A DNA stretch of 64,000 nt from the NCBI RefSeq assembly GCF_003065605.1, contig NZ_CP026952.1:434001-498000 (forward strand). The letters are read 5' to 3'. Origin of the DNA: Aeromicrobium chenweiae (GTDB lineage: Bacteria; Actinomycetota; Actinomycetes; Propionibacteriales; Nocardioidaceae). Numbering within the stretch: the stretch's first letter is position 1; each line of letters opens with the position of its first letter. Under the pieces are notes generated by a model. That model was not told the DNA's origin. It made no database searches and saw only the letters and a program-made list of their open reading frames with translations. A program made the translations under genes and the position numbers. Positions 1-64,000 of the stretch are shown here, piece by piece.

Positions 1-151
1 TCGACGGCGAGCTCCTGGGTCTCCCGGTGGACGTCGGGGACAGCCTCCACGTCGGCTGTCAGCACTCGTCGTCCCGGCGACGCCGGTTGTGAGGCTCGGC
101 GTGCCAGCCACGCCGTCCAAGGACGTCCCGGCCGGGCGGTGCGGGTAGGTG

Positions 152-757
152 CTAAGCCTGCCAATGGAGGAGGACCTCGTCGACGATCCCGATGAGGTCG
201 TCGAACTCGGCCCCGCCGGCGGCCTGCACCGCGATGCCGAACGACACCGCCATGATGTAGCGGGCCAGCCGTGCAGGATCGGTGCCGGGGGACAGGTCAC
301 CCTCCTCGAGGGCGCGCCTGAATCGCCCCTCGAGACCCACTCGCGCGGCGTCCCGCCACTCCACCAGCAGGTCGTGGGCCGCCTGGCCGTCCCGACTGTT
401 CGCCAGCGCTCCCTGCACTCCCAAGCAGCCATGGGGGCTGAGCGGCCGCGTGGTGGCCTCCACCGCGCCCCGGAGGAATGCGTCGATCACGTCTCGAGCG
501 GTGGGCTTCGCCCACGCGCGAACCGCGTAGGAGCCAGGCCCCTCCGTGTAGCGGTCCAGCGCCTTCTTGAACAGCTGCTCCTTGTTGCCGAACGCGGCAT
601 ACAGACTGGGCTTGCCGATGTGCATCGCGTTCGTCAAGTCGGCCAGGCTCGTCGCCTCGTAACCCTGTCGCCAGAAGACCTCGACGGCGCAGTCCAGCGC
701 CTCGTCGAGGTCGAATTCCCTCGGTCGGCCAGCGGAAGCGCGGTGGACATTGGTCAT
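152..757 (-). CDS. TetR/AcrR family transcriptional regulator
   Basis: Predicted one-component repressor of about 201 residues, the normal TetR length. The N-terminal helix-turn-helix lies at about residues 34-58 (TSLADLTNAM, GKPSLYAAFG, NKEQLFKKAL), the typical TetR pattern in which KxxLY is part of the recognition helix. The C-terminal half is a helical ligand-binding domain of the AcrR/NemR-like type (PHGCLGVQGA, ARYIMAVSFG). It lies downstream of a decayed FrnE-type oxidoreductase and a Gal80-like oxidoreductase on the same strand, with a 115-bp gap that could hold its own promoter. The ligand is unknown; the redox neighbours suggest a response to a reactive or aromatic compound, which is inference. 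Confidence 0.9.
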   Translation of the reverse strand: MTNVHRASAGRPREFDLDEALDCAVEVFWRQGYEATSLADLTNAMHIGKPSLYAAFGNKEQLFKKALDRYTEGPGSYAVRAWAKPTARDVIDAFLRGAVEATTRPLSPHGCLGVQGALANSRDGQAAHDLLVEWRDAARVGLEGRFRRALEEGDLSPGTDPARLARYIMAVSFGIAVQAAGGAEFDDLIGIVDEVLLHWQA

Positions 758-872
758 GGGCGGATCCTACGTGATCTGTACCAACTCGTATGCAATGTGC
801 TGCACGCTCTGGCAGCGGTGGTGTCAACGCCCGGTCCATCGCGGGCATTCCAGCGCATCGGGCAGGTGTCGC

Positions 873-1377
873 CTACGCTCCCGCACGAGTCGCCCACGCC
901 GTCTTCAGGGCCGCTTCGATCACAACGGGACTCTGGGCTCCTGCCACCGCGTAGGTGGAATCGATGAGTGTCAGCTCAACGACACTCGCCACATTGCGTC
1001 CGTGCGTGAAGTAGGCGGCAAACAGAGTCCTTGACCTGACGTTGCATGCCCTGGGTCCTCGCGTGGTGGATGAGCTGGTGGACAAGCAGTGAGTTGGCGA
1101 TGCGGATGGTGTCGAAGGTCAGGGCCAGTCCCGCCGCCCGACCGCGGACCACCCGCCTGCCTCACCGCGGCCGCTGCGCCTGACGTCGTCATGCCGAGGT
1201 GGTTCACGTTGAAGTTCGTCACCGACCGCGTGCGAACGAGGCTGCAGCGGCTTCGAGTCGGCGATTCCCCATGTAGCACCAGGGGTATCCCATGTCCGCC
1301 CAGATCTCGACCGTCATGGGGTCGTGGAATTCAGCAGGCGTTGACGTCTTGGCGTGGGCGACAGGCGCGTCTTTCAT
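873..1377 (-). pseudogene. Decayed FrnE/DsbA-family oxidoreductase
   Basis: Remnant of a thioredoxin-fold DsbA protein of the FrnE/2-hydroxychromene-2-carboxylate isomerase group. The intact start is an ATG overlapping the stop of the upstream oxidoreductase (ATGA). It reads into MTVEIWADMGYPWCYMGNRR, the FrnE N-terminus with its active site (family CPWC, here YPWC, so one active-site Cys is already lost), then hits TGA near 1216. The middle reappears in another register at about 1150-1025 (TFDTIRIANSLLVHQLIHHA). After a further shift it continues to 873 (LFAAYFTHGRNVAS, then LIDSTYAVAGAQSP). Total length is about 168 codons against about 210-240 in the family, so there are internal deletions as well as frameshifts. 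Not functional as read. Confidence 0.8.
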
Positions 1378-2561
1378 GACGTGTGGTGGGACTGCGCGGA
1401 CGCCTGCGGCCGAAGATCGACACGGCGGCCGGTGGCAGCGGACTCGACGATCGCGTCCAGGAGGCGGTGACGCCTCAGTCCGTGGGCGAAGTCGGGGACG
1501 GTGCGGCGGTGTCCGTGAAGCTCGTCTCGGATGCCAGCGTAGGCATGGGTCAGCGAGTGGATCGCCGATCCGGCGAGGCGCGGGAACCGGTCGTACGCGG
1601 GCGGAAGCGACAACGCGGTGAGCTTCTCACCCTTCCGTGCCCCGCGCACGGACACCGGGGCGAGGTGCGGATGGTTGCCCGCGGTCGCTTCGAGCGTTCC
1701 CTCGGTACCGTCGATGATCATGGAGAATGAGGGACCTCCGGCCGTGCCCCCTCTTTGATGAGCCGAGAGGACCGCCCCGTTCGGCAACGACCCCGAGATC
1801 GCGATCTGATCGTCAGCGGTCATGGCGACCATGCGTCCTGTCCGGCCGAGCGGCACGTGCGGGTGACGGACGGCGGTGGTGGCCACGACGTCGCCGAGCT
1901 CACCGACGACCATGAGTGCGGGGTCTATGGCGTGCCCGAACGCGATGCCGAGCATCGTTGCCCCTTGGGTGCGGTCCAGCGTGTACAGCATGGAGTCCGA
2001 GACGGGCGTACCCCACTCGATGGCGGTCGAAAGGACGCTTGCGGACAGCACGTCGCCGACATACCCCTGCGCCACGAGCTCTGCCAACCACCTGAAGGTG
2101 GGGGTGGAGCGTCCCTGCAGCCCCACGAACGTCGACAGTCCCCTGGCCGCTGCCGTCATCTTCTCCGCCTCGTCACGATCGACCGCGAAGGGCCATTCGC
2201 AGAAGACGGGCTTGCCAGCAGAGAGTGCCGGCAGCACCACGTCACGGTGCAGGGGGGTCTTGACGGTCACGACGACGAGGTCGACGTCGTCCGCGCCGGC
2301 CAACTCTTCGACGGATGCGTAGGACGGCGCGCCGTGCACGGCGCTTGCCGCAGCACCTGAAGCGGCCGACTGCGCCACCAGCCCGCGGAGCTCGAAGCCG
2401 CCGGCGGCGGCCATCGCCGGCAGGTGAGCCCCGCGTCCCCATCCGCCGGTCGCGCTCAGGCCGACCATGCCGACACCGATGGGTCGCTCCTGATGCGCGC
2501 CCGCGGGACCCGGCCATGTGGCCAGTCGCTCTGTGATCGATTTGCCGTCGCCATCGTCCAC
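1374..2561 (-). CDS. Gfo/Idh/MocA family oxidoreductase, Gal80-like
   Basis: Predicted NAD(P)-dependent sugar-type dehydrogenase, about 395 residues. The dinucleotide-binding Rossmann motif is near the N-terminus (RPIGVGMVGLSATGGW), followed by the family's EWP-type segment (GKPVFCEWPFAVD). A C-terminal alpha/beta domain is of the Gal80 type (TMLGIAFGHAIDP). I chose the GTG at 2561 because AAGGA sits 7 nt upstream; the frame stays open to 2738, but that extension is not family-like. The gene ends in ATGA with the decayed FrnE gene, so the two once formed a translationally coupled unit. It is divergent from the SnoaL-like gene across a 318-bp regulatory gap. The substrate cannot be told from sequence. 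Confidence 0.85.
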   Translation of the reverse strand: MDDGDGKSITERLATWPGPAGAHQERPIGVGMVGLSATGGWGRGAHLPAMAAAGGFELRGLVAQSAASGAAASAVHGAPSYASVEELAGADDVDLVVVTVKTPLHRDVVLPALSAGKPVFCEWPFAVDRDEAEKMTAAARGLSTFVGLQGRSTPTFRWLAELVAQGYVGDVLSASVLSTAIEWGTPVSDSMLYTLDRTQGATMLGIAFGHAIDPALMVVGELGDVVATTAVRHPHVPLGRTGRMVAMTADDQIAISGSLPNGAVLSAHQRGGTAGGPSFSMIIDGTEGTLEATAGNHPHLAPVSVRGARKGEKLTALSLPPAYDRFPRLAGSAIHSLTHAYAGIRDELHGHRRTVPDFAHGLRRHRLLDAIVESAATGRRVDLRPQASAQSHHTS

Positions 2562-2879
2562 TGCATCGTCCTTGCTTATCGGTCTGGGGGGTTCCGAGAA
2601 CAGGAACTGCTGGGCTCCAGAATCTATTCCATCCAGTACATAAACAGTCGACGAGCCCTCGCGGGGGCGAGCCATCGAATGCCGCAAGCACGTTTTCCGC
2701 AGGTGAGAATCCAGACGCTGGCGGGCGCGAAAGCGCAAGAGGCTTTTTATACCGCATGGAATAGAAGTTGGTCATACGCGTTTACATCTGGCGTACGCGG
2801 TTGGTGCACAACACAAAACGCGCGTAGAGCGCAGGATCCATCAACAAGGGTGACCCTCAGAGGTCAGGAAGAAGGAGTC
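2562..2879. promoter_or_regulatory. Divergent regulatory gap with inverted half-sites
   Basis: No gene is seen here. A 10-bp element TCTATTCCAT at 2623-2632 recurs inverted (ATGGAATAGA) at 2756-2765. A shorter palindrome, GTTCC-N7-GGAAC, lies at 2591-2607. A TATAAA-like -10 box on the minus strand lies around 2745-2752 next to the right half-site. GAAGGAG just before 2880 is the ribosome binding site of the downstream plus-strand gene. The arrangement looks like regulator binding over two divergent promoters; which protein binds is unknown. Confidence 0.45.
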
Positions 2880-3272
2880 ATGTCAGAGAAGGAAGTCCGC
2901 GAAGTCTTCGATCGTTACATCGAGGCTCTCAACGATCACGATTTTGATCGAATGACCGAGTTCGTTCACGATGAACTGATCGAGAACGGCAGGCACGTCA
3001 AGCGCGAGGACATCATCGCCGAACTGAAGGCTCACGGAGATTCGGTGCCCGACTACACATGGCGGCCTGTGGACGTCGCTGTTGACGGCGACAAGGTGGC
3101 AGCTCGCCTGGTCAACACGGGCACGCACACGAAGGAGTGGCTCGGGGTGCCTCCCACCGGACGTTCCTTGGAGTTCGGTGAGTACTCGTTCCACAAGGTT
3201 CGTGACGGGCGGTTCTACGAGATGAACTACCTGATCGACGCGCAGGCGGTCCAGCAGCAGCTGGATTCCTAA
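2880..3272 (+). CDS. SnoaL-like / ester cyclase family protein
   Basis: Small NTF2-fold protein of 130 residues, the usual length for SnoaL-like polyketide cyclase or ketosteroid-isomerase-like domains. Visible features are the N-terminal helix (EVFDRYIEALNDHDFDRM), a sheet segment with GxxxxREDI, and the C-terminal strand pair ending FHKVRDGRFYEMNYLID. The start is the ATG preceded by GAAGGAG at 6-nt spacing. It is divergent from the Gal80-like oxidoreductase and probably controlled from the shared gap. The fold is supported; the reaction is not. Such proteins are often unannotated cyclases, isomerases or small-molecule binding proteins. Confidence 0.8.
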   Translation: MSEKEVREVFDRYIEALNDHDFDRMTEFVHDELIENGRHVKREDIIAELKAHGDSVPDYTWRPVDVAVDGDKVAARLVNTGTHTKEWLGVPPTGRSLEFGEYSFHKVRDGRFYEMNYLIDAQAVQQQLDS

Positions 3273-3537
3273 GGACGAGGTTGAACTCCGCGGCCGGGCG
3301 CGAGGCTCGATTGGGCTTCGTCCCGGCCGCGCAGGTCAACCCGCCAAGCACGAGCGCCGGTATCTCACTCACGAGCAGGTCGATGCGCTCGCGCAGGCCT
3401 GCGGCCACCCGGCGAGGTCAGGCAAGCACCGCGCGCACGACGAGCGGACGAATGAGATGTACCGACTGATCGTGCTGTTCCTTGCCTACGCGGGCGTGCG
3501 ATTCGGTGGGATTGTTGCCAATCGAGCAACCGGATGA
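3271..3537 (+). pseudogene. Truncated tyrosine integrase (catalytic-domain fragment)
   Basis: An open stretch without a start reads as the beginning of a phage-type integrase catalytic domain: KHERRYLTHEQVDALAQACG, then MYRLIVLFLAYAGVRFG, which holds the first catalytic arginine (AGVRFG, family TGxRxGE). The sequence stops at TGA right after this, so the rest of the catalytic domain (HxxR and the tyrosine) is absent. It lies about 55 bp from the 3' end of a tRNA-Glu gene, a common attachment site. I read it as the scar of an element once integrated there. Homology is clear only from about 3343 onward. Confidence 0.75.
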
Positions 3538-3572
3538 GCAGTTGTCCAGGATGCTCGAGGCCATGTCCGCAG

Positions 3573-3591
3573 CTCAAAGGCCCTTTTTGAG
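3573..3591 (-). terminator. Possible tRNA-Glu terminator hairpin
   Basis: CTCAAA and TTTGAG form a 6-bp stem around a 7-nt loop directly past the 3' end of tRNA-Glu. The T-run lies on the plus strand side, so termination of the minus-strand tRNA transcript is uncertain. Confidence 0.3.
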
Positions 3592-3667
3592 TGGCACCCC
3601 CAACGGGATTCGAACCCGTGCTACCGCCGTGAAAGGGCGGCGTCCTAGGCCGCTAGACGATGGGGGC
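3592..3667 (-). tRNA. tRNA-Glu (anticodon TTC)
   Basis: On the minus strand this folds as a full cloverleaf of 76 nt including an encoded CCA. The acceptor stem GCCCCCA pairs with TGGGGGT, the anticodon stem-loop is CGCC-CTTTCAC-GGCG with anticodon TTC, and the T arm is CGGGTTCGAATCCCG. It decodes GAA/GAG. A broken integrase abuts its 3' end, so it probably served as an integration site. Confidence 0.95.
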
Positions 3668-3734
3668 CGGGAAACCCGTTCAGCATAGAGGGTGAGCAGA
3701 TCCGACGCGCAACCGCGTCAGGCAGGATGGAGCC

Positions 3735-4085
3735 ATGATCGAGGTGAGCGAGGACCGGTTCGCCGAGCTGGTCGAGGCCGCGTTCGCCGCCGTGCCCGAC
3801 GAGCTCGCCTCGCTGCTGGACAACGTGGTGCTGTTCATCGAGGACGACGCCCCCGCGGACGACCCGACGCTGCTGGGCCTCTACGACGGCATCCCGCTGA
3901 CCGAGCGGGACAGCACGTACGCCGGGGCGATGCCCGACCGCATCTTCGTCTACCGCAACCCGACGCTGGCCATCTGCGACACCGAGGAGGACGTCGTCGA
4001 GGAGGTCGGCATCACCGTGGTCCACGAGATCGCCCACCACTTCGGCATCGAGGACGACCGGCTGCACGAGCTCGGCTATGCCTGA
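3735..4085 (+). CDS. Zincin-like metallopeptidase family protein
   Basis: A 116-residue protein of the TTHA0227-like metallopeptidase family (PF06262). The zinc-binding motif HEIAHHFGI lies near the C-terminus (HExxHxxG, with E as general base), followed by DRLHELGYA, which ends the family. Upstream strands (RIFVYRNPTLAI) and the acidic segment before the motif fit family members of 110-130 residues. The 3' end overlaps the start of the pirin gene by 8 bp, so the two are translated together. The family's substrate is not known. Confidence 0.88.
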   Translation: MIEVSEDRFAELVEAAFAAVPDELASLLDNVVLFIEDDAPADDPTLLGLYDGIPLTERDSTYAGAMPDRIFVYRNPTLAICDTEEDVVEEVGITVVHEIAHHFGIEDDRLHELGYA

Positions 4086-4752
4086 GCCGTCGTCCCTGCA
4101 GGTGAGCCGGGCGGCCGACCGGTTCCACACGACCGGCGACGGGGTCGAGACCTGGCACAGCTTCTCGTACGGCGCGCACTACGACCCGGACCGGATCGCG
4201 TTCGGTCCGGTCATGGCCATCAACACCGAGCACGTCGCGCCCGGTCGCGGCTACGACCTGCACGACCATGCGGACGTCGAGATCGTCACCTGGGTGCTGC
4301 ACGGCGTGCTGCGTCACGAGGACTCGACCGGACAGGCCGGCGAGGTCCGGCCGGGCACCGCGCAGCGGCTGAGCGCCGGCACCGGCGTCCAGCACGCCGA
4401 GCGCAACGCCTCGGACGTCGAGCCGCTGGTCTTCGTCCAGATGATGCTGCGCTCGGACCACGACGGCCCGCCCGCGTACGCCCAGGTCGACGTGGACCCG
4501 GTCCCGGGCGAGCTGACCCCGACGGTCGGTGTCCAGGCGCCGGCCGAGCTGCTCGCGGTGCGGCTCGAGGCCGGGCAAGGCGTGTCGGTGCCCGGCGCGC
4601 CACGCAGCCTCGTCCTGGTCACCGGCGGGACCATCCGCTGCGGCGACGTCGAGCTGGCTGCCGGTGACGAGGCGAGACTCACCGCGGTCGGTGAGTACGA
4701 TCTGAGGGCGTCCAGCGCCGCGACCGCGCTGATCTGGCAACTGCAGAGGTGA
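4078..4752 (+). CDS. Pirin family protein (bicupin)
   Basis: Cupin protein of 224 residues. The N-terminal cupin carries the metal-site pattern of pirin/Yhh[16 protein letters not shown] and, about 45 residues on, TGVQHAERN. Family members bind Fe/Zn and some have quercetin 2,3-dioxygenase activity; others act as redox-sensing regulators. Here only the metal-binding cupin can be read. The second half ([18 protein letters not shown]) is a second, simpler cupin fold. It overlaps the zincin gene by 8 bp and is followed 4 bp later by aroQ, suggesting one transcript, though no shared pathway is evident. Confidence 0.88.
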
Positions 4753-4756
4753 TCCG

Positions 4757-5185
4757 ATGACCGTCCTCGTCCTCAACGGCCCCAACCTGGGCCGCCTCGG
4801 CGTGCGTGAGCCGGCCGTCTACGGCACCGCGACGTACGCCGACCTGGTCGCTCGCTGCGAAGAGGTCGCCCGCGAGGTCGGCGTCGAGGCCGACGTCCGC
4901 CAGACCGACTCCGAGGCCGAGATGATCGGCTGGCTGCACGAGGCCGCCGACGCCGGCTCCGCCGTCGTCCTGAACGCCGCGGCCTGGACCCACACCTCGA
5001 TCGCGGTGCGCGACGCTGCGGCGCAGCTCGGCGAGCCGTTCGTCGAGGTGCACCTCAGCAACGTCCACGCCCGCGAGCCGTTCCGCCACCACTCCCACCT
5101 CAGCGACCTCGCCGCGGCGGTCGTCGTGGGCATGGGGCTCGAAGGGTACGCAGCCGCAGTTCGTTTCCTCGCGCAACCGCTTTAG
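4757..5185 (+). CDS. aroQ: 3-dehydroquinate dehydratase, type II
   Basis: Catalyses dehydration of 3-dehydroquinate to 3-dehydroshikimate in the shikimate pathway, in the cytosol; active as a dodecamer in the family. At 142 residues it is the standard type II length. Visible motifs are the N-terminal [17 protein letters not shown], whose Arg and Tyr belong to the flexible catalytic loop, NAAAWTHTS in the substrate pocket, and [17 protein letters not shown], which carries the family's His and Arg. It is the last gene of a compact unit with the zincin and pirin genes. No other shikimate genes are next to it. Confidence 0.95.
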
Positions 5186-5255
5186 GGACCACCCGCCCTG
5201 TCCACGCCCCGACGAGCGGGAATAACCTGTCGGCATCGAGAGGTTGGGAGAGCAC

Positions 5256-6629
5256 GTGAAAGGTTGGCACGCACATCGCGACGCCGTTGACGCCCTGTTG
5301 GAGTCCTATCGCCGGATTCCGCCGGGCTCGCGGGTACGACTCGCGAAGAAGACCTCCAACCTGTTCCGGCCCCGCGCCGAGAACGACACCCCGGGGCTCG
5401 ACGTCAGCGGCCTCGACGGCGTCATCGCGATCGACACCGCAGCGCAGACCGCGGACGTCCAGGGCGTCTGCACCTACGAGGACCTCGTGGCCGCGACGCT
5501 CCGGCTCGGATTCATCCCGTACGTGGTCCCGCAGCTGCGCACCATCACCCTCGGTGGGGCGGTCACCGGTCTCGGCATCGAGTCGACCTCGTTCCGCAAC
5601 GGCCTGCCGCACGAGTCCGTCCTCGAGATGGACATCCTCACGGGGTCCGGCGAGATCGTCACGGCGACACCGGACAACGAGCACGCCCAGCTGTTCGAGG
5701 CGTTCCCGAACTCGTACGGCAGCCTCGGCTACGCCACGCGCCTGAAGATCAAGCTCGAGCAGGTGCCGCAGTACGTCACCCTGCGGCACGTCCGCATGGC
5801 CGACGCGGCCCAGGCGGTCAAGGCGATCGAGACGATCGCCGAGACGGGGGAGTGGCACGGCGAGCGTGTCGACGGGCTCGACGGCACCGCGTTCACGCCC
5901 GACGAGATCTACCTGACGCTGGCCCACTTCACCGACACCCTGCCGTCGGGCGGCCCGGCCGCCCTCAGCGACTACACCGGCCAGCAGGTCTACTACCGCT
6001 CGATCCAGCAGCGCGAGACCGACGCCCTGTCGATGAACGACTACATCTGGCGCTGGGACACCGACTGGTTCTGGTGCTCGGGCGCGTTCGGCGCGCAGAA
6101 CAAGTGGATCCGCCGCATCTGGCCCGCGCGCTACCGCCGCAGCGACGTCTTCCACAAGATCGTCGGCCTCGACGAGAAGCTCGGGATCATCAAGACCCTC
6201 GACCGGATCAAGAAGGTGCCGGGCCGCGAGCGCGTCATCCAGGACATCGAGGTGCCGCTGGACAAGGTGCCCGAGTTCCTCGAGTGGTTCGACGCCGAGG
6301 TCGGGATGCGGCCGGTGTGGCTGTGCCCGCTGCGCACCACCCGCAGCTGGCCGGCCTACCCCCTCGAGCCCGGCACCACGTATGTCAACGCCGGCTTCTG
6401 GGGCACCGTCGAGGTGCCCGCGGACGCTCCGGCGGGCCTCGTCAACCGCAAGGTCGAGGAGGCCGTGCACGCCATGGGCGGCCACAAGTCGCTCTACTCA
6501 GAGGCCTTCTACGACAAGGAGACCTTCGACCAGATGTACGGCGGCGAGGTGCTCGACGCGGCGCGCCGCAGGTACGACCCGGACAGCCGACTCAGCACGC
6601 TGTACGAGAAAGCAGTGAGGAACTCATGA
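5256..6629 (+). CDS. bfaA: FAD-binding reductase for 10-methyl fatty acids (BfaA/TmsA type)
   Basis: FAD-linked oxidase of the PCMH/DprE1-like fold, about 457 residues. The N-terminal FAD-binding half includes TITLGGAVTGLGIESTSFRNG, the typical glycine-rich segment. A substrate domain contains WRWDTDWFWCSGAFGAQNK, followed by a cap. I chose the GTG at 5256 because GGGAG lies 5 nt upstream. It overlaps the following cyclopropane-synthase-like gene by ATGA. In mycobacteria and other actinobacteria this pair (bfaA/bfaB, also called tmsA/tmsB) makes 10-methylstearate: the methyltransferase forms a 10-methylene acyl chain and this protein reduces it. Assignment rests on fold plus pairing. Confidence 0.82.
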   Translation: MKGWHAHRDAVDALLESYRRIPPGSRVRLAKKTSNLFRPRAENDTPGLDVSGLDGVIAIDTAAQTADVQGVCTYEDLVAATLRLGFIPYVVPQLRTITLGGAVTGLGIESTSFRNGLPHESVLEMDILTGSGEIVTATPDNEHAQLFEAFPNSYGSLGYATRLKIKLEQVPQYVTLRHVRMADAAQAVKAIETIAETGEWHGERVDGLDGTAFTPDEIYLTLAHFTDTLPSGGPAALSDYTGQQVYYRSIQQRETDALSMNDYIWRWDTDWFWCSGAFGAQNKWIRRIWPARYRRSDVFHKIVGLDEKLGIIKTLDRIKKVPGRERVIQDIEVPLDKVPEFLEWFDAEVGMRPVWLCPLRTTRSWPAYPLEPGTTYVNAGFWGTVEVPADAPAGLVNRKVEEAVHAMGGHKSLYSEAFYDKETFDQMYGGEVLDAARRRYDPDSRLSTLYEKAVRNS

Positions 6630-7915
6630 CCACAGAAGTAGGCGTACGTCTCAGCATCGCCGACGCGCTCGGCCGACTCATGAAGGACGGGCTGCCCTTC
6701 CGGTTCGAGGCCTTCGACGGCAGCGTCGCGGGCCCGGTCGATGCGCCGTTCACGCTGCGGCTGCTCAACGAGCGCGGCCTGGCGTACCTGATGACGGCGC
6801 CGGGCGACCTGGGCTTCGCGCGCGCGTACGTCGCGGGCGACCTGGAGCTCGACGGCATCCACCCGGGCGATCCGTACGAGGCGATGGTGCTCATCATGAG
6901 CCAGCTGCGCTTCAAGGTGCCGTCCGCGGCCGAGATGCTGCAGATCGTGCGCAGCCTCGGCTTCGGCAACCTCAAGCCCCCGCCGCCGCCGGCCGAGGAG
7001 CACCTGCCCAAGTGGCGTCGTGCGCTCGAGGGCATGCGCCACAACAAGCGCCGTGACGCCGACGCGATCCAGCACCACTACGACGTCTCCAACCGCTTCT
7101 ACGAGCTGGTGCTCGGTCCGTCCATGACCTACACCTGCGCGGTCTTCCCGACGGCAGACGCGACGCTGGAGCAGGCGCAGCACGAGAAGTACGACCTCAT
7201 CGCGCGCAAGCTGGACCTCAAGCCGGGACAGCGCCTGCTGGATGTCGGCTGCGGCTGGGGCGGCATGGTCCGCCACGCGGCGAAGCACTACGGCGTCAAG
7301 GCGCTCGGCGTGACGCTGTCGCGTGAGCAGGCCGCGTGGGCGCAGGAGGAGATCAAGCGGCAGGGCCTCGAGGATCTCGCCGAGGTCCGGTACGGCGACT
7401 ACCGCGACGTCACCGAGGACGGCTTCGACGCGCTGAGCTCGATCGGCATGACCGAGCACATCGGCGTCAAGCAGTACGACGAGTACTTCGGCTTCCTGCA
7501 GAGCCGCATCAAGGTCGGCGGCCGCCTGCTCAACCACTGCATCACCCGACCCAACAACAAGATCACCACGACGGGCGCGTTCATCGACCGCTACGTGTTC
7601 CCCGACGGTGAGCTCACCGGCGTCGGCCGCATCACGATGGCGGCGCAGGACGCGGGCCTCGAGGTGCGGCACGTCGAGAACCTGCGCGAGCACTACGCCC
7701 TGACCCTCAAGGGCTGGACCGACAACCTCGTGGCGAACTGGGACGAGGCGCTCCAGGAGGTCACGGTGGGCCGGGCGAAGGTCTGGGGCATCTACATGGC
7801 CGGCTCCCGCCTCGCGTTCGAGCGCAACGAGATCGAGCTGCACCACGTCCTCGCGGTCAAGACCGACGAGAAGGGCAACGCCAGCTGGCCGCTGCGGCCG
7901 ACCTGGCTCAGCTGA
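6626..7915 (+). CDS. bfaB: Cyclopropane-synthase-like fatty acid 10-methylene methyltransferase (BfaB/TmsB type)
   Basis: SAM-dependent methyltransferase of the cyclopropane fatty acid synthase family, 429 residues. An N-terminal lipid-binding domain (about 1-130) precedes the SAM domain with QHHYDVSNRFYELVLGPSMTYTC, GQRLLDVGCGWGGM (motif I, SAM binding) and SSIGMTEHIG, all diagnostic of the family. It transfers a methylene/methyl group to the double bond of phospholipid-bound oleate. The ATG overlaps the stop of the reductase gene, implying coupled translation and a joint product, tuberculostearic-type 10-methyl acids. Ordinary cyclopropane synthase is the alternative if the neighbour were ignored. 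Confidence 0.85.
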   Translation: MTTEVGVRLSIADALGRLMKDGLPFRFEAFDGSVAGPVDAPFTLRLLNERGLAYLMTAPGDLGFARAYVAGDLELDGIHPGDPYEAMVLIMSQLRFKVPSAAEMLQIVRSLGFGNLKPPPPPAEEHLPKWRRALEGMRHNKRRDADAIQHHYDVSNRFYELVLGPSMTYTCAVFPTADATLEQAQHEKYDLIARKLDLKPGQRLLDVGCGWGGMVRHAAKHYGVKALGVTLSREQAAWAQEEIKRQGLEDLAEVRYGDYRDVTEDGFDALSSIGMTEHIGVKQYDEYFGFLQSRIKVGGRLLNHCITRPNNKITTTGAFIDRYVFPDGELTGVGRITMAAQDAGLEVRHVENLREHYALTLKGWTDNLVANWDEALQEVTVGRAKVWGIYMAGSRLAFERNEIELHHVLAVKTDEKGNASWPLRPTWLS

Positions 7916-7991
7916 CCCCGATCACCATCCCCGCGCGGAAGTGGCCGGCATCCCGGTCTCTTCCGCGAGCCAGGGCACAAGGTCTGTAGTC

Positions 7992-8008
7992 TTTCGTCGA
8001 CGACGAAA
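7992..8008. promoter_or_regulatory. Perfect 17-nt palindrome upstream of glycosyltransferase
   Basis: TTTCGTCGACGACGAAA has 8-bp arms around one central base and ends 15 bp before the GTG start of the next gene. It overlaps the place where a promoter or leader is expected, so it could be an operator or an RNA hairpin. GGGAGA between it and the GTG is the ribosome binding site. Confidence 0.45.
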
Positions 8009-8023
8009 ACGAGCGGGAGACCT

Positions 8024-10489
8024 GTGACCGATCACCTCGATGTGCTGTGCGAGCAGATGCGCTACATCGATGTCGACCCGTACGCGGTCGCCTCGACCGC
8101 GCTCCGGTTCGGCTTCCCGGATGCGCTCGACCTGCTGGCGCTCATGGCCACCGAGGGGCGTGAGGACTACGCGATGGTGTCGGCGACCGCCGAGCGGTTC
8201 GCGAGATCGGGTGCCCTGCACGCTCCGGCCGAGCTCGGGGAGAGGTACGACGCCCGGGCGATGGGCGCGCTGGCGCAGGCACTCGTCGGGCGGGCGTACC
8301 GCGACTCCGACTACGCCTCGTCGGCCCGGATGCACCGTCTGGCCCACGCCCTGGGGCCGGTCGAGGACCAGCCCGCCGGGTTCCCCCGCCTGCTGCTGCA
8401 GACCCATCTCGCCGCAGGGGAGCACGCGTGTCTCGACGCCCTGCTCGCGGACGACCCCGACCTGGCGGACGACCACATGGCCTGGGTCATCCGCACCGAC
8501 CGTCTGGGTCCCGTCGCGACGGGCGAAGGGTTCGACCCGCAGCGGTGGAGCGAGTCGTTCACCGCGGTGTTCGCTCCCGAGGGACTGACCCCAGTACGCC
8601 TCGGGACCATCGCGCGTCGACCGTTCGACCAGCTGGGGACCGTTACGCCCGCGCCGACCGTGGATGCCGGGGTCGGTCCCGTGGTCACGGTCGTGATGTC
8701 GGTCTACGCCCCCGACGAGAGCTTCGAGCCCGCCGTGCGGTCGATCCTCGCGCAGACGTGGACGTCGTTCGAGCTGCTCGTGATCGACGACTGCTCCCCG
8801 GCCGAGCACACCGCGCGCATCGACGCGGTGGGCGGCTGGGACGCGCGCATCCGGGTGCTGCACATGCCCAGGAACGGTGGGACGTACCCGATCCGCAACC
8901 GCGCGCTCCGCGAGGCACGCGGGGAGCTCATGACGTTCCAGGACTCCGACGACTGGTCGCACCCCGAGCGGCTCGCCCGCCAGGTCGAGGTGCTGACGAG
9001 GCGACCGGACGTCGTCATGTCCCTCAGCTCGGCGGTGCGGCTCACGCCCGACCTCGTGCTCAACCGGGTCGGCTACGACGCGACCCGCGTCAACGCGTCC
9101 TCCATGATGTTCCGCATCGGGGCGGTCAAGGAGCGGCTCGGCGGATTCGACCCGGTCCGCAAGGACGCGGACTCGGAGTTCCGCAACCGGCTCACGACGG
9201 TCTTCGGCGAGGAGGCGGTCGTCGCGCTGCCCGACGTCTGCGCCGCGACGCAGCTGACCGCCGACTCGCTCTCGCGCGACGACTTCTCCTTCGGCTATCG
9301 CGCGGCCACCCGGGACGCATACGGCGTGGACGCGGGCCACTGGCACGAGCGCGTCGCCGCCGGTGAGGTCTCGCCGTTCCTGGCCGACGACGGTCCTCGC
9401 GCGTTCCCGGCGCCCGCGACGTTCCTCAGCCGCACGCCGGCCCCGGTCTCGTGCGACGTCGCGTACATCAGCGACTGGCGAAGCGGGATCCACCGCTACG
9501 ACGGCGCCCCGCGCCGGGTGGGGGCCCTGGTCGACGCCGGGCTCGACGTCCACCTGGGCCAGGCGATGAACCTGCGCCACGCGTTCCGGGTCCGCCGCGA
9601 CACCCTCGCGGACGTGCTCGACCTGCGTGCGTCCCAGCAGGTCGGCTGGCTGGTCTGGACCGAGCCCGTCCACTCGGCTGTGACGTTCGTGGACTCCCCG
9701 GAGCTGCTCATGTTCCCGCGCAGCAGTGCGGACGTGCGCCTCACGACGGAGCGCCTCGTCGTCGCGGCAGGCATGCCGTCGTGCGTCACGGAGCGGGACT
9801 GGGTGCTCTACGACCCCCGAACGGTCGAACGGGCCGGCCGGGAGCTGTTCGGTGTCGACGTCGAGTGGCTGCCCGCCCACGAGGGCGTCGCCGCCGACCT
9901 CCGGGCCCGCGGGGCGATGGGGACGATCCTGCCCCCGCGCCCGACCGGTGTCGTCGACCCGGCCCGACCGCGATCCGGCGGCGCGCGGTCCCGCCCGGTC
10001 CTGGCGACGGCGCAGCTCGAGCGGATGGGCAAGAACCGGCTGAAGGGCGCGCAGATCGTGCAGAGCCTGCCGCCCGAGACCGCGTACGACGTGCGGGTCC
10101 TGGACGACGACGGGGTCGTCCCGAAGCTCTTCCGCAAGAACCCGATCCCCCCGAGCTGGTCGGTCCTGCAGGGCGTCCCGCTCCCGGAGCTGCTGTCCGA
10201 CGCCGACTTCTACGTGGGCTACGCGCCCGACGCGTGGGGCAGCGGACCGACGTGGCCGATGCTGCAGGCGCTCGCCGCAGGAGCCGTCCTCGTCGTCGAC
10301 CCGCGGCACCGGCCCGCACTGGGCGACGCGGCGGTCTACGCCGAGCCGGCCGACGTCCGCGAGGTCGTGGACGCGCTGACGGCCGACGCCGGGGCGTACC
10401 TCGTCCAGCGCGAGAGGGGCTACGCGTTCGTGCGCTCCGCGCTCGACCCGGCCGCGTTCGCCGCCTACGTCTCGGGTCTTCGCCCCTGA
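8024..10489 (+). CDS. Large glycosyltransferase (GT2 domain plus C-terminal GT-B-like region)
   Basis: An 821-residue protein that probably builds a cell-surface glycan at the cytosolic face of the membrane; no membrane segment is visible. Residues 1-215 are a helical region without a known domain. About 220-330 is a GT-A family 2 domain (VVTVVMSVYAPD, VIDDCSPAEH, and QDSDDWSHPERL with the nucleotide/metal-binding Asp residues). From about 460 on is a second region resembling a GT-B C-terminal half (GWLVWTEPVHS, PTWPMLQALAAGAVLVVDP). The GTG start is supported by GGGAGA. A paralogue of nearly identical length and architecture lies at the other end of this locus, so the two may add successive sugars. 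Donor and acceptor are unknown. Confidence 0.85.
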   Translation: MTDHLDVLCEQMRYIDVDPYAVASTALRFGFPDALDLLALMATEGREDYAMVSATAERFARSGALHAPAELGERYDARAMGALAQALVGRAYRDSDYASSARMHRLAHALGPVEDQPAGFPRLLLQTHLAAGEHACLDALLADDPDLADDHMAWVIRTDRLGPVATGEGFDPQRWSESFTAVFAPEGLTPVRLGTIARRPFDQLGTVTPAPTVDAGVGPVVTVVMSVYAPDESFEPAVRSILAQTWTSFELLVIDDCSPAEHTARIDAVGGWDARIRVLHMPRNGGTYPIRNRALREARGELMTFQDSDDWSHPERLARQVEVLTRRPDVVMSLSSAVRLTPDLVLNRVGYDATRVNASSMMFRIGAVKERLGGFDPVRKDADSEFRNRLTTVFGEEAVVALPDVCAATQLTADSLSRDDFSFGYRAATRDAYGVDAGHWHERVAAGEVSPFLADDGPRAFPAPATFLSRTPAPVSCDVAYISDWRSGIHRYDGAPRRVGALVDAGLDVHLGQAMNLRHAFRVRRDTLADVLDLRASQQVGWLVWTEPVHSAVTFVDSPELLMFPRSSADVRLTTERLVVAAGMPSCVTERDWVLYDPRTVERAGRELFGVDVEWLPAHEGVAADLRARGAMGTILPPRPTGVVDPARPRSGGARSRPVLATAQLERMGKNRLKGAQIVQSLPPETAYDVRVLDDDGVVPKLFRKNPIPPSWSVLQGVPLPELLSDADFYVGYAPDAWGSGPTWPMLQALAAGAVLVVDPRHRPALGDAAVYAEPADVREVVDALTADAGAYLVQRERGYAFVRSALDPAAFAAYVSGLRP

Positions 10490-10495
10490 CCGGTG

Positions 10496-11755
10496 CTAGA
10501 GGCGCTCGACGCCCGGCACGTCGGTGGCGCCCTTGGTGTCGAACAGGGTGCGGGCCGTCGCAGCGATGTGCTCGAGGTCGTACTCGCGGTGGTTCTGCAG
10601 CAGCACCGTCACGTCGGCGGTGCGCAGCGCCTCGTCGAGGTCGTCCGCGCGGGTGACCTCGACGCCGCCGGGCGCCCAGGACTCGACGCGGGGGTCGTGG
10701 AACAGCAGCTTCGCGGCCTTGTCGCGCAGCAGCCCGGCCAGCGGCGTCGCGGGCGACTCGCGCTGGTCGGCGATGTTGGGCTTGTAGGTGACGCCGAGCA
10801 GCAGGATCGTCGAGCCGTTCAGCGCCCGGCCCGCGTCGTTGAGCAGGTCGGCGACGCGCTCCACGACGTACGAGGGCATCTGCAGGTTGATCGACTGGGC
10901 CAGCTCGACGAACTGGAACGGCCGGCCGAGCGTCGAGCGCACCTTGAACGACAGGTAGTTGGGGTCGATCGGGATGCAGTGCCCGCCGACGCCGGGACCG
11001 GGGTAGAACGCCTGGAAGCCGAACGGCTTGGTCGCCGCGTTGCGGATGACCTCCCACAGGTCGATGTCCATCTCGTGGCAGAACTGCGCCATCTCGTTGA
11101 CCAGGGCGATGTTGATGTGCCGGTACGTGTTCTCCAGCAGCTTGGTCATCTCGGCCTCGCGGGTGCCCTTCGACGGCACGACGGTGTCGATGAACCGTCC
11201 GTAGAACCCCGTGGCGACCTCGGTGGACTTCGGCGTGTGCCCGCCGACGACCTTCGGCGTGTTCGCGATGCCGTAGGTGGGGTTGCCGGGGTCGACCCGC
11301 TCCGGGCTGAACGCGAGGTGGAAGTCGACGCCCGCGACGAGCCCGCCCTTCTCCAGGATGGGCCGGACGACCTCGTCCGTCGTGCCCGGGTAGGTCGTGG
11401 ACTCCAGGACGACGAGGTGGCCCGGACGGAGCTGGCGCGCGATCGTCGTGGTCGCGGCGATGACCGCGCCGAGGTCGGGCTCGCCCTCGAGCGACAGCGG
11501 TGTGGGGACGCAGATGACGATCGCGTCGGCGTCCGCGAGCACGGTCTCGTCGGTCGAGGCGGTGAACCCGAGCGAGATCATCTCGGCGATGTCGGCGTCC
11601 GACAGGTCGTCGATGTGGCTGGTTCCCCCGTTGAGCGTCTCGACCATGCCGGCGTTGACGTCGAAACCGGTGACGGTGAGTCCCGACCGAGCGGCCTGCT
11701 GCGCCAGGGGGAGACCGACGTAGCCGAGTCCGATGATGGCCATGTCGACGGACAA
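10496..11755 (-). CDS. UDP-N-acetylglucosamine 6-dehydrogenase-type nucleotide sugar dehydrogenase
   Basis: NAD-dependent four-electron dehydrogenase that turns a UDP-hexose(amine) into the corresponding uronic acid, 419 residues. The N-terminal Rossmann motif is MAIIGLGYVGLPLA. The substrate-binding region (ESTTYPGTTDEV, FSPERVDPGN) and the catalytic cysteine in GPGVGGHCIPIDP are intact. NAATKPFGFQAFYPGPG is typical of the WbpA/WbpO UDP-GlcNAc/GalNAc branch rather than UDP-glucose dehydrogenase. It is convergent with the preceding glycosyltransferase (6-bp gap) and presumably supplies an acidic sugar for the same polymer. Confidence 0.88.
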   Translation of the reverse strand: MSVDMAIIGLGYVGLPLAQQAARSGLTVTGFDVNAGMVETLNGGTSHIDDLSDADIAEMISLGFTASTDETVLADADAIVICVPTPLSLEGEPDLGAVIAATTTIARQLRPGHLVVLESTTYPGTTDEVVRPILEKGGLVAGVDFHLAFSPERVDPGNPTYGIANTPKVVGGHTPKSTEVATGFYGRFIDTVVPSKGTREAEMTKLLENTYRHINIALVNEMAQFCHEMDIDLWEVIRNAATKPFGFQAFYPGPGVGGHCIPIDPNYLSFKVRSTLGRPFQFVELAQSINLQMPSYVVERVADLLNDAGRALNGSTILLLGVTYKPNIADQRESPATPLAGLLRDKAAKLLFHDPRVESWAPGGVEVTRADDLDEALRTADVTVLLQNHREYDLEHIAATARTLFDTKGATDVPGVERL

Positions 11756-11911
11756 GGCGTGCTCCTTCAGTGGTGGAACTGCTGACTGCGGAAGATTACC
11801 GCACGGTCACAGGCCTGACGGGGGCCCGGGCACGTGCAGCGGTGCTGGTTTTCGTGGATCGGATAGCCTGTTCGGGGCCCACGGCCCCCTCCGACCGATC
11901 GCCCCGCCAAG

Positions 11912-14038
11912 ATGGGATCCGCGCGCATGTCCACCGCACAGCACGTGTCCGGCGGTAGCGCGACCCTCACGAAGCCCGACCACGGCCGGACCATCCGCCT
12001 CGACATCGAGGGCATGCGCACGATCGCGGTCGGGTCGGTCCTCATCGCCCACGCGGGCGTCCCGTTCATGGCCGGCGGCTTCGTCGGCGTCGACGTGTTC
12101 TTCGTCCTGTCCGGATTCCTCATCACCGGGCTGCTCGCCCGCGAGGTGTCCCGGTCGGGCCGGGTCAGCCTCAGCACGTTCTGGGCCCGCCGCATGAAGC
12201 GGCTCCTGCCGGCGAGCGCGACGGTGCTGGTCTTCTCGGCGCTCGTCACCTACCTGTTCCTGCCCATCACGCAGCGCAAGGACTTCGGCGGCGACATCAT
12301 CTCCGCGGCGGCGTACGTCGTGAACTGGCGGCTCGCGGACCGGGGCGTGGACTACCTGGCCGAGGACATCGGCCAGTCCCCGGTGCAGCACTACTGGTCC
12401 CTGGCGGTGGAGGAGCAGTTCTACGTCGTCTGGCCCATCCTCATGCTGCTGATCGGGCTGGTCGCGGCGAAGCGCTGGAAGCGCGGGGCGTTCGTGGTGC
12501 TCGGCCTGGCCACGGTGGCCTCGTTCGCGTACTCCGTGCAGCAGACCGCCGACAGCCCCGCGACGGCGTACTTCGTGTCGACGACCCGCATCTGGGAGCT
12601 CGGCATCGGAGCCCTGCTGGCCCTGGCCGCGACGCAGGTCGACCGCCTCCCGTCCGCGCTGAAGGCGTTCGGCGGCTGGCTCGGCATCGCCCTGATCGCC
12701 TACGCGGTGTTCGTCTTCGACGACGCGACGACGTGGCCCGGCGTGAACGCCCTCGTGCCGACCGTGGGCGCGGCGCTGATGATCGCGAGCGGGCTGTCGC
12801 CCACCCCGGGATCGCCGCAGCGGCTGCTGAGCATCAAGCCCATGGTGTGGATCGGCGGGTTGTCGTACTCGATCTACCTGTGGCACTGGCCGATCCTGGT
12901 CGCGGCCCAGGCGGAGCGGCCCGACATGCGGCTGCGCTACGTGGTGCTGCTGATGATCCTGTCGATCATCCCGGCGTACCTGTCGAGCCGGTTCATCGAG
13001 AACCCCATCCGGTTCGGGACGTTCTTCAAGCCGAACGGTCGCGCGATCGGCATGGGTCTGGCCCTCACGGCGGTCGGCGTCGGTGCGGGTCTCGCCCTGA
13101 ACGCCTCGGTCGGCCTCAGCTCGAGCCTCGACGAGGGGAGCGTGTCCGGCAGCCCGGGAGCCGCGGCCCTGCTCGACCCGGCCAACGACGGCGTCGTCTG
13201 GAGCGACATCAAGTCCGTCGACGCAATGCGCCCGCTGCCCACGAACGCCGTCGACGACCGGCCCCCGTTCTACGACGACGGCTCGGGCTGCCAGGTCAGG
13301 GCCGGCGACCCGAAGCCGAAGCTCTGCGAGTGGGGCGACAAGGGCTCGGACCGCACCGTCGTCATCATCGGCGACTCCAAGATGGCGCAGTGGCAGACCG
13401 CGCTGGAGGACATGGCCGAGGACGAGGGCTGGAAGCTCGTCCAGATCACCAAGTCGGCCTGCCCGTTCACCGACGCCAGCGTCGACCGCAGCAACCAGGT
13501 CGACTGCCGGCAGTGGGGCCGGACCGCGCTGCAGGACATCCTCGACATGAAGCCCGACCTGGTCCTGGCGTCCCACCGGCTGCAGGAGGCGATGCCCGAC
13601 GGGACCGGCGCCAAGAAGCCGACGGTCGACGGCATGGCCGACGGCATGGCGCGTTACTGGAAGACGATCACGGACGCCGGCATCCCGGTCGTGGCACTGC
13701 TGGACAACCCTGCGCCGGCGAACCAGCCGGTCTACGAGTGCGTCGCGCAGCATGCGAAGGACCTCGCCGAGTGCTCGTTCGACCGGAAGACCGGCGTGGC
13801 CGAGTCCGGCGCCGTCGCAGCGCTGCGGGCGGCCAAGCAGGTGCCGGCGGTCAAGGTGATGGACATGAGCGACACGATCTGCCCCGACGGCGGACGCTGC
13901 TCGGCGGTCATCGGCAACGTCCTGGTCTACCGCCAGGGCTCGCACCTCACGATGACGTACATCAGCACCATGAGGAAGCAGCTGGCCGACGCGCTCTTCA
14001 CCGCCTCCGACGGGGCGTTCGGCCAGAAGCTGAGCTAG
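11912..14038 (+). CDS. Acyltransferase 3 (OafA/YrhL-like) with C-terminal SGNH domain
   Basis: Integral membrane O-acyltransferase, 708 residues. The N-terminal half is an acyltransferase-3 domain with about ten hydrophobic helices (RLDIEGMRTIAVGSVLIAHAG, where family R and H residues are visible, and WSLAVEEQFYVVWPIL). From about residue 460 an extracytoplasmic SGNH/GDSL-type domain begins (VVIIGDSKMAQW), with a late His in GSHLTMTYI as probable catalytic partner. The motif is GDSK rather than the more common GDSH. Such proteins put acetyl groups on surface polysaccharides, which fits the neighbours. ATGs at 11912 and 11927 are both possible starts; neither has a strong ribosome binding site. 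Confidence 0.88.
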   Translation: MGSARMSTAQHVSGGSATLTKPDHGRTIRLDIEGMRTIAVGSVLIAHAGVPFMAGGFVGVDVFFVLSGFLITGLLAREVSRSGRVSLSTFWARRMKRLLPASATVLVFSALVTYLFLPITQRKDFGGDIISAAAYVVNWRLADRGVDYLAEDIGQSPVQHYWSLAVEEQFYVVWPILMLLIGLVAAKRWKRGAFVVLGLATVASFAYSVQQTADSPATAYFVSTTRIWELGIGALLALAATQVDRLPSALKAFGGWLGIALIAYAVFVFDDATTWPGVNALVPTVGAALMIASGLSPTPGSPQRLLSIKPMVWIGGLSYSIYLWHWPILVAAQAERPDMRLRYVVLLMILSIIPAYLSSRFIENPIRFGTFFKPNGRAIGMGLALTAVGVGAGLALNASVGLSSSLDEGSVSGSPGAAALLDPANDGVVWSDIKSVDAMRPLPTNAVDDRPPFYDDGSGCQVRAGDPKPKLCEWGDKGSDRTVVIIGDSKMAQWQTALEDMAEDEGWKLVQITKSACPFTDASVDRSNQVDCRQWGRTALQDILDMKPDLVLASHRLQEAMPDGTGAKKPTVDGMADGMARYWKTITDAGIPVVALLDNPAPANQPVYECVAQHAKDLAECSFDRKTGVAESGAVAALRAAKQVPAVKVMDMSDTICPDGGRCSAVIGNVLVYRQGSHLTMTYISTMRKQLADALFTASDGAFGQKLS

Positions 14039-14065
14039 CCCCTTCCGGGCCCGGGGTGTGGGGTG

Positions 14066-14241
14066 GCGCGGTGCTTGTGCCACCGTTTGGGCGCGAAATG
14101 GGCGTCTTTCGGTGGCGGATCCACCGCGCCTGCGGGGGCCGGGGGTGCGCGGTGTTTGTGCCACCGTTTGGGGCCGAAATGGGCGTCTTTCGGTGGCGGA
14201 TCCACCGCGCCCCCGGCATTCGGTGGCGGATGCACCGCGCC
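14066..14241. repeat. Two-and-a-third-copy 81-bp tandem repeat between convergent genes
   Basis: A unit beginning GCGCGGTG(C/T)TTGTGCC occurs at 14066-14130 and again at 14147-14211, with a period of 81 bp and only a few substitutions. The last 24 bases, holding CGGTGGCGGATCCACCGCG, recur a third time at 14218-14241 with one change. GGTGGCGGATCCACC can itself form a hairpin, so the array may act as a bidirectional terminator for the convergent acyltransferase and glycerophosphotransferase genes. It is not a coding repeat: all frames look random. Confidence 0.75.
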
Positions 14242-14258
14242 CCGCGGGGGAGGTGGGG

Positions 14259-15950
14259 TCAGCTCATCCCGCGGGTGCGGATGAGCTCCTCGATGGCCTC
14301 GACCGTGCGGCGGGAGTTGTCGTGGTCGTGGAACGTGAACGCGTGCTGGGCCCGGTCGTCGTACTTCTGCTCCCGGACGCAGCCCGCTGCGAGGTAGCGC
14401 TCGACGGCGTCGATCGTCGTGTCCAGGTCGTACGTCACCGGGCCGAACCCGTCGCGCTCGTGGTCGAACCACGACGGCTCGGCGTGCCCCGCCGCATACT
14501 CCTCGTTGTCGAAGTGCGTGTAGATCATCGGGGTGCCGAGGTAGGCCAGGTCGAAGTGCACCGAGGAGTAGTCCGTCAGGAACAGGTCGCACCGTCGCAT
14601 GACCTGCTGGATGTCCGAGCTGCCACCGTCGAGGACCGTGATCCGGTCGCCGCCGATGGCCGGGTCGGCGTACTGCGCGCGCAGGTTGTAGTGCGGCATG
14701 AGCTCCAGCTGGTAGCCGTGCTGCTCGAGCAGGGCGTGCAGACGCTCGCTGGACAGGAAGCCGTCGATGAAGCGCTGGTAGGTCGACCCCCCGAACGGGA
14801 TCTCGCCGCTCGAGCCGGTGCTGAACAGCTCCGGGGCGAGGTAGCGGCGCCACGTCGGCATGTAGAGGATCGTCCGGCTCGGCGGGGTCGGGACGAGGGC
14901 GTCGAAGCGCGGCATGCCGGTCTCCGCGATCTGGCGGTCGTAGCCGGAGGTCGCGCGCGCGGCCTGCGTCTCGGCCGGGCTCGCGGTCAGGAACAGGTCG
15001 TAGCCGCCGGTGCGGCGCCGCACGTCCTTGGTGTTCAGGTGCACGCCGTGCTTGAGGTAGACGCGGTACGCCCCGCCCGTGCGCCAGCCGAGCTGGCGCA
15101 GGTAGTGCTGCTTCTTCCAGCGGCTCGGGAGCATGTGCTTGACCGAGTACGCGTTCGCGAGCACCGTCGCCTGGACCATCAGCACGCGATGGCGCCACGA
15201 CGAGTGCCGGACGACCCGGCCGAGGGCGGACAGCTCCTCGAAGCGGTCGCTGGACGGGTCCAGCACGTAGTACGCCTGGATGTCGGGCCGTTCCCGGCGC
15301 AGGTACGTGAACAGGTGGAAGCCGTTGTCGCGTGCGGTGTCGGCCCGCTCGCCGACGAGCCAGATCTCCCGGCCCAGGAAGAACGGGCGGGTGAGGGTGC
15401 GCAGGGGCTGCACGAAGGCGTACGGACGACGCCGGACGATGTCCTTCAGGGCGCGGACGGCCCGACCGGCCCGCCAGCGGATCCCCGCGAACGCGGCCGG
15501 GTACGCCTGGGTGACCACCTCGGCCAGCTCGGACGCCGAGGGGTACAGCTGGAGCCGCTTGCCGGACGTGACGATCGGGCGGGACGCAGCCAGCGCGCCG
15601 GGAGCGGCGTGGACCGCGACCCGGGAGGGCTCGCCGCCGGGAGCCGTCAGCTCGATCTCCAGGCCGGTGGTGCCGGCGGGGATGCGGTCGATGGGCACGT
15701 CGGCGACGTAGCCGGTCCACCGGTACGCGCCGTCCTCGTAGCGCAGGCGCGGTTCGGTGACGACCCGCACCGCCTCGGTGCCGTCGGGGGCGCTCCAGTG
15801 CAGCGTGAGCGTCTGGTCGGCGGGGGGCTCGGCACCGTCCGTGCCCGGCCGGCGGCAGGTGCCGGTCAGCCGGAGGGTGCGACCGCCGTCGATGACGTCG
15901 AGGCCGTGCAGGCTCGCCGCGACGAGGCGGACCGGGGCGGTGCCGCTCAC
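14259..15950 (-). CDS. CDP-glycerol glycerophosphotransferase family protein (TagF-like)
   Basis: Membrane-associated teichoic-acid-type polymerase or related phosphotransferase, 563 residues. Residues 1-180 form a beta-rich region of the kind that precedes TagF catalytic domains. The catalytic GT-B part has KHMLPSRWKKQ, VYLKHGVHLNTKDV (substrate histidine loop) and CDLFLTDYSSVHFDLAYL, the family's most conserved stretch. The GTG start overlaps the stop of the small membrane protein gene (GTGA). It is the last gene of a three-gene unit with that protein and the second large glycosyltransferase, so all three probably make one phosphate-containing surface polymer. Confidence 0.9.
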   Translation of the reverse strand: MSGTAPVRLVAASLHGLDVIDGGRTLRLTGTCRRPGTDGAEPPADQTLTLHWSAPDGTEAVRVVTEPRLRYEDGAYRWTGYVADVPIDRIPAGTTGLEIELTAPGGEPSRVAVHAAPGALAASRPIVTSGKRLQLYPSASELAEVVTQAYPAAFAGIRWRAGRAVRALKDIVRRRPYAFVQPLRTLTRPFFLGREIWLVGERADTARDNGFHLFTYLRRERPDIQAYYVLDPSSDRFEELSALGRVVRHSSWRHRVLMVQATVLANAYSVKHMLPSRWKKQHYLRQLGWRTGGAYRVYLKHGVHLNTKDVRRRTGGYDLFLTASPAETQAARATSGYDRQIAETGMPRFDALVPTPPSRTILYMPTWRRYLAPELFSTGSSGEIPFGGSTYQRFIDGFLSSERLHALLEQHGYQLELMPHYNLRAQYADPAIGGDRITVLDGGSSDIQQVMRRCDLFLTDYSSVHFDLAYLGTPMIYTHFDNEEYAAGHAEPSWFDHERDGFGPVTYDLDTTIDAVERYLAAGCVREQKYDDRAQHAFTFHDHDNSRRTVEAIEELIRTRGMS

Positions 15951-16279
15951 TTGGTCTTGGCGTCGAGCTCGGCGATCGCGTCGAGGATCGACTGCCGGGC
16001 CCGGGAGAGGTCCGCCAGGGTGCGGGCGGACGACTGGTCGACGGCGGCGCGCACGTCACCGGTCGCCCCGGGCTGTTGCGCCGGGGCGGTGACGAGGTAG
16101 CCGGCGATCGCGCCCTGCAGCAGGAGGATCGAGAACAGGACGAGGTCGTACTCGTCGGCCAGGAGCCCGATGACACCGAGGACCAGGAGGACGGCGGTCG
16201 CGACGGCGAGGGCCTTGGTGCGTTCGGCGACGAGTCGACGCACGTACGACTTCGCGGTGTCCTGCCAGGTGCTGCTCAT
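15947..16279 (-). CDS. Small two-helix membrane protein of the glycopolymer operon
   Basis: A 110-residue protein with two hydrophobic segments at about 24-41 (ALAVATAVLLVLGVIGLLA) and 47-64 (LVLFSILLLQGAIAGYLV), then a hydrophilic C-terminal helix (RTLADLSRARQSILDAIAEL) that could be a short coiled coil. I do not recognise a family. It is coupled to its neighbours on both sides by ATGA and GTGA overlaps, which makes a role as membrane anchor or scaffold for the flanking enzymes plausible but unproven. Confidence 0.75.
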   Translation of the reverse strand: MSSTWQDTAKSYVRRLVAERTKALAVATAVLLVLGVIGLLADEYDLVLFSILLLQGAIAGYLVTAPAQQPGATGDVRAAVDQSSARTLADLSRARQSILDAIAELDAKTK

Positions 16280-18753
16280 CGGGATCCCCCTGTGGTGGTC
16301 AACGTGCGGACCGCCGCGACATAGGCCGCGGCGGAGAGGTCATTGTGGCAGAACGCCAGCGACCGCCCCTGCTGCTCGGCGAACAGCGAGGGGTCGGCGG
16401 CGAGCTTGTCGAGCACCTGCTCGACCGGGTCGTCGCCGACGTAGAGCGCGGCCGTGCCGAGCACGCCGCGCAGGGCCGGGTCGGCGATCACGACGCACCC
16501 GCGGGCCATGGCCTCGATCGCGGGCCGCAGCAGCGCCGAGCCGGCGACCGCCGGGGCCGGCACCACGACGACGTCGCACTGGTCGTAGAACGCGCTCGGC
16601 GTGATCATGTCCGTCGTGAACGCCAGGACGCCGGGCAGCGTGGCCCGGGCGGGAGCCTGCAGCAGCCGCACGTCGTGGTGGGCGATGCGCGGCAGCAGGG
16701 CGGCCAGCTCGGCCCGCGACGCCTGCTCGGCCGGGTACCCCGACGGGTCGGACAGACCGAGCACGAGGCGACCGTCGACGTGCCGACGCGGGAAGGGGGC
16801 GGTGGCGGCGACCTCCATCAGCCGGGGCGGGTGGATAGTCCCGGTGACCCCGCTGGCCCAGATCGCCTGGCCGATCTCCTCGGTGGCCGGGATCCACTCG
16901 GCGTGCCGGTTGAACATGCGGCGGACCGTCGCCTCGACGTGCGGCGGGTGCCACGAGACACGGGGCGCGGCGCCCTCGGTGGGCATCCGGTCGGCGACGA
17001 TGACGACGCGGCCCGGGGTCATCGCGACGGTGTCGCTCGATCGCGGCAGCGTCAGCAGCTCGACGTCGCGGACGACCAGCACTGCGGGCGCGATCGGGGC
17101 GTCCAGCGTCATCCACGACGTCGTGCCGTGCGCCATGAGGTCGAGCACGTCGGCGCGGGGGTAGTGACGCCTGCGGGACGCGAACCGCAGCGCGTCCGTG
17201 CGCGCCAGCCCGACCCGCAGCCCCGCGGCGTGCAGGGCGGAGATCTCGCCGGCCACGCCCGAGCCGGACTGCGGCCCGGGGCGCGGATCGGTCAGGACGA
17301 CGACGTCCGGCGTCGTGTCGGCGTACGTCGTGCCCTCCAGCTCCGGAGGGGCCGGGAACGCCCGGTGTCCCTCGGCGTCGGGCGTCCGCGGCTCGAGGCC
17401 CTCCGTGCGGATCCGGTGGTGCCAGTGACGGAACGCCGAGTGGTACGACACCCGCGCCGGCCGGTGCCAGCTCGGACGGAAGTCCTCGCGCGACAGCGAG
17501 CCGTCGGTGAGCTGGTACAGCGCCAGCGGCTCCTTGAGCGTGCGAACCGCCTCCCGGCCGAAGACGGTGGCGATGCGCTCGATGTACTCGGTGTCGGCCG
17601 CCTTGCGCATCAGGTCGTACGGCCCGAGACGGCCCAGGACGGCCTCGCGGCGGAACAGCAGCGACGGGGCGTTCTTCGCGAACGGCACCGAGCCGACCCG
17701 GGTCATGTAGAGGTCGGTGTGCAGGCGGATCGACTTGGACAGCGTGGCCACGAGCCGCTCGTCGCGGCCGAACGCCGCCATCTGCCGCTCGAGGCGCTGC
17801 GGGTGCGACCAGTCGTCGCCGTCCTGGATGCCGGCGATCTCGCCGCGAGCGACCGAGAGGCCGAGGTTGCGGGCCCGGTAGGCGCCGCCGTTCTGCGGCA
17901 TGCGGTGGTACGAGACGCGATCGCTGAGGGCGCGGGTCTCCTCGAAGATCTCCTCGTGCCCCGCCGGGCTGTGGTCGTCGACGAGGATGACCTCGACGTT
18001 GCCCCACGTCTGGTCCAGCAGCGACCGGGTGGCGGTCAGCAGGCTCCGGGTCGGTGCGTAGACCGGCATGACGATGCTGATCAGGGGGCCGTCCACGGAT
18101 CCGGCGGCGGCGTCCGTGCGCACGGTGTCGAACGGGGTCGCGGTCGCCTCGAACGACATCGTGGCGAGGCCTCGGTCGACGAACGGGGCGTTGAAGGCCC
18201 GCTGCCAGGTCTCCAGCGAGGCGGGCTCGGCGCCGCGGAACGGGTTGATGATGTCGGTGTTCGCGGCCCAGTGGTACCAGGAGCGCTCGTCGTTGGCCGC
18301 GACGTCGGGGTTGGCCTGCGAGGTGTGCTGGCGCACGTAGTCCACCCGGCCCACGGCGAGATGGGTCTGGATGTCCTCACGGTCGTACATGTGGGCGACG
18401 CCGTCGCGGTCGGCGACCCGCCGCGAGAGGGCGAACAGGTCCGCCGCCTCGGTGAAGTCCGCATGGGCACCGAACGCCTCTCCCAGCACGAGGTACGCCA
18501 GGGCGTACATCGACGGGGCGTGCAGCGGGGCGAGCGCCCGGTCGACGACGGGACGTCCCGCCGTGACGTCGGAAGCGATCGTGATGATCTGCTCGGCGGT
18601 GTACGTGCCGTGGGAGGCCATGCGGGCCACGAGCTCGACCGAGTCGGCGTACTCGTAGCGCAGGAGGGTCGCGGACAGCTCGGCCGCGGAGACGGCGCCG
18701 GAGTCTGCGAGGTCGACGAGGTGCGGAGGGAGGCCGGGGGTCTGGTGGCTCAC
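16276..18753 (-). CDS. Large glycosyltransferase, paralogue of the 8-kb glycosyltransferase
   Basis: An 825-residue protein with the same plan as the glycosyltransferase at 8024-10489. It has a helical N-terminal 1-220 region of unknown fold and a GT-A family 2 domain at about 245-350 (LISIVMPVYAPT, ILVDDHSPAGHE, GIQDGDDWSHPQRL). A C-terminal GT-B-like half ends RPAIEAMARGCVVIADPALRG. I placed the start at the GTG giving VSHQTPGLPP; the frame is open further upstream but runs antisense into xthA. It overlaps the small membrane protein gene by ATGA and is the first gene of that unit. Sugar specificity is unknown. Confidence 0.83.
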   Translation of the reverse strand: MSHQTPGLPPHLVDLADSGAVSAAELSATLLRYEYADSVELVARMASHGTYTAEQIITIASDVTAGRPVVDRALAPLHAPSMYALAYLVLGEAFGAHADFTEAADLFALSRRVADRDGVAHMYDREDIQTHLAVGRVDYVRQHTSQANPDVAANDERSWYHWAANTDIINPFRGAEPASLETWQRAFNAPFVDRGLATMSFEATATPFDTVRTDAAAGSVDGPLISIVMPVYAPTRSLLTATRSLLDQTWGNVEVILVDDHSPAGHEEIFEETRALSDRVSYHRMPQNGGAYRARNLGLSVARGEIAGIQDGDDWSHPQRLERQMAAFGRDERLVATLSKSIRLHTDLYMTRVGSVPFAKNAPSLLFRREAVLGRLGPYDLMRKAADTEYIERIATVFGREAVRTLKEPLALYQLTDGSLSREDFRPSWHRPARVSYHSAFRHWHHRIRTEGLEPRTPDAEGHRAFPAPPELEGTTYADTTPDVVVLTDPRPGPQSGSGVAGEISALHAAGLRVGLARTDALRFASRRRHYPRADVLDLMAHGTTSWMTLDAPIAPAVLVVRDVELLTLPRSSDTVAMTPGRVVIVADRMPTEGAAPRVSWHPPHVEATVRRMFNRHAEWIPATEEIGQAIWASGVTGTIHPPRLMEVAATAPFPRRHVDGRLVLGLSDPSGYPAEQASRAELAALLPRIAHHDVRLLQAPARATLPGVLAFTTDMITPSAFYDQCDVVVVPAPAVAGSALLRPAIEAMARGCVVIADPALRGVLGTAALYVGDDPVEQVLDKLAADPSLFAEQQGRSLAFCHNDLSAAAYVAAVRTLTTTGGSR

Positions 18754-18880
18754 CGGTGGGGGTGCTCGCTTCCGGGTCGACTGCGTGGCACGGCACGAGA
18801 CGGTCGTGCCCGCCCAGAATACCGGGGACGGCAGGAGGGCCGCGCCGCTGTCGCGGTGCGTCGGCTCCCGGCCGGGCGCG

Positions 18881-19672
18881 TCAGCTGATCTCGATGACGA
18901 CGGGCGCGTGGTCGCTGGCACCCTTGCCCTTGCGCTCCTCGCGGTCGATCCACGCGGAGTCGACGCGGGCGGCGAGGGCCTGCGAGGCCAGGATGAAGTC
19001 GATGCGCAGGCCGCGCTTCTTGGGGAACGCGAGCTGCTGGTAGTCCCAGTAGGTGTACACGCCGGGCCCGGGGGTGTGGGGGCGCACGACGTCGCTGAAG
19101 CCGGCGTCGACGATGCCCTGGAACGCGTCGCGCTCGGGCTGCGAGACGTGCGTGTGCCCCTCGAAGACGGACATGTCCCACACGTCGTCGTCCTGCGGGG
19201 CGACGTTCCAGTCACCTGTGAGGGCGATCTGCGCGTCGGGGTTCTCGACGAGCCACTCCGCGGAGACCTGGCGCAGGCGCTCGAGCCACGCGAGCTTGTA
19301 GGTGTAGTGCGGGTGGCCGACCTCGCGACCGTTCGGGACGTAGAGGCTCCACACCCGCACGCCGCCGCACGTCGCGCCGATCGACCGCGCCTCGACGACC
19401 TCGGGGTCGCCGAACCTCGGCTGGTCGTCGGCGAACTGGGTCGCGACGTCCTCCAGGCCCACGCGGGAGATCAGCGCGACGCCGTTCCACTGGCTGAGGC
19501 CGAAGTGGGCCACCTCGTAGCCCATCGACGAGAGCTCGAGACCCGGGAACTGGTCCTCGCGGCACTTCGTCTCCTGGATGGCCAGGACGTCGACGTCGTT
19601 GCGCTCGAGCCACCCCGTCACGCGGTCGATTCGGCTCCGGATGGAGTTGACGTTCCAGGTCGCGATACGCAC
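18881..19672 (-). CDS. xthA: Exodeoxyribonuclease III
   Basis: Mg-dependent AP endonuclease and 3'-5' exonuclease of base excision repair, 263 residues, the standard length. The EEP-superfamily motifs are all present: IATWNVNSIRSR at the N-terminus, LAIQETKCREDQFP (metal-binding Glu), SLYVPNGREV, LTGDWNVAPQDDDV (Asp and Asn), RIDFILASQ, and KGASDHAPVVIEI (catalytic Asp-His). It is divergent from the peptidoglycan hydrolase gene across about 108 bp, which must contain both promoters. Confidence 0.95.
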   Translation of the reverse strand: MRIATWNVNSIRSRIDRVTGWLERNDVDVLAIQETKCREDQFPGLELSSMGYEVAHFGLSQWNGVALISRVGLEDVATQFADDQPRFGDPEVVEARSIGATCGGVRVWSLYVPNGREVGHPHYTYKLAWLERLRQVSAEWLVENPDAQIALTGDWNVAPQDDDVWDMSVFEGHTHVSQPERDAFQGIVDAGFSDVVRPHTPGPGVYTYWDYQQLAFPKKRGLRIDFILASQALAARVDSAWIDREERKGKGASDHAPVVIEIS

Positions 19673-19780
19673 CCCCCGAACCTATCCCGTCCGCACGAAG
19701 TGTCGAGATCGGGTGACAGACGGTGCTGGTGGGGCGCACCATGGGAGATCTTGTCCTTGCGATCCGGGAGGTGGCCGAAC

Positions 19781-20920
19781 GTGCGCAGGATGTGGACCAC
19801 TGTCGTGGCGCTGGTGCTGGCCACCGGTCTCCTCGCCGGCCCCGCGGTCGCGGGCGACCCGCCGATCAGCATGCCCGCGAGCCCCCAGGGGCTGCGGGCG
19901 CCCGTCGCGCTGCCGGACGAGCTGGACCCGGCGTCGCCGTACCTGCCGCAGGCGTCCTGCAGCCCGGTCGACACCCCCGGGGTGACCAAGCTCCGCAACC
20001 TCGTGATGGCGACGTACGGGCAGGGCTGGTCCGGCTCGATCTCGCGCGGCTGCACCGAGGGGCTGTCCGAGCACAGCGAGGGCCGCGCCTGGGACTGGAT
20101 GATCGACCCCAAGGACAAGCGCCAGAAGGCCGCCGCCGCCGACTTCATCGCGTGGGTGACGCGCGACGGCGGCCGCAACGCGCGACGTCTGGGCATCATG
20201 TACGTCATCTACGACAAGAAGATCTGGGGTGTGTACAACCTCAAGGGCGGCTGGCGCGCCAGCCAGGGACACGAGGACCACGTCCACGTGTCGCTCAGCT
20301 GGAACGGGGCCCGGGGCAACGTCTCGTTCTGGACCGGCAAGGTCAGTCCCATCGACTACGGCCCCTGCGTCCGGTTCAAGGGGACGTACGGCGCGCGCAC
20401 GGGGACCCCGCGGACCACCGCGTGTCCGGCCATCTCGCCGCTGCTGGTCAGGACGACGCTGGGCACGCGGCAGTTCGGCCGCACCGGGGCGACGGTGAAG
20501 AAGGCGCAGGCCCTGCTGAAGGTGAGCCGGACCGGGCGCTTCGACACCAGGACGTGGGCCGCCGTGCGCCGCTACCAGCGCGCCCACGACATCCCGTACA
20601 CCGGTGTGCTCGACCAGCCGACCTGGGCGTCGCTCAGCCCGTCCAGCGTGAAGAGCCGCACGGTGAAGAGCTACACGCGGGCGTCGGCGATCGCCCACGG
20701 GGTCAAGCACTACGGCGGCAGCACGATCCGGAAGGGCCAGGTGGGCAAGGCGGTGCTGATCCTGCAGCGGGCGCTCGGGCTGCGGCGGGCGGACCGCAAC
20801 GGGTTCTACGACGCCGTGACGCTGGCCGCCGTCAAGAAGGTGCAGGGCCGGGCCGGCATGGGTCGCGACGGGCTCGTCCGGGCCGCGGAGTGGCAGGCCA
20901 TGGCGAAGGCGCTCAACTGA
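19781..20920 (+). CDS. Secreted peptidoglycan-binding, M15-like hydrolase
   Basis: Exported cell-wall protein of 379 residues. The GTG start has GGGAGG 9 nt upstream and begins a signal peptide (MWTTVVALVLATGLLAGPAVA, cleavage near AVA-GD). Residues about 60-200 form an ARB-07466/M15-like domain with plausible zinc ligands in SEHSEGRAWDWM and GHEDHVHVSLSW. Two C-terminal peptidoglycan-binding-1 domains follow: GATVKKAQALLKVSRTGRFD at about 230-290 and GKAVLILQRALGLRRADRNG at about 310-375. It probably cuts or processes peptide cross-links in the wall. It is divergent from xthA and monocistronic as far as can be seen. Confidence 0.87.
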   Translation: MRRMWTTVVALVLATGLLAGPAVAGDPPISMPASPQGLRAPVALPDELDPASPYLPQASCSPVDTPGVTKLRNLVMATYGQGWSGSISRGCTEGLSEHSEGRAWDWMIDPKDKRQKAAAADFIAWVTRDGGRNARRLGIMYVIYDKKIWGVYNLKGGWRASQGHEDHVHVSLSWNGARGNVSFWTGKVSPIDYGPCVRFKGTYGARTGTPRTTACPAISPLLVRTTLGTRQFGRTGATVKKAQALLKVSRTGRFDTRTWAAVRRYQRAHDIPYTGVLDQPTWASLSPSSVKSRTVKSYTRASAIAHGVKHYGGSTIRKGQVGKAVLILQRALGLRRADRNGFYDAVTLAAVKKVQGRAGMGRDGLVRAAEWQAMAKALN

Positions 20921-20952
20921 GCGGAACGCCGCAGCAGTGCCATGATGGCTGA

Positions 20953-21576
20953 ATGACCGACGAGGAGTCCGCGGCGTACAACCCCCGGCACGAGGACGAC
21001 CACGTCGACGCCCGGGTCGCCGACCACTCAGAGGTCGGACCGCCCCGGTGGGTCAAGCGGATCGTCCTGGCGATCATCGTCGTGGGCATCGCGTACGTCG
21101 CCTACCTCATCTCGGCGGCGTTCTTCCCGCGGTGGTGGGCGCATCGCGTCGGCGACCAGGTCGACGGCGCCGTCTCGCGCGGCACGCTCTGGGGCCTGTT
21201 CTACGGGTTCTTGTTCACCGCCGTGCCGCTCCTGGTGCTGGTCCAGGTCAGGCACCGGTTCCTCAGCTGGACGTGGCGCGGCATCATCGCCCTCGTCGCG
21301 ATCGTGCTCGCGGCGCCCAACTGGCTGACCCTCTCGGTCGTGGCGGGCAACAGCAGCGCCGCGCACGCCGGCGAGCGGATCATGGACGTCGAGGCCCCCG
21401 GCTTCCGTGCCGCGACGCTGATCGGGGTCGTCGCGGGAGCAGCCCTGGTGCTCCTCGTCACCGCGCTGAGCATGCGGCTCAAGGGACGTCGTGCCGAGGT
21501 CAAGCGGCTCCGCGGCGAGCGTGACGAGCTGCGCCGCTCACGCGAGGTCGATGACGGGCCGCGCGAGGAGCGCTAG
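20953..21576 (+). CDS. Membrane protein with four predicted helices
   Basis: A 207-residue protein. After an acidic cytosolic N-terminus (about 1-34) there are hydrophobic segments at about 36-56 (VLAIIVVGIAYVAYLISA), 78-98, 109-131 (IIALVAIVLAAPNWLTLSVV) and 151-172 (LIGVVAGAALVLLVTALSM). A charged C-terminal helix follows (RRAEVKRLRGERDELRRSR). The family is familiar from actinobacterial genomes as a permease-like hypothetical, but no transport motif is visible. It stands alone between the hydrolase and a convergent exporter gene. Confidence 0.75.
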   Translation: MTDEESAAYNPRHEDDHVDARVADHSEVGPPRWVKRIVLAIIVVGIAYVAYLISAAFFPRWWAHRVGDQVDGAVSRGTLWGLFYGFLFTAVPLLVLVQVRHRFLSWTWRGIIALVAIVLAAPNWLTLSVVAGNSSAAHAGERIMDVEAPGFRAATLIGVVAGAALVLLVTALSMRLKGRRAEVKRLRGERDELRRSREVDDGPREER

Positions 21577-21594
21577 GCACCACCGCGCACGCGC

Positions 21595-23415
21595 TCAGGC
21601 GTTCGCCGGCAGCGTCCGCAGCAGGTAGCGCTCGGCTGCGCCGGCCCGCTGCGCGAGGTCCCGCACCGTCGACGAGCTCTGCTGCAGCGTCCCGGCTCCG
21701 TTCGGGTGCTGCAGGCCCGGGAGCGTCTGGTCCGCCGGGCTCAGCGCGCGCAGGACGTCCTGCAGTGCTGCGTCGTCCATGCCGGTCGCGTCCACGAGGG
21801 CCGTGAGGTCACGAAGCCCGGTCCGCAAGGTGTCGAGCTCGCGCAGCTGGACGTCGTCCAGCTGGTCGTGGTCGGGCACCAGCTCGTCCTGCGTCTGGGT
21901 CGCCTCGCGGTGCAGGGCCACCTGGTCGGCCAGGCCCGGCTGCGATCCGTCGGCCGCGGCGCGCAGCACGGCCGCCGTCGCCTCGGTGGCCGACTCGATG
22001 CGCCTGCGCAGCGGCGGCGGCCGGAACGCCGGGACGACCGCGAACCCGACCAGCAGGCCGATGACGACGGCGCTGGCGGTGAGTCCTACGTACTGCAGGA
22101 GCAGGTTCACCGGGTCCAGGTCGCGGGTCACCGAGTTGAAGCCGACGCTGACCACGACCATGAACGCATTGCCCAGTCCTGGTCGGGTGACGATGTACCA
22201 GAGCCCGAGACACAGGGACACGACCGCGATCGCGACCAGGAAACGTGACGGGACGACCAAGAGGATCACGGCCACCGACAGCGAGCCGCCGACGAGGCCG
22301 ATGATCTTGTTCCTCGCCTTCGTCGCCGTGTCGCGCCAGCTGGCCTGGAGGATGCCGAAGGTCGTGAGCAGCACGGTCGAGACCAACGGGTCGCCGCGTT
22401 CGAGCCCGGACGTGATCACCAGCATCAGCAGCAGCCCGAGCGCCGTGCGGAACGCGTGCCGCAGCTGGACGGACCGCAGCCTGGTGGACGGGTGCAGCAC
22501 CGCGTCCTTCAGCTGGTGGCGCCGGTCGTGCTCGAGTGAGACCGCGGTCGTGTCCCGGTCGCGGATCGCCTGCTCCACGGAGTCGAGCGCCTGCGTCGCG
22601 TCCGCGAGGGCCCCGTCGCCGGCCGGGCCCGGACCGGCAGGTGCGTCCTCCTGTGCCGTGGCCTTCTTGGAGGGCTTGGCCTTCAACCGGGACGCCAGCT
22701 CGGCGGCTCGGTCACGCAGCGCCGCCAGGTCGCCCGGCGCGACGGGTTCCGTGAGCCCCGCGGTGTGCAGCGCCAGCCGGTAGCGCGAGGCGGCGTCCAG
22801 TGCGTCCGCCAGCCAGCGCTGCCTGCCGTCGCTGAGCCAGGTGCCGAACGCCACGGACGTGGCCGTGGCGGGATCGGCCGCGACGAGCACCTCCGCCACC
22901 TGGGCGCGCGTGGGCCCGGACGGGTCCGAGACGCCCATCAGCACCCGCAGTGCGAGAGCGACGGCGACGCCCGCCACGGCGGCGGCGATCACCTGCTGGT
23001 GGTCGGCCCCGCCCTGGGGCGCGTAGCCGTAGCCGAACACGGTCGTCATCCCCAGCCCGAGGCCCGCGTTGGCGAATCGCGGCCCGAGCAGCGGCAGCAG
23101 CGCGGCGACGAAGCCGAGCACGACCACGGCCAGGATCGCGGTCGGTCGCGAGACCTCCGCGACCAGCCGGGGGACGACCGCCGCGACCACCAGCAGCGGC
23201 GCCATCACCGCGGCGATCCGCAGGTCGGCTCGCAGCGGGCCTCCCATGAAGACCACCAGGGAGAACAGCCCCGTCAACCCGCCGATGATCCCGGCCGAGC
23301 CGGCGCCCCAGTGGTCCGCGAGGAGCACCGACGGGACGACCACCAGGGCCATCAGGGCGAACAGGAGGGGGCTGCCCTTCGGGCGCGCCCGGGTGTGCTT
23401 TCCGCGTGGTGCCAT
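21595..23415 (-). CDS. FUSC/aromatic acid exporter-like membrane protein
   Basis: A 606-residue protein with two blocks of about five to six transmembrane helices, the AaeB/YccS/FUSC arrangement. Block one is about 15-160 (PLLFALMALVVVPSVLLADH). A cytosolic helical region follows at about 165-310, then block two at about 315-465 (RTALGLLLMLVITSG, ILLVVPSRFLVAIAVVSLCLGL) and a C-terminal cytosolic helical domain. FUSC proteins are thought to export aromatic or amphiphilic compounds. The ATG at 23415 is preferred over a GTG six bases upstream because AAGGAGG sits 7 nt ahead of it. Confidence 0.83.
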   Translation of the reverse strand: MAPRGKHTRARPKGSPLLFALMALVVVPSVLLADHWGAGSAGIIGGLTGLFSLVVFMGGPLRADLRIAAVMAPLLVVAAVVPRLVAEVSRPTAILAVVVLGFVAALLPLLGPRFANAGLGLGMTTVFGYGYAPQGGADHQQVIAAAVAGVAVALALRVLMGVSDPSGPTRAQVAEVLVAADPATATSVAFGTWLSDGRQRWLADALDAASRYRLALHTAGLTEPVAPGDLAALRDRAAELASRLKAKPSKKATAQEDAPAGPGPAGDGALADATQALDSVEQAIRDRDTTAVSLEHDRRHQLKDAVLHPSTRLRSVQLRHAFRTALGLLLMLVITSGLERGDPLVSTVLLTTFGILQASWRDTATKARNKIIGLVGGSLSVAVILLVVPSRFLVAIAVVSLCLGLWYIVTRPGLGNAFMVVVSVGFNSVTRDLDPVNLLLQYVGLTASAVVIGLLVGFAVVPAFRPPPLRRRIESATEATAAVLRAAADGSQPGLADQVALHREATQTQDELVPDHDQLDDVQLRELDTLRTGLRDLTALVDATGMDDAALQDVLRALSPADQTLPGLQHPNGAGTLQQSSSTVRDLAQRAGAAERYLLRTLPANA

Positions 23416-23634
23416 CAGCACGCCTCCTTCCGGAAGCGCTGTGAGCCCCTGCCCCGAACGTTAGAGGGAGGCGGCGGACCGCGTCAGGGCCCTAGGGCCC
23501 CGGGCGGTGGGGCCGTGGACAACACCCGGGGAGGGCTGTACGTTCGCAGCGGACGTCGCCGCCTCGCCGCACCGGTCCGGGTGCCGACGCGAAGGAGCGC
23601 GCATGTCCCCCTCCGGCACCTGCGGGACGCCACC

Positions 23635-24375
23635 GTGACCTGTCCCGTCATCGGCATCACGTCCTACCGCGAGACTGCGCGGTGGGGGGTCTGGGACAAG
23701 CCTGCCGACCTGTTGCCTGCGGCGTACGCCCGAGCGGTCTCCGAGGCCGGCGCGGTCGCGGTGATCCTCCCGCCGGGGCGGGCCGAGGACGCCGCCACGG
23801 TCGTCCACCGCCTGGACGGGCTGGTCCTGGCCGGCGGAGCGGACATCGACCCGAGGCGGTACGGGGAGCAGGTGCACGAGCGCACGGCGGGCTGGCGGGC
23901 CGATCGCGACGCGTGGGAGACGGCCCTGCTGGACGCTTCGGACGTCGAGGACCTGCCCGTGCTCGGGATCTGCCGCGGCATGCAGCTCATGGCCGTGCGC
24001 GACGGAGGCACGCTGCACCAGCACGTGCCCGACCTCGTGGGGCACGAGGAGCACTCGCCCGGAGGTGCGCACTTCGGTGTCACGAGCGTCGACGTGGTGC
24101 CCGGCACCCGGCTCGCCGCGGCCGTCGGCGACAAGGGGGACGTGCGATGCCATCACCACCAGGCCGTCGCGGCTCACCCGGGCTTCGAGCCGGTCGCGCG
24201 CTCGGCCGACGGCATCCTCGAGGGCATGGAGCGACCTGACCGAGCCTTCTGGGTCGGGGTCCAGTGGCATCCGGAGACGCTCGAGGACGTGGGCCTGTTC
24301 CGGTCGTTGGTCGCCGCGGCCTCCCGCGTCACCCCCAGACGTACGGGGCCGTCTCCGTCTCCGCCTGGGCCATGA
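23635..24375 (+). CDS. Gamma-glutamyl-gamma-aminobutyrate hydrolase family protein (class I GATase fold)
   Basis: Peptidase C26 / PuuD-like hydrolase, 246 residues, that would cleave gamma-glutamyl amides. The class I amidotransferase catalytic triad is complete: nucleophile Cys in LPVLGICRGMQL, and His and Glu in VGVQWHPETLED. The N-terminal PVIGITSYRETARWG and GLVLAGGADIDPRRYG are family signatures. I chose the GTG at 23635; the open frame upstream is antisense to the FUSC gene and not protein-like. Its last 47 bp overlap the convergent SDR gene. No polyamine or GABA genes lie next to it, so the substrate is open. Confidence 0.88.
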   Translation: MTCPVIGITSYRETARWGVWDKPADLLPAAYARAVSEAGAVAVILPPGRAEDAATVVHRLDGLVLAGGADIDPRRYGEQVHERTAGWRADRDAWETALLDASDVEDLPVLGICRGMQLMAVRDGGTLHQHVPDLVGHEEHSPGGAHFGVTSVDVVPGTRLAAAVGDKGDVRCHHHQAVAAHPGFEPVARSADGILEGMERPDRAFWVGVQWHPETLEDVGLFRSLVAAASRVTPRRTGPSPSPPGP

Positions 24376-25198
24376 TGCGGCTGAACCGGCGGTTCAGCCG
24401 GCGCATCGCGCGCTGGTACGCCCACGGCACGTAGCGCTGCAGGTAGTGCGCGGTGCGGACGTCGTGGGAGGTGAAGACGAGGTACCTGCCGCCCTCGACG
24501 CCCCGGATCATGGCCGCCGCGGCGTCCTCGGGGGAGACGGCCTGCCGCTCGAAGTCGGCGAACATCTTCTGGATCGCCGGGTGCTGGGGGTCGACGCCCG
24601 CGAGGACCGAGCGGCTGACCAGCGGGGTCCTCACGGCGCCGGGGCAGAGGAGGGTGACGCCGATCCCGTGCTGCTCGAGGTCGAAGCGCAGGACCTCGCT
24701 GACACCGTGGAGACCGAACTTCGCCGCACTGTACGGCGCGCGGACGGGGAGCCCGAACAGCCCGGCGGAGGACGACACGTTGACGACGTGCCCGCCGTTG
24801 CCGGCCGCGATCATCGGCGGGACGAACGCCGACAGGACGTGGATGGGTCCCATCAGGTCGACCTCCACGACGTCGCGCCAGTCCTTGGAGGTCAGGTCCT
24901 GGATGCGGCCGCCGACCGAGATGCCGGCGACGTTCATGACGATGTCGACGGGGCCGTGCAGGAGCGTGCGGTGGGCGAATGCCGCGACGGCGTCCTCGTC
25001 CGCGATGTCGAACGCCTCGTGGTGGACGACGTGGTCGGCGACGAGGGCCACCGTCGCCTCGAGCCCCGCCGCGTCGACGTCGGTGAGGGCGAGGCGGGCT
25101 CCCTTGGCGGCGGCCTGGACGGCGGCGGCGCGGCCGATGCCGCCACCGGCTCCGGTGATGACGGCGGTGCGTCCGGCGAATGCTGTCTTCTTCATCAA
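24329..25198 (-). CDS. Short-chain dehydrogenase/reductase
   Basis: Classical NAD(P)-dependent SDR, 289 residues. Motifs seen are the cofactor loop TGAGGGIGRAAA, NVAGIS (NNAG-type), the serine in NVSSSAGLFG and the active-site YSAAKFGLHG (Tyr and Lys). The C-terminal extension (HYLQRYVPWAYQRAMRRLNRRFS) is longer than in minimal SDRs and resembles membrane-associated SDRs acting on lipids or steroids; that is only a hint. Adjacent ATGs give MMKK or MKK starts. It overlaps the gamma-Glu hydrolase gene tail to tail and is divergent from the exonuclease gene. Confidence 0.88.
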   Translation of the reverse strand: MMKKTAFAGRTAVITGAGGGIGRAAAVQAAAKGARLALTDVDAAGLEATVALVADHVVHHEAFDIADEDAVAAFAHRTLLHGPVDIVMNVAGISVGGRIQDLTSKDWRDVVEVDLMGPIHVLSAFVPPMIAAGNGGHVVNVSSSAGLFGLPVRAPYSAAKFGLHGVSEVLRFDLEQHGIGVTLLCPGAVRTPLVSRSVLAGVDPQHPAIQKMFADFERQAVSPEDAAAAMIRGVEGGRYLVFTSHDVRTAHYLQRYVPWAYQRAMRRLNRRFSRIMAQAETETAPYVWG

Positions 25199-25309
25199 TC
25201 CCCCCGAGATGTGTGAAGTGGGACGAGCGTACCGCTCACGGGTGGCACGCGGGGGCTGTCTCAGCCGACGGCTAGCGTGATGCCCTCAGCCACGAGCAGG
25301 AGTCAGCAC

Positions 25310-26152
25310 ATGAGATCCAACAAGTACGCCGGCACGTGCGCCGAGTGCAGCTCGGCCGTCGCGATCGCGGCGGGCCGGCTGATCGGGCGCCCCGGCCGGT
25401 GGCTGACCATGTGCCTGAGCTGCTCGCCGACGCCGCCGCCGCGTGGCGACCACCCCGGCTGGCACGTCGCGCCGCTGGCCTCCCTGGACTTCGAGACGAC
25501 CGGAGTCGACCCGCTGACCGACCGGGTGCTGAGCTACGCGCTGCTGGACGACCGCGGCCGTGACGTCTCCGGGCTGGTCAACCCTGGTGTGCCGATCCCG
25601 GCGGCCTCGGCCGCCGTGCACGGCCTGACCGCCGAGGCGCTCGCCGACGCCCCGGCACCGGTCCACGCGATCGCCGAGATCGTCACGTGGGTGCAGGACC
25701 TGGTCGATCGCGGTGTCGGGCTGGTGGTGTTCAACGCGGCGTACGACCTGACGATGCTGCGGGCCGAGGCCGAGCGCTGGGGTCTCGCCCAGCCCGACTG
25801 GGACCGGTTGCTGGTCGTGGACCCCTACGTCATCGACTGGGGCATCGAGCGTGGCGGTCTGGGTCCCCGTCGCCTCACCGACGTCGCGGCCTACTACGGC
25901 ATCAGCCTCGACAACGCCCACGACGCCGCGGCCGATGCGTTCGCCGCCCGCGAGATCGCCCACGAGATCGGCCGGCGTCACCCCGACGTGGCCGCGGGGA
26001 CGCTCCAGGACCTCATGCACCGGCAGGGCGGCTGGTACGCCGACCGCGCCGAGGACTGGAACCGCTACGCCCGCACCGTGGGCCGCAGCCTCGACGACCC
26101 GGCCGGCTGGCCGCTCAAGCAGGTCACCGAGCCGGTAGCGGGCATCGCCTGA
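25310..26152 (+). CDS. DnaQ-like 3'-5' exonuclease with N-terminal Cys pairs
   Basis: DEDDh exonuclease, 280 residues. The catalytic residues are visible: SLDFETTGVDP (Asp and Glu), NAAYDLTML (Asp) and HDAAADAFAARE (His and Asp). Before the nuclease fold is a short segment with CAEC and CLSC, which could bind zinc as in small ribbon domains. The ATG at 25310 is chosen because of AGGAG 9 nt upstream. It may act as a proofreading subunit-like or repair exonuclease. It is not in an operon with replication genes. Confidence 0.87.
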   Translation: MRSNKYAGTCAECSSAVAIAAGRLIGRPGRWLTMCLSCSPTPPPRGDHPGWHVAPLASLDFETTGVDPLTDRVLSYALLDDRGRDVSGLVNPGVPIPAASAAVHGLTAEALADAPAPVHAIAEIVTWVQDLVDRGVGLVVFNAAYDLTMLRAEAERWGLAQPDWDRLLVVDPYVIDWGIERGGLGPRRLTDVAAYYGISLDNAHDAAADAFAAREIAHEIGRRHPDVAAGTLQDLMHRQGGWYADRAEDWNRYARTVGRSLDDPAGWPLKQVTEPVAGIA

Positions 26153-26231
26153 CCCGGACGGGTGGCGCGGCTAGGACCACGCGGAGCGCAGGACCGTGAC
26201 GGGGTCGTGCCGGCGAGGTCCTCGGCCAGCG

Positions 26232-27074
26232 TCACGCCCTCGCGCGGACGATGATCGCCTCCGCGAGCGAGTCGGGTGCCTGCTCGGGGACCCAGTGCCC
26301 GATGCCGTCGAGCTCGACGAACCGGTAGTCCGCGTCGACGAAGTCGCCGCAGGCCTCCGCCGGGACGCGGCCTATGGCCATGTCTTGGGCGCCCCAGACG
26401 AACGTCGTCGGGACCTGGACGTGGGGTGTCGAGGCGAGCTCGGCGGTCATGGCGCGGTACCAGTTGAGTGCCGCGGTGAGCGCTCCCGGCTCGGCGAGGT
26501 GCGCGACGTAACGGACGACCAGGCCGATCGGGACCGCGTCGCCGTACATCGCGGTGATCCGCTGACCGGCGTCGGCGAGCAGCAGCTCCTCGGCCCGGCC
26601 GGCCGGTTCGCGGAACAGCTGGATGTAGGCGGCCCTGCGCTGCTGGTCGGGGTCGTCACGGAGGGCAGCGTTGTACGCCGCGAGGTGCGGCACCGACACG
26701 GCGGTCAGCGTCCTGACCCGGTCGGGGTGGTGGGCCGCGACGAGCCACGCGACCACGGCGCCCCAGTCGTGTCCGGCGAGGTGGAACGTCCCGAGCCCCA
26801 GTGCGTCGGCGATGCCGAGGACGTCCGCCACGAGGAGGTCGGTCGCGTACGCCTCGACGCCCTCGGGCCGCGCGTGCGGGGAGTAGCCGCGCTGGTCGGG
26901 AGCGATCACGCGGAAGCCCGCGTCGGTGAGTCGTCCGGCCACGGATGCCCAGGACAGCGAGGTCTCGGGGAACCCGTGCAGCAAGATGATGGGTTCGCCG
27001 TCCTCGGGCCCGGTCGTCCGGACGTCGAAGGTCAGGTCGCCCACGGGGACCTGGGTGATGGAGCCGTACGTCAT
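26232..27074 (-). CDS. Alpha/beta hydrolase, epoxide hydrolase-like
   Basis: A 280-residue hydrolase. The oxyanion-hole segment is ILLHGFPETSLSW, the nucleophile elbow is AGHDWGAVVAW with Asp rather than Ser, an acidic residue lies in GAQDMAIG, and the catalytic His is in GIGHWVPEQAP. An Asp nucleophile in the HDWG context is the mark of epoxide hydrolases and haloalkane dehalogenases. The ATG has AGGAGG 6 nt upstream. It is 16 bp downstream of the PlsC-like gene on the same strand, so it is likely co-transcribed with PlsC and YhhN. Confidence 0.87.
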   Translation of the reverse strand: MTYGSITQVPVGDLTFDVRTTGPEDGEPIILLHGFPETSLSWASVAGRLTDAGFRVIAPDQRGYSPHARPEGVEAYATDLLVADVLGIADALGLGTFHLAGHDWGAVVAWLVAAHHPDRVRTLTAVSVPHLAAYNAALRDDPDQQRRAAYIQLFREPAGRAEELLLADAGQRITAMYGDAVPIGLVVRYVAHLAEPGALTAALNWYRAMTAELASTPHVQVPTTFVWGAQDMAIGRVPAEACGDFVDADYRFVELDGIGHWVPEQAPDSLAEAIIVRARA

Positions 27075-27090
27075 GGTGTACCTCCTGCGG

Positions 27091-27909
27091 TCACTCGACG
27101 GTGCGCGGTTCCTCGTCGATCGTGTCACCGCTGCGTGCGACGGCCTCGCGGTCGAGCACGGCAGCGGTCTCGATGTCGGGGGCGCTCCCACCGTGATCGT
27201 ATGGCAGCCACCAACTGTCGTCCTCGTCGCGCGGCGCCTCGGGGTAGGTCTCGATGGCCTCGGCGAGCAGCCCCTCCATCCGGGTGCGGAGCCGCGTCGT
27301 CAGTGCGTCGACGCTCTCGTCGGGCCGCGGGCACAGGGGTTCACCGACGATGACGGTGATCGGCATGCCCCGGCGCAGCGAGCGACGGCCGTCCACGGTC
27401 AGGACCCGATGCCCGCCCCAGACGACGACCGGGACGACGGGGACCCGGCGGTTGACGGCCATCGCCGCCGCGCCGCGCTTGAACGGCTTGAGCAGCCACG
27501 AGCGGCTGATCGTCGCCTCCGGGAAGACGCCCACGAGATCGCCGGCATCGAGCAGGCGCAGGGACCGCCTGTAGGCCCGTGCGCCGTGCCGACGGTCGAC
27601 CGGGATGTGCCGCATGGCCCGCATGAGCCGCCCGACGACCGGCAGCTCGAACACGGAGGTCTTCGCCATGAACCGCACGAGACGTCCGCGGTCGCGAGCG
27701 GCGTACCCGATGAACGTGAAGTCGAGGAACCCGATGTGGTTGCCGGCGAGCACGGCCGGGCCCGTGGCCGGGATGTGCTCCGCGCCGCGCACGTCGAACC
27801 GGTAGCCCATGAGCCGGAACAGGGTGCCGAAGACCCGGTTGGCCCAGCGGTACGTCCGGTCGGACCCGAGCACAGGCGCGTCGACCGGCGGGGCGTCGCT
27901 CCGCGGCAT
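27091..27909 (-). CDS. 1-acyl-sn-glycerol-3-phosphate acyltransferase family protein
   Basis: PlsC-type acyltransferase, 272 residues, that would transfer an acyl chain to lysophosphatidic acid or a related acceptor at the membrane. The HxxxxD-type motif is GNHIGFLDFTFIGYA and the second signature is GVFPEATISRSW; PVVVWGGHRV is a third conserved stretch. The C-terminal tail (about 220-272) is acidic and not conserved. The ATG follows the upstream YhhN-like gene's stop codon with no gap, so the three genes through the hydrolase look like one operon. Confidence 0.87.
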   Translation of the reverse strand: MPRSDAPPVDAPVLGSDRTYRWANRVFGTLFRLMGYRFDVRGAEHIPATGPAVLAGNHIGFLDFTFIGYAARDRGRLVRFMAKTSVFELPVVGRLMRAMRHIPVDRRHGARAYRRSLRLLDAGDLVGVFPEATISRSWLLKPFKRGAAAMAVNRRVPVVPVVVWGGHRVLTVDGRRSLRRGMPITVIVGEPLCPRPDESVDALTTRLRTRMEGLLAEAIETYPEAPRDEDDSWWLPYDHGGSAPDIETAAVLDREAVARSGDTIDEEPRTVE

Positions 27910-28617
27910 CTACGACTGGGCAGCCGGCAGCCGCGGCCAGCAGTCGGTGCGCACGGTGGGGTCGAAGCCGTCGCCGGCGGCGAGCGTCCTCTTCTCCCGG
28001 GACAGCATGCCGGTGGTCAGGAAGAAGATCGCCAGGATGTACAGCGCCATGATGGCCAGGCCGGTCACGACGGCGTCCCCGTCGATGCGTCCGGCCTCGG
28101 ACAGGGCGATGATGCCGTCGGACACGAGGAAGAGCGCGCCACCGATCCCGGCGCGCAGATCGGTCGAGAGCGCGGCGGCAGCGGTGCCGAGCAGCAGTGC
28201 CGCGTACACCGGGACGAGGGGCTTGAGACCGGGCTCCAGCCCACCCCAGCACCACGCCACGAGCCCGACCGCCAGCACGACGTACGCGACCAGGATCATC
28301 GGCCGGCGCCGTAACCGGTCGATCGCGCCGCGGCGCACGAAGAAGGTGATGAGGCAGACGTGTGCGATCGCGAACGCGGCCATGCCGGCAGTGAACATGT
28401 CCTCGATCTCGAGGAACAGGTCGCCGAGGAAGCAGAACGCCAGCGCCACCGCGAGCAGCCGAGGGCCCTGCTGCTCGAGGACCCACACGGCGAGCAGGGG
28501 CGCGAGCAGGCACTTGCTGATGCTGTCCCAGGGGGCCGGGCCGGTCCCGTTGAGGACGAGGTGCACGACGGCCACCACGCCGAAGGCGATCAGCCAGGGG
28601 CTCTTGAGGGCGGTCAT
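27910..28617 (-). CDS. YhhN family membrane protein (lysoplasmalogenase-like)
   Basis: Integral membrane protein of 235 residues with about eight hydrophobic segments, the YhhN/TMEM86 plan. Family residues include SKCLLAPLLAVWV near the N-terminus, FLGDLFLEI (conserved acidic pair) and FLVSDGIIALSE (conserved Ser-Asp). Characterised members hydrolyse the vinyl-ether bond of lysoplasmalogens; whether this one does is unknown. The first ATG before TALKSPWL is the start. It leads the PlsC and alpha/beta hydrolase genes and is divergent from the ArsR gene. A role in lipid remodelling fits the PlsC neighbour. Confidence 0.82.
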   Translation of the reverse strand: MTALKSPWLIAFGVVAVVHLVLNGTGPAPWDSISKCLLAPLLAVWVLEQQGPRLLAVALAFCFLGDLFLEIEDMFTAGMAAFAIAHVCLITFFVRRGAIDRLRRRPMILVAYVVLAVGLVAWCWGGLEPGLKPLVPVYAALLLGTAAAALSTDLRAGIGGALFLVSDGIIALSEAGRIDGDAVVTGLAIMALYILAIFFLTTGMLSREKRTLAAGDGFDPTVRTDCWPRLPAAQS

Positions 28618-28670
28618 GGACGTCAACCTATCGAAGACGCGGCTCCCCGGATCGGCCCACTCGGTGGGTG

Positions 28671-28700
28671 TTGACATTCCGGCCAGCCGAGCGATATTTA
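28671..28700 (+). promoter_or_regulatory. Strong promoter giving a leaderless ArsR transcript
   Basis: Perfect -35 TTGACA at 28671-28676 and -10 TATTTA at 28695-28700, spacer 18 bp. The expected start site is 6-7 bp downstream, on the ATG of the ArsR gene at 28706. No ribosome binding site precedes that ATG, so translation is probably leaderless. TTTAAGTGCATGGTTAAG across the start may be the autoregulatory operator. Confidence 0.65.
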
Positions 28701-28705
28701 AGTGC

Positions 28706-29065
28706 ATGGTTAAGTATGAGGAGCGGCTCGACCGGGTGTTCCGCGCTCTCGCCGACGGGACGCGGCGCGCACTGGTCGAGCGCCTGGCCATGGGGCCGGC
28801 GTCGGTGACCGAGCTCGCCGAGCCGCACGGGATGTCGCTCCCGGCGATCGTCCAGCACCTCAAGGTGCTGGAGGAGGCCGGGATCGTCACCTCGGAGAAG
28901 GTCGGCCGGGTCCGGACGTACCAGCTCGCCCCCGACGCCTTGAGCGTCGCGGGGGAGTGGGTCGGCCGCCAGCGGCTGCCCGCCGAGCAGCGGCTCGACC
29001 GTCTCGATGTGCTCCTCGCCGCCGATCCCGGCACCCATCGCAGGCCCGACAGCAAGGAGAGCTGA
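28706..29065 (+). CDS. ArsR-family winged-helix regulator
   Basis: A 119-residue dimeric repressor type. The winged helix runs about 8-85: RVFRALADGTRRALVERLAMG, then SVTELAEPHGMSLPAIVQHLKVLEEAGIV (recognition helix) and the wing SEKVGRVRTYQL. The metal-binding ELCVCDL motif of arsenic sensors is absent. It pairs with the SRPBCC (AHSA1-like) gene immediately downstream, a very common actinobacterial two-gene unit in which the SRPBCC protein follows an ArsR regulator. It is transcribed from the promoter listed above and probably controls itself. Confidence 0.88.
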   Translation: MVKYEERLDRVFRALADGTRRALVERLAMGPASVTELAEPHGMSLPAIVQHLKVLEEAGIVTSEKVGRVRTYQLAPDALSVAGEWVGRQRLPAEQRLDRLDVLLAADPGTHRRPDSKES

Positions 29066-29066
29066 C

Positions 29067-29546
29067 ATGAGCACCACCACCGCACGTACCCAGACCCACG
29101 CCACCTTCGTCCTGGAGCGCGACTATGCGGCTCCGGTCGACCGGGTGTGGGCGGCCTTCGCCGACCCGGACCTCAAGAAGCAGTGGTTCGGCGGCGGCGA
29201 CTTCGAGGACGTCGAGGTCTCCGAGGACTTCCGCGTCGGCGGCGTCGCGATCAACAGCGGGACGATGAACGGCCAGCGCAGCGAGTTCCGTGCGACCTAC
29301 ACCGACATCGTGGACCGGGAACGCATCGTCTACGTGTACGACATGTGGAACGACGGCGTGCACGCGTCGACCTCGATCACGACCGTGGTCCTCGAGCCGA
29401 CCGAGGCCGGGACGCACCTGACGTTCACCGAGCAGGGGGTCCACCTCGATGGCGTCCACGGTCCCGGCCCCGAGGCCGCCGCAGGGCGGGAGCACGGAAC
29501 CGGCTGGCTGCTCGACCGCATCGCGGACGTCGTCGAGCGCGCCTGA
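29067..29546 (+). CDS. SRPBCC family protein (AHSA1/START-like)
   Basis: A 159-residue helix-grip protein. It opens with the typical FVLERDYAAPVDRVWAAFADPD and KKQWFGGG, and ends with a long helix (GWLLDRIADVVERA). These proteins bind hydrophobic ligands; most are uncharacterised. The ATG has AAGGAG upstream and starts 1 bp after the ArsR stop. The function is thus inferred only as a partner of that regulator. Confidence 0.87.
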   Translation: MSTTTARTQTHATFVLERDYAAPVDRVWAAFADPDLKKQWFGGGDFEDVEVSEDFRVGGVAINSGTMNGQRSEFRATYTDIVDRERIVYVYDMWNDGVHASTSITTVVLEPTEAGTHLTFTEQGVHLDGVHGPGPEAAAGREHGTGWLLDRIADVVERA

Positions 29547-29585
29547 CGGGAACCCAGGCGGGCCGCCGTCTGGCAGGTTGGTCAC

Positions 29586-31202
29586 ATGGTGGCTGATCTC
29601 GTCCTCACCAACGCACGCATCCACGACGGCGCCGGGTGGTCGGTGACCGCCGACTCGATCGCCGTCCGTGCAGGCCGCATCGTCGCGATCGGGTCCGACC
29701 TGCCGGCGGGGGCGGAGGTCGTCGACCTGGGCGGGGCCTGGGTGCTGCCGGGCTTCCACGACGCGCACGTGCATCCGGTGCAGGCGGGACTCGAGATGAA
29801 CGCGTGCGACCTCACCGGCGGAGGCGATGTCGACGGCTACCTCGACCGCATCGCGGCGTACGCGACGTCGCGTCCCGAGGCGGAGTGGGTCCTCGGGGGC
29901 GGCTGGTCGATGGACGCGTTCCCCGGCGGCGTCCCCACCGCTGCGGCGCTCGACCACGTGCTGCCCGACCGGCCCGCGTTCCTGCCCAACCGGGACCACC
30001 ACAGCGCCTGGGTCAACACCGCGGCCCTGCGCCGCGCCGGGATCGACCGGACGACGCCGGACCCGAGCGACGGTCGCATCGAGCGGGACGTGGACGGAGA
30101 GCCGACCGGCGCGCTCCACGAGGGCGCGATGGAGCTCGTCCGTGCCCTGGTCCCGCCGCCCACCCCGGCGGAGCAGACCCGGGCGTTGCTGAGCGCCCAG
30201 GCGTACCTGCACTCCTGGGGCATCGTGGGGTGGCAGGACGCACTCGTCGGGACGGGTCTCGGGATGGCTGACTCGCTCGACACCTACCTGGCCGCGGCAC
30301 GTGACGGTTCCCTGACGGCCAAGGTCGTCACCGCCCTGTGGTGGGACCGGGCGCGAGGCGCCGAGCAGATCCCGGAGCTCCTCGACCGGCGGGCGCGGGC
30401 CGCGGCCGCCGGCATCGATGCGGGCAGCGTCAAGATCATGCAGGACGGGGTGTGCGAGACGTTCACCGCAGCGGTGATCGATCCCTACCTCGACGGCCAC
30501 GGCCGCCCGACCGCGAACCACGGTCTCAGCTTCATCGAGCGCGCCGACCTCGCGTCGTACGTCCAGCAGCTCGACGCCGCCGACTTCCAGGTGCACGTCC
30601 ATGCTCTGGGGGACCGGGCCGTCCGCGACAGTCTCGACGCGATCGAGCACGCGGCCGCGGTCAACGGCCGGCGGGGCAACCGGCACCACCTCGCTCACGT
30701 GCAGATCGTCCATCCGGACGACGTGCCCCGGTTCGCAGCGCTCGACGTCACGGCCAACGCGCAACCACTGTGGGCGTGCCTGGACGAGCAGATGGCCGAC
30801 CTGACGCTGCCGTTCCTCGGCACGGCGGCGAAGGAGCAGCAGTACGTGTTCCGGTCGCTGCTCGCCAGCGGCGCGCGGCTCGCGTTCGGCAGCGACTGGC
30901 CCGTGTCGTCGCCCGACCCCTTCGGCGCGATGCACGTCGCGGTCAACCGTCGGTCGCCGGGAAGCGATCGTGCGGCGCTGCTCGCGGACCAGGGACTGAC
31001 GGTTGCCGAGGCGCTGCAGGCCTACACGGAAGGCAGCGCCTGGGTGAACCGGCTCGAGGACGTCTCAGGACGCATCGCGGTGGGCGCGGCCGCGGACCTC
31101 GCCGTCGTCGACCACGACGTCCTGGCGGTGCCGGTCGAGCAGATCGGTGACGTCCGGGTGCTGCGCACGTACGTCGACGGTCGCTGCGTGCACGGGGACT
31201 GA
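29586..31202 (+). CDS. Amidohydrolase family protein (YtcJ-like)
   Basis: Metal-dependent hydrolase of 538 residues, cytosolic. The first metal motif is FHDAHVHPVQAG near residue 58; others are the second-shell histidines in VHVHALGDRA and HLAHVQIVHPDD, and the C-terminal Asp in FGSDWPVSSPDP. This order is that of the YtcJ/AepA group, some of which cleave N-acyl or carbamate amides. It begins 39 bp after the SRPBCC gene on the same strand and may share its transcript, but a common pathway is not visible. Confidence 0.88.
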   Translation: MVADLVLTNARIHDGAGWSVTADSIAVRAGRIVAIGSDLPAGAEVVDLGGAWVLPGFHDAHVHPVQAGLEMNACDLTGGGDVDGYLDRIAAYATSRPEAEWVLGGGWSMDAFPGGVPTAAALDHVLPDRPAFLPNRDHHSAWVNTAALRRAGIDRTTPDPSDGRIERDVDGEPTGALHEGAMELVRALVPPPTPAEQTRALLSAQAYLHSWGIVGWQDALVGTGLGMADSLDTYLAAARDGSLTAKVVTALWWDRARGAEQIPELLDRRARAAAAGIDAGSVKIMQDGVCETFTAAVIDPYLDGHGRPTANHGLSFIERADLASYVQQLDAADFQVHVHALGDRAVRDSLDAIEHAAAVNGRRGNRHHLAHVQIVHPDDVPRFAALDVTANAQPLWACLDEQMADLTLPFLGTAAKEQQYVFRSLLASGARLAFGSDWPVSSPDPFGAMHVAVNRRSPGSDRAALLADQGLTVAEALQAYTEGSAWVNRLEDVSGRIAVGAAADLAVVDHDVLAVPVEQIGDVRVLRTYVDGRCVHGD

Positions 31203-31203
31203 C

Positions 31204-31581
31204 TCAGGCGAAGGAGACCAGGCAGAACGGGTGCCCGGCAGGGTCGGCGAAGACGCGCCACGGGTCGCCGTCCTCGTCCACGACGTCGGACAGGATGCGC
31301 GCGCCCAGCCGGACGACCTCCTCGGTGCCCCGGTCGAGGTCGTCGACCTCGACGTCGAGGTGGATCTGCTGCTCGCCGGTACGTCCCGGCCACGGGGGCG
31401 GGGCGAAGTCCTCGACGACCTGGAAGGCCAGGCGCGGTCCGCCGGTCGGCCGTTCCAGGGCCCACCAGTCGTCGTCGCGCTGCGCGATCTCGTGCCCGAG
31501 CACCTGCGACCAGAACACCGCGAGCGGCTCCGGGTCACGGCACTCGAGCACGATGGAGCGCACGGCCCCGATCACGGTCAT
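31204..31581 (-). CDS. VOC (glyoxalase/bleomycin resistance) family protein
   Basis: Small vicinal-oxygen-chelate protein, 125 residues. The two beta-alpha-beta-beta-beta units begin GAVRSIVLECRDPEPLAVFWSQ and end with PWRVFADPAGHPFCLVSF, which has the usual late DPxGHxFxL metal or structural motif. The middle QIHLDVEVDDLD carries the second conserved histidine. Such proteins are enzymes or drug-binding resistance proteins; here the ligand is unknown. The start overlaps the stop of the small acidic gene upstream (ATGA), so they are coupled. Confidence 0.87.
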   Translation of the reverse strand: MTVIGAVRSIVLECRDPEPLAVFWSQVLGHEIAQRDDDWWALERPTGGPRLAFQVVEDFAPPPWPGRTGEQQIHLDVEVDDLDRGTEEVVRLGARILSDVVDEDGDPWRVFADPAGHPFCLVSFA

Positions 31582-31709
31582 GAGGCGGAGTCGTCGACCC
31601 CGTCGGCGTCGGGGTTGCTGACGCTGGGCTCGAACGGCTGGGGCGAGTCGACCTCCGGGTTGTCGGCGGCTTCGTCGGGGGACAGGGGTTCGTCCGGTGA
31701 CTGGCTCAT
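31578..31709 (-). CDS. Small acidic protein coupled to the VOC gene
   Basis: A 43-residue frame (MSQSPDEPLSPDEAADNPEV...) rich in Asp, Glu, Pro and Ser with no hydrophobic core, so probably disordered. Its TGA overlaps the ATG of the VOC gene, and its start codon is an ATG in a 30-bp gap after the LCP gene's end. The codon positions show the G/C bias of neighbouring genes. No family is recognised; real expression is likely from the coupling but not proven. Confidence 0.5.
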   Translation of the reverse strand: MSQSPDEPLSPDEAADNPEVDSPQPFEPSVSNPDADGVDDSAS

Positions 31710-31748
31710 GCGCCGGTCGTACCCCGCGCGACCTGGATCAAGCGCGGA

Positions 31749-33167
31749 TCAGGCGCAGAGCGACTCGCTGGCGGTGCGTGTCGTGGCCTTGACCGGCTTC
31801 GGGGCGTTCGGCTGCACGCCGCCGGCGATGCGGTCCGATCCCAGGATCAGCCAGACGCCGCTCATGCCGCTCGTGTGGACGACGATCTCCGCCTTGAAGC
31901 CGAAGTCGCGGTTGATGGCGTCGGCGGTGGTCATCGCCTCGGGGGTGCCGTCGACGAAGATGCGGGTCTTCTTCGCGGGCTTCTGGGCGTTCTCGGTGCC
32001 GCTGACCGTGTAGTCCAGCCCGGTCATCGCCGTCTGCGCCGAGGTCGCCAGCCCGTCGGTCTGCGCCGCGTTCAGGATCTTCACCAGGGCGGCGCGGGTG
32101 GCCTTCTGGTCGTCCTCGGAGCCCTCGACCGGCACCTTCTTGTCCTTCGCGATCGCGGCGAAGATGGTGTCGGCATCCGCGGTCTTGACGACGCGGTTGG
32201 GGTCCGTCGGCGCCGTTCCGTTCGGCATCGTCACGAACCGGATGTCGGAGTCGTCGACGGCCCGGGCGCGCTTGGCCAGCGACGTGAGCTTCGGGATGGA
32301 CGAGATCCCGTCGTCGACCGTGATGGACGACGTGAGCGCGTTGATGAACTTGAGCAGGCGATCGGGCCGGGTGAGGGTGCCGGCGCTGCGGGCCTGGTTG
32401 ATGATCGAGGACATCACGACCTGCTGGTGTCCGAGGCGGCCGATGTCGCTGCCGTCGCCCACGGCGTGCCGGGTGCGGGCCAGCGCAAGGGCGTCCTTGC
32501 CCCTGAGCTTCTGCTCGCCGGCGGGCAGATCGAGCTTCGCGTCGGGGTCGACCATCGCCTGGTTGAGGCACACCTTGACGCCACCGAGAGCGTTGACCAT
32601 CGAGGCGAAGCCGTCGAAGTCGAGCTGCACGAAGTGGTTGATGTGCACACCGCTCAGCTGCTCGACCGCACGCACCGAGCAGGACGGCCCGCCGGCCAGG
32701 GCCGAGTTGATCATCTGCTGTGGTCCGCCGGCGAACGCGCCGCTGCCGGTGTCGTCACAGGAGGGCAGGTCGGTCAGCGTGTCGCGGGGGATCTGCACCG
32801 CGTCGATGCGGGTGTTGTTCTTGGCGAAGTGCACCAGCATCAGGGCGTCGCTGCGCTGCCCCTCCTCCTTGCCGTAGCCCTTGGTCTTGAGCTTGCGGGA
32901 GTCCGAGCCGATGAACAGGACGTTGAGGGCGCCCTTCGGGGTGTCGTCGGTGACGACGTGGTCCTTGTCGTCCAGGGCCTTCGACTCGATGTTGTGGTTG
33001 AACTTCCAGTACGCTGCCGCAGCTCCGACACCCAGGACGAGGCTCAGCGCCAGCGCGCCTATGCCGAAGGCGCGCGCGATGCGCCGGCCGCGCGGCCGCA
33101 CCCGTTTGCGGGAGGTCGGTGGCGTCGCGGGCGTCGGCTCGGGGGCCGGCGCTTCTGGGCTGCTCAC
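31749..33167 (-). CDS. LytR-CpsA-Psr (LCP) family glycopolymer ligase
   Basis: Membrane-anchored enzyme that would transfer a lipid-linked glycopolymer (teichoic acid or arabinogalactan-like) to peptidoglycan outside the cell. About 472 residues: a proline-rich cytosolic N-terminus, one transmembrane segment (GIGALALSLVLGVGAAAAYW), then the LCP domain. Its signatures are LNVLFIGSDSR, QRSDALMLVHF (R and D), IDAVQIPRDTL, FDGFASMVNALGG and ALALARTRH. A C-terminal LytR_C domain follows (KTRIFVDGTPEA). GTG at 33167 is favoured over ATG at 33170 because AGGAG is then 6 nt away. It fits the surface-polymer genes at 8-18 kb. Confidence 0.9.
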   Translation of the reverse strand: MSSPEAPAPEPTPATPPTSRKRVRPRGRRIARAFGIGALALSLVLGVGAAAAYWKFNHNIESKALDDKDHVVTDDTPKGALNVLFIGSDSRKLKTKGYGKEEGQRSDALMLVHFAKNNTRIDAVQIPRDTLTDLPSCDDTGSGAFAGGPQQMINSALAGGPSCSVRAVEQLSGVHINHFVQLDFDGFASMVNALGGVKVCLNQAMVDPDAKLDLPAGEQKLRGKDALALARTRHAVGDGSDIGRLGHQQVVMSSIINQARSAGTLTRPDRLLKFINALTSSITVDDGISSIPKLTSLAKRARAVDDSDIRFVTMPNGTAPTDPNRVVKTADADTIFAAIAKDKKVPVEGSEDDQKATRAALVKILNAAQTDGLATSAQTAMTGLDYTVSGTENAQKPAKKTRIFVDGTPEAMTTADAINRDFGFKAEIVVHTSGMSGVWLILGSDRIAGGVQPNAPKPVKATTRTASESLCA

Positions 33168-33309
33168 CATCGTCTCCTGTTGTGTCGGGGCGTGTCTCGT
33201 GGCCGCCGGTGCGAACCGGCAGACGTCCCACAATACGAGGGACACCTGAGAAGAGGGTAGGAACCGCGCGTGACGTTCCGCGCATTCCGCTGGTATGTCA
33301 CGCTGCCCA

Positions 33310-33330
33310 CCCGTCGTCTGGAGCGACGGG
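33310..33330 (-). terminator. Possible terminator hairpin after the 95-residue gene
   Basis: CCCGTCG and CGACGGG form a perfect 7-bp stem with a 7-nt loop directly past the stop codon of the following minus-strand gene. No T-run follows, so strength is uncertain. Confidence 0.4.
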
Positions 33331-33333
33331 CGG

Positions 33334-33621
33334 CTAGTGCTCCCGCGGGAAGCACTCGCGGCACAGCTCGCGGAGGAAGGACATCCCTGCGACGATCCCG
33401 CCCGCCGGTCCCGAGTAGCGGACGTAGTGCGAGCTGGCGATCAGGCCCGCCACCATCGCGCCCGCGGGCGGGTAGTCGTTTCCGGACGGCAGGAGCGTCA
33501 GGTACCTGGCCGCCTGGCTGTCCTGGATCTCGGAGACGAACCGTTCCACGTTGGCCGAGTCGTCGACGATCGCCTGCACCTCCACGACGAACTCGGCGTA
33601 GCCGCTGATCGTATGGCCCAT
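33334..33621 (-). CDS. Conserved-looking hypothetical protein, 95 residues
   Basis: A short protein (MGHTISGYAEFVVEVQAIVD...) ending in FLRELCRECFPREH with two cysteines. A glycine-rich stretch in the middle (GPAGGIVAGM) could be one hydrophobic segment. I do not recognise a family. It is the first chromosomal gene on the left of the tRNA-Lys/island junction and has its own terminator-like hairpin. Its codon use matches the surrounding chromosome. Confidence 0.6.
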   Translation of the reverse strand: MGHTISGYAEFVVEVQAIVDDSANVERFVSEIQDSQAARYLTLLPSGNDYPPAGAMVAGLIASSHYVRYSGPAGGIVAGMSFLRELCRECFPREH

Positions 33622-33694
33622 GCGTCAAGCCTAGGCAGGCTGGGCAGGTCCAGGACGACGAGCATCTGGCGCCTGGGGATCCGGCGCCGGTCGG

Positions 33695-33767
33695 TGGGCC
33701 CCGTGGGACTCGAACCCACAACCCGCGGATTAAAAGTCCGCTGCTCTGCCAATTGAGCTAGAGGCCC
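33695..33767 (-). tRNA. tRNA-Lys (anticodon TTT)
   Basis: Minus-strand cloverleaf of 73 nt. The acceptor GGGCCTC pairs with GGGGCCC, the D arm is TAGCTCAATTGGCAGAGCA, the anticodon stem-loop is GCGGA-CTTTTAA-TCCGC with anticodon TTT, and the T arm is GTGGGTTCGAGTCCCAC. CCA is not encoded. Its 5' end and upstream leader are part of a 23-bp repeat that also occurs near 56.7 kb, so the gene marks the left edge of an island and the island now supplies its promoter region. Confidence 0.95.
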
Positions 33768-33782
33768 GGGACATGGGGACAA
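33760..33782. repeat. Left copy of 23-bp direct repeat (putative attL core)
   Basis: A 23-bp sequence starting AGAGGCCC and ending GGGGACAA is identical to 56699-56721. It covers the first eight bases of tRNA-Lys and 15 bp of its leader. Flanking bases differ on both sides (T/C before, T/C after), so the match is exactly 23 bp. This is the pattern of a site-specific integration core. Confidence 0.8.
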
Positions 33783-33932
33783 TAATCCGGAGAACCTTCC
33801 GGAGAATGCCACTAGCCCGAGACCGAGTATCGCAGAGGTCTGGTCCGGCGTGGCCGGTGCCTAGGGAGAACCCTCGGGACAACATGCGTGTAGTTCAGTA
33901 GGCCTGCCCGTGCCGAACCGGGTGACCTCGCG

Positions 33933-35120
33933 TCAGGCTTCAGCGGACTGAGAAGGCGCCTCCATCCCGGTCTCCGTGGGGGCGGCTGCGAGATGCTCCG
34001 AAAGCATGGATCTGACCAAGACAAGGCCGATGCTGGAGTCGATTGTCTTACCGATCTGCCTCACGTTTCCCGGCCCATCAACCAGTTGAACCAACAGGCG
34101 GCTGAGCAGGTCGCTGCGGTCGACGTGCTCTTGCTCTTCGGCGGACAACTTCGCGACCTTGCTGCTGACCGTCCGTTCGACAACCTGGACTATCTCGTCC
34201 TGGGTCAAGGGCGTGTATTCGATGAGGGCGTCGAAGCGCGACGCCAAGGCGTCGCCTAGCGCCTCCCGGATCTCGACGTCCGTCTTGTAGTTGGACGTGC
34301 AAATGAAAAGGGCCGGACCGACGTCGACCGAGTAGTTCTTGTCGACGAAACGACCGCTGTCGAACAGCTCGTAGAAGGCGCTGTGGAACACCGGGTTCGC
34401 CTTGTCGAACTCGTCGATCAGGATCACGCCGGACTCACGGTCCAGCAGGTCACGTGCCAAGGAAGCTTCGGAGTGCTCGCCCCCGAACAGGTACGACGCG
34501 AACTTGTCGCTGTGGAACATCGAGAACTGTTTGCGCAGGAGGTCGCCGCCAAGTAGGCCGTTGATGAAATGCGCGGTCTCCGTCTTACCGACTCCTGACG
34601 GTCCGTACAGCATGACGACTACTGGCTTGGTTCGTCCTGGACGGATGAGTGGGTACATCGTTGCGAGCAGCAGTTCCCTCACGGTCCGCTGTCCCACGAG
34701 GTGATCCGCGAACCCGTCGCGGAACTGTCGAAGCGTCTCAGGGGTGATCGTCGGGTATGTGTGGCGCTCGACCCGAGTGGACGGAAAAGCGCGAATTAGC
34801 TGCTCGTGGACCCGGGAGGGTGGGTTGTTGAGGAGCAAGTGCTTCGGGTGAAGTTCCTGGACGAGGTTGGCGAAGTTGGTGATCGCGTGCTCCTGGATGC
34901 TGGCGAAATCGGCTGACTCTGCCACCACCCGGTTGGGACGCCGCAACTTGCTGATCGGCTCCTCGCCGTCGTGGCCAGCAACAACGACCCGAAAGAGCTT
35001 GCGGAGTGCGTCTCGCTCGTTGATCAGTGTCATAAAGTTCTTGGTCTTCGAGGCTCCCACCTGGTCATGAAACCAAGACGGTGGTCCGTAGTAGATGACG
35101 ATCTTGGGCTCAGACGCCAT
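33933..35120 (-). CDS. AAA+ ATPase, ClpX/ClpB-like
   Basis: A 395-residue ATPase. An N-terminal region (about 1-135, starting MASEPKIVIYYGPP) has no recognisable domain. The AAA+ module follows: Walker A LYGPSGVGKTE (Lys about 179), Walker B GVILIDEFDKANP (Asp-Glu about 236-237), sensor FICTSNYK and an arginine-rich DALASRFDALIEY (probable arginine finger). The ATG at 35120 has AGGAG 6 nt upstream and lies inside the end of the DUF6414 gene (11-bp overlap), so the two are coupled. It probably remodels or signals with the partner; a defence role is suggested by location only. Confidence 0.85.
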   Translation of the reverse strand: MASEPKIVIYYGPPSWFHDQVGASKTKNFMTLINERDALRKLFRVVVAGHDGEEPISKLRRPNRVVAESADFASIQEHAITNFANLVQELHPKHLLLNNPPSRVHEQLIRAFPSTRVERHTYPTITPETLRQFRDGFADHLVGQRTVRELLLATMYPLIRPGRTKPVVVMLYGPSGVGKTETAHFINGLLGGDLLRKQFSMFHSDKFASYLFGGEHSEASLARDLLDRESGVILIDEFDKANPVFHSAFYELFDSGRFVDKNYSVDVGPALFICTSNYKTDVEIREALGDALASRFDALIEYTPLTQDEIVQVVERTVSSKVAKLSAEEQEHVDRSDLLSRLLVQLVDGPGNVRQIGKTIDSSIGLVLVRSMLSEHLAAAPTETGMEAPSQSAEA

Positions 35121-35907
35121 GTTCGACTCCTGCAAGGACGACGTCGTAGACGTCGAGCAGCACTTCGGAGTCCGAACCGGCGACTGGGCCGTCCACTACG
35201 TCCAGGGCAGTCGGAGACTTGCTCGTGTGCTGAGGTGCGTCGCCCATCTCCGCATCGACACTCAGGCCAGCTTCTGTGCTGCTGCCGACCAGGATGGCGT
35301 GGTAGACGAGCCGCATGCGTCCTAGGTCAGTCAAGCCGTAGTTGTTCCGAAATGCTCCGATGTTGAACCTCAGAACGCATTTCTCCGAAGGGTCGACGCT
35401 GCTCTCAGCCAACAGCTCGTAGTAGCCCTTGGCGCGCTCGAGAGCTTCGTCCATCCGGGCGAGGTCGAACCCAGTGTCCTCGGTTCTCGCGATGACCATG
35501 TACGGGGTGTACATCTTCATGAACGCCATCGAGTCCGCGGGCGCGGTCACCTTGTAATCACGCAAGGGGCGCACGCATTCGTCTCCGGCGACCTCCTCGA
35601 GGTAGTCGGTAAGAATGGTGTTCGACAGAGTCTTGCTGAGGATGCTCTGCCCGACCCGCGACACGTCCAGTCCTCCACTCGCCTCGGCTGAAGCGCCCAG
35701 AAAGGGAAGCCAGCTGAACTTCGCGACAAGCTTGGACTCGACTTGGCCATGCATGTCAGCAGTCCGGTTCTTGATGTACTCAGCTTTGGACTCCGCGGCG
35801 CCGCCGGCGGAGATGTCCAAGTAGTCGGACGCGGACTGCTCATCGAAGTACACGATCTTGAGCATCGACCTGCTCGCAGAACCTACGGGCGGGTTTTCAG
35901 TGGTCAT
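35110..35907 (-). CDS. DUF6414-like protein
   Basis: A 265-residue protein opening, after a short variable tail, with MLKIVYFDEQSASDYLDI, the conserved start I associate with DUF6414, followed by SAGGAAESKAEYI and a long alpha/beta region (YMVIARTEDTGFDLARMDEA). There is no signal peptide or membrane segment. The function is not known. It overlaps the AAA+ gene, so the pair probably acts as one unit. The ATG is preceded by TGAGGA and the gene is divergent from the 409-residue protein gene across about 150 bp, where both promoters must lie. Confidence 0.65.
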   Translation of the reverse strand: MTTENPPVGSASRSMLKIVYFDEQSASDYLDISAGGAAESKAEYIKNRTADMHGQVESKLVAKFSWLPFLGASAEASGGLDVSRVGQSILSKTLSNTILTDYLEEVAGDECVRPLRDYKVTAPADSMAFMKMYTPYMVIARTEDTGFDLARMDEALERAKGYYELLAESSVDPSEKCVLRFNIGAFRNNYGLTDLGRMRLVYHAILVGSSTEAGLSVDAEMGDAPQHTSKSPTALDVVDGPVAGSDSEVLLDVYDVVLAGVEHGV

Positions 35908-36058
35908 GAGCAGGTCCTCACCTAGGGGATCCGACCGGAGCTGGGGATCAGGAAGAGCATGTCTCACGCCACCGACACGACGCGAACGCGGTGTGGGTGA
36001 GGGCCTCTGGTCAGTCCCGACCAATACCGTGGGACTTCCACTGCCGGAAGGAACGCGC

Positions 36059-37288
36059 ATGTACCCGCCGCCCGAGGGCACCCTGGAGACTCCAGATCAG
36101 ATCCGTGAACTGGACGATACCTTCCTCACCTCGGACCCGTTTGGCTACTTCGTGGCACGCATCGGGATGCTGCATGCCTGGGCTAGGTTCTCTGGCGGAG
36201 GCCCCGGAGACGAAAGCGAGAACGACGCTACTGAGCCGCAACCCGCACAGGGGGACCACCTCGGCGGCGCCCCTGACGTCGCCGAAGACATCGGGCGACC
36301 TGATCTCTTCCCGATCATGCGGGCGGTCATGCGCAACGAGGGCGGCGTTGCCCAGCCCGAGGCAATGACCGTGTCTGCTCAAGTGGCGGTTGATGCCTTT
36401 GCCCTCCGACACCATGTCGCGGAAGCATTGGTCAGATTGCTCGTCGGGGCTGCCGAACGGTCGCTCATCTCGGGCATGCCCTCAACGAGCCTGTGGTCGC
36501 GTCTCACCGACGACAAGAACGTCCAGATCAGCCAACTTCTTGACGCGGTCAGGAAGGCCGCGGATGACCTCGGTGAGTTTGGTTTCGCTCGGCTGATCGT
36601 GCCGCCGTCCGTAACCATCGAGAACGCGGCGGACCAGTCCTACTTGGGAGGCTTCGCTGATCTGTGTGCGGAGTGGGTCGAGCGCGCTGTCGAGCTCCTC
36701 GGCCCGTCCGAGCTGGACATCAACACTGCTCACAACAAGGTCAAGCATGGGCTCGCAGTCCGAGGCAGAGCCGACCTCAAAGTGCCCTTCACAACTGTCG
36801 GGCCAGATGCCGACGGTAACGTCCCTGTCTCCGCCTTTGACGGCGACACGTCCTTCAACATCTTTGAGAGGCCAGTTCTGGAGTTCATGTCTCGGGCCAA
36901 GACGCCTGGAACTCGTCGGGGCGGCGGCCTGGAGGTGACTCAGCTGCAGCTGGACTACCGGCACCTGCTTGCGGAGTCGATGATGATGTCGTACGTTCAC
37001 GGCGCGCTTTTCCATGTCGCCGCCTGCCAGCACTTCAAGGGTCGTGAGGTGCCCCGTGGGCTTTCTGTGGCGCCGCACCCCGGCCTGGCCGGCCAGGACG
37101 CTGCGCGACCGAACCTGGCTGGCCACCAGGTGGGTCTGAAGTTTCCCATCACGAAGCCGACCGGGGGCGGTGAAGCGAGACCTGCGGGTTTCTGGCACAG
37201 GGACGGGGCGTCCATTGAGTTCAGCCACGTTGGCAAACGGGTCTCAGCGCAGGTCATCGACCCTGTGGAACCGGGGGACGGGCGGTAG
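36059..37288 (+). CDS. Uncharacterised island protein, 409 residues
   Basis: No family recognised. An acidic linker occurs at about 55-85 (SENDATEPQPAQGD). A mostly helical region from about 100 to 250 includes FALRHHVAEALVRLLVGAAE. INTAHNKVKHGLAVRG at about 225-245 is a motif of the N-x-K-H type seen in several HEPN-like and other helical proteins, and LLAESMMMSYVHGALFHVAACQHF is near the end. The start is the ATG with GGAAGGA 6 nt upstream. It is divergent from the DUF6414/AAA+ pair and could be its third partner, which is inference from position. Confidence 0.6.
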   Translation: MYPPPEGTLETPDQIRELDDTFLTSDPFGYFVARIGMLHAWARFSGGGPGDESENDATEPQPAQGDHLGGAPDVAEDIGRPDLFPIMRAVMRNEGGVAQPEAMTVSAQVAVDAFALRHHVAEALVRLLVGAAERSLISGMPSTSLWSRLTDDKNVQISQLLDAVRKAADDLGEFGFARLIVPPSVTIENAADQSYLGGFADLCAEWVERAVELLGPSELDINTAHNKVKHGLAVRGRADLKVPFTTVGPDADGNVPVSAFDGDTSFNIFERPVLEFMSRAKTPGTRRGGGLEVTQLQLDYRHLLAESMMMSYVHGALFHVAACQHFKGREVPRGLSVAPHPGLAGQDAARPNLAGHQVGLKFPITKPTGGGEARPAGFWHRDGASIEFSHVGKRVSAQVIDPVEPGDGR

Positions 37289-37328
37289 GGGTCGGGAGGC
37301 TGCCAGGCCCGCACCGTCCTCGTACCCG

Positions 37329-38357
37329 CTAGCAACGGTTCAGCGGAACCAATGGCCTAGACGTTCCTCCACGCGTGCGCTGCGGGTTGCGCCGGGTGCG
37401 CGTGAACCGCAGGTAGCTGTCGGCATCGGGTCGTCCACACACTTCGACGGCGGCTGACATTCCCGACGTGAGTTGCGTGTGGACCGCGCGCCACATCGTG
37501 ATGGATGACACCGTGGTGTCCCCGTGCGCCAAGCCGACCGCCGCACGCTGTCGGTCCAGGATGCCGGAGACGCTCGACGAGGCCCTCTTGGAGTTGAACT
37601 CTTCGGTGCGCGGCCGGTAGGTCAGGCGTTCGTGAGGCGCGTCGTCAGTCAGGTCCATGTATTCGGCGATCACCCGGATGTTGAACTCGTCCAGCTCCAA
37701 GATGCGGCTGGTGACTCCGTGGTCCATCCCGGGAGCTTCGATCAGGCCGTTGCCTGGGGTGAGGTCGAGGCTCTGACGCAGGATCTTGGGGGTCTCGCTG
37801 GGGTAGAGGCCGGCGTCGCACTGTGCGTAGACGCAGGCTGCGCGGCGGCCATCCGCACCGCCCACCTGACTCAAGGTGAGCGCCCACATCCGAAGCAGGA
37901 GCGTCTCGTCGTCGGTGTAGGAGCGCGTGAGCCCGGCTGTGCGCTGGCGAAGGGAAGGGATCTCGCTCGCGAGTTGCTCAGCTTCGGACTTGTTCGCGAG
38001 GGTGCTTCGAGAGGCGGCCAAAACCGCAGCAAGGAGCAGGTTGCGGTACAGGTGAATCTTCGCTGCCTGGTCGGGTGTGTTGAACTGCGACACCCTCGAC
38101 TTATCGACTGCGGCGGCCGCGGCGATGAGCGCGGCGGCGTTGTCGATGACCTTGCGGGTCGTGACGTAGCCGATAGCGCCTGCGCGGTCTCGCAAGTGGT
38201 CGGCTGCCGCGACGATGTCGGCTCGAGATCTCGCCGGGATGAGGCTGAGCTCCTGATCGAGCTCGAGCATCATCTCGACCGCGTCGTCGAAGTCGTGTCC
38301 TCGCAGGATGGCGCCGGTGATGTTGATGGCGTAGTTGGTCTCGGGTGACGTGCTCAT
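37329..38357 (-). CDS. Degenerate tyrosine-recombinase-like protein A
   Basis: A 342-residue protein. A helical N-terminal part (about 1-150) precedes a region aligning by eye with the catalytic fold of the partner protein B at 40512-41453. YAQCDAGLYPSETPKIL stands where recombinases have G-x-R-x-S-E, and SVSGILDRQRAAVGL followed by TVSSITMWRAVHTQLTSG stands where they have H-x-x-R. The R, H and R of the active site are not conserved; a Tyr occurs in ADSYLRF near the expected nucleophile site. The ATG has AAGGAG 7 nt upstream. It lies 150 bp after a DDE-transposase-like gene, across a strong hairpin. Probably a DNA-binding partner rather than an enzyme. Confidence 0.5.
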   Translation of the reverse strand: MSTSPETNYAINITGAILRGHDFDDAVEMMLELDQELSLIPARSRADIVAAADHLRDRAGAIGYVTTRKVIDNAAALIAAAAAVDKSRVSQFNTPDQAAKIHLYRNLLLAAVLAASRSTLANKSEAEQLASEIPSLRQRTAGLTRSYTDDETLLLRMWALTLSQVGGADGRRAACVYAQCDAGLYPSETPKILRQSLDLTPGNGLIEAPGMDHGVTSRILELDEFNIRVIAEYMDLTDDAPHERLTYRPRTEEFNSKRASSSVSGILDRQRAAVGLAHGDTTVSSITMWRAVHTQLTSGMSAAVEVCGRPDADSYLRFTRTRRNPQRTRGGTSRPLVPLNRC

Positions 38358-38456
38358 GGTGGTTCTCCTTGGATGGATGTTGCTTACAAGGAGGACTGTG
38401 CGAACCGGACTGGGTTAGACAATCGAGCACACGGACAATGACTTAGCCCTGGAACG

Positions 38457-38490
38457 ACAGATGACCCCGCCGTGGGGCGGGGTCATCTGT
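38457..38490 (-). terminator. Perfect 15-bp-stem hairpin between module A genes
   Basis: ACAGATGACCCCGCC pairs completely with GGCGGGGTCATCTGT around a GTGG loop. It lies 17 bp past the stop of the DDE-like gene and about 100 bp before the recombinase-like gene A. It may terminate or attenuate transcription between the two genes. No T-run follows, so a structured regulatory or recombination element is also possible. Confidence 0.55.
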
Positions 38491-38506
38491 GATGGGACGT
38501 ACGGGT

Positions 38507-40294
38507 TCAGCTGGCGTACCAGCGTGCCCACGAGATGGCGTTGCGCACGCAGGCCGCCGAGAGGTAGTCGAACAGCTGGGAGTCCAGACTGAGCGTCGCC
38601 GCGCGCGACCCCTTGGTCCGGAGCCTGGACTTGAACCAAGCGTTCCAGCTCTCGGCGTGGTTGCGGTAGTTGGCGATGTCGGCGTACGCCTGCCCGTCCG
38701 CGCGACTGATCGGGCGGAGATCGTTCAGCACAGGGTCGGCGGTGGAGTGGTTCGTCGAATCGGGGGTGTGGAGGGTCGGGTCCGGGTCCCAGCTGGTGGC
38801 GATGGTGAAGTCGCCGTTCTCGCACGGGATCTCCCACAACTCATCGGTGCCGAACCTAGGCTCAGGACTGCCGTTCGTGTGGGCTCGTCGCGTTGAGCTG
38901 ATGCTGCGGGCTGTGGCGGTCTTGACGAGATACGTCCCATCGCTCTCCACAGAGTGCAAGGCGCCGTCGTCCGTGAAGAGATGGTGCTGGCAGACCCCCT
39001 CTGTGCCGTCGTGCTCCACCGACTTGAAGTACCTGAAGTGAGACCGGACGATCTCGTAGCCCTCATGGTGCTCCTGGTTTCGTGAGCCCGTGACGGCACC
39101 CGCGGAGGTTGACCGGTACACCGAGATGCCGAGAGGAAGGGCGGCACCTGAACGGTGAAGGTCCACGGCCGCTGCCTTGTTCAGGACGTTGTTGAATGTG
39201 CGGATCGCGGACTCGCTGAGCTTCGTGTTTTTGTCCGCGTTGAGCTCGGCCGAGAGCACCCTGTAGCGGTTGTCCGACTTCAACTGGTCGATGAGGTCGT
39301 CGGCCTGGTGGCGCACGGACGTCGCCGGGCTGGTGTTCTTGTCCTCCGCGCCTGCCTTGCGCCTCTTGGCGCTGTGCGCGGACGACTTGTTGAATACGCG
39401 GGCACCGTGTCGGCCTGCGATGTGGTCCAGAGGCCAACCGGTCATGACGCCGTCGTAGAGCAAGTTCTCTACGCCGCCGCCGGCACGGGCCGCGATGGAG
39501 CCGAATAGCTCTAACGCGGACCAAAGCTCGGCGCGAGGCGCGTAGCCGGTGGCGAGGATCACCCAGCCATGCTCCGTCGGGGTGAGCATCGACGTCATGT
39601 TCAGTCCGCTCAAGTCCAGTTTGTCGTCCTCCGTGAGGTCACTGAATGCGGTCGAGATGCGCGCGTTCTTGGTCTTGTTCACGGCGCGACTTCCGATGAC
39701 CACGGTATCGCGCGTCACCGGGTCCACCATCTTCTTGACCCCGCTGAAGGGTGCGACCACGCACCCGTCTCCGATGACGGTGTTCGACATCGACGGGTTG
39801 GTCCAGTCGACGACTTCCCGAGGAACCAGGTTGCCCATGACCTGGGCCTGATCCATCGACGTGCGCTGGAAGCGCTCCTGCAGGAGCGCGTGCCAGTCCA
39901 CGTTCTGGATGCGGGCACCGTTCTTCTTGCGCTGGCACGTGACGGCCTCGACGAATTGGTCGACCTGGTCCCGCGTTGGTGGCGCTTCAGGAAAGGGCAT
40001 CCCTTCGGTTTCGGGCCGGGCCGCCCACACCGCGCCCAATCGCTGCCAGGTCAGTGGGTCCTTGAGCCTCTTGCTGGTCTTGACGCGCGAGGTCGTGACC
40101 CGCGTGGCTATTGCCGCGAACAGGAGCAGAGCGGTCGGGTAGCGAGACTTGGCGCCAGCGGGGCTCAGCCTGTTCAGGTGCTTGATGCGATCGCATTCGC
40201 CGGCCAGGTCGTACAGGCCATACCAGTCCAACAGTGCCATCATCTCGTCGATGTCCGTCATCTCGGACGTCTCGATGTAGTAGTCGTCGCTCAT
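38507..40294 (-). CDS. DDE-transposase-like protein A
   Basis: A 595-residue protein. An RNase-H-like fold is suggested by three acidic residues in matching contexts with protein B: VIGDGCVV (Asp176), LLYDGVMTG (Asp281) and YRNHAESWN (Glu548), the last followed by a helix-rich tail (LFDYLSAACVRNAISWAR) as in IS transposases. The region between the second Asp and the Glu is enlarged. The N-terminal 150 residues are helical with SRYPTALLLFAAIATRV, like transposase DNA-binding regions. The ATG has GAGGAGG 6 nt upstream. It is divergent from the B module. Assigned as DDE-like from residues and context only. Confidence 0.55.
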   Translation of the reverse strand: MSDDYYIETSEMTDIDEMMALLDWYGLYDLAGECDRIKHLNRLSPAGAKSRYPTALLLFAAIATRVTTSRVKTSKRLKDPLTWQRLGAVWAARPETEGMPFPEAPPTRDQVDQFVEAVTCQRKKNGARIQNVDWHALLQERFQRTSMDQAQVMGNLVPREVVDWTNPSMSNTVIGDGCVVAPFSGVKKMVDPVTRDTVVIGSRAVNKTKNARISTAFSDLTEDDKLDLSGLNMTSMLTPTEHGWVILATGYAPRAELWSALELFGSIAARAGGGVENLLYDGVMTGWPLDHIAGRHGARVFNKSSAHSAKRRKAGAEDKNTSPATSVRHQADDLIDQLKSDNRYRVLSAELNADKNTKLSESAIRTFNNVLNKAAAVDLHRSGAALPLGISVYRSTSAGAVTGSRNQEHHEGYEIVRSHFRYFKSVEHDGTEGVCQHHLFTDDGALHSVESDGTYLVKTATARSISSTRRAHTNGSPEPRFGTDELWEIPCENGDFTIATSWDPDPTLHTPDSTNHSTADPVLNDLRPISRADGQAYADIANYRNHAESWNAWFKSRLRTKGSRAATLSLDSQLFDYLSAACVRNAISWARWYAS

Positions 40295-40308
40295 CCCGTT
40301 CCTCCTCT

Positions 40309-40381
40309 TAGGTGTGCGGCCGGGTGGCAGCATGAGGGGGACTGTCGGAAGGGGGCACGCAAAAGCAGTCGCGCACACCTA
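40309..40381. repeat. 10-bp inverted repeat between the divergent recombinase modules
   Basis: TAGGTGTGCG at 40309-40318 and CGCACACCTA at 40372-40381 lie in the 217-bp gap between module A and module B. They flank a place where divergent promoters are expected. They may be a regulator site shared by both modules, or recognition ends for the recombinases. Confidence 0.5.
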
Positions 40382-40511
40382 CGGGCAAAGACTTGCTGAC
40401 AGGTAGAGGTGCGTCTTCGTTCCCGCCTGCGATTCGTGGCGTTCCCGACCCGCTGCTCTCTGGCAAAGTTGCGCTCGATCGGTCTAGGTTCATGTGGCAC
40501 GGAGGTCCAAC

Positions 40512-41453
40512 ATGGCCAAGAACGAACAGCAATCCCGACCGGCGGAGAAGGCGACCGCAGCATCTTTCCTGCTGAGCGAACTCAAGAACTCAGTCCCGGC
40601 TGTGTGGAAAGACTCCGGCGACTACTCAAACCAGACCTTGCTCCGGTCAAGCGAGACCTGGGCCCGGTTCATCACCCGCCAGCAAAAGCTCGGCGCCACC
40701 ACACCGGCGGACTTCACTCTCCAGCACTGTCACGCCTTCGTCTGGGCGTTCGGTGCCAGCGGACAACCCGCTGAGGTCGCGACGATGCACGCCCGCCGCA
40801 CCGCGCTTCGGATGGGTTTCCGGGCGCTACGGGACCTCGGGCATGACGTCGGCGACCCGACGCTCGACCTCGCCCTTCCGCCACGCACTGGCACCGCCGC
40901 CAGGCCGCTGACGGACGCTGAGGTCGGGCTCTGCCGGACCAGTGCTCGCCTAGGAGAAGCTGGGGCGGCGTCTCTGCAACGTGCGGTCGCGTGGGCTATC
41001 GGCGAGACGACAGCGGTCTCCAGCGAAATCTCCGCCGTGCGCGTGCGAGACGTCGACGACCATGAGGACCCGAGGTGGATCCGCCTGCCGGGGACCCGCC
41101 GCCACGACGCCCGCCTGGGCGAGCTCACCGACTGGGGCTCGACCATCGTCAAGCGCCACCTCCAGGTCCTTGACGAACGCAGCGCACCCCCGTCGACACC
41201 GCTCACCTACAAGGGCGATGCCGAGCCCGGACAGGCCAAGGCCCAGGCCGCCGTCTGCAACGCCCTCGGTGCGGTGCTCAAGTTCGCCGGCCTCGCCGCT
41301 GAACCTGATATCCGCCCGGCCTCACTACGGAATTGGGCCGGCCGTGCTCTCCTCGACGGCGGGATGCCTATCGAGCACGTCGCCCGCCGCATGGGCAGCC
41401 GCAGCCTCGACGCCGCCGCCGAAGACATCGGCCTGCATTGGCGGGCCACATGA
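40512..41453 (+). CDS. Degenerate tyrosine-recombinase-like protein B
   Basis: A 313-residue protein with the layout of a phage integrase: a core-binding helical domain at about 15-120 (SSETWARFITRQQKLGATTPADFT) and a catalytic fold at about 130-310 (RPLTDAEVGLCRTSARLGEAG). The active site is broken. ETTAVSSEISAVRVRD lacks the first Arg, only SLRNWAGRALLDGG keeps an Arg, MGSRSLD has lost the second-motif His, and AAEDIGLHW has no Tyr. It therefore cannot cut DNA as a tyrosine recombinase. The ATG has GGAGG 6 nt upstream and the gene overlaps the DDE-like gene by ATGA, so the two are made together. Confidence 0.65.
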   Translation: MAKNEQQSRPAEKATAASFLLSELKNSVPAVWKDSGDYSNQTLLRSSETWARFITRQQKLGATTPADFTLQHCHAFVWAFGASGQPAEVATMHARRTALRMGFRALRDLGHDVGDPTLDLALPPRTGTAARPLTDAEVGLCRTSARLGEAGAASLQRAVAWAIGETTAVSSEISAVRVRDVDDHEDPRWIRLPGTRRHDARLGELTDWGSTIVKRHLQVLDERSAPPSTPLTYKGDAEPGQAKAQAAVCNALGAVLKFAGLAAEPDIRPASLRNWAGRALLDGGMPIEHVARRMGSRSLDAAAEDIGLHWRAT

Positions 41454-42934
41454 GCAACCGCGGCAGCGACATCAACACCATCGCGCGCGTCCGCGCCATC
41501 TGCGGGTCCCGCAGCCTCCTCACGCTCGGGGCCCGACTCGCGTGGAGAAGCGACGTCGGTCGTCCGTCGGCTCAGCCTGCCTACGTCCTTCTCGCCTTCG
41601 GTGCCATGGCGAGGCTCGCGCGGTCTGGTGTCAGGGTCGAGCGGGACCTCGCGGAACCCGAAATCTGGGCGTTTGCCCGCAGGATGCTGGCTGACACCGC
41701 CAAAGCGTCCGGTCTTGACGTACCGGCACCAGCGGCGGCCCCACCTAGGTGGGACCACTGGCGATGGGCCAGAGACCACCACCTCGCCACCGACGACGGG
41801 CTTGGTCAGCTGGCGCGCGAGTTCCCTGCCGCCGCCGCCGAGCTCGCGCTCCAGATCGGTCTCTGTCGTCCGGACGCGCCCGGCTCATTCACCCACCCGG
41901 ACACCGAACAGTGCATCTACGGCGACGGCACGCTGGTTCGCCCCCTCTACCAGCCGCCGGTCACGCACACCGTGACGCAGGACGACGGAACCACGAGGAT
42001 CATGTACCCGCACCCACGCACCGGCGAGCTCTGTGCCGAGCCTGTCCAGCGGTTCGACCCAGACCTCCAACCACACCACGGCCGCCTCGGCCCGGTGCTG
42101 ACCCACGGCTACGTCGCATGGCACGCCCGCGGCCCGGCCCCGTACCAACGCGTCGTGCTTGCCGCAGCCCACATCCCCGCGCCTGGTCAGGAAGCAGCCA
42201 CCTCAGTCCGTCTCGCCGGCGACGTCTACCGCCACCTCGGCAAAGGCATTAAGGCCGCGATCTACGACGGCGCCATGCACGGTGTCCACATCGAGGAAAT
42301 CATGCGCCGCTACGGGTGGCTCGTCCTGGCCAAGACGCCCGAAGCCATCAACGAGGGCGTCAGCCTGATCGTCAACAAGAGCGGCAAACGCGCCCGCAGC
42401 TACCCGCTCGGCACCGTCACACACCAGGCGGCCGCCGGCGTGTGCGCGCACCAGCTCGCAGCAATCGACGGGGCCGTGGTCGAGCTCGGCCTCGACGACA
42501 CCGGCGACCCTGTCGTCACAGCGAACCTCGAACGCGGACCGATCAAACGCTCACGCCGCAGCGGCGGCCAGTACTACTTCAACGTCGCCTACAAGGTCCC
42601 GTGCCGCACTGAGCCCTTCACCACCTGGCTCTCGCCGCACCCGGGCAAAAGCACCGACCTCACCCGCCCGCACAACCTGCGCATCATCAACCAGAGCGAC
42701 CCGGACTTCGCCCGCCTCTACGGCCTGCGCAACGACTCGGAGAATTTCCACTCCAACCTCAAACGCACCATGCTCGTCAACCGTCAGATGAGCCTCGGTT
42801 GGCGCCGCGGCCTTCTGGACATCTACTGCTTCGCCGTGCTCAACAACGCCCTCACCGAACAGAGGGCCCGCGAAGCCGCCGCCGCCCCCACCCGAGCGCG
42901 CGGGCTGCGCGCCGTGTCGGCCAGCACCCGATGA
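41450..42934 (+). CDS. DDE-transposase-like protein B
   Basis: A 494-residue protein. Its acidic triad matches protein A: CIYGDGTLV (Asp159), AIYDGAMHG (Asp273) and LRNDSENFHSNLK (Glu431), with 114 residues between the first two, and a C-terminal helix (RGLLDIYCFAVLNNALTEQR). Between Asp159 and Glu431 are segments typical of a transposase core (RRYGWLVLAKTPE and LPLG-type strands). It is coupled to the degenerate recombinase B by ATGA. A perfect palindrome TGACATGTCA sits on its stop codon. A mobile-element enzyme is likely, but no flanking inverted repeats were found. Confidence 0.6.
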   Translation: MSNRGSDINTIARVRAICGSRSLLTLGARLAWRSDVGRPSAQPAYVLLAFGAMARLARSGVRVERDLAEPEIWAFARRMLADTAKASGLDVPAPAAAPPRWDHWRWARDHHLATDDGLGQLAREFPAAAAELALQIGLCRPDAPGSFTHPDTEQCIYGDGTLVRPLYQPPVTHTVTQDDGTTRIMYPHPRTGELCAEPVQRFDPDLQPHHGRLGPVLTHGYVAWHARGPAPYQRVVLAAAHIPAPGQEAATSVRLAGDVYRHLGKGIKAAIYDGAMHGVHIEEIMRRYGWLVLAKTPEAINEGVSLIVNKSGKRARSYPLGTVTHQAAAGVCAHQLAAIDGAVVELGLDDTGDPVVTANLERGPIKRSRRSGGQYYFNVAYKVPCRTEPFTTWLSPHPGKSTDLTRPHNLRIINQSDPDFARLYGLRNDSENFHSNLKRTMLVNRQMSLGWRRGLLDIYCFAVLNNALTEQRAREAAAAPTRARGLRAVSASTR

Positions 42935-42980
42935 CATGTCAGGCGGCGCTGCAATGCTGCGTCGTAGGAAGGAGGCAACC

Positions 42981-43658
42981 ATGACCGACGACGCGCATCC
43001 GGAGAGCCCGAACGCGGCTCAGCTCGAATGGCAGCAGAGCATCAACAGTCTGGTCGAACGGGTAGGGAGCTTGTGGTCGGCCGATCGCGTGATCCAAGCG
43101 CTGGGACTAGACGACCACGCCGCGCTGGAGCGAGCCGTGGTCGATGGAGCGGTTCTCGGCCTCAAGACGTCAGATGGAGCGCTTGTCTTTCCGGTGTGGC
43201 AGTTCCACAAGACCGATGACGGTGTGGCTGTTCTCCCTGGCCTTCTTCCAGTCATATCTGCACTTCATGATCACATCTCCTGGAGCCTCGCCACATGGAT
43301 ACGTATGCCGTCGCCGGAAATCGGTGGGCGGACAGTACTGGAAGTCGCCACGCACAGCCCGGACAGCGAGGCGCTCCGCGGTCTAGTCCAACAGTTCAAC
43401 CGGGAGATGTTCGCAGGCTCGTACCCCCGGCACTCACATGTCCAAGCAGTGGTTGCAGGGCGGGCGTCCTACGACGAACTCGATCCCGTCAAACAGGCGC
43501 TCGTGCGCGCGGAATGGAGCCGGCGCATCGAGGTCGCCCGCACCCAGCTCGACCTTGAAGCCACCTTCAAGACCGATGGTCGGTCGTGGTCTGAAATCGA
43601 CGAGGACGGTCAGGTCGTCCAGCGCAGACCCAGTGCTGACGACGACAGCCATGAATGA
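42981..43658 (+). CDS. MbcA/ParS/Xre-type antitoxin-like protein, orphan
   Basis: A 225-residue protein. Residues about 20-115 follow the pattern of the MbcA/ParS antitoxin domain: WSADRVIQALGLDDHAALERAV (DNA-binding part), VLGLKTSDGALVFPVWQF and VLPGLLPVISALHDHISWSLATWIRMPSPEIGGRT. The C-terminal 100 residues are an acidic/helical extension (VKQALVRAEWSRRIEVART). Family members neutralise RES-domain toxins, but no RES gene lies beside it, only a 535-bp gap downstream. The ATG has AAGGAGG 5 nt upstream. It might regulate the recombinase modules or be a relic of a toxin-antitoxin pair. Confidence 0.6.
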   Translation: MTDDAHPESPNAAQLEWQQSINSLVERVGSLWSADRVIQALGLDDHAALERAVVDGAVLGLKTSDGALVFPVWQFHKTDDGVAVLPGLLPVISALHDHISWSLATWIRMPSPEIGGRTVLEVATHSPDSEALRGLVQQFNREMFAGSYPRHSHVQAVVAGRASYDELDPVKQALVRAEWSRRIEVARTQLDLEATFKTDGRSWSEIDEDGQVVQRRPSADDDSHE

Positions 43659-44193
43659 CCGGGTACGGGGCAGGCTGACACCACGCTGACTCCGCAGTAT
43701 TTCGCACGAGAGTGCCGTAGCGGCTGAGTAGGTTTTCGACCGAAGTATCGCAAGGTATCCATGTAGGTCCTCACGGTTGACGCCAATAAGGACGGGACGA
43801 TCGGGGCCAAATGGTTGTCGGCGACGGTGACGGTGACGGCCTCCGTCGGCGCGCGGTGATGGTCACCTCCTTTCATGCACGCCGTGTCGCTGAGGGCCTT
43901 GCCCCTTGACCCTTGCTCGTGAGGCAGCTCGCCGCAGGAGTTGCGCCGGCCGCGGTTCTCACCTCCTTTGGTGCGGCGGGCGCTGTCCTGATGGTCGTCC
44001 GACCGGGTACGAGCTTTCGTCTTTCAGTTCTCAAGCTTCGAGCCATCTCACTGACGATCTGAAGTGGCAATCCGTGCTGGCCATGAGGACTGTCAGGAGC
44101 AGGGGACGACTGGCAATCGATCACATACCTGGGCTGGTGGACGTTTCGCCGACGAGCCCCGCGGGGCGGCGCGCGCTTGGTTCAGGTGAGGCT
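43659..44193. other. Gene-poor gap with two full anti-Shine-Dalgarno matches
   Basis: I see no convincing gene in these 535 bp. On the minus strand two AAAGGAGGTGA sequences (43863-43873 and 43959-43969, 96 bp apart) match the 16S rRNA 3' end fully. Yet no usual start codon lies at the right distance after either, and the short frames that cross them read poorly. A minus frame from an ATG at 43876 could encode about 65-88 residues, but without family-like features. Confidence 0.35.
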
Positions 44194-44406
44194 CTAGGCG
44201 TCCTTGTTGCGGCGACGCACCTTCTCAGACACTCGGTCGCGTGTCTTGCTTGCGGCGTTGGCTCCTGCCCCTTTGGCGCCTCGTCCGGCGTCGAGGGCGA
44301 GGTTCGTGGCTGTCTTGCGGGCCTGGGTTGCCTTCCGTGCGGCCTCTTGGCGCGCGTCGCTGAAGCTGGGCCGGCGCTCCGATCGCGCGGCGGGGGGACG
44401 GTCCAA
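44194..44406 (-). CDS. Small basic helical protein, about 70 residues
   Basis: Ala-, Lys- and Arg-rich protein (SFSDARQEAARKATQARKTA ... KTRDRVSEKVRRRNKDA) with long amphipathic helices, resembling a nucleic-acid or coiled-coil binding tail. No family is recognised. The start is probably the TTG at 44406; no ATG or GTG is available in frame. It follows the 439-residue gene on the same strand by about 70 bp and might be expressed with it. Confidence 0.4.
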   Translation of the reverse strand: MDRPPAARSERRPSFSDARQEAARKATQARKTATNLALDAGRGAKGAGANAASKTRDRVSEKVRRRNKDA

Positions 44407-44476
44407 GACGGTGCTTTGACCCGCGCCCAGGACAAGGCATCATGCGCCTGACTGGGCCGGCACAGGGCTGTGTGGG

Positions 44477-45796
44477 TCAGTCCTCGGACGGGTCCAGCAC
44501 CAGGTGAGTCAGGAGGGCCTCAGCCGAGACCAAGTGCGTTTGCACGAGCACCAGCGGGAGAGGGCTGGAGTGCTTGCCGGCCTGCAGTTCTTCGACCAAC
44601 TTCGCCGTTGACGTCACCATCGACTCGACCAGCGACGAAGCCATCTTCACGTCGCCGGGGCGCGATCGAAGGATGTAGGCCACACGGCCGCGGCGAGTCG
44701 GGGCGGCCTTCCCGCCGCGCAGGTAGGTGGCGTTCTTGCCGAGTTCCCCACGCTCGGCTGCGGCAAGAACCTCCGCGTCTGGCGCGGCGGCACGTAACGT
44801 TCGATCGATTGCCTCAACGACTGCGTTCGCAGCCATTTGCGAGGCGGCAGGACCGCCTGTGACGACCTGATTCCATGCCGCGTCCAAGAAGTCCGGCACA
44901 TGCGGATCGAGGCGGCGCAACAGTTCGCGCACGCCCTCGCGGACGTCTTGGGGCCCACTGACCCAGGGGTCGACTACGTCCTCGCTGAGCAGGTCTACTG
45001 CCTCCTCGTCAAGCCCGCCTGGCTGCACCAGCAGGTCAGCAACCACGACCCCGGCCGCTCCACGACTTGCGAGCGCAACCCGGGACAGGTCGCTGGCAGA
45101 CGGCTCTATAGGTAGATCCAGCAGCGCCTTGTTCAACGCGCTCGAGGTGCGGACGCTCCCGGCGGGACGCCGCGCCAGGACGTTTTGTGCGGCGAAGCTA
45201 GCAAGTAGTGTCGACGTTGCAGTGTTGACCCTGACCAGGTCTGACAGGACTCCCACGCGCCCGTCGGGCACTACAAGAGTCCCGCGAAGCGCCTGCGCAG
45301 TGGACCCAGCGAGCAACGCGCTCTTCCAGGTCGCACCGCCGTCGCTGGCGACCAACCCCATGACACCTGCAGTCGCCGCGAACTGGCGCGTCTGGAGCTT
45401 CCGCACGTTCACCAAACCCGCGAACCCCCCAGCGTCACCAACCCTGAAACCGGCGCCTCGTGCCGTCACGCCTAGACGCGATGCCACGGACTCGGACAGG
45501 ACAGTGGCTCCGGCGCCCGGCCACAACCTTGTGCTCGCATTCCCCTGCGCGGTCGTGACCAACGCCGACAACGAACCCACCGGTTTCCCAGCCGACAACA
45601 GGCGCGAAGTGGCGGATAGCTGGGACGACGGCCCGTTCCACCTCTGCAGGTTGCCTAGCACTGTGTGTGTGCGGTTCACCGCTGTCAACCACGGCGGAGT
45701 CCGCGTCCGTGCGACCATGCCAAGGACACCCAGGCCGCGCGCACCGTCCGAAGGCTTGTCAGTCACTCGGACAAGTCTGGCATGTCGAGCCGACAC
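44477..45796 (-). CDS. Possible pPIWI-associating nuclease-like protein
   Basis: A 439-residue island protein. The N-terminal 260 residues are low-complexity and Ala/Val-rich, with no recognised fold. The C-terminal 170 residues match, by recollection of the pattern, the domain called predicted pPIWI-associating nuclease: REGVRELLRRLDPHVPDFLD, AASQMAANAVVEAIDRTLRAAAPDAEVL, APTRRGRVAYILR, and a late helix VQTHLVSAEALLTHLVL. That domain is typical of defence genes. The start is uncertain (ATG 45796, GTG 45766 or ATG 45718) and no strong ribosome binding site decides. No Argonaute-like partner is present, so this is tentative. Confidence 0.45.
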   Translation of the reverse strand: MSARHARLVRVTDKPSDGARGLGVLGMVARTRTPPWLTAVNRTHTVLGNLQRWNGPSSQLSATSRLLSAGKPVGSLSALVTTAQGNASTRLWPGAGATVLSESVASRLGVTARGAGFRVGDAGGFAGLVNVRKLQTRQFAATAGVMGLVASDGGATWKSALLAGSTAQALRGTLVVPDGRVGVLSDLVRVNTATSTLLASFAAQNVLARRPAGSVRTSSALNKALLDLPIEPSASDLSRVALASRGAAGVVVADLLVQPGGLDEEAVDLLSEDVVDPWVSGPQDVREGVRELLRRLDPHVPDFLDAAWNQVVTGGPAASQMAANAVVEAIDRTLRAAAPDAEVLAAAERGELGKNATYLRGGKAAPTRRGRVAYILRSRPGDVKMASSLVESMVTSTAKLVEELQAGKHSSPLPLVLVQTHLVSAEALLTHLVLDPSED

Positions 45797-46040
45797 ATCC
45801 AGGTTCCGAAGCCTTCGCTCACCTCAAGCCGGGTGGGTCCCGGGCAGAGCGTCACCGCGAGACCCGACGATGTAGTGCCAGAGCGCAGGCCGGTAGGAGC
45901 CGGACCCTAGACCCTGCTAGAGCTACCCATGCGGGGCCCTCGAACGCCAGTGCCGCCTTTGACGGGTGCGCAGCTACAACTGCCGGACGGGAACGGGAGG
46001 GCGTCGTGCCACGTCCGGGCGCCGCGCTACAAGTAGATGC

Positions 46041-46499
46041 TCAGCAGTTGGCCGAGTACTCGTCGAGGGCGTTGGCCTTCTCGACGGACGTGATGTCATC
46101 GCGCCTGGCGAAGCCGAGCAGCCCGCCGCAGTCTGCGTCGGTGTAGACCACCGCCTCGTCCTCGCCGCCGTCCGGTTTGCTTGAGGTCGGTGGCGGGATG
46201 ATGAGGGACGCGACTGCGGCAGTCACGAGTAGGGCACCGGCCACGTAGCCGAGAGGCTTGTCGAACCTAGCTCGGAAGTTCTCTGATCCGCCGGCGAGCC
46301 AGACGAAGGCCGCTACGACGACGACCATGGACGTGGCCACGAAGTAGCCCCAGGACGGCATCCACCAGCAGGTCAGGAAGAACGTGACGACGAAGGTGAC
46401 GCCGCCGATCATGGCGATGCCGGCCACGATCCAGAACGCGCTCTCTAGGAACACCACGACGGGGTCCCGCTCCTCTGGATCCACCTTCTCTTGACTCAT
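46041..46499 (-). CDS. Membrane protein with three predicted helices
   Basis: A 152-residue protein with hydrophobic segments at about 15-43 (FLESAFWIVAGIAMIGGVTFVVTFF), 50-68 (GYFVATSMVVVVAAFVWLA) and 82-101 (LGYVAGALLVTAAVASLII). A soluble C-terminal tail has two cysteines (TDADCGGLLGF ... YSANC) that could form a disulphide outside the cell. No family is recognised. It is divergent from the PIN-GNAT-ASCH gene, the gap holding both promoters. Confidence 0.6.
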   Translation of the reverse strand: MSQEKVDPEERDPVVVFLESAFWIVAGIAMIGGVTFVVTFFLTCWWMPSWGYFVATSMVVVVAAFVWLAGGSENFRARFDKPLGYVAGALLVTAAVASLIIPPPTSSKPDGGEDEAVVYTDADCGGLLGFARRDDITSVEKANALDEYSANC

Positions 46500-46682
46500 G
46501 ACTTGAGTAGGGGGCTGGCTGTGGCACCCACAGCGGTTTCCCAGTCCTGAGCCCGGCGAACCAATCTACTCATCGACGGGACTGCCCCCTGTTCTGAATT
46601 ACCGAGTAGTTAGCACGGATTCTCGAGGCTTTTCCCCCCGCCTACCGGGTAAAATCGCCGCTAAGCAGAATGGAGACGGCCA

Positions 46683-48170
46683 GTGGCAGCACCGAGTGGC
46701 GCAAAGCCGCGTCTCCTTCTGGACACGAACGTCGTCATCGCCCACGAGAACGATGGCCCGACCGAACAGTCGCACGCTGACGCAGCGGCCGAACTCGTGC
46801 GCCTAGCCAACGGCATGGGCTTCCCGCTCCTGCTCAGCAACGGGACTCGCCAGGACTTCTTGAACGCGCCCACTGACATGCGCGAGCGGCGTCTCAAGAC
46901 TCTCGACAAGTACTACCGGACCCTCGGGCCAGTCAACGAGAGTCCGAACGTTCGCGATCAATTCCCCCAGCAGCTCGGCCAGAACGATGCGGCGGACGTC
47001 GAGGTTCTGTCGACGTTCGACACCGGTGTGGCCACGGTTCTGGTGACCGAGGACGCCACCATGAAGAGGCGCGCTGAGCGCGCCGGGCTCACCCGTATCC
47101 TCACCATTCAGAACGCTGTCGACTGGCTTGAAGAACTCGGGGCGCCGGACCTCTTCAACGCGATCGCGGCGAAGGTGGTCGAGGCTTACCGAATCTCCCG
47201 CCACGCGAGTATCTTCGACAGCCTTCGCGACGACTACGACGGGTTCGATAACTGGTGGACCGAGAAGGTCGTCCGTCAGGACCGGCACGCCATCATCCTG
47301 GGCGATGCGGCTGACCCCGACGGCATCGCGGTTCTCAAGGCCGAGAGCCAACCGTTCGATCTCGGCGACTCGGTCCTGAAGGTCTGCACCTTCAAGGTCG
47401 TCGAGCAGGACGGCAGCGCTGGCGCCGGTCGTCGAGGCGAGTTCCTCTTGAGGGCGGTCGTCGACTACGCCCGCGAGACCAACCACCCCGTCCTCTACAT
47501 GACCGTCCACCCCCATCACGAAAAGCTACTTGCCTGGTTGGAGAAGTTCGGATTCACCCACCACGACGACCAAGACAACGGCGAGCTGGTCATGGTGAAG
47601 CGTCTCGAACCCCGTGCCGGTGCCGAACCGATACACCCTCTGGAGCACGCCGTCACCTTCGGCCCGGTTTCACTGCGCGTGCTCGACGCGCACCTCGTCC
47701 CTATCAGGTATCACCTCCACGACCGTCTGTTGCCCGATAGCAGTCCCCAGACGTCACTCTTTCCCAATGAGCCTTGTGGGAACGCGATCCGGAAGGCCTA
47801 CCTCTGTCGGTCACCGTCTCGTAAGCTCAAGCCTGGCGACACGCTCGCGTTCCTGCGCACCAAGCCGACCGAAGCGGCTCGCATCACCGCCATCGGCGTC
47901 GTCGAGCAGACATTCGTAAGCGTTGACCCAGCGGAGGTTGCTGCGCGCGTCAGGGGCCGCACCGTTTACTCCTACGTGGAGATCGCGCAAATGTGTGCGC
48001 AGGGAGAGGTGCTCGTCGTTCTCTTTCGGCTCGACCGACGCGTCGACCCGCCGTGGAGCGCGGGAACGCTAAATCATGCCGGGGTGATGTCACGATCTCC
48101 TCAGAGCATCGCCCAGATCAAGCCAGAGGGAGTGAGATGGCTGCGCACCGAGTTGGACGCGTCGCCCTGA
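46683..48170 (+). CDS. PIN-GNAT-ASCH fusion protein
   Basis: A 495-residue multidomain protein. The N-terminal PIN-type nuclease domain starts RLLLDTNVVIAHEND (metal-binding Asp14) with later acidic positions in NDAADVEVL and VTEDATMK. The middle, about 170-310, is a GNAT acetyltransferase-like fold (GEFLLRAVVDYARE, LLAWLEKFGFTHH). The C-terminal part, about 330-495, is a PUA-fold ASCH-like domain (CRSPSRKLKPGDTLAFLR). GTG with GGAG 7 nt upstream is the start. It overlaps the next ASCH gene by 34 bp. A toxin or RNA-targeting defence role is plausible; nothing proves it. Confidence 0.7.
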   Translation: MAAPSGAKPRLLLDTNVVIAHENDGPTEQSHADAAAELVRLANGMGFPLLLSNGTRQDFLNAPTDMRERRLKTLDKYYRTLGPVNESPNVRDQFPQQLGQNDAADVEVLSTFDTGVATVLVTEDATMKRRAERAGLTRILTIQNAVDWLEELGAPDLFNAIAAKVVEAYRISRHASIFDSLRDDYDGFDNWWTEKVVRQDRHAIILGDAADPDGIAVLKAESQPFDLGDSVLKVCTFKVVEQDGSAGAGRRGEFLLRAVVDYARETNHPVLYMTVHPHHEKLLAWLEKFGFTHHDDQDNGELVMVKRLEPRAGAEPIHPLEHAVTFGPVSLRVLDAHLVPIRYHLHDRLLPDSSPQTSLFPNEPCGNAIRKAYLCRSPSRKLKPGDTLAFLRTKPTEAARITAIGVVEQTFVSVDPAEVAARVRGRTVYSYVEIAQMCAQGEVLVVLFRLDRRVDPPWSAGTLNHAGVMSRSPQSIAQIKPEGVRWLRTELDASP

Positions 48171-48589
48171 TGTCGATCCACCCGCAGTATGCCGCGGGCA
48201 TCCTGGACGGCACGAAGCGCGTGGAGTTCCGCAAGCGACCCATCGCCGTAGACGTCACCCATGTTGTCGTCTACGCCACCGCCCCCGTCAGCGCCGTGGT
48301 GGGGGCATTCACCGTGGTCGGACAGCACACCCTCCCTCCCCGGATGCTCTGGCAGCAGTTCAAGGAGGTCGCGGGCATCGGACGCGACGACTTCATGGCC
48401 TACTACTCGGGTCGTCGCGCTGGCACAGGTATCGCTGTGGGCGGGGTGTTTCACGCGGAGGCACCCATAGGGTTGTGGGAAGACCTCGGCATTGCCCGCC
48501 CTCCCCAGAGTTTCCAATACCTCGCCTCCGACATCGCGACACAGATCTTGGAAGCCCTCAGCCCGGGGTCCGTGCGTGCGTACGCCTGA
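48137..48589 (+). CDS. ASCH domain protein
   Basis: A 150-residue protein with the ASCH fold's signature LMSIHPQYAAGILDGTKRVEFRKRP near the N-terminus and VVVYATAPVSAVVGAFTV in the sheet. ASCH proteins bind RNA or modified nucleotides. It is coupled to the PIN-GNAT-ASCH gene by a 34-bp overlap, with GGGAGTGAG upstream of its ATG. The free ASCH protein could be the neutralising or targeting partner of the fusion. Confidence 0.75.
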   Translation: MAAHRVGRVALMSIHPQYAAGILDGTKRVEFRKRPIAVDVTHVVVYATAPVSAVVGAFTVVGQHTLPPRMLWQQFKEVAGIGRDDFMAYYSGRRAGTGIAVGGVFHAEAPIGLWEDLGIARPPQSFQYLASDIATQILEALSPGSVRAYA

Positions 48590-48673
48590 CCGGACCCGGT
48601 AGGAGTACTTGAGGCGACGGGCCCCGGGGTGGGCAGTCGGCCCGATCCGGAACTCAGTGGCGCGAGGCGTCGG

Positions 48674-49645
48674 TCAGAACCCCGGGAAGACCTGCTGGAG
48701 CAGGTTCACGAGCCCTTCGTACGCACCATTGGTGGCTACCCCACCTGCGAGCACGTACGTGCCGGACTTCACCCGGTCAAGGAATGATCGAGTCTCCTCG
48801 CCAGGTCGGTCGCCGTCGCGGTCAAGAGCATCGCGAAGCGCTTGGACACCGTCAGGGCCTAGGAGGTTGCCCGCGGCGGTGAGCAGGCCAGACACATCGC
48901 CGGCCTGCAGTTGGACGGCGGTCGCACCGGCGCCGGCGGCGACGTTGGTGTGATCACCGACTGTGACCGTGGCGTGCTCGGCTGCCTGCACGTTGATGTA
49001 GTTGGTTACGACGGATGCGAGCTTGGGCGCTGATGCAACGGTCGGACCGGACGGGCTGCCGGCGTCAGCATCGGCTCCTTCAAGGTCGAGCGCCAGGTCG
49101 AGAGCACTGGTGCGGAGCCGGTCCAGGACCCCGCGCATGTGCGTTCGCGGCATCCGAATGAACGCCTTGTTGGCGACGAACATGGAGATCGACGGGACCT
49201 TGTTTTGCGCGACGTATTGCCGGTAGACCTCAATCCACATGTGGGACAGACCCAGTCGCGGGTCCTCATCGCCGTCGTTGAAGGCGAGGGCCTCAAGCTC
49301 CGCGACAGGAGACACCAGCCGAACGTCTTCGACAGCTGCAGCCAGGTCCGCCGGTAGTTCGTGAGCAAACACATGGACGTGTTCCTGGCTACCCATGGGC
49401 CCGTCGAAGCGAACGGTGACGTGCAGCCCGTGAGGCTGGCGAGCAGGCGGGAGCGGCGTCGCTTCATCGTAGCCCTCCAACTCGGCTCTGATGAGTTTCG
49501 TCAGATCATCAGCGCCGATGCGCCGGCTCACCACAAGCAGCCTTCGGAGCGCCGCTGACAGCGTGACCTGCGGGTCTGAGAGAGCGTCGATCGCGGCTGC
49601 CAAAGGTGTCGTCACGTGACTGAGCGTATCGGCGCGTACCGACAC
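48674..49645 (-). CDS. AbiTii-domain protein
   Basis: A 323-residue protein. The N-terminal about 10-115 fits the AbiTii family: ALSDPQVTLSAALRRLLVVSRRIGADDLTKLIRAELEGYD, in which ELxGY is conserved. The C-terminal half has a segment of short hydrophobic repeats (VVTNYINVQAAEHATVTVGD) reminiscent of coiled or beta-solenoid linkers, and a final helical part. AbiT belongs to a two-gene phage-exclusion system; only the AbiTii type is visible here and no AbiTi partner is adjacent. ATG 49645 or GTG 49615 could be the start. Confidence 0.7.
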   Translation of the reverse strand: MSVRADTLSHVTTPLAAAIDALSDPQVTLSAALRRLLVVSRRIGADDLTKLIRAELEGYDEATPLPPARQPHGLHVTVRFDGPMGSQEHVHVFAHELPADLAAAVEDVRLVSPVAELEALAFNDGDEDPRLGLSHMWIEVYRQYVAQNKVPSISMFVANKAFIRMPRTHMRGVLDRLRTSALDLALDLEGADADAGSPSGPTVASAPKLASVVTNYINVQAAEHATVTVGDHTNVAAGAGATAVQLQAGDVSGLLTAAGNLLGPDGVQALRDALDRDGDRPGEETRSFLDRVKSGTYVLAGGVATNGAYEGLVNLLQQVFPGF

Positions 49646-49714
49646 TGATCCTGCACGCCGCCGCTGGGGTCTGGGCGCGCGAAGGGGGTGGTCCTCCTAC
49701 GTTGCGCACAGGAC

Positions 49715-49861
49715 TCAAGACGGAGGCGCCTTTCCGGCGAGCTTGTTCGAGAGCCAGACCTCGCGACCATCGAGGGGCTCGATTCGGCCGGACTTGCAGT
49801 CGCGATCGTGCCGTAGCCCCTGGCAGGGCTGTCCGGGAGTCACGGCATCGGCATCAACCAA
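49715..49861 (-). CDS. Possible 48-residue protein
   Basis: A TTG start with GGGAGG 5 nt upstream leads to a 48-residue frame ending CKSGRIEPLDGREVWLSNKLAG-KAPPS. Two Cys residues (CQGLRHDRDC) suggest a small metal site. The reading has the codon bias of a gene, but the frame is too short to be sure. The rest of the stretch from 49646 to 50032 holds nothing I can identify. Confidence 0.3.
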   Translation of the reverse strand: MVDADAVTPGQPCQGLRHDRDCKSGRIEPLDGREVWLSNKLAGKAPPS

Positions 49862-50032
49862 CGTCGCCTCCCACCGCTCAGTCGGACAGCTTTGGCGCAC
49901 TGGCCGCCCACTGGCTCCGCCAGCGGCAGGGTCCAAGGACTTCATCGTCAGTCTGGACGCGGGGCGCTGCCTTACTGATCGGTTGGACGCGGGGTTGGGG
50001 AATGTGTTTCCGGTCGCGGGAGCGACCAGCGG

Positions 50033-51646
50033 TCAGGACACCGGTTCGGACTCTGCTTGCCCGCTGGCGGAGAGGTGCGCGGCGTATTCGTCGAACAGGT
50101 CTTGGTGGAGGCGGCCGCGAGTGCCCACGGCGTACCCGTTTTCCCGGGCCCACTGTCGGACGATAGCGGGGTCCCTCTCGGCGGAGGGATCTGCCGGCGG
50201 TGCCGATACTCCGGCGGCCGTCTGGTCCGCCAATACCGCGGGAGGCACCTTCTTGAGCTGGCGAGGGACGGCCGGCTGGAGGTGCTGCAGCAGGGTGCTG
50301 AAGTCGTCCGGGTGCACGATGCGGCAGCCCACGCGAGATGCAGCCTCAGCCTTGGTGCCGGAGAAGCCGCCGTCGGTCACGAGCATCGCCGTCTTGGCTG
50401 ACACGTTGCCCAAGACCCTCACACCTAGCGCCTCAGCGCGTCGCTCGAGCTGTTCGCGCAGAGCGGGGTCGCATCCGGTGAAGGCGACCTTGTGTCCGAC
50501 GCGGAGCGGGTCGCCGAGAGCCCAGGCGTCGGGAAGCGGACCGAGCCCGGTGGAGAGGCGTTCGTGCCGTGCGGCCTCGGCCTGGTCGAGTGCGTGGGTG
50601 AGGACTGTCTTGGGGAGGCCGAGCAGGGTGCTGACGTTGACGAGCTCTGCCTTCTCCGCACGGCTCACCATGCCGTCTTCGAGGGCGAGGTGGCACAGAG
50701 CGAGCAGGACGGAGCGGTTCGCTGCGGTCCGGTCCTCACTGCTTAGCCCCAGGGTGGCGGCCACGTCGTCAAGGGCGTCGGCTTCCGCCGTGCTGATCTC
50801 GCCGTCCTCGAGTGCCTCTACGAGGGTCTCCAGATAGGGGAGGGCGCTGGCAGGTGCGCCCTCGTCGAGGGCGTCGATGAGGGAGAAGTCTGCTAGCAGC
50901 TGCACGAGGGCTGGTGCGGATACGGCCTTCTTGGCCTGGTTGATCTCGACACGTGCCCGCACTGTCTCGCCGTGACCAGGTGCCTTTGGTTGGCGAGTCG
51001 CGCCGGACGGCCAGATCACGCCTGCGGCGTCGGAGAGTAGTGACAGGTGCTCGGGGTGTACCGCGGTCCCGTTGCGGGGGTTGAGGTAGTAGCCGAGCAG
51101 TCCTGCGGTTGCTCGAGCGTCGCCGAGGGCGGAGTGGGCGCCGCGCAGAGGCACGCGGGCTGCAGCGCAGCAGTCTGCGAGGCGGCGGCGGTCCATCGAG
51201 GGGAGGTAGTAGCTGCTGGCCTCGAGGGTGCACAGCGACGGAAGCCACGGCAGTTCCCAGCCTGCGTTCGAGTATTCAGACCGGATGAACGCGAGGTCAA
51301 ACCGTGCGTTATGTGCGACCAGGACGGTGCCCTGCATCCAGTGGTTGAGGTGAGGGATGAGGTCGCCGAACTTCGGCGCACCGCGCACGTCGTCGGCGGT
51401 GATGCCATGGATGTGGGTGGCGCCGACGGGTCCCTCGGGATCGATACGGCGTGACCACTCGCCGGTCACACGGCCGCTAGTGTCGGTGCGGACGACAGCG
51501 ATCTCCAGGACCCTGTGGTTGCGGGAGCTCAGACCGGTCGTCTCGACGTCGACGACCGTGAAACCCCCGGGGACCGGCAGCTCAGGTGAAACTGTGGCTC
51601 GGTGTTTGGCGGGGGCGGGGCTCCGCCATTTGTCGAACAGGCCCAT
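50033..51646 (-). CDS. Exonuclease-TerB-like-BRCT-Lsr2 fusion protein
   Basis: A 537-residue protein. Residues about 28-195 are a DnaQ DEDDh exonuclease (FTVVDVETTGL with Asp33 and Glu35, HNARFDLAFI, AHSALGDARAT). About 230-375 is a helical region resembling TerB-type domains (EALEDGEISTAEADALDDV repeated with another EDGMVSRAEKAELV). A BRCT domain lies at about 383-455 (VGHKVAFTGCDPALREQLE). The C-terminus at about 490-525 has the Lsr2 DNA-binding pattern (IVRQWARENGYAVGTRGRL). ATG with AGAGG 8 nt upstream is the start. It could be a DNA-targeting defence nuclease; that is inference. Confidence 0.75.
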   Translation of the reverse strand: MGLFDKWRSPAPAKHRATVSPELPVPGGFTVVDVETTGLSSRNHRVLEIAVVRTDTSGRVTGEWSRRIDPEGPVGATHIHGITADDVRGAPKFGDLIPHLNHWMQGTVLVAHNARFDLAFIRSEYSNAGWELPWLPSLCTLEASSYYLPSMDRRRLADCCAAARVPLRGAHSALGDARATAGLLGYYLNPRNGTAVHPEHLSLLSDAAGVIWPSGATRQPKAPGHGETVRARVEINQAKKAVSAPALVQLLADFSLIDALDEGAPASALPYLETLVEALEDGEISTAEADALDDVAATLGLSSEDRTAANRSVLLALCHLALEDGMVSRAEKAELVNVSTLLGLPKTVLTHALDQAEAARHERLSTGLGPLPDAWALGDPLRVGHKVAFTGCDPALREQLERRAEALGVRVLGNVSAKTAMLVTDGGFSGTKAEAASRVGCRIVHPDDFSTLLQHLQPAVPRQLKKVPPAVLADQTAAGVSAPPADPSAERDPAIVRQWARENGYAVGTRGRLHQDLFDEYAAHLSASGQAESEPVS

Positions 51647-51953
51647 GGTGTTCATCCTCTGATCTCGCTGCGATGACGGGGCGAGAGCGGTTTCGTCGGG
51701 TGGTGTCAGAACGATAGGCGACAGGTGGCCCACTTCGGAGTGGTTTCTCAATACCCGCGAGCCGGTCGGAGGCGCTCGCTCGGGGTAGATCGCGTGCGAC
51801 GTCGCTGTCGAGTGTCTGGGCGGGTTTGATGTCGGGCGGGCGGGCGTTTTGGCGCAGGGGCAGTGTCTCGGGTGCCCAAGGGCTTGTGCGCCGAGACGCT
51901 TGGCGAGGTGCAACCGGCTTTAGGCGGGCCACGTGACCGTGTGATCGCCATGG

Positions 51954-52127
51954 TCAGCGCCTACGCCGGATCGCCTTGACCAGGCGGATGATGTCGTTGC
52001 GCTGTGCGGGCTCAAGACGCACGAAGCGTTCGAGTCCGAGGCTGCAGGTCGTGATCGCGAACAGCACGACGAGCGTGGGCCTGTCGGGCCACAGTGCGCC
52101 AGCGGTGTGAAGGGCGATATTGAACAT
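51954..52127 (-). CDS. Small membrane-type protein, 57 residues
   Basis: MFNIALHTAGALWPDRPTLV leads into a hydrophobic stretch (LVVLFAITTCSLGLERF) and ends in a basic helix (RNDIIRLVKAIRRRR). GGAGG 5 nt before the ATG is strong evidence for translation. No family is recognised. It follows the terminator of the IF2N-HTH gene, so it has its own promoter in the 77 bp before it or reads through. Confidence 0.5.
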   Translation of the reverse strand: MFNIALHTAGALWPDRPTLVVLFAITTCSLGLERFVRLEPAQRNDIIRLVKAIRRRR

Positions 52128-52148
52128 GGGTGCCTCCGGGCATGACAA

Positions 52149-52172
52149 AGGCCCGCCGGTGAGAGCGGGCCT
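52149..52172 (-). terminator. Rho-independent terminator of the IF2N-HTH regulator
   Basis: AGGCCCGC and GCGGGCCT form a perfect 8-bp stem with an 8-nt loop, followed on the minus strand by TTTGTC. It lies 83 bp after the stop codon of the minus-strand regulator gene. Confidence 0.65.
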
Positions 52173-52254
52173 GGAGGAACGGGGGGCTGGATGGCTGGGG
52201 GCAGGGCTGTGCCTAGGGAGGGTCCATGAGAGACCTCCCTCGGATCGGGTTGAC

Positions 52255-52899
52255 CTACGTCCGGCGCCGGTGCGGGCTGGTGCGGGCGAGGTCGAAGACG
52301 TCGCCGACGCGTACTGTCACGCGTCCAGCTGACGGGGTCTGTGTGGCGAGCCGTCCCCGGTGAATCCAGGAGCGGACGGTCGAGGGCGCGACGCCGACGG
52401 CGGCCGCGGCCAGCTCGCAGGAGACGTAGCGGTCGTGGTGTTTGGGTCGGATGTTCGCCTGAGGCCCCGGCGGGGCGTTCGTTCGGCTGGTGATCGCGGC
52501 GCCGGCGGCTATAGCGTCTGTGGACTCGAAGACGTGGGTGCGCTGTTCGGTACGCACGGGTGCGAGGTAGCCGCGCCGGACCCATTGGCGGACGGTGGCG
52601 TTGTCGACGCTGAAGTAGAACGCGACGTCGTTGGTCGTCCACTCCTCGGTGTACTCGAGGTCGCGGTAGGGCTCGTAGTGGTCATCGTCGACGTCCGGGG
52701 AGAACGACAGTCGCCTCGGCCCCGGCCGGCTCCTCCCGCGCCCCTTTGGAAATGGCGGACGACTAGGGGCGGGATGGCGGTCGCGCAGGCTCGTCTCTGT
52801 CTCCGGTGGGACCGTCGCGAGGTGCGATGTCAGTCCCGACTCGAGCACCAACGTGCGCGACGCGACGCCTAGCTCGGCAGCCAGCTCGTAGACCCGCAT
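52255..52899 (-). CDS. IF2N-like plus two helix-turn-helix domains
   Basis: A 214-residue regulator. Residues 1-20 (MRVYELAAELGVASRTLVLE) match the IF2 N-terminal helix domain seen at the start of bacterial IF2. After a basic linker, HTH 1 at about 85-120 (WTTNDVAFYFSVDNATVRQWVRRGY) and HTH 2 at about 158-192 (CELAAAAVGVAPSTVRSWIHRGRL) are both of the MerR/excisionase type. An excisionase-like control protein of the island is the simplest reading. The terminator just downstream closes its transcript. Confidence 0.65.
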   Translation of the reverse strand: MRVYELAAELGVASRTLVLESGLTSHLATVPPETETSLRDRHPAPSRPPFPKGRGRSRPGPRRLSFSPDVDDDHYEPYRDLEYTEEWTTNDVAFYFSVDNATVRQWVRRGYLAPVRTEQRTHVFESTDAIAAGAAITSRTNAPPGPQANIRPKHHDRYVSCELAAAAVGVAPSTVRSWIHRGRLATQTPSAGRVTVRVGDVFDLARTSPHRRRT

Positions 52900-53035
52900 A
52901 AACGAAGGCTATCTCCGTGACAGTGCAACATCGTCTCGGCCGGATGTGGCGATCTTGGCAGGGAGGGCAGCAAAAAACCCGAGCCATCATGTGGTCTCGG
53001 GCCGCTCTGGACGCAACTCTGCCTCCGAGATGACT

Positions 53036-53425
53036 CTAAGCGTCGAAAAATGCCACGTCAAGCATCGGCATTGCCTTGGGGCGCCGGGCAGCGTTGAGAT
53101 GGACCTCGTGCTCGGGCGCTGACTCCATGAACTCGTCCTCGGTGATGAAGGCATCCCACTCGCGCAGGTTCCCTCGCGGAGCCTGGCAGACCTGTGCCCC
53201 TTGACGCGTCTGGCAGGCGGTTGCGCCGTCGGGCTCGCCATGAGAGGTCTCGAGGTCGAGGCCTGCATCGCGGCGGGCAGGAAGCCACCCGCATGCACGT
53301 TCCGGACAGTGCGTCCATCCGGTTAGACAGCTGGGACCGCTCGGACAAATATGCCGTCGGACCTCATCGAAGCTACCGCTTTGGGGCGCTCGGAGCCGCC
53401 ATCGGCAGCCATTACGTGCTTCCAA
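53036..53425 (-). CDS. Cys-rich hypothetical protein, up to 129 residues
   Basis: Frame on the minus strand with four closely spaced Cys (CPSGPSCLTGWTHCPERAC), a likely zinc site, and two later ones, then NLREWDAFITEDEFMESAPEH. The start would be a TTG. Codon positions look coding, but the N-terminal 20 residues are doubtful. No family is recognised. Confidence 0.4.
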   Translation of the reverse strand: MEARNGCRWRLRAPQSGSFDEVRRHICPSGPSCLTGWTHCPERACGWLPARRDAGLDLETSHGEPDGATACQTRQGAQVCQAPRGNLREWDAFITEDEFMESAPEHEVHLNAARRPKAMPMLDVAFFDA

Positions 53426-53566
53426 CTAACGGTCACGCCGGTGCCCCGCCCCAGCTCCGCTCGGGGTCCGCCTGTCTTCCCGCAAACGGCCCACCTCTGC
53501 CACCGGGTCGTGAGATGTTGACTGCGAGCCGGCGCCAGCCGTCGCTCAACACAAACCTGGAGCCTC

Positions 53567-54211
53567 ATGGCCGAACAGAATCCGCCCGCAGAGACCACCA
53601 CCTCTGGCCGTAACAGAACTCTCATCAGCGCCGGGGTTGCGGTCGTCGCGCTCGTCATCGGCCTTGGCGCCGGGTACGCGCTCGGGAGCTCCGGAAACTC
53701 TGACGACAGCGCTGTCGCGGCAACTTCCCCGGCGTCCCCGGAACCGGAGGAGACGTCTGCGGAGCCTGAAGTTGCACAAACCACCCCGCCTCCCGCCCTG
53801 GACACACCCGTTGCCCTCGGTACCGAAGTGGACCTTACGGTCATCAAGGTCACCGTCTCTGAGTACAAGAAGGACATCAAGGATCCAGACGGATCCGGCC
53901 CCGAGGCCGGCACCGAGTGGGACTCAGCGCTCGTACGTGCCTGCAACGTTTCCCTGGGGGAGGACGACGGACGAGACCTCATCACCAACTACGGTGTCTG
54001 GAACCTTGCCGATGACGACGACGGATCGTACGGGACTCTGGACCTGACCCCGTCCCCGGCGCCAGCCCCGCAGTGGGAGAGCTTCACCAAACTGAACCCG
54101 GGGAAGTGTCAAAAGGGATGGGTGGCCCTGGAGCGGCCCGAGAACGTCGCGCCTACGACCATCACGTACAGCTTCAACGACGAAGAGCAAACGCGTTGGG
54201 CCCTAAGCTGA
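53567..54211 (+). CDS. Membrane-anchored secreted protein with acidic linker
   Basis: A 214-residue protein with one transmembrane segment or signal anchor at about 19-42 (LISAGVAVVALVIGLGAGYAL). A Ser/Glu/Pro-rich linker (about 43-75, SPASPEPEETSAEPE) and an extracellular beta-type domain (VDLTVIKVTVSEYKKDI, WDSALVRACNV) follow; CNV and GKC could form a disulphide. The domain is reminiscent of DUF4352-type proteins, not certain. A damaged copy of part of this gene lies at 56429-56531. It ends 23 bp before the AbiE operator. Confidence 0.7.
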   Translation: MAEQNPPAETTTSGRNRTLISAGVAVVALVIGLGAGYALGSSGNSDDSAVAATSPASPEPEETSAEPEVAQTTPPPALDTPVALGTEVDLTVIKVTVSEYKKDIKDPDGSGPEAGTEWDSALVRACNVSLGEDDGRDLITNYGVWNLADDDDGSYGTLDLTPSPAPAPQWESFTKLNPGKCQKGWVALERPENVAPTTITYSFNDEEQTRWALS

Positions 54212-54228
54212 CGTTGAACACCACGGAC

Positions 54229-54265
54229 TATTCATGAAAACAGCGTTTGGCTGTTATCGTGAATA
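54229..54265. promoter_or_regulatory. Palindromic operator of the AbiE pair
   Basis: Two nested inverted repeats share one centre: TATTCA ... TGAATA outside and AACAGC-GTTTG-GCTGTT inside, together 37 bp. They lie 17 bp before the ATG of the AbiEi-like gene. AbiEi antitoxins are known to autoregulate by binding inverted repeats in their promoters, which this fits. Confidence 0.7.
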
Positions 54266-54281
54266 CGGAGGGTGGTGGGTC

Positions 54282-55295
54282 ATGGCGTGGCAGCAAGTAC
54301 TGGCCGACAAAGATGTCACGGTGGCGGTCGTCGATGCCGACCACGTGCTGCTTTTCGACCTCGCCAACTCGGTCCGTAATGAGCTCCCGTCGCGCCTGAT
54401 CCAGTCGCCGGCGCCGCTGTACCCGTCGCGGATCTTGAAGTGGGCAAACAGTCCTCGTACGTTGCTGGTGGTGCCAACAGCGTCCGAAGCGACAGTCCGC
54501 GCAGCTCGTTCAATCGGTTGGGACGTAGTCGCCGAGGACGGCACAGTCGATGTGCGTCTGGGCTCTCGTCACGTCGCCAGCCGCGCCACCAAGGACGCCG
54601 AACGCCCGCAGAAGCGGCGCCAGGGCCCGGTGCCGCGCTCAAAATTCACTCTGGGCAGGGTGCTGCTGGCCCAGCAACGGCCAGTTAGTCAAAGCGAGCT
54701 CGCGAGGAAAGCTGGCGTGTCTCAACCGACGGCTTCGCGCGCCTGCGCAGAGTTCGCCGCCCGCGGGTTCGTCGGTTCAGGCGACGGGGTCGCGGTGACT
54801 GACTGGTTCGCGATGGCTCGCTGGTGGCTGAGCTCCTACCCGGGGACGGGCGGGCCATCAAGCTACTGGTTCGGTCTCGAGCCGATTATGACGCAAGTTC
54901 AAGCGGCCTCGAAGTCGTTGCCCGGGGCAGTGTTCTCGGGGTCGGCCGCCGCGGATCTGCTCACCCCGTGGCAGCGGCCGGACGCAGTCGTTGCGTACAC
55001 GAAGTCGCCGGCGCTCCTGGAGGACGCCGGGTTCGTGCCAGTCAGCGACCCGTCGGCGGCAACACTGGTGGTGACAGCCCCAGCGGACACATCGGTGTGG
55101 GCCCACCGTCCGATAGAACGCGCCACCAACGGGGAACTCGTAGCCCTCGCCGACCCCCTGCAGGTTGCGTTTGACGTACTGAACGGCCCAGACAGCGGCA
55201 CCCGAGCCGAGGTGGCCGATCGTCTTCTGCAGGACCTGCACGGTCCGCTGCGGTCCGCGTGGGCGAAGTCGTGGGAGCTCGATGCCGACCGCTGA
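54282..55295 (+). CDS. AbiEi-like antitoxin with winged helix
   Basis: A 337-residue protein. A winged-helix domain at about 120-165 (FTLGRVLLAQQRPVSQSELARKAGVSQPTASRACAEFA) sits behind an N-terminal alpha/beta region (about 1-110). A large C-terminal part (about 190-337) resembles the AbiEi antitoxin body. ATG at 54282 is preferred over 54234 because the latter lies inside the operator. The gene overlaps the nucleotidyltransferase gene by 14 bp. Type IV AbiE antitoxins counter the toxin's effect and repress the operon. It is somewhat longer and more divergent than classical AbiEi. Confidence 0.7.
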   Translation: MAWQQVLADKDVTVAVVDADHVLLFDLANSVRNELPSRLIQSPAPLYPSRILKWANSPRTLLVVPTASEATVRAARSIGWDVVAEDGTVDVRLGSRHVASRATKDAERPQKRRQGPVPRSKFTLGRVLLAQQRPVSQSELARKAGVSQPTASRACAEFAARGFVGSGDGVAVTDWFAMARWWLSSYPGTGGPSSYWFGLEPIMTQVQAASKSLPGAVFSGSAAADLLTPWQRPDAVVAYTKSPALLEDAGFVPVSDPSAATLVVTAPADTSVWAHRPIERATNGELVALADPLQVAFDVLNGPDSGTRAEVADRLLQDLHGPLRSAWAKSWELDADR

Positions 55296-56103
55296 CGGCC
55301 TGCCACACCGGTCGCTGGTTGTGCGGTCGACGTCTCGCGCGGAGGACATGGGCTATCTGGCGATGGCTGACGTCGCCACCGCGACAGGTGCGCTGGACGC
55401 GGAGTACCGCCTCATCGGCGGGCACATGGTGTCGCACCTGGTGTACGCGTACGCGGTCGAAGGTGTCCCAGGCAGGGAGACCGCGGACGCTGACCTGGGA
55501 GCCCCGGGTGAGGTGGTCGGAGACCCCAGACTGGTCGAGCAGCTGACGAACATGACGTACCGCCAGGTGTCGGGAAACCGGTTCGAGCGTGACCTGTCCC
55601 AGGCGGAACGGTATGCGTCCGAGGAGGTGGACACCGGCCCGCGACCAGTCATCGACTTGCTCGTCCCTTCGGGCACCGCGTTCCATCTGCCCAACCACCA
55701 GGTCGGCGGCCTGGTGGTTGACGCCATCCCGGGTCTGATGCTGGCGTTGAGTGCCGCTCCGGTCGAGCTCACGGTGACGGCCACGCTGACCACCGGTGCG
55801 GAGCTGACAACGGGCGTGGCCATCCCGTCCCCCAAAGCTGCCCTGTGTCTGAAGCTGCTGTCGTACGCGTCGCGTCACGAGAACAAGGACGTCATTGACA
55901 TCTGGCGCCTTCTGGCTGTGTGCCGTGCGGCAGGCGTGAGCCCAGATGACTGGCGCACCGCCGGATCGCAAGGTGACGCGCTGGAGGTGTTGGACTCGCT
56001 GGGCTCGATGCGCAGCAAGACCCTCCAAGCTGCGTTGCCCGACCAACGCACTCGAGCGACCGTTGTTGCGTTGCGCAACATGGTGGCACCAAAGCTGAGC
56101 TGA
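55282..56103 (+). CDS. AbiEii-type nucleotidyltransferase toxin
   Basis: A 273-residue protein of the DNA-polymerase-beta-like nucleotidyltransferase fold used by AbiEii/AbiGii toxins. YRLIGGHMVSHLV (residues 42-54) holds the GG of the NTP motif, and GRETADADL (Arg65 to Asp71) holds the metal-binding Asp69 and Asp71. IPSPKAALCLKLLSYASRHENKDVIDIWRLL carries the conserved KxxK-type helix. Such toxins transfer nucleotides to tRNA or inhibit growth upon phage infection. It is coupled to the AbiEi-like antitoxin. Confidence 0.8.
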   Translation: MPTADGLPHRSLVVRSTSRAEDMGYLAMADVATATGALDAEYRLIGGHMVSHLVYAYAVEGVPGRETADADLGAPGEVVGDPRLVEQLTNMTYRQVSGNRFERDLSQAERYASEEVDTGPRPVIDLLVPSGTAFHLPNHQVGGLVVDAIPGLMLALSAAPVELTVTATLTTGAELTTGVAIPSPKAALCLKLLSYASRHENKDVIDIWRLLAVCRAAGVSPDDWRTAGSQGDALEVLDSLGSMRSKTLQAALPDQRTRATVVALRNMVAPKLS

Positions 56104-56683
56104 CGCGGACGGCAGCACCAGAGCCCTGTGGCGCTAGGGGAGGCTTCCAGTCCGACAGCCGCTGCGGGCGCTGTTGTGGGGGCGACTCTTCGGGCACGGG
56201 CGGCTGTCACCACCTAGGCAGCCGGCGCGTACCCGTGCAACCGTTCTGCCAGACGACCCCCGACCAGTGGGCACTCCTAGGCCGCGTGATTCAGGCCAAC
56301 AGGCGCAACACTCAAATGTCGCTGGGCTCGCTCCTCGTTCAGTTTGGACGCGTGACCGTGGAACGTGTCTCCAAGTCGGACTGCCTGCTAGGGCGGCGTC
56401 ACCCTCTTGCTCATCATCATCTTCCGAAACCTCATCACGAACTACTTGTCGGAACCTTGCCGATGACGACGACGGAACGTACAGGACCCCGGACTTGACC
56501 CCGTCCGCGGCGGGCCAGCCCGGAGTGGGCCGATTCTCACTCCCGACGTAACGCGTGTTCCCACCCAGGCGCCACAACGTTCCCGGTCTTGCGCCTCGCG
56601 GCGTTCTGTACAGGCCGAACCAGCCGTTCCCGATTCGCACTGCAATGGCGGTGGCCAGATCGCGTTTCTGCAGGTTAGAACTA
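56104..56683. other. Decayed right part of the island
   Basis: No intact gene. 56429-56531 is a degenerate copy of the 3' part of the membrane-anchored protein gene (same stretch as about 53976-54079), with a one-base deletion that breaks the frame (CTGGAACC in the intact copy, TCGGAACC here). The rest shows no recognisable protein on either strand, although one minus frame around 56560-56690 reads weakly protein-like. Confidence 0.6.
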
Positions 56684-56721
56684 TTGTCCCCATGTCCCAG
56701 AGGCCCGGGACATGGGGACAA
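56684..56721. repeat. Right copy of 23-bp repeat with an adjoining perfect inverted repeat
   Basis: The right att-type core is 56699-56721, identical to 33760-33782. TTGTCCCCATGTCCC at 56684-56698 is the exact reverse complement of GGGACATGGGGACAA at 56707-56721, with an 8-bp spacer. The left junction has no such inverted copy, so the right end has an extra half-site of its own. Confidence 0.8.
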
Positions 56722-56856
56722 CCCTGCGGCGGTGTGCTCCACGTCCAGGAGCGAGTATCGCAGAAGCGTCCTTCGTGCGTGGTCGGCGCCCGCCGGCCGG
56801 TGCCCCGGCCGGTCGCTCGCGTGGACAAGCCCACCGCGCAGGGGTAGGACTTGGAC

Positions 56857-58452
56857 ATGAGGCTCAGCCGGGTGGTCGGGGGTGTCGGCATCGCGATCGG
56901 TGCGGTGGCAGCGCGTGACCTGACGCAGAAGAAGCACGCACTGATGCGCAACTTCCCGGTGCTGGCCCACGCGCGCTACTGGCTGGAGACGATCGGTCCC
57001 GAGCTGCGGCAGTACATCGTCACCAGCAACGACGAGGAGCGTCCGTTCAGCCGGGACCAGCGCTCGTGGATCTACGCCTCCTCCAAGCAGGAGAACAACT
57101 ACTCGGGGTTCGGCACCGACAACGACATCGAGCACCTGCCGGGATACGCGATCATCAAGCACCGGACGTTCGCCGACTCGCTGCCGCACGATCACGCCGA
57201 GGACACCGGCCTGCCCAGCGCGAAGGTGCTCGGCGGGCCGCGGGGGAGGGCCAAGGCGTTCCGGCCCGAGTCGGTGGTCAACATCTCGGGCATGAGCTTC
57301 GGCTCGATGTCCGGCAACGCGATCCAGGCGCTGAACCGTGGCGCGCGGATCGCCGGGTGCATGCACAACACCGGTGAGGGTGGCCTCTCCCCGCACCACC
57401 GGCAGGGCGGCGACATCATCCTGCAGATCGGCACCGCGTACTTCGGCTGCCGCAACGACGACGGCACCTTCTCGCTCGACCGGCTCAAGGACGTCGTCGA
57501 GTCCGCTCCGGTCCGGGCGATCGAGATCAAGCTCTCGCAGGGCGCCAAGCCCGGCCTCGGCGGGCTGCTGCCCGCCGCCAAGGTCTCGCCCGAGATCAGC
57601 GAGATCCGGGGCATCCCGATGGGTCAGGACTGCGCGAGCCCGTCGCGGCACACCGCGTTCACCGACACCGACAGCCTGCTCGACTTCGTCGAGCTCATCG
57701 CGGCCGAGACGGGGGTCCCCGTGGGGATCAAGAGCGCAGTCGGGGAGATGGGCTTCTGGTCCGACCTCACGCGGCTGATGTCGCGCCGGGACCGGGGCGT
57801 GGACTTCGTGACGATCGACGGCGGCGAGGGCGGCACCGGCGCGTCGCCGCGCATCTTCGCCGACTCGATCGCGCTGCCGTTCCGGATGGGCTTCTCGCGG
57901 GTCTACGGGACGTTCGCCGCAGCGGGCCTGAGCGATGACGTCACGTTCATCGGCTCGGGCAAGCTCGGCCTGCCCGACAACGCGATCGTCGCGTTCGCGC
58001 TCGGCGCCGACATGGTGAGCGTCGCCCGTGAGGCGATGATGGCGGTCGGGTGCATCCAGTCGCAGAAGTGCCACACCGACCGGTGCCCCACGGGCGTGGC
58101 GACGCAGGATCCCTGGCTCGCGCACGGGCTCGACCCGGCCTCCAAGGGCGAGCGGTGCGCGCAGTACGTCCGCACGCTCCGCAAGGAGCTCGTGAAGGTC
58201 TCCGAGGCGGTCGGAGTGGCGCACCCGGGCCTCATCACCCCAGACGACATCGACATCCTGCGAGGCGACTACGAGTCGGACTCGCTGCACACGGCCTACG
58301 GCTACGAGGCGGGCTGGGGTGAGCTCGGTCCCGAGCTGGCACGTGAGATCACCGAGCTCATGGCGCCAGGCGGCTCCCGTCCGGAGAGGCGGTCGAGCGA
58401 GCAGGGAGAGGGCGAGAAGCCCCTGGGTCAGGACGTCGGGACCATCACCTGA
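56857..58452 (+). CDS. FMN-binding glutamate synthase family protein
   Basis: A 531-residue protein matching the central FMN/synthase domain of glutamate synthase, without the amidotransferase domain. A short N-terminal tail (about 1-30) looks membrane-associated (VVGGVGIAIGAVAAR). The barrel has NISGMSFGSMSG, AGCMHNTGEGGLSPHH (flavin site), EIKLSQGAKPG and DGGEGGTGASPR. A cysteine cluster, SQKCHTDRCPTG, is in the position of the 3Fe-4S site. Such stand-alone proteins may be ferredoxin-dependent glutamate synthase-like or work on other substrates. It lies just right of the island, and the tRNA-Lys promoter was probably its former upstream neighbour. Confidence 0.87.
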   Translation: MRLSRVVGGVGIAIGAVAARDLTQKKHALMRNFPVLAHARYWLETIGPELRQYIVTSNDEERPFSRDQRSWIYASSKQENNYSGFGTDNDIEHLPGYAIIKHRTFADSLPHDHAEDTGLPSAKVLGGPRGRAKAFRPESVVNISGMSFGSMSGNAIQALNRGARIAGCMHNTGEGGLSPHHRQGGDIILQIGTAYFGCRNDDGTFSLDRLKDVVESAPVRAIEIKLSQGAKPGLGGLLPAAKVSPEISEIRGIPMGQDCASPSRHTAFTDTDSLLDFVELIAAETGVPVGIKSAVGEMGFWSDLTRLMSRRDRGVDFVTIDGGEGGTGASPRIFADSIALPFRMGFSRVYGTFAAAGLSDDVTFIGSGKLGLPDNAIVAFALGADMVSVAREAMMAVGCIQSQKCHTDRCPTGVATQDPWLAHGLDPASKGERCAQYVRTLRKELVKVSEAVGVAHPGLITPDDIDILRGDYESDSLHTAYGYEAGWGELGPELAREITELMAPGGSRPERRSSEQGEGEKPLGQDVGTIT

Positions 58453-59695
58453 CGGCGTCGGACGCCCGCCGCTGCCGGTCCGCGCGGGGGAGGAAGAGCG
58501 AGACGAGGGTCGTCGGGAGGTCGCTGACCCCGATGAAGCCGCCGAGCGACTCTGCCCGCGTGGCAGCGTCGGTCAGGCCGGCGCCGTCTCCCTCGGGGGA
58601 GGCGTGCAGGACGCCCGGCTCGATCACCTGCGTCCCCTCGTCGTGCACGCGGAAGCGGAAGTGGGTGTTGTCCCGGAAGATCTCGATCGTGACGGTGCCC
58701 GATCCGTGCAGGAGGGCGTTCTCGATCAGGATGTCGGCGACCGCGTCGACCGCCTCCCGCCCGGCGCGCACCATCGCGGGATCAGCGCAGGGAATCACCA
58801 CGATCTCCCGGCCGGCCGCCTTCGCGCGGGCGGACCAGCGCTTCGCCGCATCGACGGCCACGATGGCGAGATCGACGGTCGAGGCCCGGTCCAGACGCCG
58901 ATCGTTCCCGCCCTCGAGCAGAGCAGTGACGACGCTGCTGAGCCGGTCGACCTGGGTGAGGCCGTGGTGCAGCTCGTCGGCGACAGTGGGAGGTGTCTCG
59001 GGCCAGAGCGTGAGGTCCTCGAGCGACAGCCGCAACGCGGTGATCGGCGTCCGCAGCTCGTGGGACGCGACGACGGCCAGGTTGCGCTCGCGTCGGACCA
59101 GCACGTCGAGCTGACCCGCGGCACTGCGCAGGGCGTCGCCCAGCTCCGCTGCCTCGCGCATGTTCGAGTGGTGGACCGGGGTGTCGAAGTGCCCCTCGCC
59201 GATACGGGTGGCATCGATCGCCAGCTGGTGGAAGGGATGCGCGAACCGCTTGGCGAGCAGCCAGCCGATCACCGCCGCGAGCACCGCGAGTCCCAGACCG
59301 ACCAGCACGAGGGACCACATGGCGTCCGACACGCGCCCCGCGCTGACGGCTGCTTCCTGCGTCAGGATGATGCGCGACCCGGTGTCGGCGACGGGTCGGG
59401 TCGCGGAGATGTCGTCGTCGTCGCGGGGCACCGTGCGGGTGCTGATGCGGGTGCCGTCCGCGGCCATGTACGTGAGCGTCTGGCCGTCCTGCGTCAGCTG
59501 GTCGAGGAAGGACCGCGTGACGTTCTCGGTGCCACGGGCGGCCACCGCGACGGAGACGAGGTCGGCCGCCTCACTGACGGACTCCCGCTCCTGGTTCTTG
59601 ACGAGATCGGCGGTCGAGTACGCCCGCACGACACCGAAGATGGCGATCATCCCCACGGTCATCGCGACCAGGGTCACCACCAGGCGTTCACGCAT
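58445..59695 (-). CDS. Sensor histidine kinase (HAMP type)
   Basis: Membrane histidine kinase, 416 residues. TM1 is about 5-23, an extracytoplasmic sensor about 24-125, TM2 about 127-147 and HAMP about 148-200. The phosphoacceptor His212 is in VVASHELRTPITAL. The ATPase part has IENALLHGSG (N-box), VHDEG (G1) and GDGAGLTDAATR (G2-like). The gene overlaps the response regulator's stop by 8 bp, so they form one operon. It stands downstream of the SipW/TasA genes on the same strand. Confidence 0.9.
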   Translation of the reverse strand: MRERLVVTLVAMTVGMIAIFGVVRAYSTADLVKNQERESVSEAADLVSVAVAARGTENVTRSFLDQLTQDGQTLTYMAADGTRISTRTVPRDDDDISATRPVADTGSRIILTQEAAVSAGRVSDAMWSLVLVGLGLAVLAAVIGWLLAKRFAHPFHQLAIDATRIGEGHFDTPVHHSNMREAAELGDALRSAAGQLDVLVRRERNLAVVASHELRTPITALRLSLEDLTLWPETPPTVADELHHGLTQVDRLSSVVTALLEGGNDRRLDRASTVDLAIVAVDAAKRWSARAKAAGREIVVIPCADPAMVRAGREAVDAVADILIENALLHGSGTVTIEIFRDNTHFRFRVHDEGTQVIEPGVLHASPEGDGAGLTDAATRAESLGGFIGVSDLPTTLVSLFLPRADRQRRASDAVR

Positions 59696-60434
59696 CGAGC
59701 TTGCTCTCCAGCCTGAAGCCCACGCCGCGGACCGTCACGATGCGCGAGGACGTCCCGCTGTCCTCGAGCTTCTGGCGCAGGCGTCCGATCGTCGTGTCGA
59801 GCGTCTTGGTGGAGCCGAACCAGTTCTCGTCCCAGACGTCGTCCATGACGCGCTCGCGAGTGAAGACCGCGCCGGGGGTCGACTGCAGGAGGGCCAGGAC
59901 GTCGAATTCCTTGGCGGTGACGGCCAGCTCGTCCGTGCCGACCCAGACGCGTCGCGCGTCGGCATCGACCCGCAGCGCGCTGCCGGTGCTGGGGGCAGGG
60001 GCCGCCGGCGTGGGCGCGGGCGCGGGGGCAGCCGGTGCGGGTGCCTCGGCGACCGGGGCGGTGCGCCGCAGCAGGGCGCGCGTGCGGGCCAGCAGCTCCG
60101 CGAGACCGAAGGGCTTGGCGAGGTAGTCGTCCGCCCCGACGTCAAGACCGACGACGCGATCGAGCTCACCGCCGCGGGCGGTCAGGATGAGCACTCCGCC
60201 GAGGTATCCACCGGCGCGGACGCGCCGGCAGACCTCCAGCCCGTCCACGTCGGGCAGGCCGAGGTCGAGCAGCACGAGGTCGATGTCGCCCGCCTGCACC
60301 CGCTCGATCGCGGGGAGGCCGGCGGAGGCCCGGTCGACCTCGTAGCCCTCACGCTCGAGGGTGCGGATCAGGGGAGCGGCGATCTGGTCGTCGTCCTCGA
60401 CGAGCAGCACATGGGAGGGCATTTCAGGAAGCAT
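59688..60434 (-). CDS. OmpR-family response regulator
   Basis: A 248-residue regulator. The receiver domain 1-120 has VLLVEDDDQ, the phosphoacceptor Asp in VLLDLGLPDVDG (57 or 53 by start), a Thr in LILTAR and the Lys in YLAKPFGL. A long Pro/Ala linker at about 130-160 precedes a winged-helix DNA-binding domain at 165-245 (ALLQSTPGAVFTRERVMDDVW, TLDTTIGRLRQKLEDSG). ATG at 60434 and 60422 are both possible. It partners the kinase that follows. The upstream membrane gene overlaps it. Confidence 0.9.
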   Translation of the reverse strand: MLPEMPSHVLLVEDDDQIAAPLIRTLEREGYEVDRASAGLPAIERVQAGDIDLVLLDLGLPDVDGLEVCRRVRAGGYLGGVLILTARGGELDRVVGLDVGADDYLAKPFGLAELLARTRALLRRTAPVAEAPAPAAPAPAPTPAAPAPSTGSALRVDADARRVWVGTDELAVTAKEFDVLALLQSTPGAVFTRERVMDDVWDENWFGSTKTLDTTIGRLRQKLEDSGTSSRIVTVRGVGFRLESKLDA

Positions 60435-60816
60435 ACGGCGACCGGGTCCTCCTCCTGGTGACTCTCCGGGGCTGGTCGGCGAGCAGCAGCCCGATCACCG
60501 CGATCGAGAGCGCGAGCGTCAACGCGCCGAGTGGACCGAACGGGTGGACGTCACGTCCCGGAAGGCCTGCCGTCGCAGCGAGGGCGACACTGCCTGCGCT
60601 CGCGGCCGCGATCAGCCCGAGGACGACCCGGGACTCCACGCAGTTGTCGCGATGGACCTTGAGCGTCGCCGCGGAGGTCACGACGATCGGCACGAGCATC
60701 AGGAGATCGATGTACGGGTCGTGGTCGCCACCGAGGAGGCGGACCAGGTGCACCAGGACGAGGAGTAGTCCCACGGCTGCGGCCGATCGCGAGGACGTGG
60801 TGTGTGCCATCTTCAT
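60424..60816 (-). CDS. Small membrane protein of the SipW cluster
   Basis: A 130-residue protein with four hydrophobic segments at about 12-28 (AAVGLLLVLVHLVRLL), 37-53, 68-85 and 94-112 (ALTLALSIAVIGLLL). It ends in a basic tail. No family recognised. Its ATG overlaps the stop of the Ig-repeat gene, and its end overlaps the response regulator's start, so it is coupled on both sides. It could be a signalling accessory of the kinase or an assembly factor of the surface protein. Confidence 0.7.
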   Translation of the reverse strand: MKMAHTTSSRSAAAVGLLLVLVHLVRLLGGDHDPYIDLLMLVPIVVTSAATLKVHRDNCVESRVVLGLIAAASAGSVALAATAGLPGRDVHPFGPLGALTLALSIAVIGLLLADQPRRVTRRRTRSPYAS

Positions 60817-62621
60817 CAGAAGTCCACGTCCAGCGGGCCGGACTCGGTGACGTCGCTCGTGCTGGTGGGGTTGCCGGCCAGGTCGGTGACCGAGGAGGAC
60901 GGGCTCCACACGATGTTGGCGGGCGTGGTCGAGCGGAGCGCGAGACTGCTGCTGCTCAGGATCTTGATCGTGACGACGGTGGCCACCCCCGTGTCGACGG
61001 GCACGGTCTCGGCCGAGATGCTCACGTCGCTGGAGTAGTCCACGAGCCACAGGGCGAAGTCGGCGTTGAGCTCGAGCGTGCCGAGTCGGAAGCTGCTCGG
61101 CGCGCTCACCTCGAGGGTGTCGCTCGAGAAGAACCCGCCCCTGACCCTGACCGTTCCGGAGGTCGCCGCACCGGACCAGCCCGAGTAGATCGAGCTGAGG
61201 TCCATCTGCTCGCTGAACGTGTAGACGATCGTGTCTCCCGCGTCGATGCGCCCGGCGACCCCGCCGTTGGTGGTCTGGATGTCGACTCCCTTGCCGGGCG
61301 TGTTGTCGACGATGCGGCCGGTCACCACCGCGGAGGTGGTCTGGGTGCCGTCGGTCTCGGTCAGCACGGCGCGGAGGTCGTAGCTCCCGTCGGTGACTCC
61401 CGCCGTGGCGAAGGAGCAGCTGTAGGGCGAGGTCGTGTCGGTGCAGATGTCGGTCCAGGCGTTCGCGCCGGCCACCGATCGCTGGATCTTGACCGAGCGG
61501 ATCGTGGTGCTCGACTGCGCCTGGGCCTGCAGCGTGACGTTGCCGCGGAGGTGGGTGCTGGGGGCGACGAGGGTGACCGAGGCGTTCTGGACCACGCGGT
61601 TGGCGATCGCCGTGGACGTCGTGACGTTGCCGGCCTTGTCGGTGGCCACGGCACGGAAGCCGTAGGTGCCGTTGCCGAGGCGGGTCGTGTCGCCCGAGCA
61701 GGTGAAGGGGGAGCTCGTCGTGACGCACACGTCGGTCCAGCTGGTGCCCGAGCCGGCCTGGACGACGACCTCGGCGATGCCGGAGTGGTCGTCGGCCGCG
61801 GTGGTGGTGAAGGTCTTGGTGCCCTTCAGGGGCGTGCCCGGGTCGGTCATCCTGACCGTCGGGGCGAGGTTGTCCACGACGACGCGGGTGACGACCGGGG
61901 ACGCGGACGTCGCGGTGCCGACCGTGGCCACGGCCCGTACGTCGTAGGTGCCGTTGGCGGCGAGCCGGGTGTCCGCCGAGCAGGTGTACGGCTTGGCGGT
62001 CGAGGTGCAGACCGTCGTCCAGCTCGTGCTGCCGGTCGGTGCGAACTCGACGCGCACCGAGGACACCGTGAGCGTGCCGACGTGGTTGACCGTCACCGCG
62101 GTGGCGACCGTTCCGCGCAGGAAGTCTCCGGGTCGGTCGAGCGACACCGTCAGGCTGTTCGCGACGGTGGTGCGGGCGGTGGCGGAGCCGGCTCGGTTGC
62201 CGGCCTTGTCGACCGCGACGGCACGCATGTCGTAGGCACCGTCCGGCACCGAGGTCGTGTTCCAGTCGCAGGTGTACGGGGCGGTCCAGGTCTCGCAGAT
62301 GGTGGTCCACGACGAGGTGCCGGCGGCCGCGTGCTGGATCGTGACGCTGTCGACGCCCGAGACGGCGTCCGTCGCGACCGCGGTGACCTTGCTCGTGCCC
62401 GCCAGGATCGTGGGCGGCGCGCTCATGCCGACGCTCGGCGGGGTCCAGTCGGCCGCGGCGGACACCGAGCTGGTCGACCGGGTGCTCGCGGTGAACGTGG
62501 CGGAGGACGACCCGGTGACGGCGACCGAGGCCACGACGGCCGCCACGGCACCGACGGCGAGGGACAGCCGGCGGGTGACGGTGGTCCTCCCGTCGCGGTG
62601 GCGGGGATGCGTCGAGGTCAT
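60816..62621 (-). CDS. Secreted Ig-like repeat surface protein
   Basis: A 601-residue protein. After a basic tail (MTSTHPRHRDGRTTVTRR) is a signal sequence (LSLAVGAVAAVVASVAVTG) that fits SipW-type cleavage before SSSATFTAS, as in TasA-like proteins. Four bacterial Ig-like repeats of about 90 residues follow, each with a SVxVxxG-SxWTxxC ... PYxCxxD ... DGxYDxRAVAxDxAGN pattern; the paired Cys in each repeat probably form a disulphide. The C-terminal 180 residues are a further beta domain. It is likely a cell-surface adhesin or matrix protein in one transcript with SipW. Confidence 0.83.
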   Translation of the reverse strand: MTSTHPRHRDGRTTVTRRLSLAVGAVAAVVASVAVTGSSSATFTASTRSTSSVSAAADWTPPSVGMSAPPTILAGTSKVTAVATDAVSGVDSVTIQHAAAGTSSWTTICETWTAPYTCDWNTTSVPDGAYDMRAVAVDKAGNRAGSATARTTVANSLTVSLDRPGDFLRGTVATAVTVNHVGTLTVSSVRVEFAPTGSTSWTTVCTSTAKPYTCSADTRLAANGTYDVRAVATVGTATSASPVVTRVVVDNLAPTVRMTDPGTPLKGTKTFTTTAADDHSGIAEVVVQAGSGTSWTDVCVTTSSPFTCSGDTTRLGNGTYGFRAVATDKAGNVTTSTAIANRVVQNASVTLVAPSTHLRGNVTLQAQAQSSTTIRSVKIQRSVAGANAWTDICTDTTSPYSCSFATAGVTDGSYDLRAVLTETDGTQTTSAVVTGRIVDNTPGKGVDIQTTNGGVAGRIDAGDTIVYTFSEQMDLSSIYSGWSGAATSGTVRVRGGFFSSDTLEVSAPSSFRLGTLELNADFALWLVDYSSDVSISAETVPVDTGVATVVTIKILSSSSLALRSTTPANIVWSPSSSVTDLAGNPTSTSDVTESGPLDVDF

Positions 62622-62700
62622 GCCTCCACCCTAGGAAGGAGCGATCCACGCAACTTCCACACGAATGCCCCAGCATCTCCACATCTGCGCGAACGACAAC

Positions 62701-62729
62701 GTGCCGCCGATCACATGGATCGGCGGCAC
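62701..62729 (-). terminator. Hairpin between the TasA-like and Ig-repeat genes
   Basis: GTGCCGCCGAT and ATCGGCGGCAC form a perfect 11-bp stem with a 7-nt loop, 44 bp after the TasA-like stop codon. It has no clear T-run, so it may only attenuate read-through into the Ig-repeat gene. Confidence 0.6.
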
Positions 62730-62773
62730 GGCGTCAAGCGGGCCGGGGGTGCCCGCAAGCGGTGGGGGACGCA

Positions 62774-63295
62774 CTAGTCGTCGGTGCTGGGGTCGGCCTG
62801 GACCGACTGCCACTGGAAGCTGGCTGCGGCCGTCCTGCCCTGGCCGGTGTTGGTGACGGCCGGGTCGAGCTCGACCCGGAAGGCGTAGTCGTTGGCCTCG
62901 CCCGGGCCGACCACTCCGAGATCGGTCGACCCGCCTGCGGCGAGATCTCCGAACGTGCCGGCGTAGACGACCCGCTCGGCGGTCGTGTTGGTGATGACCA
63001 TCGACAGGCCGCCCCCGAACGGGTTGACCGACTCGGTCTCGGTGAGCTGCAGCCTCACGAACCGGGTGGCCGTGTTCCTGATCGTCAGGCTTGCGTTGAC
63101 GACGTCACCGGGCTTGATGTTGCTCGCGTCGAAGATCGCGGCACGGTCCCTGGAGTTGGCCTGGGTCAGCGGCCCGGAGGCGACCGAGCTGATCGTGACC
63201 GAGCGGGTCGAGGGGTACGTCGCACCCGAGCTGACGGCGATGGCACTGGCACCGACGGCCGTGGCGATCGGCAGGAGGATCTTGAAGCTCTTCAC
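62774..63295 (-). CDS. TasA/CalY-like secreted protein
   Basis: A 173-residue protein. The signal sequence is MKSFKILLPIATAVGASAIAVSSG, followed by ATYPSTRSVTI, the short hydrophobic start of mature TasA/camelysin proteins. The mature part has GDVVNASLTIRNTATRFVRLQL and EANDYAFRVELD, typical of the family, which assembles into extracellular fibres in bacilli. It is encoded 23 bp after the SipW-like signal peptidase gene, its probable processing enzyme. The function in actinobacteria is not settled. Confidence 0.8.
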   Translation of the reverse strand: MKSFKILLPIATAVGASAIAVSSGATYPSTRSVTISSVASGPLTQANSRDRAAIFDASNIKPGDVVNASLTIRNTATRFVRLQLTETESVNPFGGGLSMVITNTTAERVVYAGTFGDLAAGGSTDLGVVGPGEANDYAFRVELDPAVTNTGQGRTAAASFQWQSVQADPSTDD

Positions 63296-63318
63296 AGCGG
63301 TGTCCTGGGGCCGGTTCG

Positions 63319-63918
63319 TCAGGCGGACTGCACGGTGTCGCGGCCATGGGCGGCGACGGGGCGCGTCTTCTCGCGGCGACCGGCGCCGATGGCGCGGGCC
63401 AGCTCGACGAGGCTGGCGAGGGCGATGAGCGCGGCGGGGATCCCGATCACCATCATCCGGATCTCCCGGTCGGCGAGGGCCACGAAGATCCAGCCGGCGT
63501 AGGGCACGGTGTGGCGGACCACGGGCTGCTCACCCTTGGTGAGGCTGAACTTCCACGGGTCGGGGTCGGGGTTGGCGTCGCCCTGCGTCTGGAGCTGGCG
63601 GACGCCGCCCTTGAGGGTCTTGTCCTTGACGATGCGGTGCGTCACGAGGTTGGTGACGCCGCTGCTGGCGGGCGGCAGGTACGTGATGACGTCCCCGACC
63701 TTCAGGTCGTCCACTGGCACGGGCTCCTCGAAGGCGATCGAGCCCTTCTCGAACGTGCCGGACATCGACCCGCCGGTGATCACGTAGCGCTCGTACCCGA
63801 ACAGGCTCGGCGCGAGGTACGCGACGCCGGCCAGGGTGGCCAGGACCGACAGGAGGGTGATGAGGCCCGAGCCGATGCGGGCAGCGGGGCTGCGGCGGGG
63901 GCTGTGCTTGCGGCTCAT
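63319..63918 (-). CDS. sipW: Signal peptidase I, SipW type
   Basis: A 199-residue membrane signal peptidase. TM1 is about 17-40 (GLITLLSVLATLAGVAYLAP) and a C-terminal TM about 150-175. The catalytic serine is Ser51 in ITGGSMSGTF. The second catalytic residue is His94 in VTHRIV instead of Lys, the Ser-His arrangement that marks SipW/ER-type enzymes. It would cleave the TasA-like protein and perhaps the Ig-repeat protein. It is the first visible gene of the minus-strand cluster. Confidence 0.88.
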   Translation of the reverse strand: MSRKHSPRRSPAARIGSGLITLLSVLATLAGVAYLAPSLFGYERYVITGGSMSGTFEKGSIAFEEPVPVDDLKVGDVITYLPPASSGVTNLVTHRIVKDKTLKGGVRQLQTQGDANPDPDPWKFSLTKGEQPVVRHTVPYAGWIFVALADREIRMMVIGIPAALIALASLVELARAIGAGRREKTRPVAAHGRDTVQSA

Positions 63919-63963
63919 GATCGGCTCCTGTCGAGATCGGCGGGGTTCTCAACCCCAAGGACA

Positions 63964-63985
63964 GGGGGCGCCGGACGGCGCCCCC
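63964..63985. terminator. Strong GC hairpin upstream of sipW
   Basis: GGGGGCGCC and GGCGCCCCC form a perfect 9-bp stem around GGAC. It lies about 45 bp ahead of the sipW start and most likely terminates the gene beyond the window edge, so sipW begins a new transcript. Confidence 0.6.
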
Positions 63986-64000
63986 GTGGACGTCAGCCGG

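Follow-up and report, generated by a model that had tools for sequence, protein, structure and literature searches.

A family of Tn5-like DDE transposons with a catalytically dead tyrosine-recombinase partner that may select the 5′ ends of tRNA genes

What could a tyrosine recombinase that has lost its catalytic residues do beside a DDE transposase? This question is raised by a locus of the window, the whole stretch of 64,000 nucleotides analysed here, in which two divergent modules, A and B, were described to pair a DDE-transposase-like protein with an integrase-like one. The four open reading frames of this preliminary description are all present (Table 1). The homology that it proposed between the two DDE proteins was confirmed by BLASTP (E=3e-7, in a single comparison) and by hhalign of A versus the B family (97.5% probability), and both proteins carry three acidic sites in the same order, namely GDG, YDG and R-N-x-x-E-x-[WF]. 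In B these residues are D159, D273 and E431 (P0002 numbering). Among the near-full-length relatives, 41 representatives remaining from 73 DDE hits once identical rows and those of >90% identity were merged, the first D is present in 41/41, the second in 41/41 and the E in 38/41, the three exceptions having a frameshifted or truncated C-terminal part.

The DDE fold of B was supported by its structure model (mean pLDDT 86.9) and by a fold search of the PDB, in which the three matches with E<0.001 were all Tn5 transposase (4dm0, 3ecp and 1mm8), with a loose superposition (rmsd ~15 Å, TM 0.33-0.38). The acidic residues are placed canonically: D159 lies in strand 155-165, D273 follows strand 269-272 and E431 belongs to helix 418-439, and an all-β insertion (strands 305-394) separates D273 from E431. 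The IS4 family is characterized by the signature Y(2)R(3)E(6)K and by duplications of about 9 bp. All four signature residues are present in the window's B, and the 41 representatives have the Y in 33 cases, the R in 38, the E in 38 and the K in only 13, with D often in its place. At E 0.01, 0/27 members of the B family had a Pfam match, NCBIfam gave none for A or B, and Pfam and NCBIfam searches with A, B and both partners returned nothing above the cut-off; nor did the B family match the sequence of Tn5 in the PDB. Thus, the link to Tn5 rests on fold and motif. The family resembles IS4 members (Tn5/IS50, Tn10/IS10) in its fold match, found only to Tn5, in the insertion between the second D and the E, in the R(3)E motif and in duplications of ~9 bp, but it differs from them by the missing Pfam and Tn5 sequence matches, a second protein alongside, elements of 23-44 kb and a preference for tRNA genes.

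The partner of B, P0004, is encoded by a gene that overlaps the DDE gene through ATGA (41450-41453), as previously noted. Its supposed integrase layout was corroborated by a structure model (pLDDT 90.1) comprising a core-binding and a catalytic domain of Xer/lambda/Cre type, with fold matches to XerA, lambda Int and Cre, and by a profile match to XerA (E=6e-9). These fold and profile matches constitute the independent evidence for the assignment, since our iterated INT profile absorbed some ordinary integrases and its E-values are therefore not independent. Phage_int_SAM_1 was matched by 11/29 members of the partner family at E 0.01. The catalytic set of P0004 is indeed incomplete, one of five residues being left: V169 replaces the first Arg, A270 the His of HxxR, S296 the His of LGH and D305/I306 the Tyr, so that R273 is the sole catalytic residue retained in the alignment to active recombinases. 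The statement that this protein has no Tyr at all had to be amended, as it contains two tyrosines but none at the catalytic position. Across the family, the first Arg (0/40), the His of HxxR (0/39 readable) and the Tyr (0/40) are absent from the aligned columns, the second Arg is kept in 13/39 and the third-box His in 2/39; for comparison, 7/7 nearby ordinary integrases retain R, H, R and H. Since 13/40 partners have a Tyr two columns past the expected place, loss of the Tyr alone is weaker evidence than loss of R and H. As to the partner of A, P0003, sequence comparison suggests a weak relationship to the B-type partners (hhalign probability 59%, E=9e-5; phmmer 5e-7, in a small database, to the partner of locus L009).

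Conserved association of the two genes, another prediction of the preliminary description, was found in the wider family. The DDE profile matched in 24/396 sampled Actinomycetota, and an automatic profile search placed an integrase-like neighbour beside 50/53 near-full-length DDE genes (>380 profile positions, >700 bp upstream). No neighbour was scored for the window's A, whose partner P0003 is present below the profile cut, for L081, at a contig edge, and for L085, a frameshifted copy with a partner remnant. The fold of B, that of its partner and the association of the two genes each withstood the refuting conditions set in the preliminary description. In mycobacteria and Streptomyces the same gene pair lies near one element end.

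All four genes lie within a transposon of about 23 kb with defined boundaries, whose insertion point coincides precisely with the beginning of a tRNA-Lys gene and whose cargo comprises, among others, defence-type genes (Table 1). Neither these boundaries nor the tRNA target had been recognized in the preliminary description. Similarity of the window to same-genus genomes breaks off and then returns around 33768 and 56698, and this single pair of ends, reading GGGAC...GTCCC with inverted repeats, encloses A, B and their two partners. At the right end, conservation extends over ~135 bp in the elements of genomes G033 (90%) and G012 (85%). The former is inserted at the same tRNA-Lys and contains, of the DDE and partner genes, only an interrupted P0003 homologue (43% identical); in the G012 element neither gene was found. 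The tRNA-Lys end of the window's element is on the A side, and the modules are situated ~3.6-9.2 kb away from the tRNA, unlike those of the single-pair relatives; like the missing genes in the G012 and G033 elements, this speaks against the reading proposed below.

Table 1. Positions of the element, its genes and its target in the window
Feature	Position	Strand	Remarks
tRNA-Lys(TTT), target gene	33693..33767	-	ARAGORN; element adjoins tRNA 5′ end
Target duplication, copy 1	33760..33767	.	AGAGGCCC, complement of the first 8 nt of tRNA-Lys
Complete transposon	33768..56698 (22,931 bp)	.	Perfect terminal inverted repeats of 17 bp; flanked by 8-bp duplication
Left terminal inverted repeat	33768..33784	+	GGGACATGGGGACAATA; 17-mer found once per strand in the window
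DolB (Dodola defence system)	33933..35135	-	PADLOC DolB E=2e-127
DolA / DUF6414	35110..36081	-	PADLOC DolA E=5e-73; Pfam DUF6414; coding start uncertain
A-module integrase-like protein (P0003)	37329..38357	-	Weakest assignment
A-module DDE transposase-like protein (P0001)	38507..40294	-	Homology to B, three acidic sites
B-module catalytically dead tyrosine-recombinase-fold protein (P0004)	40512..41453	+	Proposed target selector
B-module DDE transposase, Tn5-like fold (P0002)	41450..42934	+	Acidic sites, structure model, PDB fold match
Predicted pPIWI-associating nuclease	44477..45796	-	Pfam pP_pnuc_1 E=3e-8
Candidate defence protein PDC-M11A	46683..48170	+	PADLOC E=2e-154
AbiTii-domain protein	48674..49645	-	Pfam E=1e-16
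Right terminal inverted repeat	56682..56698	-	Same 17-mer as left end, opposite strand
Target duplication, copy 2	56699..56706	.	Same duplication in G033; 1 mismatch in G012
Older element-end-like sequence	56707..56729	+	GGGACATGGGGACAACCCTGCGG; adjoins right duplication; similar layout beside tRNA-Lys in G013

Conserved termini, together with target duplications, were also found at homologous loci. Duplications of 8-9 bp flank the seven insertions resolved at both ends (window, G033, G012, G319, pMK12478, G348 and G350), that of G012 with a mismatch. For instance, the G319 element, whose ends were resolved using a longer flank, has a 12-bp inverted repeat and a 9-bp duplication, CGCCTCCGT, that includes the initial 8 nt of tRNA-Arg. 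Mobility is indicated by a block shared, with differing right flanks, by plasmid pMK12478 and five mycobacterial genomes. Its aligned pieces are 99.98-100% identical; it measures ~44 kb by both ends in pMK12478, and G350 lacks ~2.5 kb of it. Its left end was located by comparing copies, and no long inverted copy of the right end was found there. The left ends of the Streptomyces and Nocardioides elements were not found inside the fetched loci. Of 62 loci, some of them with no more than DDE fragments, 27 have a co-oriented tRNA gene 123-300 bp past the DDE gene, and no tRNA in the opposite orientation occurs at that distance; fragment L012 has a nearby tRNA in the opposite orientation. This count omits 30 locus ids (re-fetches, short pieces and the near-copy L007), among them L051, which also adjoins tRNA-Arg. 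In nine later loci, chosen by match length from 23 other matching genomes, a tRNA is adjoining in six, adding tRNA-Phe. Different members adjoin Arg(CCT), Arg(TCT), Gly(CCC), Lys(TTT) and Phe(GAA). On the other hand, some copies reside on plasmids or elsewhere than at tRNA genes (e.g. L001, L005, L006, L008, L019, L023, L025, L027, L030, L032, L034, L035, L038, L040, L041, L046 and L049), and since they are many, tRNA targeting is not obligatory.

A location at a tRNA gene and a partner with the integrase fold could also be expected of an ordinary tRNA-integrated island, mobilized by a conventional tyrosine integrase and carrying the DDE and partner genes as passengers. Such islands use active recombinases and attachment sites at tRNA 3′ ends. 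The family shares the tRNA target and the integrase fold with AICEs and phages of this kind but differs by a DDE mechanism acting at the tRNA 5′ end. Indeed, the window's 8-bp duplication derives from the tRNA 5′ end and is accompanied by terminal inverted repeats, with no repeat of the tRNA 3′ end; no integrase match was found in 16/18 other gene candidates of the element (the two left out are of 64 and 70 aa), and the DDE gene lies close to the tRNA in the 27 loci mentioned above. On these grounds the conventional-island and passenger readings were rejected as highly improbable.

We consider it probable that these elements form a Tn5-like DDE transposon family in which the choice of tRNA 5′ ends falls to the dead tyrosine-recombinase partner. 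The DDE protein would be a cut-and-paste transposase that binds the element ends and joins them to a ~9 bp staggered cut. The partner would perform no chemistry but would retain the DNA-clamping shape of an integrase; by recognizing a tRNA gene, a type of target often used by integrases, it would direct the transposase to the 5′ edge of that gene, always in one orientation. That copies also occur on plasmids and away from tRNA genes points to an additional route of insertion with less specificity, as in Tn7. The selector role of P0004-type partners, already put forward in the preliminary description, is made likely by the tRNA-abutting insertions. Since members are found at different tRNAs, it could be tested by swapping partners.

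The same transposon could alternatively employ the dead partner as an architectural accessory or regulator that binds the transposon ends and bends them, the tRNA preference belonging to the DDE protein itself. The overlap of the two genes is what would be expected of a subunit of fixed stoichiometry, and the many insertions away from tRNA genes also fit; but DDE transposases of the Tn5/Tn10 type are not known to need an integrase-like subunit, and an inactivated tyrosine recombinase, TnsF, has been demonstrated to choose a target (PMC10293859), which makes the accessory role rather unlikely. TnsF, which selects comM for the Tn7-like Tn6022 (Faure et al. 2023, PMC10293859), is the closest precedent for the proposed selector. 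It was not cited in the preliminary description, which knew of no described element with this makeup. The combination of Tn5-like DDE enzymes and a dead integrase was not found in the literature searched, with preprints and most subscription papers outside its scope. TnsF/Tn6022 and Tsy share with the present family an inactivated tyrosine-recombinase domain in a protein that guides the insertion of a DDE transposon at a fixed site, as demonstrated for comM; Tn6022 relies on TnsA, B, C and TniQ and inserts inside comM, and TnsF has zinc fingers at its N-terminus and only part of the catalytic domain (PMC10293859). The partner studied here is short with a full Xer-like fold, which sets it apart from TnsF. 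The family further differs by its Tn5-like DDE fold, its tRNA 5′-end target and the lack of TnsA, TnsC and TniQ matches (Pfam) among the four proteins and 16/18 other gene candidates of the window's element, in which the AAA ATPase found is DolB.

Tn7 inserts at a set chromosomal site with constant orientation, has plasmid copies, carries defence cargo and generates 5-bp duplications. Tn7-like elements with defence cargo have also been described (PMC8649781). The present family resembles elements of this type in its large, uniformly oriented insertions at a fixed site of the chromosome, its plasmid copies and its defence cargo, but differs from them in transposase superfamily, accessory proteins and duplication length. 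A DNA transposon superfamily targeting multicopy small-RNA genes resembles it, by its description, in the type of target but is eukaryotic (PMC3706591). The present family is a second case in which an inactivated tyrosine recombinase accompanies a DDE transposon. It seems to lie outside Tn7, and the fold of its transposase is another one; if the selector role is true, integrases would be a reusable source of target-finding modules. Furthermore, as a family without Pfam match that has defence genes and mobilizes 23-44 kb blocks among actinobacteria, it may explain some unclassified islands.

The proposal that the two divergent copies work as one locus gained support from the recurrence of an A-type DDE gene with a B pair in six loci. 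The order of the modules, DDE then partner in A and partner then DDE in B, is constant wherever both A genes are seen. In the phylogeny, from which 11 truncated, frameshifted or near-copy rows were left out and to which nine were added, the B genes of the six loci form one clade (support 100/99). For the A genes a single origin is required (0/500 shuffles as low), their clade being weakly supported (55/43) with long branches. Chance nesting of two independent elements, with no functional unit, could be suspected from locus L042, where two single-pair elements adjoin, and from the tandem ends seen in L020 and next to the right end of the window's element; however, the recurrence in constant order, the common origins and the one pair of ends around all four genes make it improbable. 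The window's sub-lineage would rather have inherited both modules together, and may use them as a heteromeric transposase. It is conceivable, though doubtful, that these elements represent a Tn5-fold DDE class needing a separate dead integrase as tRNA-gene finder, the heteromeric pairs of the window being split by end or by step, with A for tRNA homing and B for plasmid jumping. Plasmid searches gave no match to A or its partner, and a scan of viral contigs detected no relatives.

Finally, that the element supplies a promoter for the tRNA is no more than conjecture, as a sigma-70 scan found none in the tRNA-side end; a 13-nt string, CGAGTATCGCAGA, occurs both in the left end of the element and in the flank that was displaced.

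All four genes of the two divergent modules are present as first described, and they lie within a bounded element that is flanked by 8-bp duplications and is a transposon. The DDE proteins A and B, previously linked by their common acidic sites, are indeed homologous (E=3e-7 in direct comparison; hhalign 97.5%). At cut-off, Pfam and NCBIfam recognised none of the four products, and no match to A or B was found in the 57 other genomes searched. The source genome is a single contig of 3.72 Mb.

Features of the transposon and of related loci (positions in the window unless a locus or plasmid is named)
Feature	Position	Remarks
A partner, integrase-like (P0003)	37329-38357	
A, DDE protein (P0001)	38507-40294	
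B partner, integrase-like (P0004)	40512-41453	
B, DDE protein (P0002)	41450-42934	
Transposon	33768-56698	abuts tRNA-Lys(TTT) 5' end
17-mer GGGACATGGGGACAATA	33768 and, inverted, 56682-56698	no other occurrence in window
AGAGGCCC	directly outside element, both sides	complement of tRNA-Lys first eight nucleotides
Tandem insertions	56707; L020 near 9534	element end, duplication, then another end-like sequence
Cargo protein	50033-51913	exonuclease domain, BRCT domains, Lsr2 DNA-binding domain
Cargo: DolA/DolB, PDC-M11A		
Cargo: pPIWI-associating nuclease, AbiTii		
Cargo: regulators		
Mycobacterial block of up to ~44 kb		L092 with L099 (pMK12478), L038-L041, L046
Second left-end-like sequence	pMK12478 near 140527	inside the 44-kb element
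Similarity of G346 contig	L100 1-76	begins at that second left-end-like sequence
Split partner gene of pMyong1	L008 5717-6264	two overlapping ORFs; DDE gene intact
Family F3, small XRE-type regulator	e.g. L005 7447-7902, L015 4381-4959	upstream of the pair, 15/32 loci compared
Ordinary tyrosine-integrase genes	L014 9603-11063, L015 9756-11417	Cys at Tyr column in L014

Mycobacterial copies, identical or nearly so over >9.4 kb in several genomes, stop at one exact base that lies 208 bp beyond the DDE gene, and their flanks differ from there on. Their left end was obtained by following the other side of the copies, and the element of the Mycobacterium kansasii plasmid pMK12478 is about 44 kb long. 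Duplications of 8 or 9 bp flank all three mycobacterial copies resolved at both ends, and the terminal motif after the DDE gene recurs in ten more distant mycobacterial copies. In two genomes of the window's genus, G012 and G033, this spot also holds an island, whose ends and duplication are of the kind seen in the window, with one mismatch in G012. In genome G013, tRNA-Lys is directly followed by sequence resembling the stretch that in the window has been displaced to the right flank. Genome G319, whose DDE protein groups with those of Streptomyces in the tree, has a 22.7-kb element with a 12-bp inverted repeat and a 9-bp duplication. Element-end-like sequences also lie beside tRNA-Lys in two further loci of the genus (L115 in G357 and L118 in G026), where no DDE or partner gene was detected in the stretch examined; these ends could be decayed or mobilised in trans. 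Two pairs adjoin each other at one tRNA in locus L042, and the second left-end-like sequence of pMK12478 possibly reflects nested or alternative ends.

Of 41 representative DDE sequences, all keep the first Asp and the second, and 38 keep the Glu; the remaining three have the C-terminal part missing or in a different frame. The B model (27-sequence alignment; pLDDT 86.9, pTM 0.87) agrees with the proposed acidic triad, placing one Asp on a strand, the other after a strand and the Glu in a helix, before which an all-beta domain is inserted. All three PDB matches of this model with E<0.001 are Tn5 transposase chains. The model superposes loosely on them (TM about 0.35) and the B-family sequence profile found no credible relative in the PDB, so the relation of B to Tn5 transposase is a distant one.

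The integrase layout of the neighbouring protein is likewise reflected in its predicted structure. Structural matches of the P0004 model (29 sequences; pLDDT 90.1) include XerA, lambda integrase and Cre, at probability 1.0 and TM of about 0.4-0.5, and XerA was found by the partner sequence profile (E=6e-9); the putative assignment of P0003, made by profile alignment, is the weakest (hhalign 59%, E=9e-5). For the catalytic residues, 39 DDE-adjacent representatives and P0003 were compared with seven ordinary integrases located near some loci. The ordinary integrases carry R, H, R and H at the aligned columns (7/7) and Tyr in the main column (5/7) or one column off (1/7), with Cys instead in one. 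In contrast, the first Arg occurs in 0/40 DDE-adjacent partners and the HxxR His in 0/39 readable ones (an incomplete catalytic set had been noted for the two in the window); the second Arg is found in 13/39 and the third-box His in 2/39. These partners have no Tyr at the columns where ordinary integrases have it, though 13/40 have one two columns further on, and R273 is the only catalytic residue kept in P0004.

Relatives of P0004 are encoded on plasmids of Streptomyces mirabilis, M. kansasii, M. avium and M. intracellulare; a B relative comes next to them there, with an overlap of a few bases. Scanning the genome_contigs collection (84,980 species) yielded 42 loci, and the family was matched in 17/296 genomes of a class sample and 24/396 of a phylum sample, the window's own genome and fragments counted; a viral-contig scan gave no relatives. 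The supposed pairing holds widely: by profile search, an integrase-like gene directly adjoins 50 of the 53 near-full-length DDE genes having >700 bp of upstream sequence. Three are exceptions: the window's A, with a partner (P0003) that has diverged beyond the reach of the profile; L081, which the contig end cuts; and L085, a frameshifted copy in which a remnant of the partner is left.

Of 62 loci, 27 have a tRNA gene that starts 123-300 bp beyond the DDE gene, always in the same orientation (22 Arg(CCT), 2 Arg(TCT), 2 Lys(TTT), 1 Gly(CCC)), and none of the 62 has an oppositely oriented one at this distance. Chance expectation is about 0.2 at the tRNA density of the loci (38 in 917,965 bp), an excess that does not count independent events since the loci share ancestry. 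Nine later loci were drawn from the 23 other matching genomes of the phylum sample; in six of them a tRNA of the same orientation, tRNA-Phe included, lies 50-192 bp downstream, and the others are a quartet of both modules, a fragment and an A module lying at the end of a contig. Copies lacking a tRNA are found on plasmids (L001, L005, L006, L008) and among some mycobacterial and Streptomyces copies elsewhere, and one fragment (L012) has a tRNA in opposite orientation. In L014 and L015 the same tRNA-Arg(CCT) has an ordinary tyrosine-integrase gene on its far side, so elements of different kinds may use the two ends of a single tRNA gene.

Integrases in general favour tRNA genes. While the DDE chemistry of the element is well supported, we infer that the dead integrase-like partner would find the tRNA gene, because of its predicted DNA-clamping fold, this preference of integrases and, by analogy, the demonstrated role of TnsF (PMC10293859). 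The main rival explanation is that the partner binds the element ends instead. For target finding by the partner, TnsF is the closest precedent: the principle is common to both, whereas the transposase, the accessory proteins and the target differ. The combination seen here, of a Tn5-like DDE protein, a dead integrase-like partner and insertion at tRNA genes, was not found in the literature searched, and we class the window element as a variant of the already known DDE transposons whose target is chosen by a recruited protein.

The two-module lineage departs most from any system known to us. An A-type DDE gene accompanies a B pair in six loci, namely the window, L009, L011, L013, L081 (G290) and L163 (G394). 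The first four have the A partner; in L081 it is cut off, and in L163 the profile did not detect it. A further A module, that of L169, lies at the end of its contig. The reported difference in gene order recurs, with DDE-then-partner wherever both A genes are seen and partner-then-DDE in 6/6 B modules. The six B genes fall into one starred clade of the tree (100/99), and the seven A genes need a single origin (0/500 shuffles as low), with weak clade support (55/43) and long branches. Because of this B clade, the single A origin and the order kept across loci, the difference is probably an old, inherited trait. As in the window, the A side of L013 faces a tRNA-Lys(TTT), here at a distance of 1.6 kb.

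This same locus encodes type I restriction-type M, S and R subunits (Pfam); the M and R families occur again in L082 and L089, while L009 and L088 have just the M family. A near-identical block, up to ~44 kb long, is shared by the M. kansasii plasmid with five mycobacterial genomes (~2.5 kb is missing from one of these), which points to recent spread as a single transposon. It carries MCE, peroxiredoxin, dehalogenase and alkanesulfonate genes.
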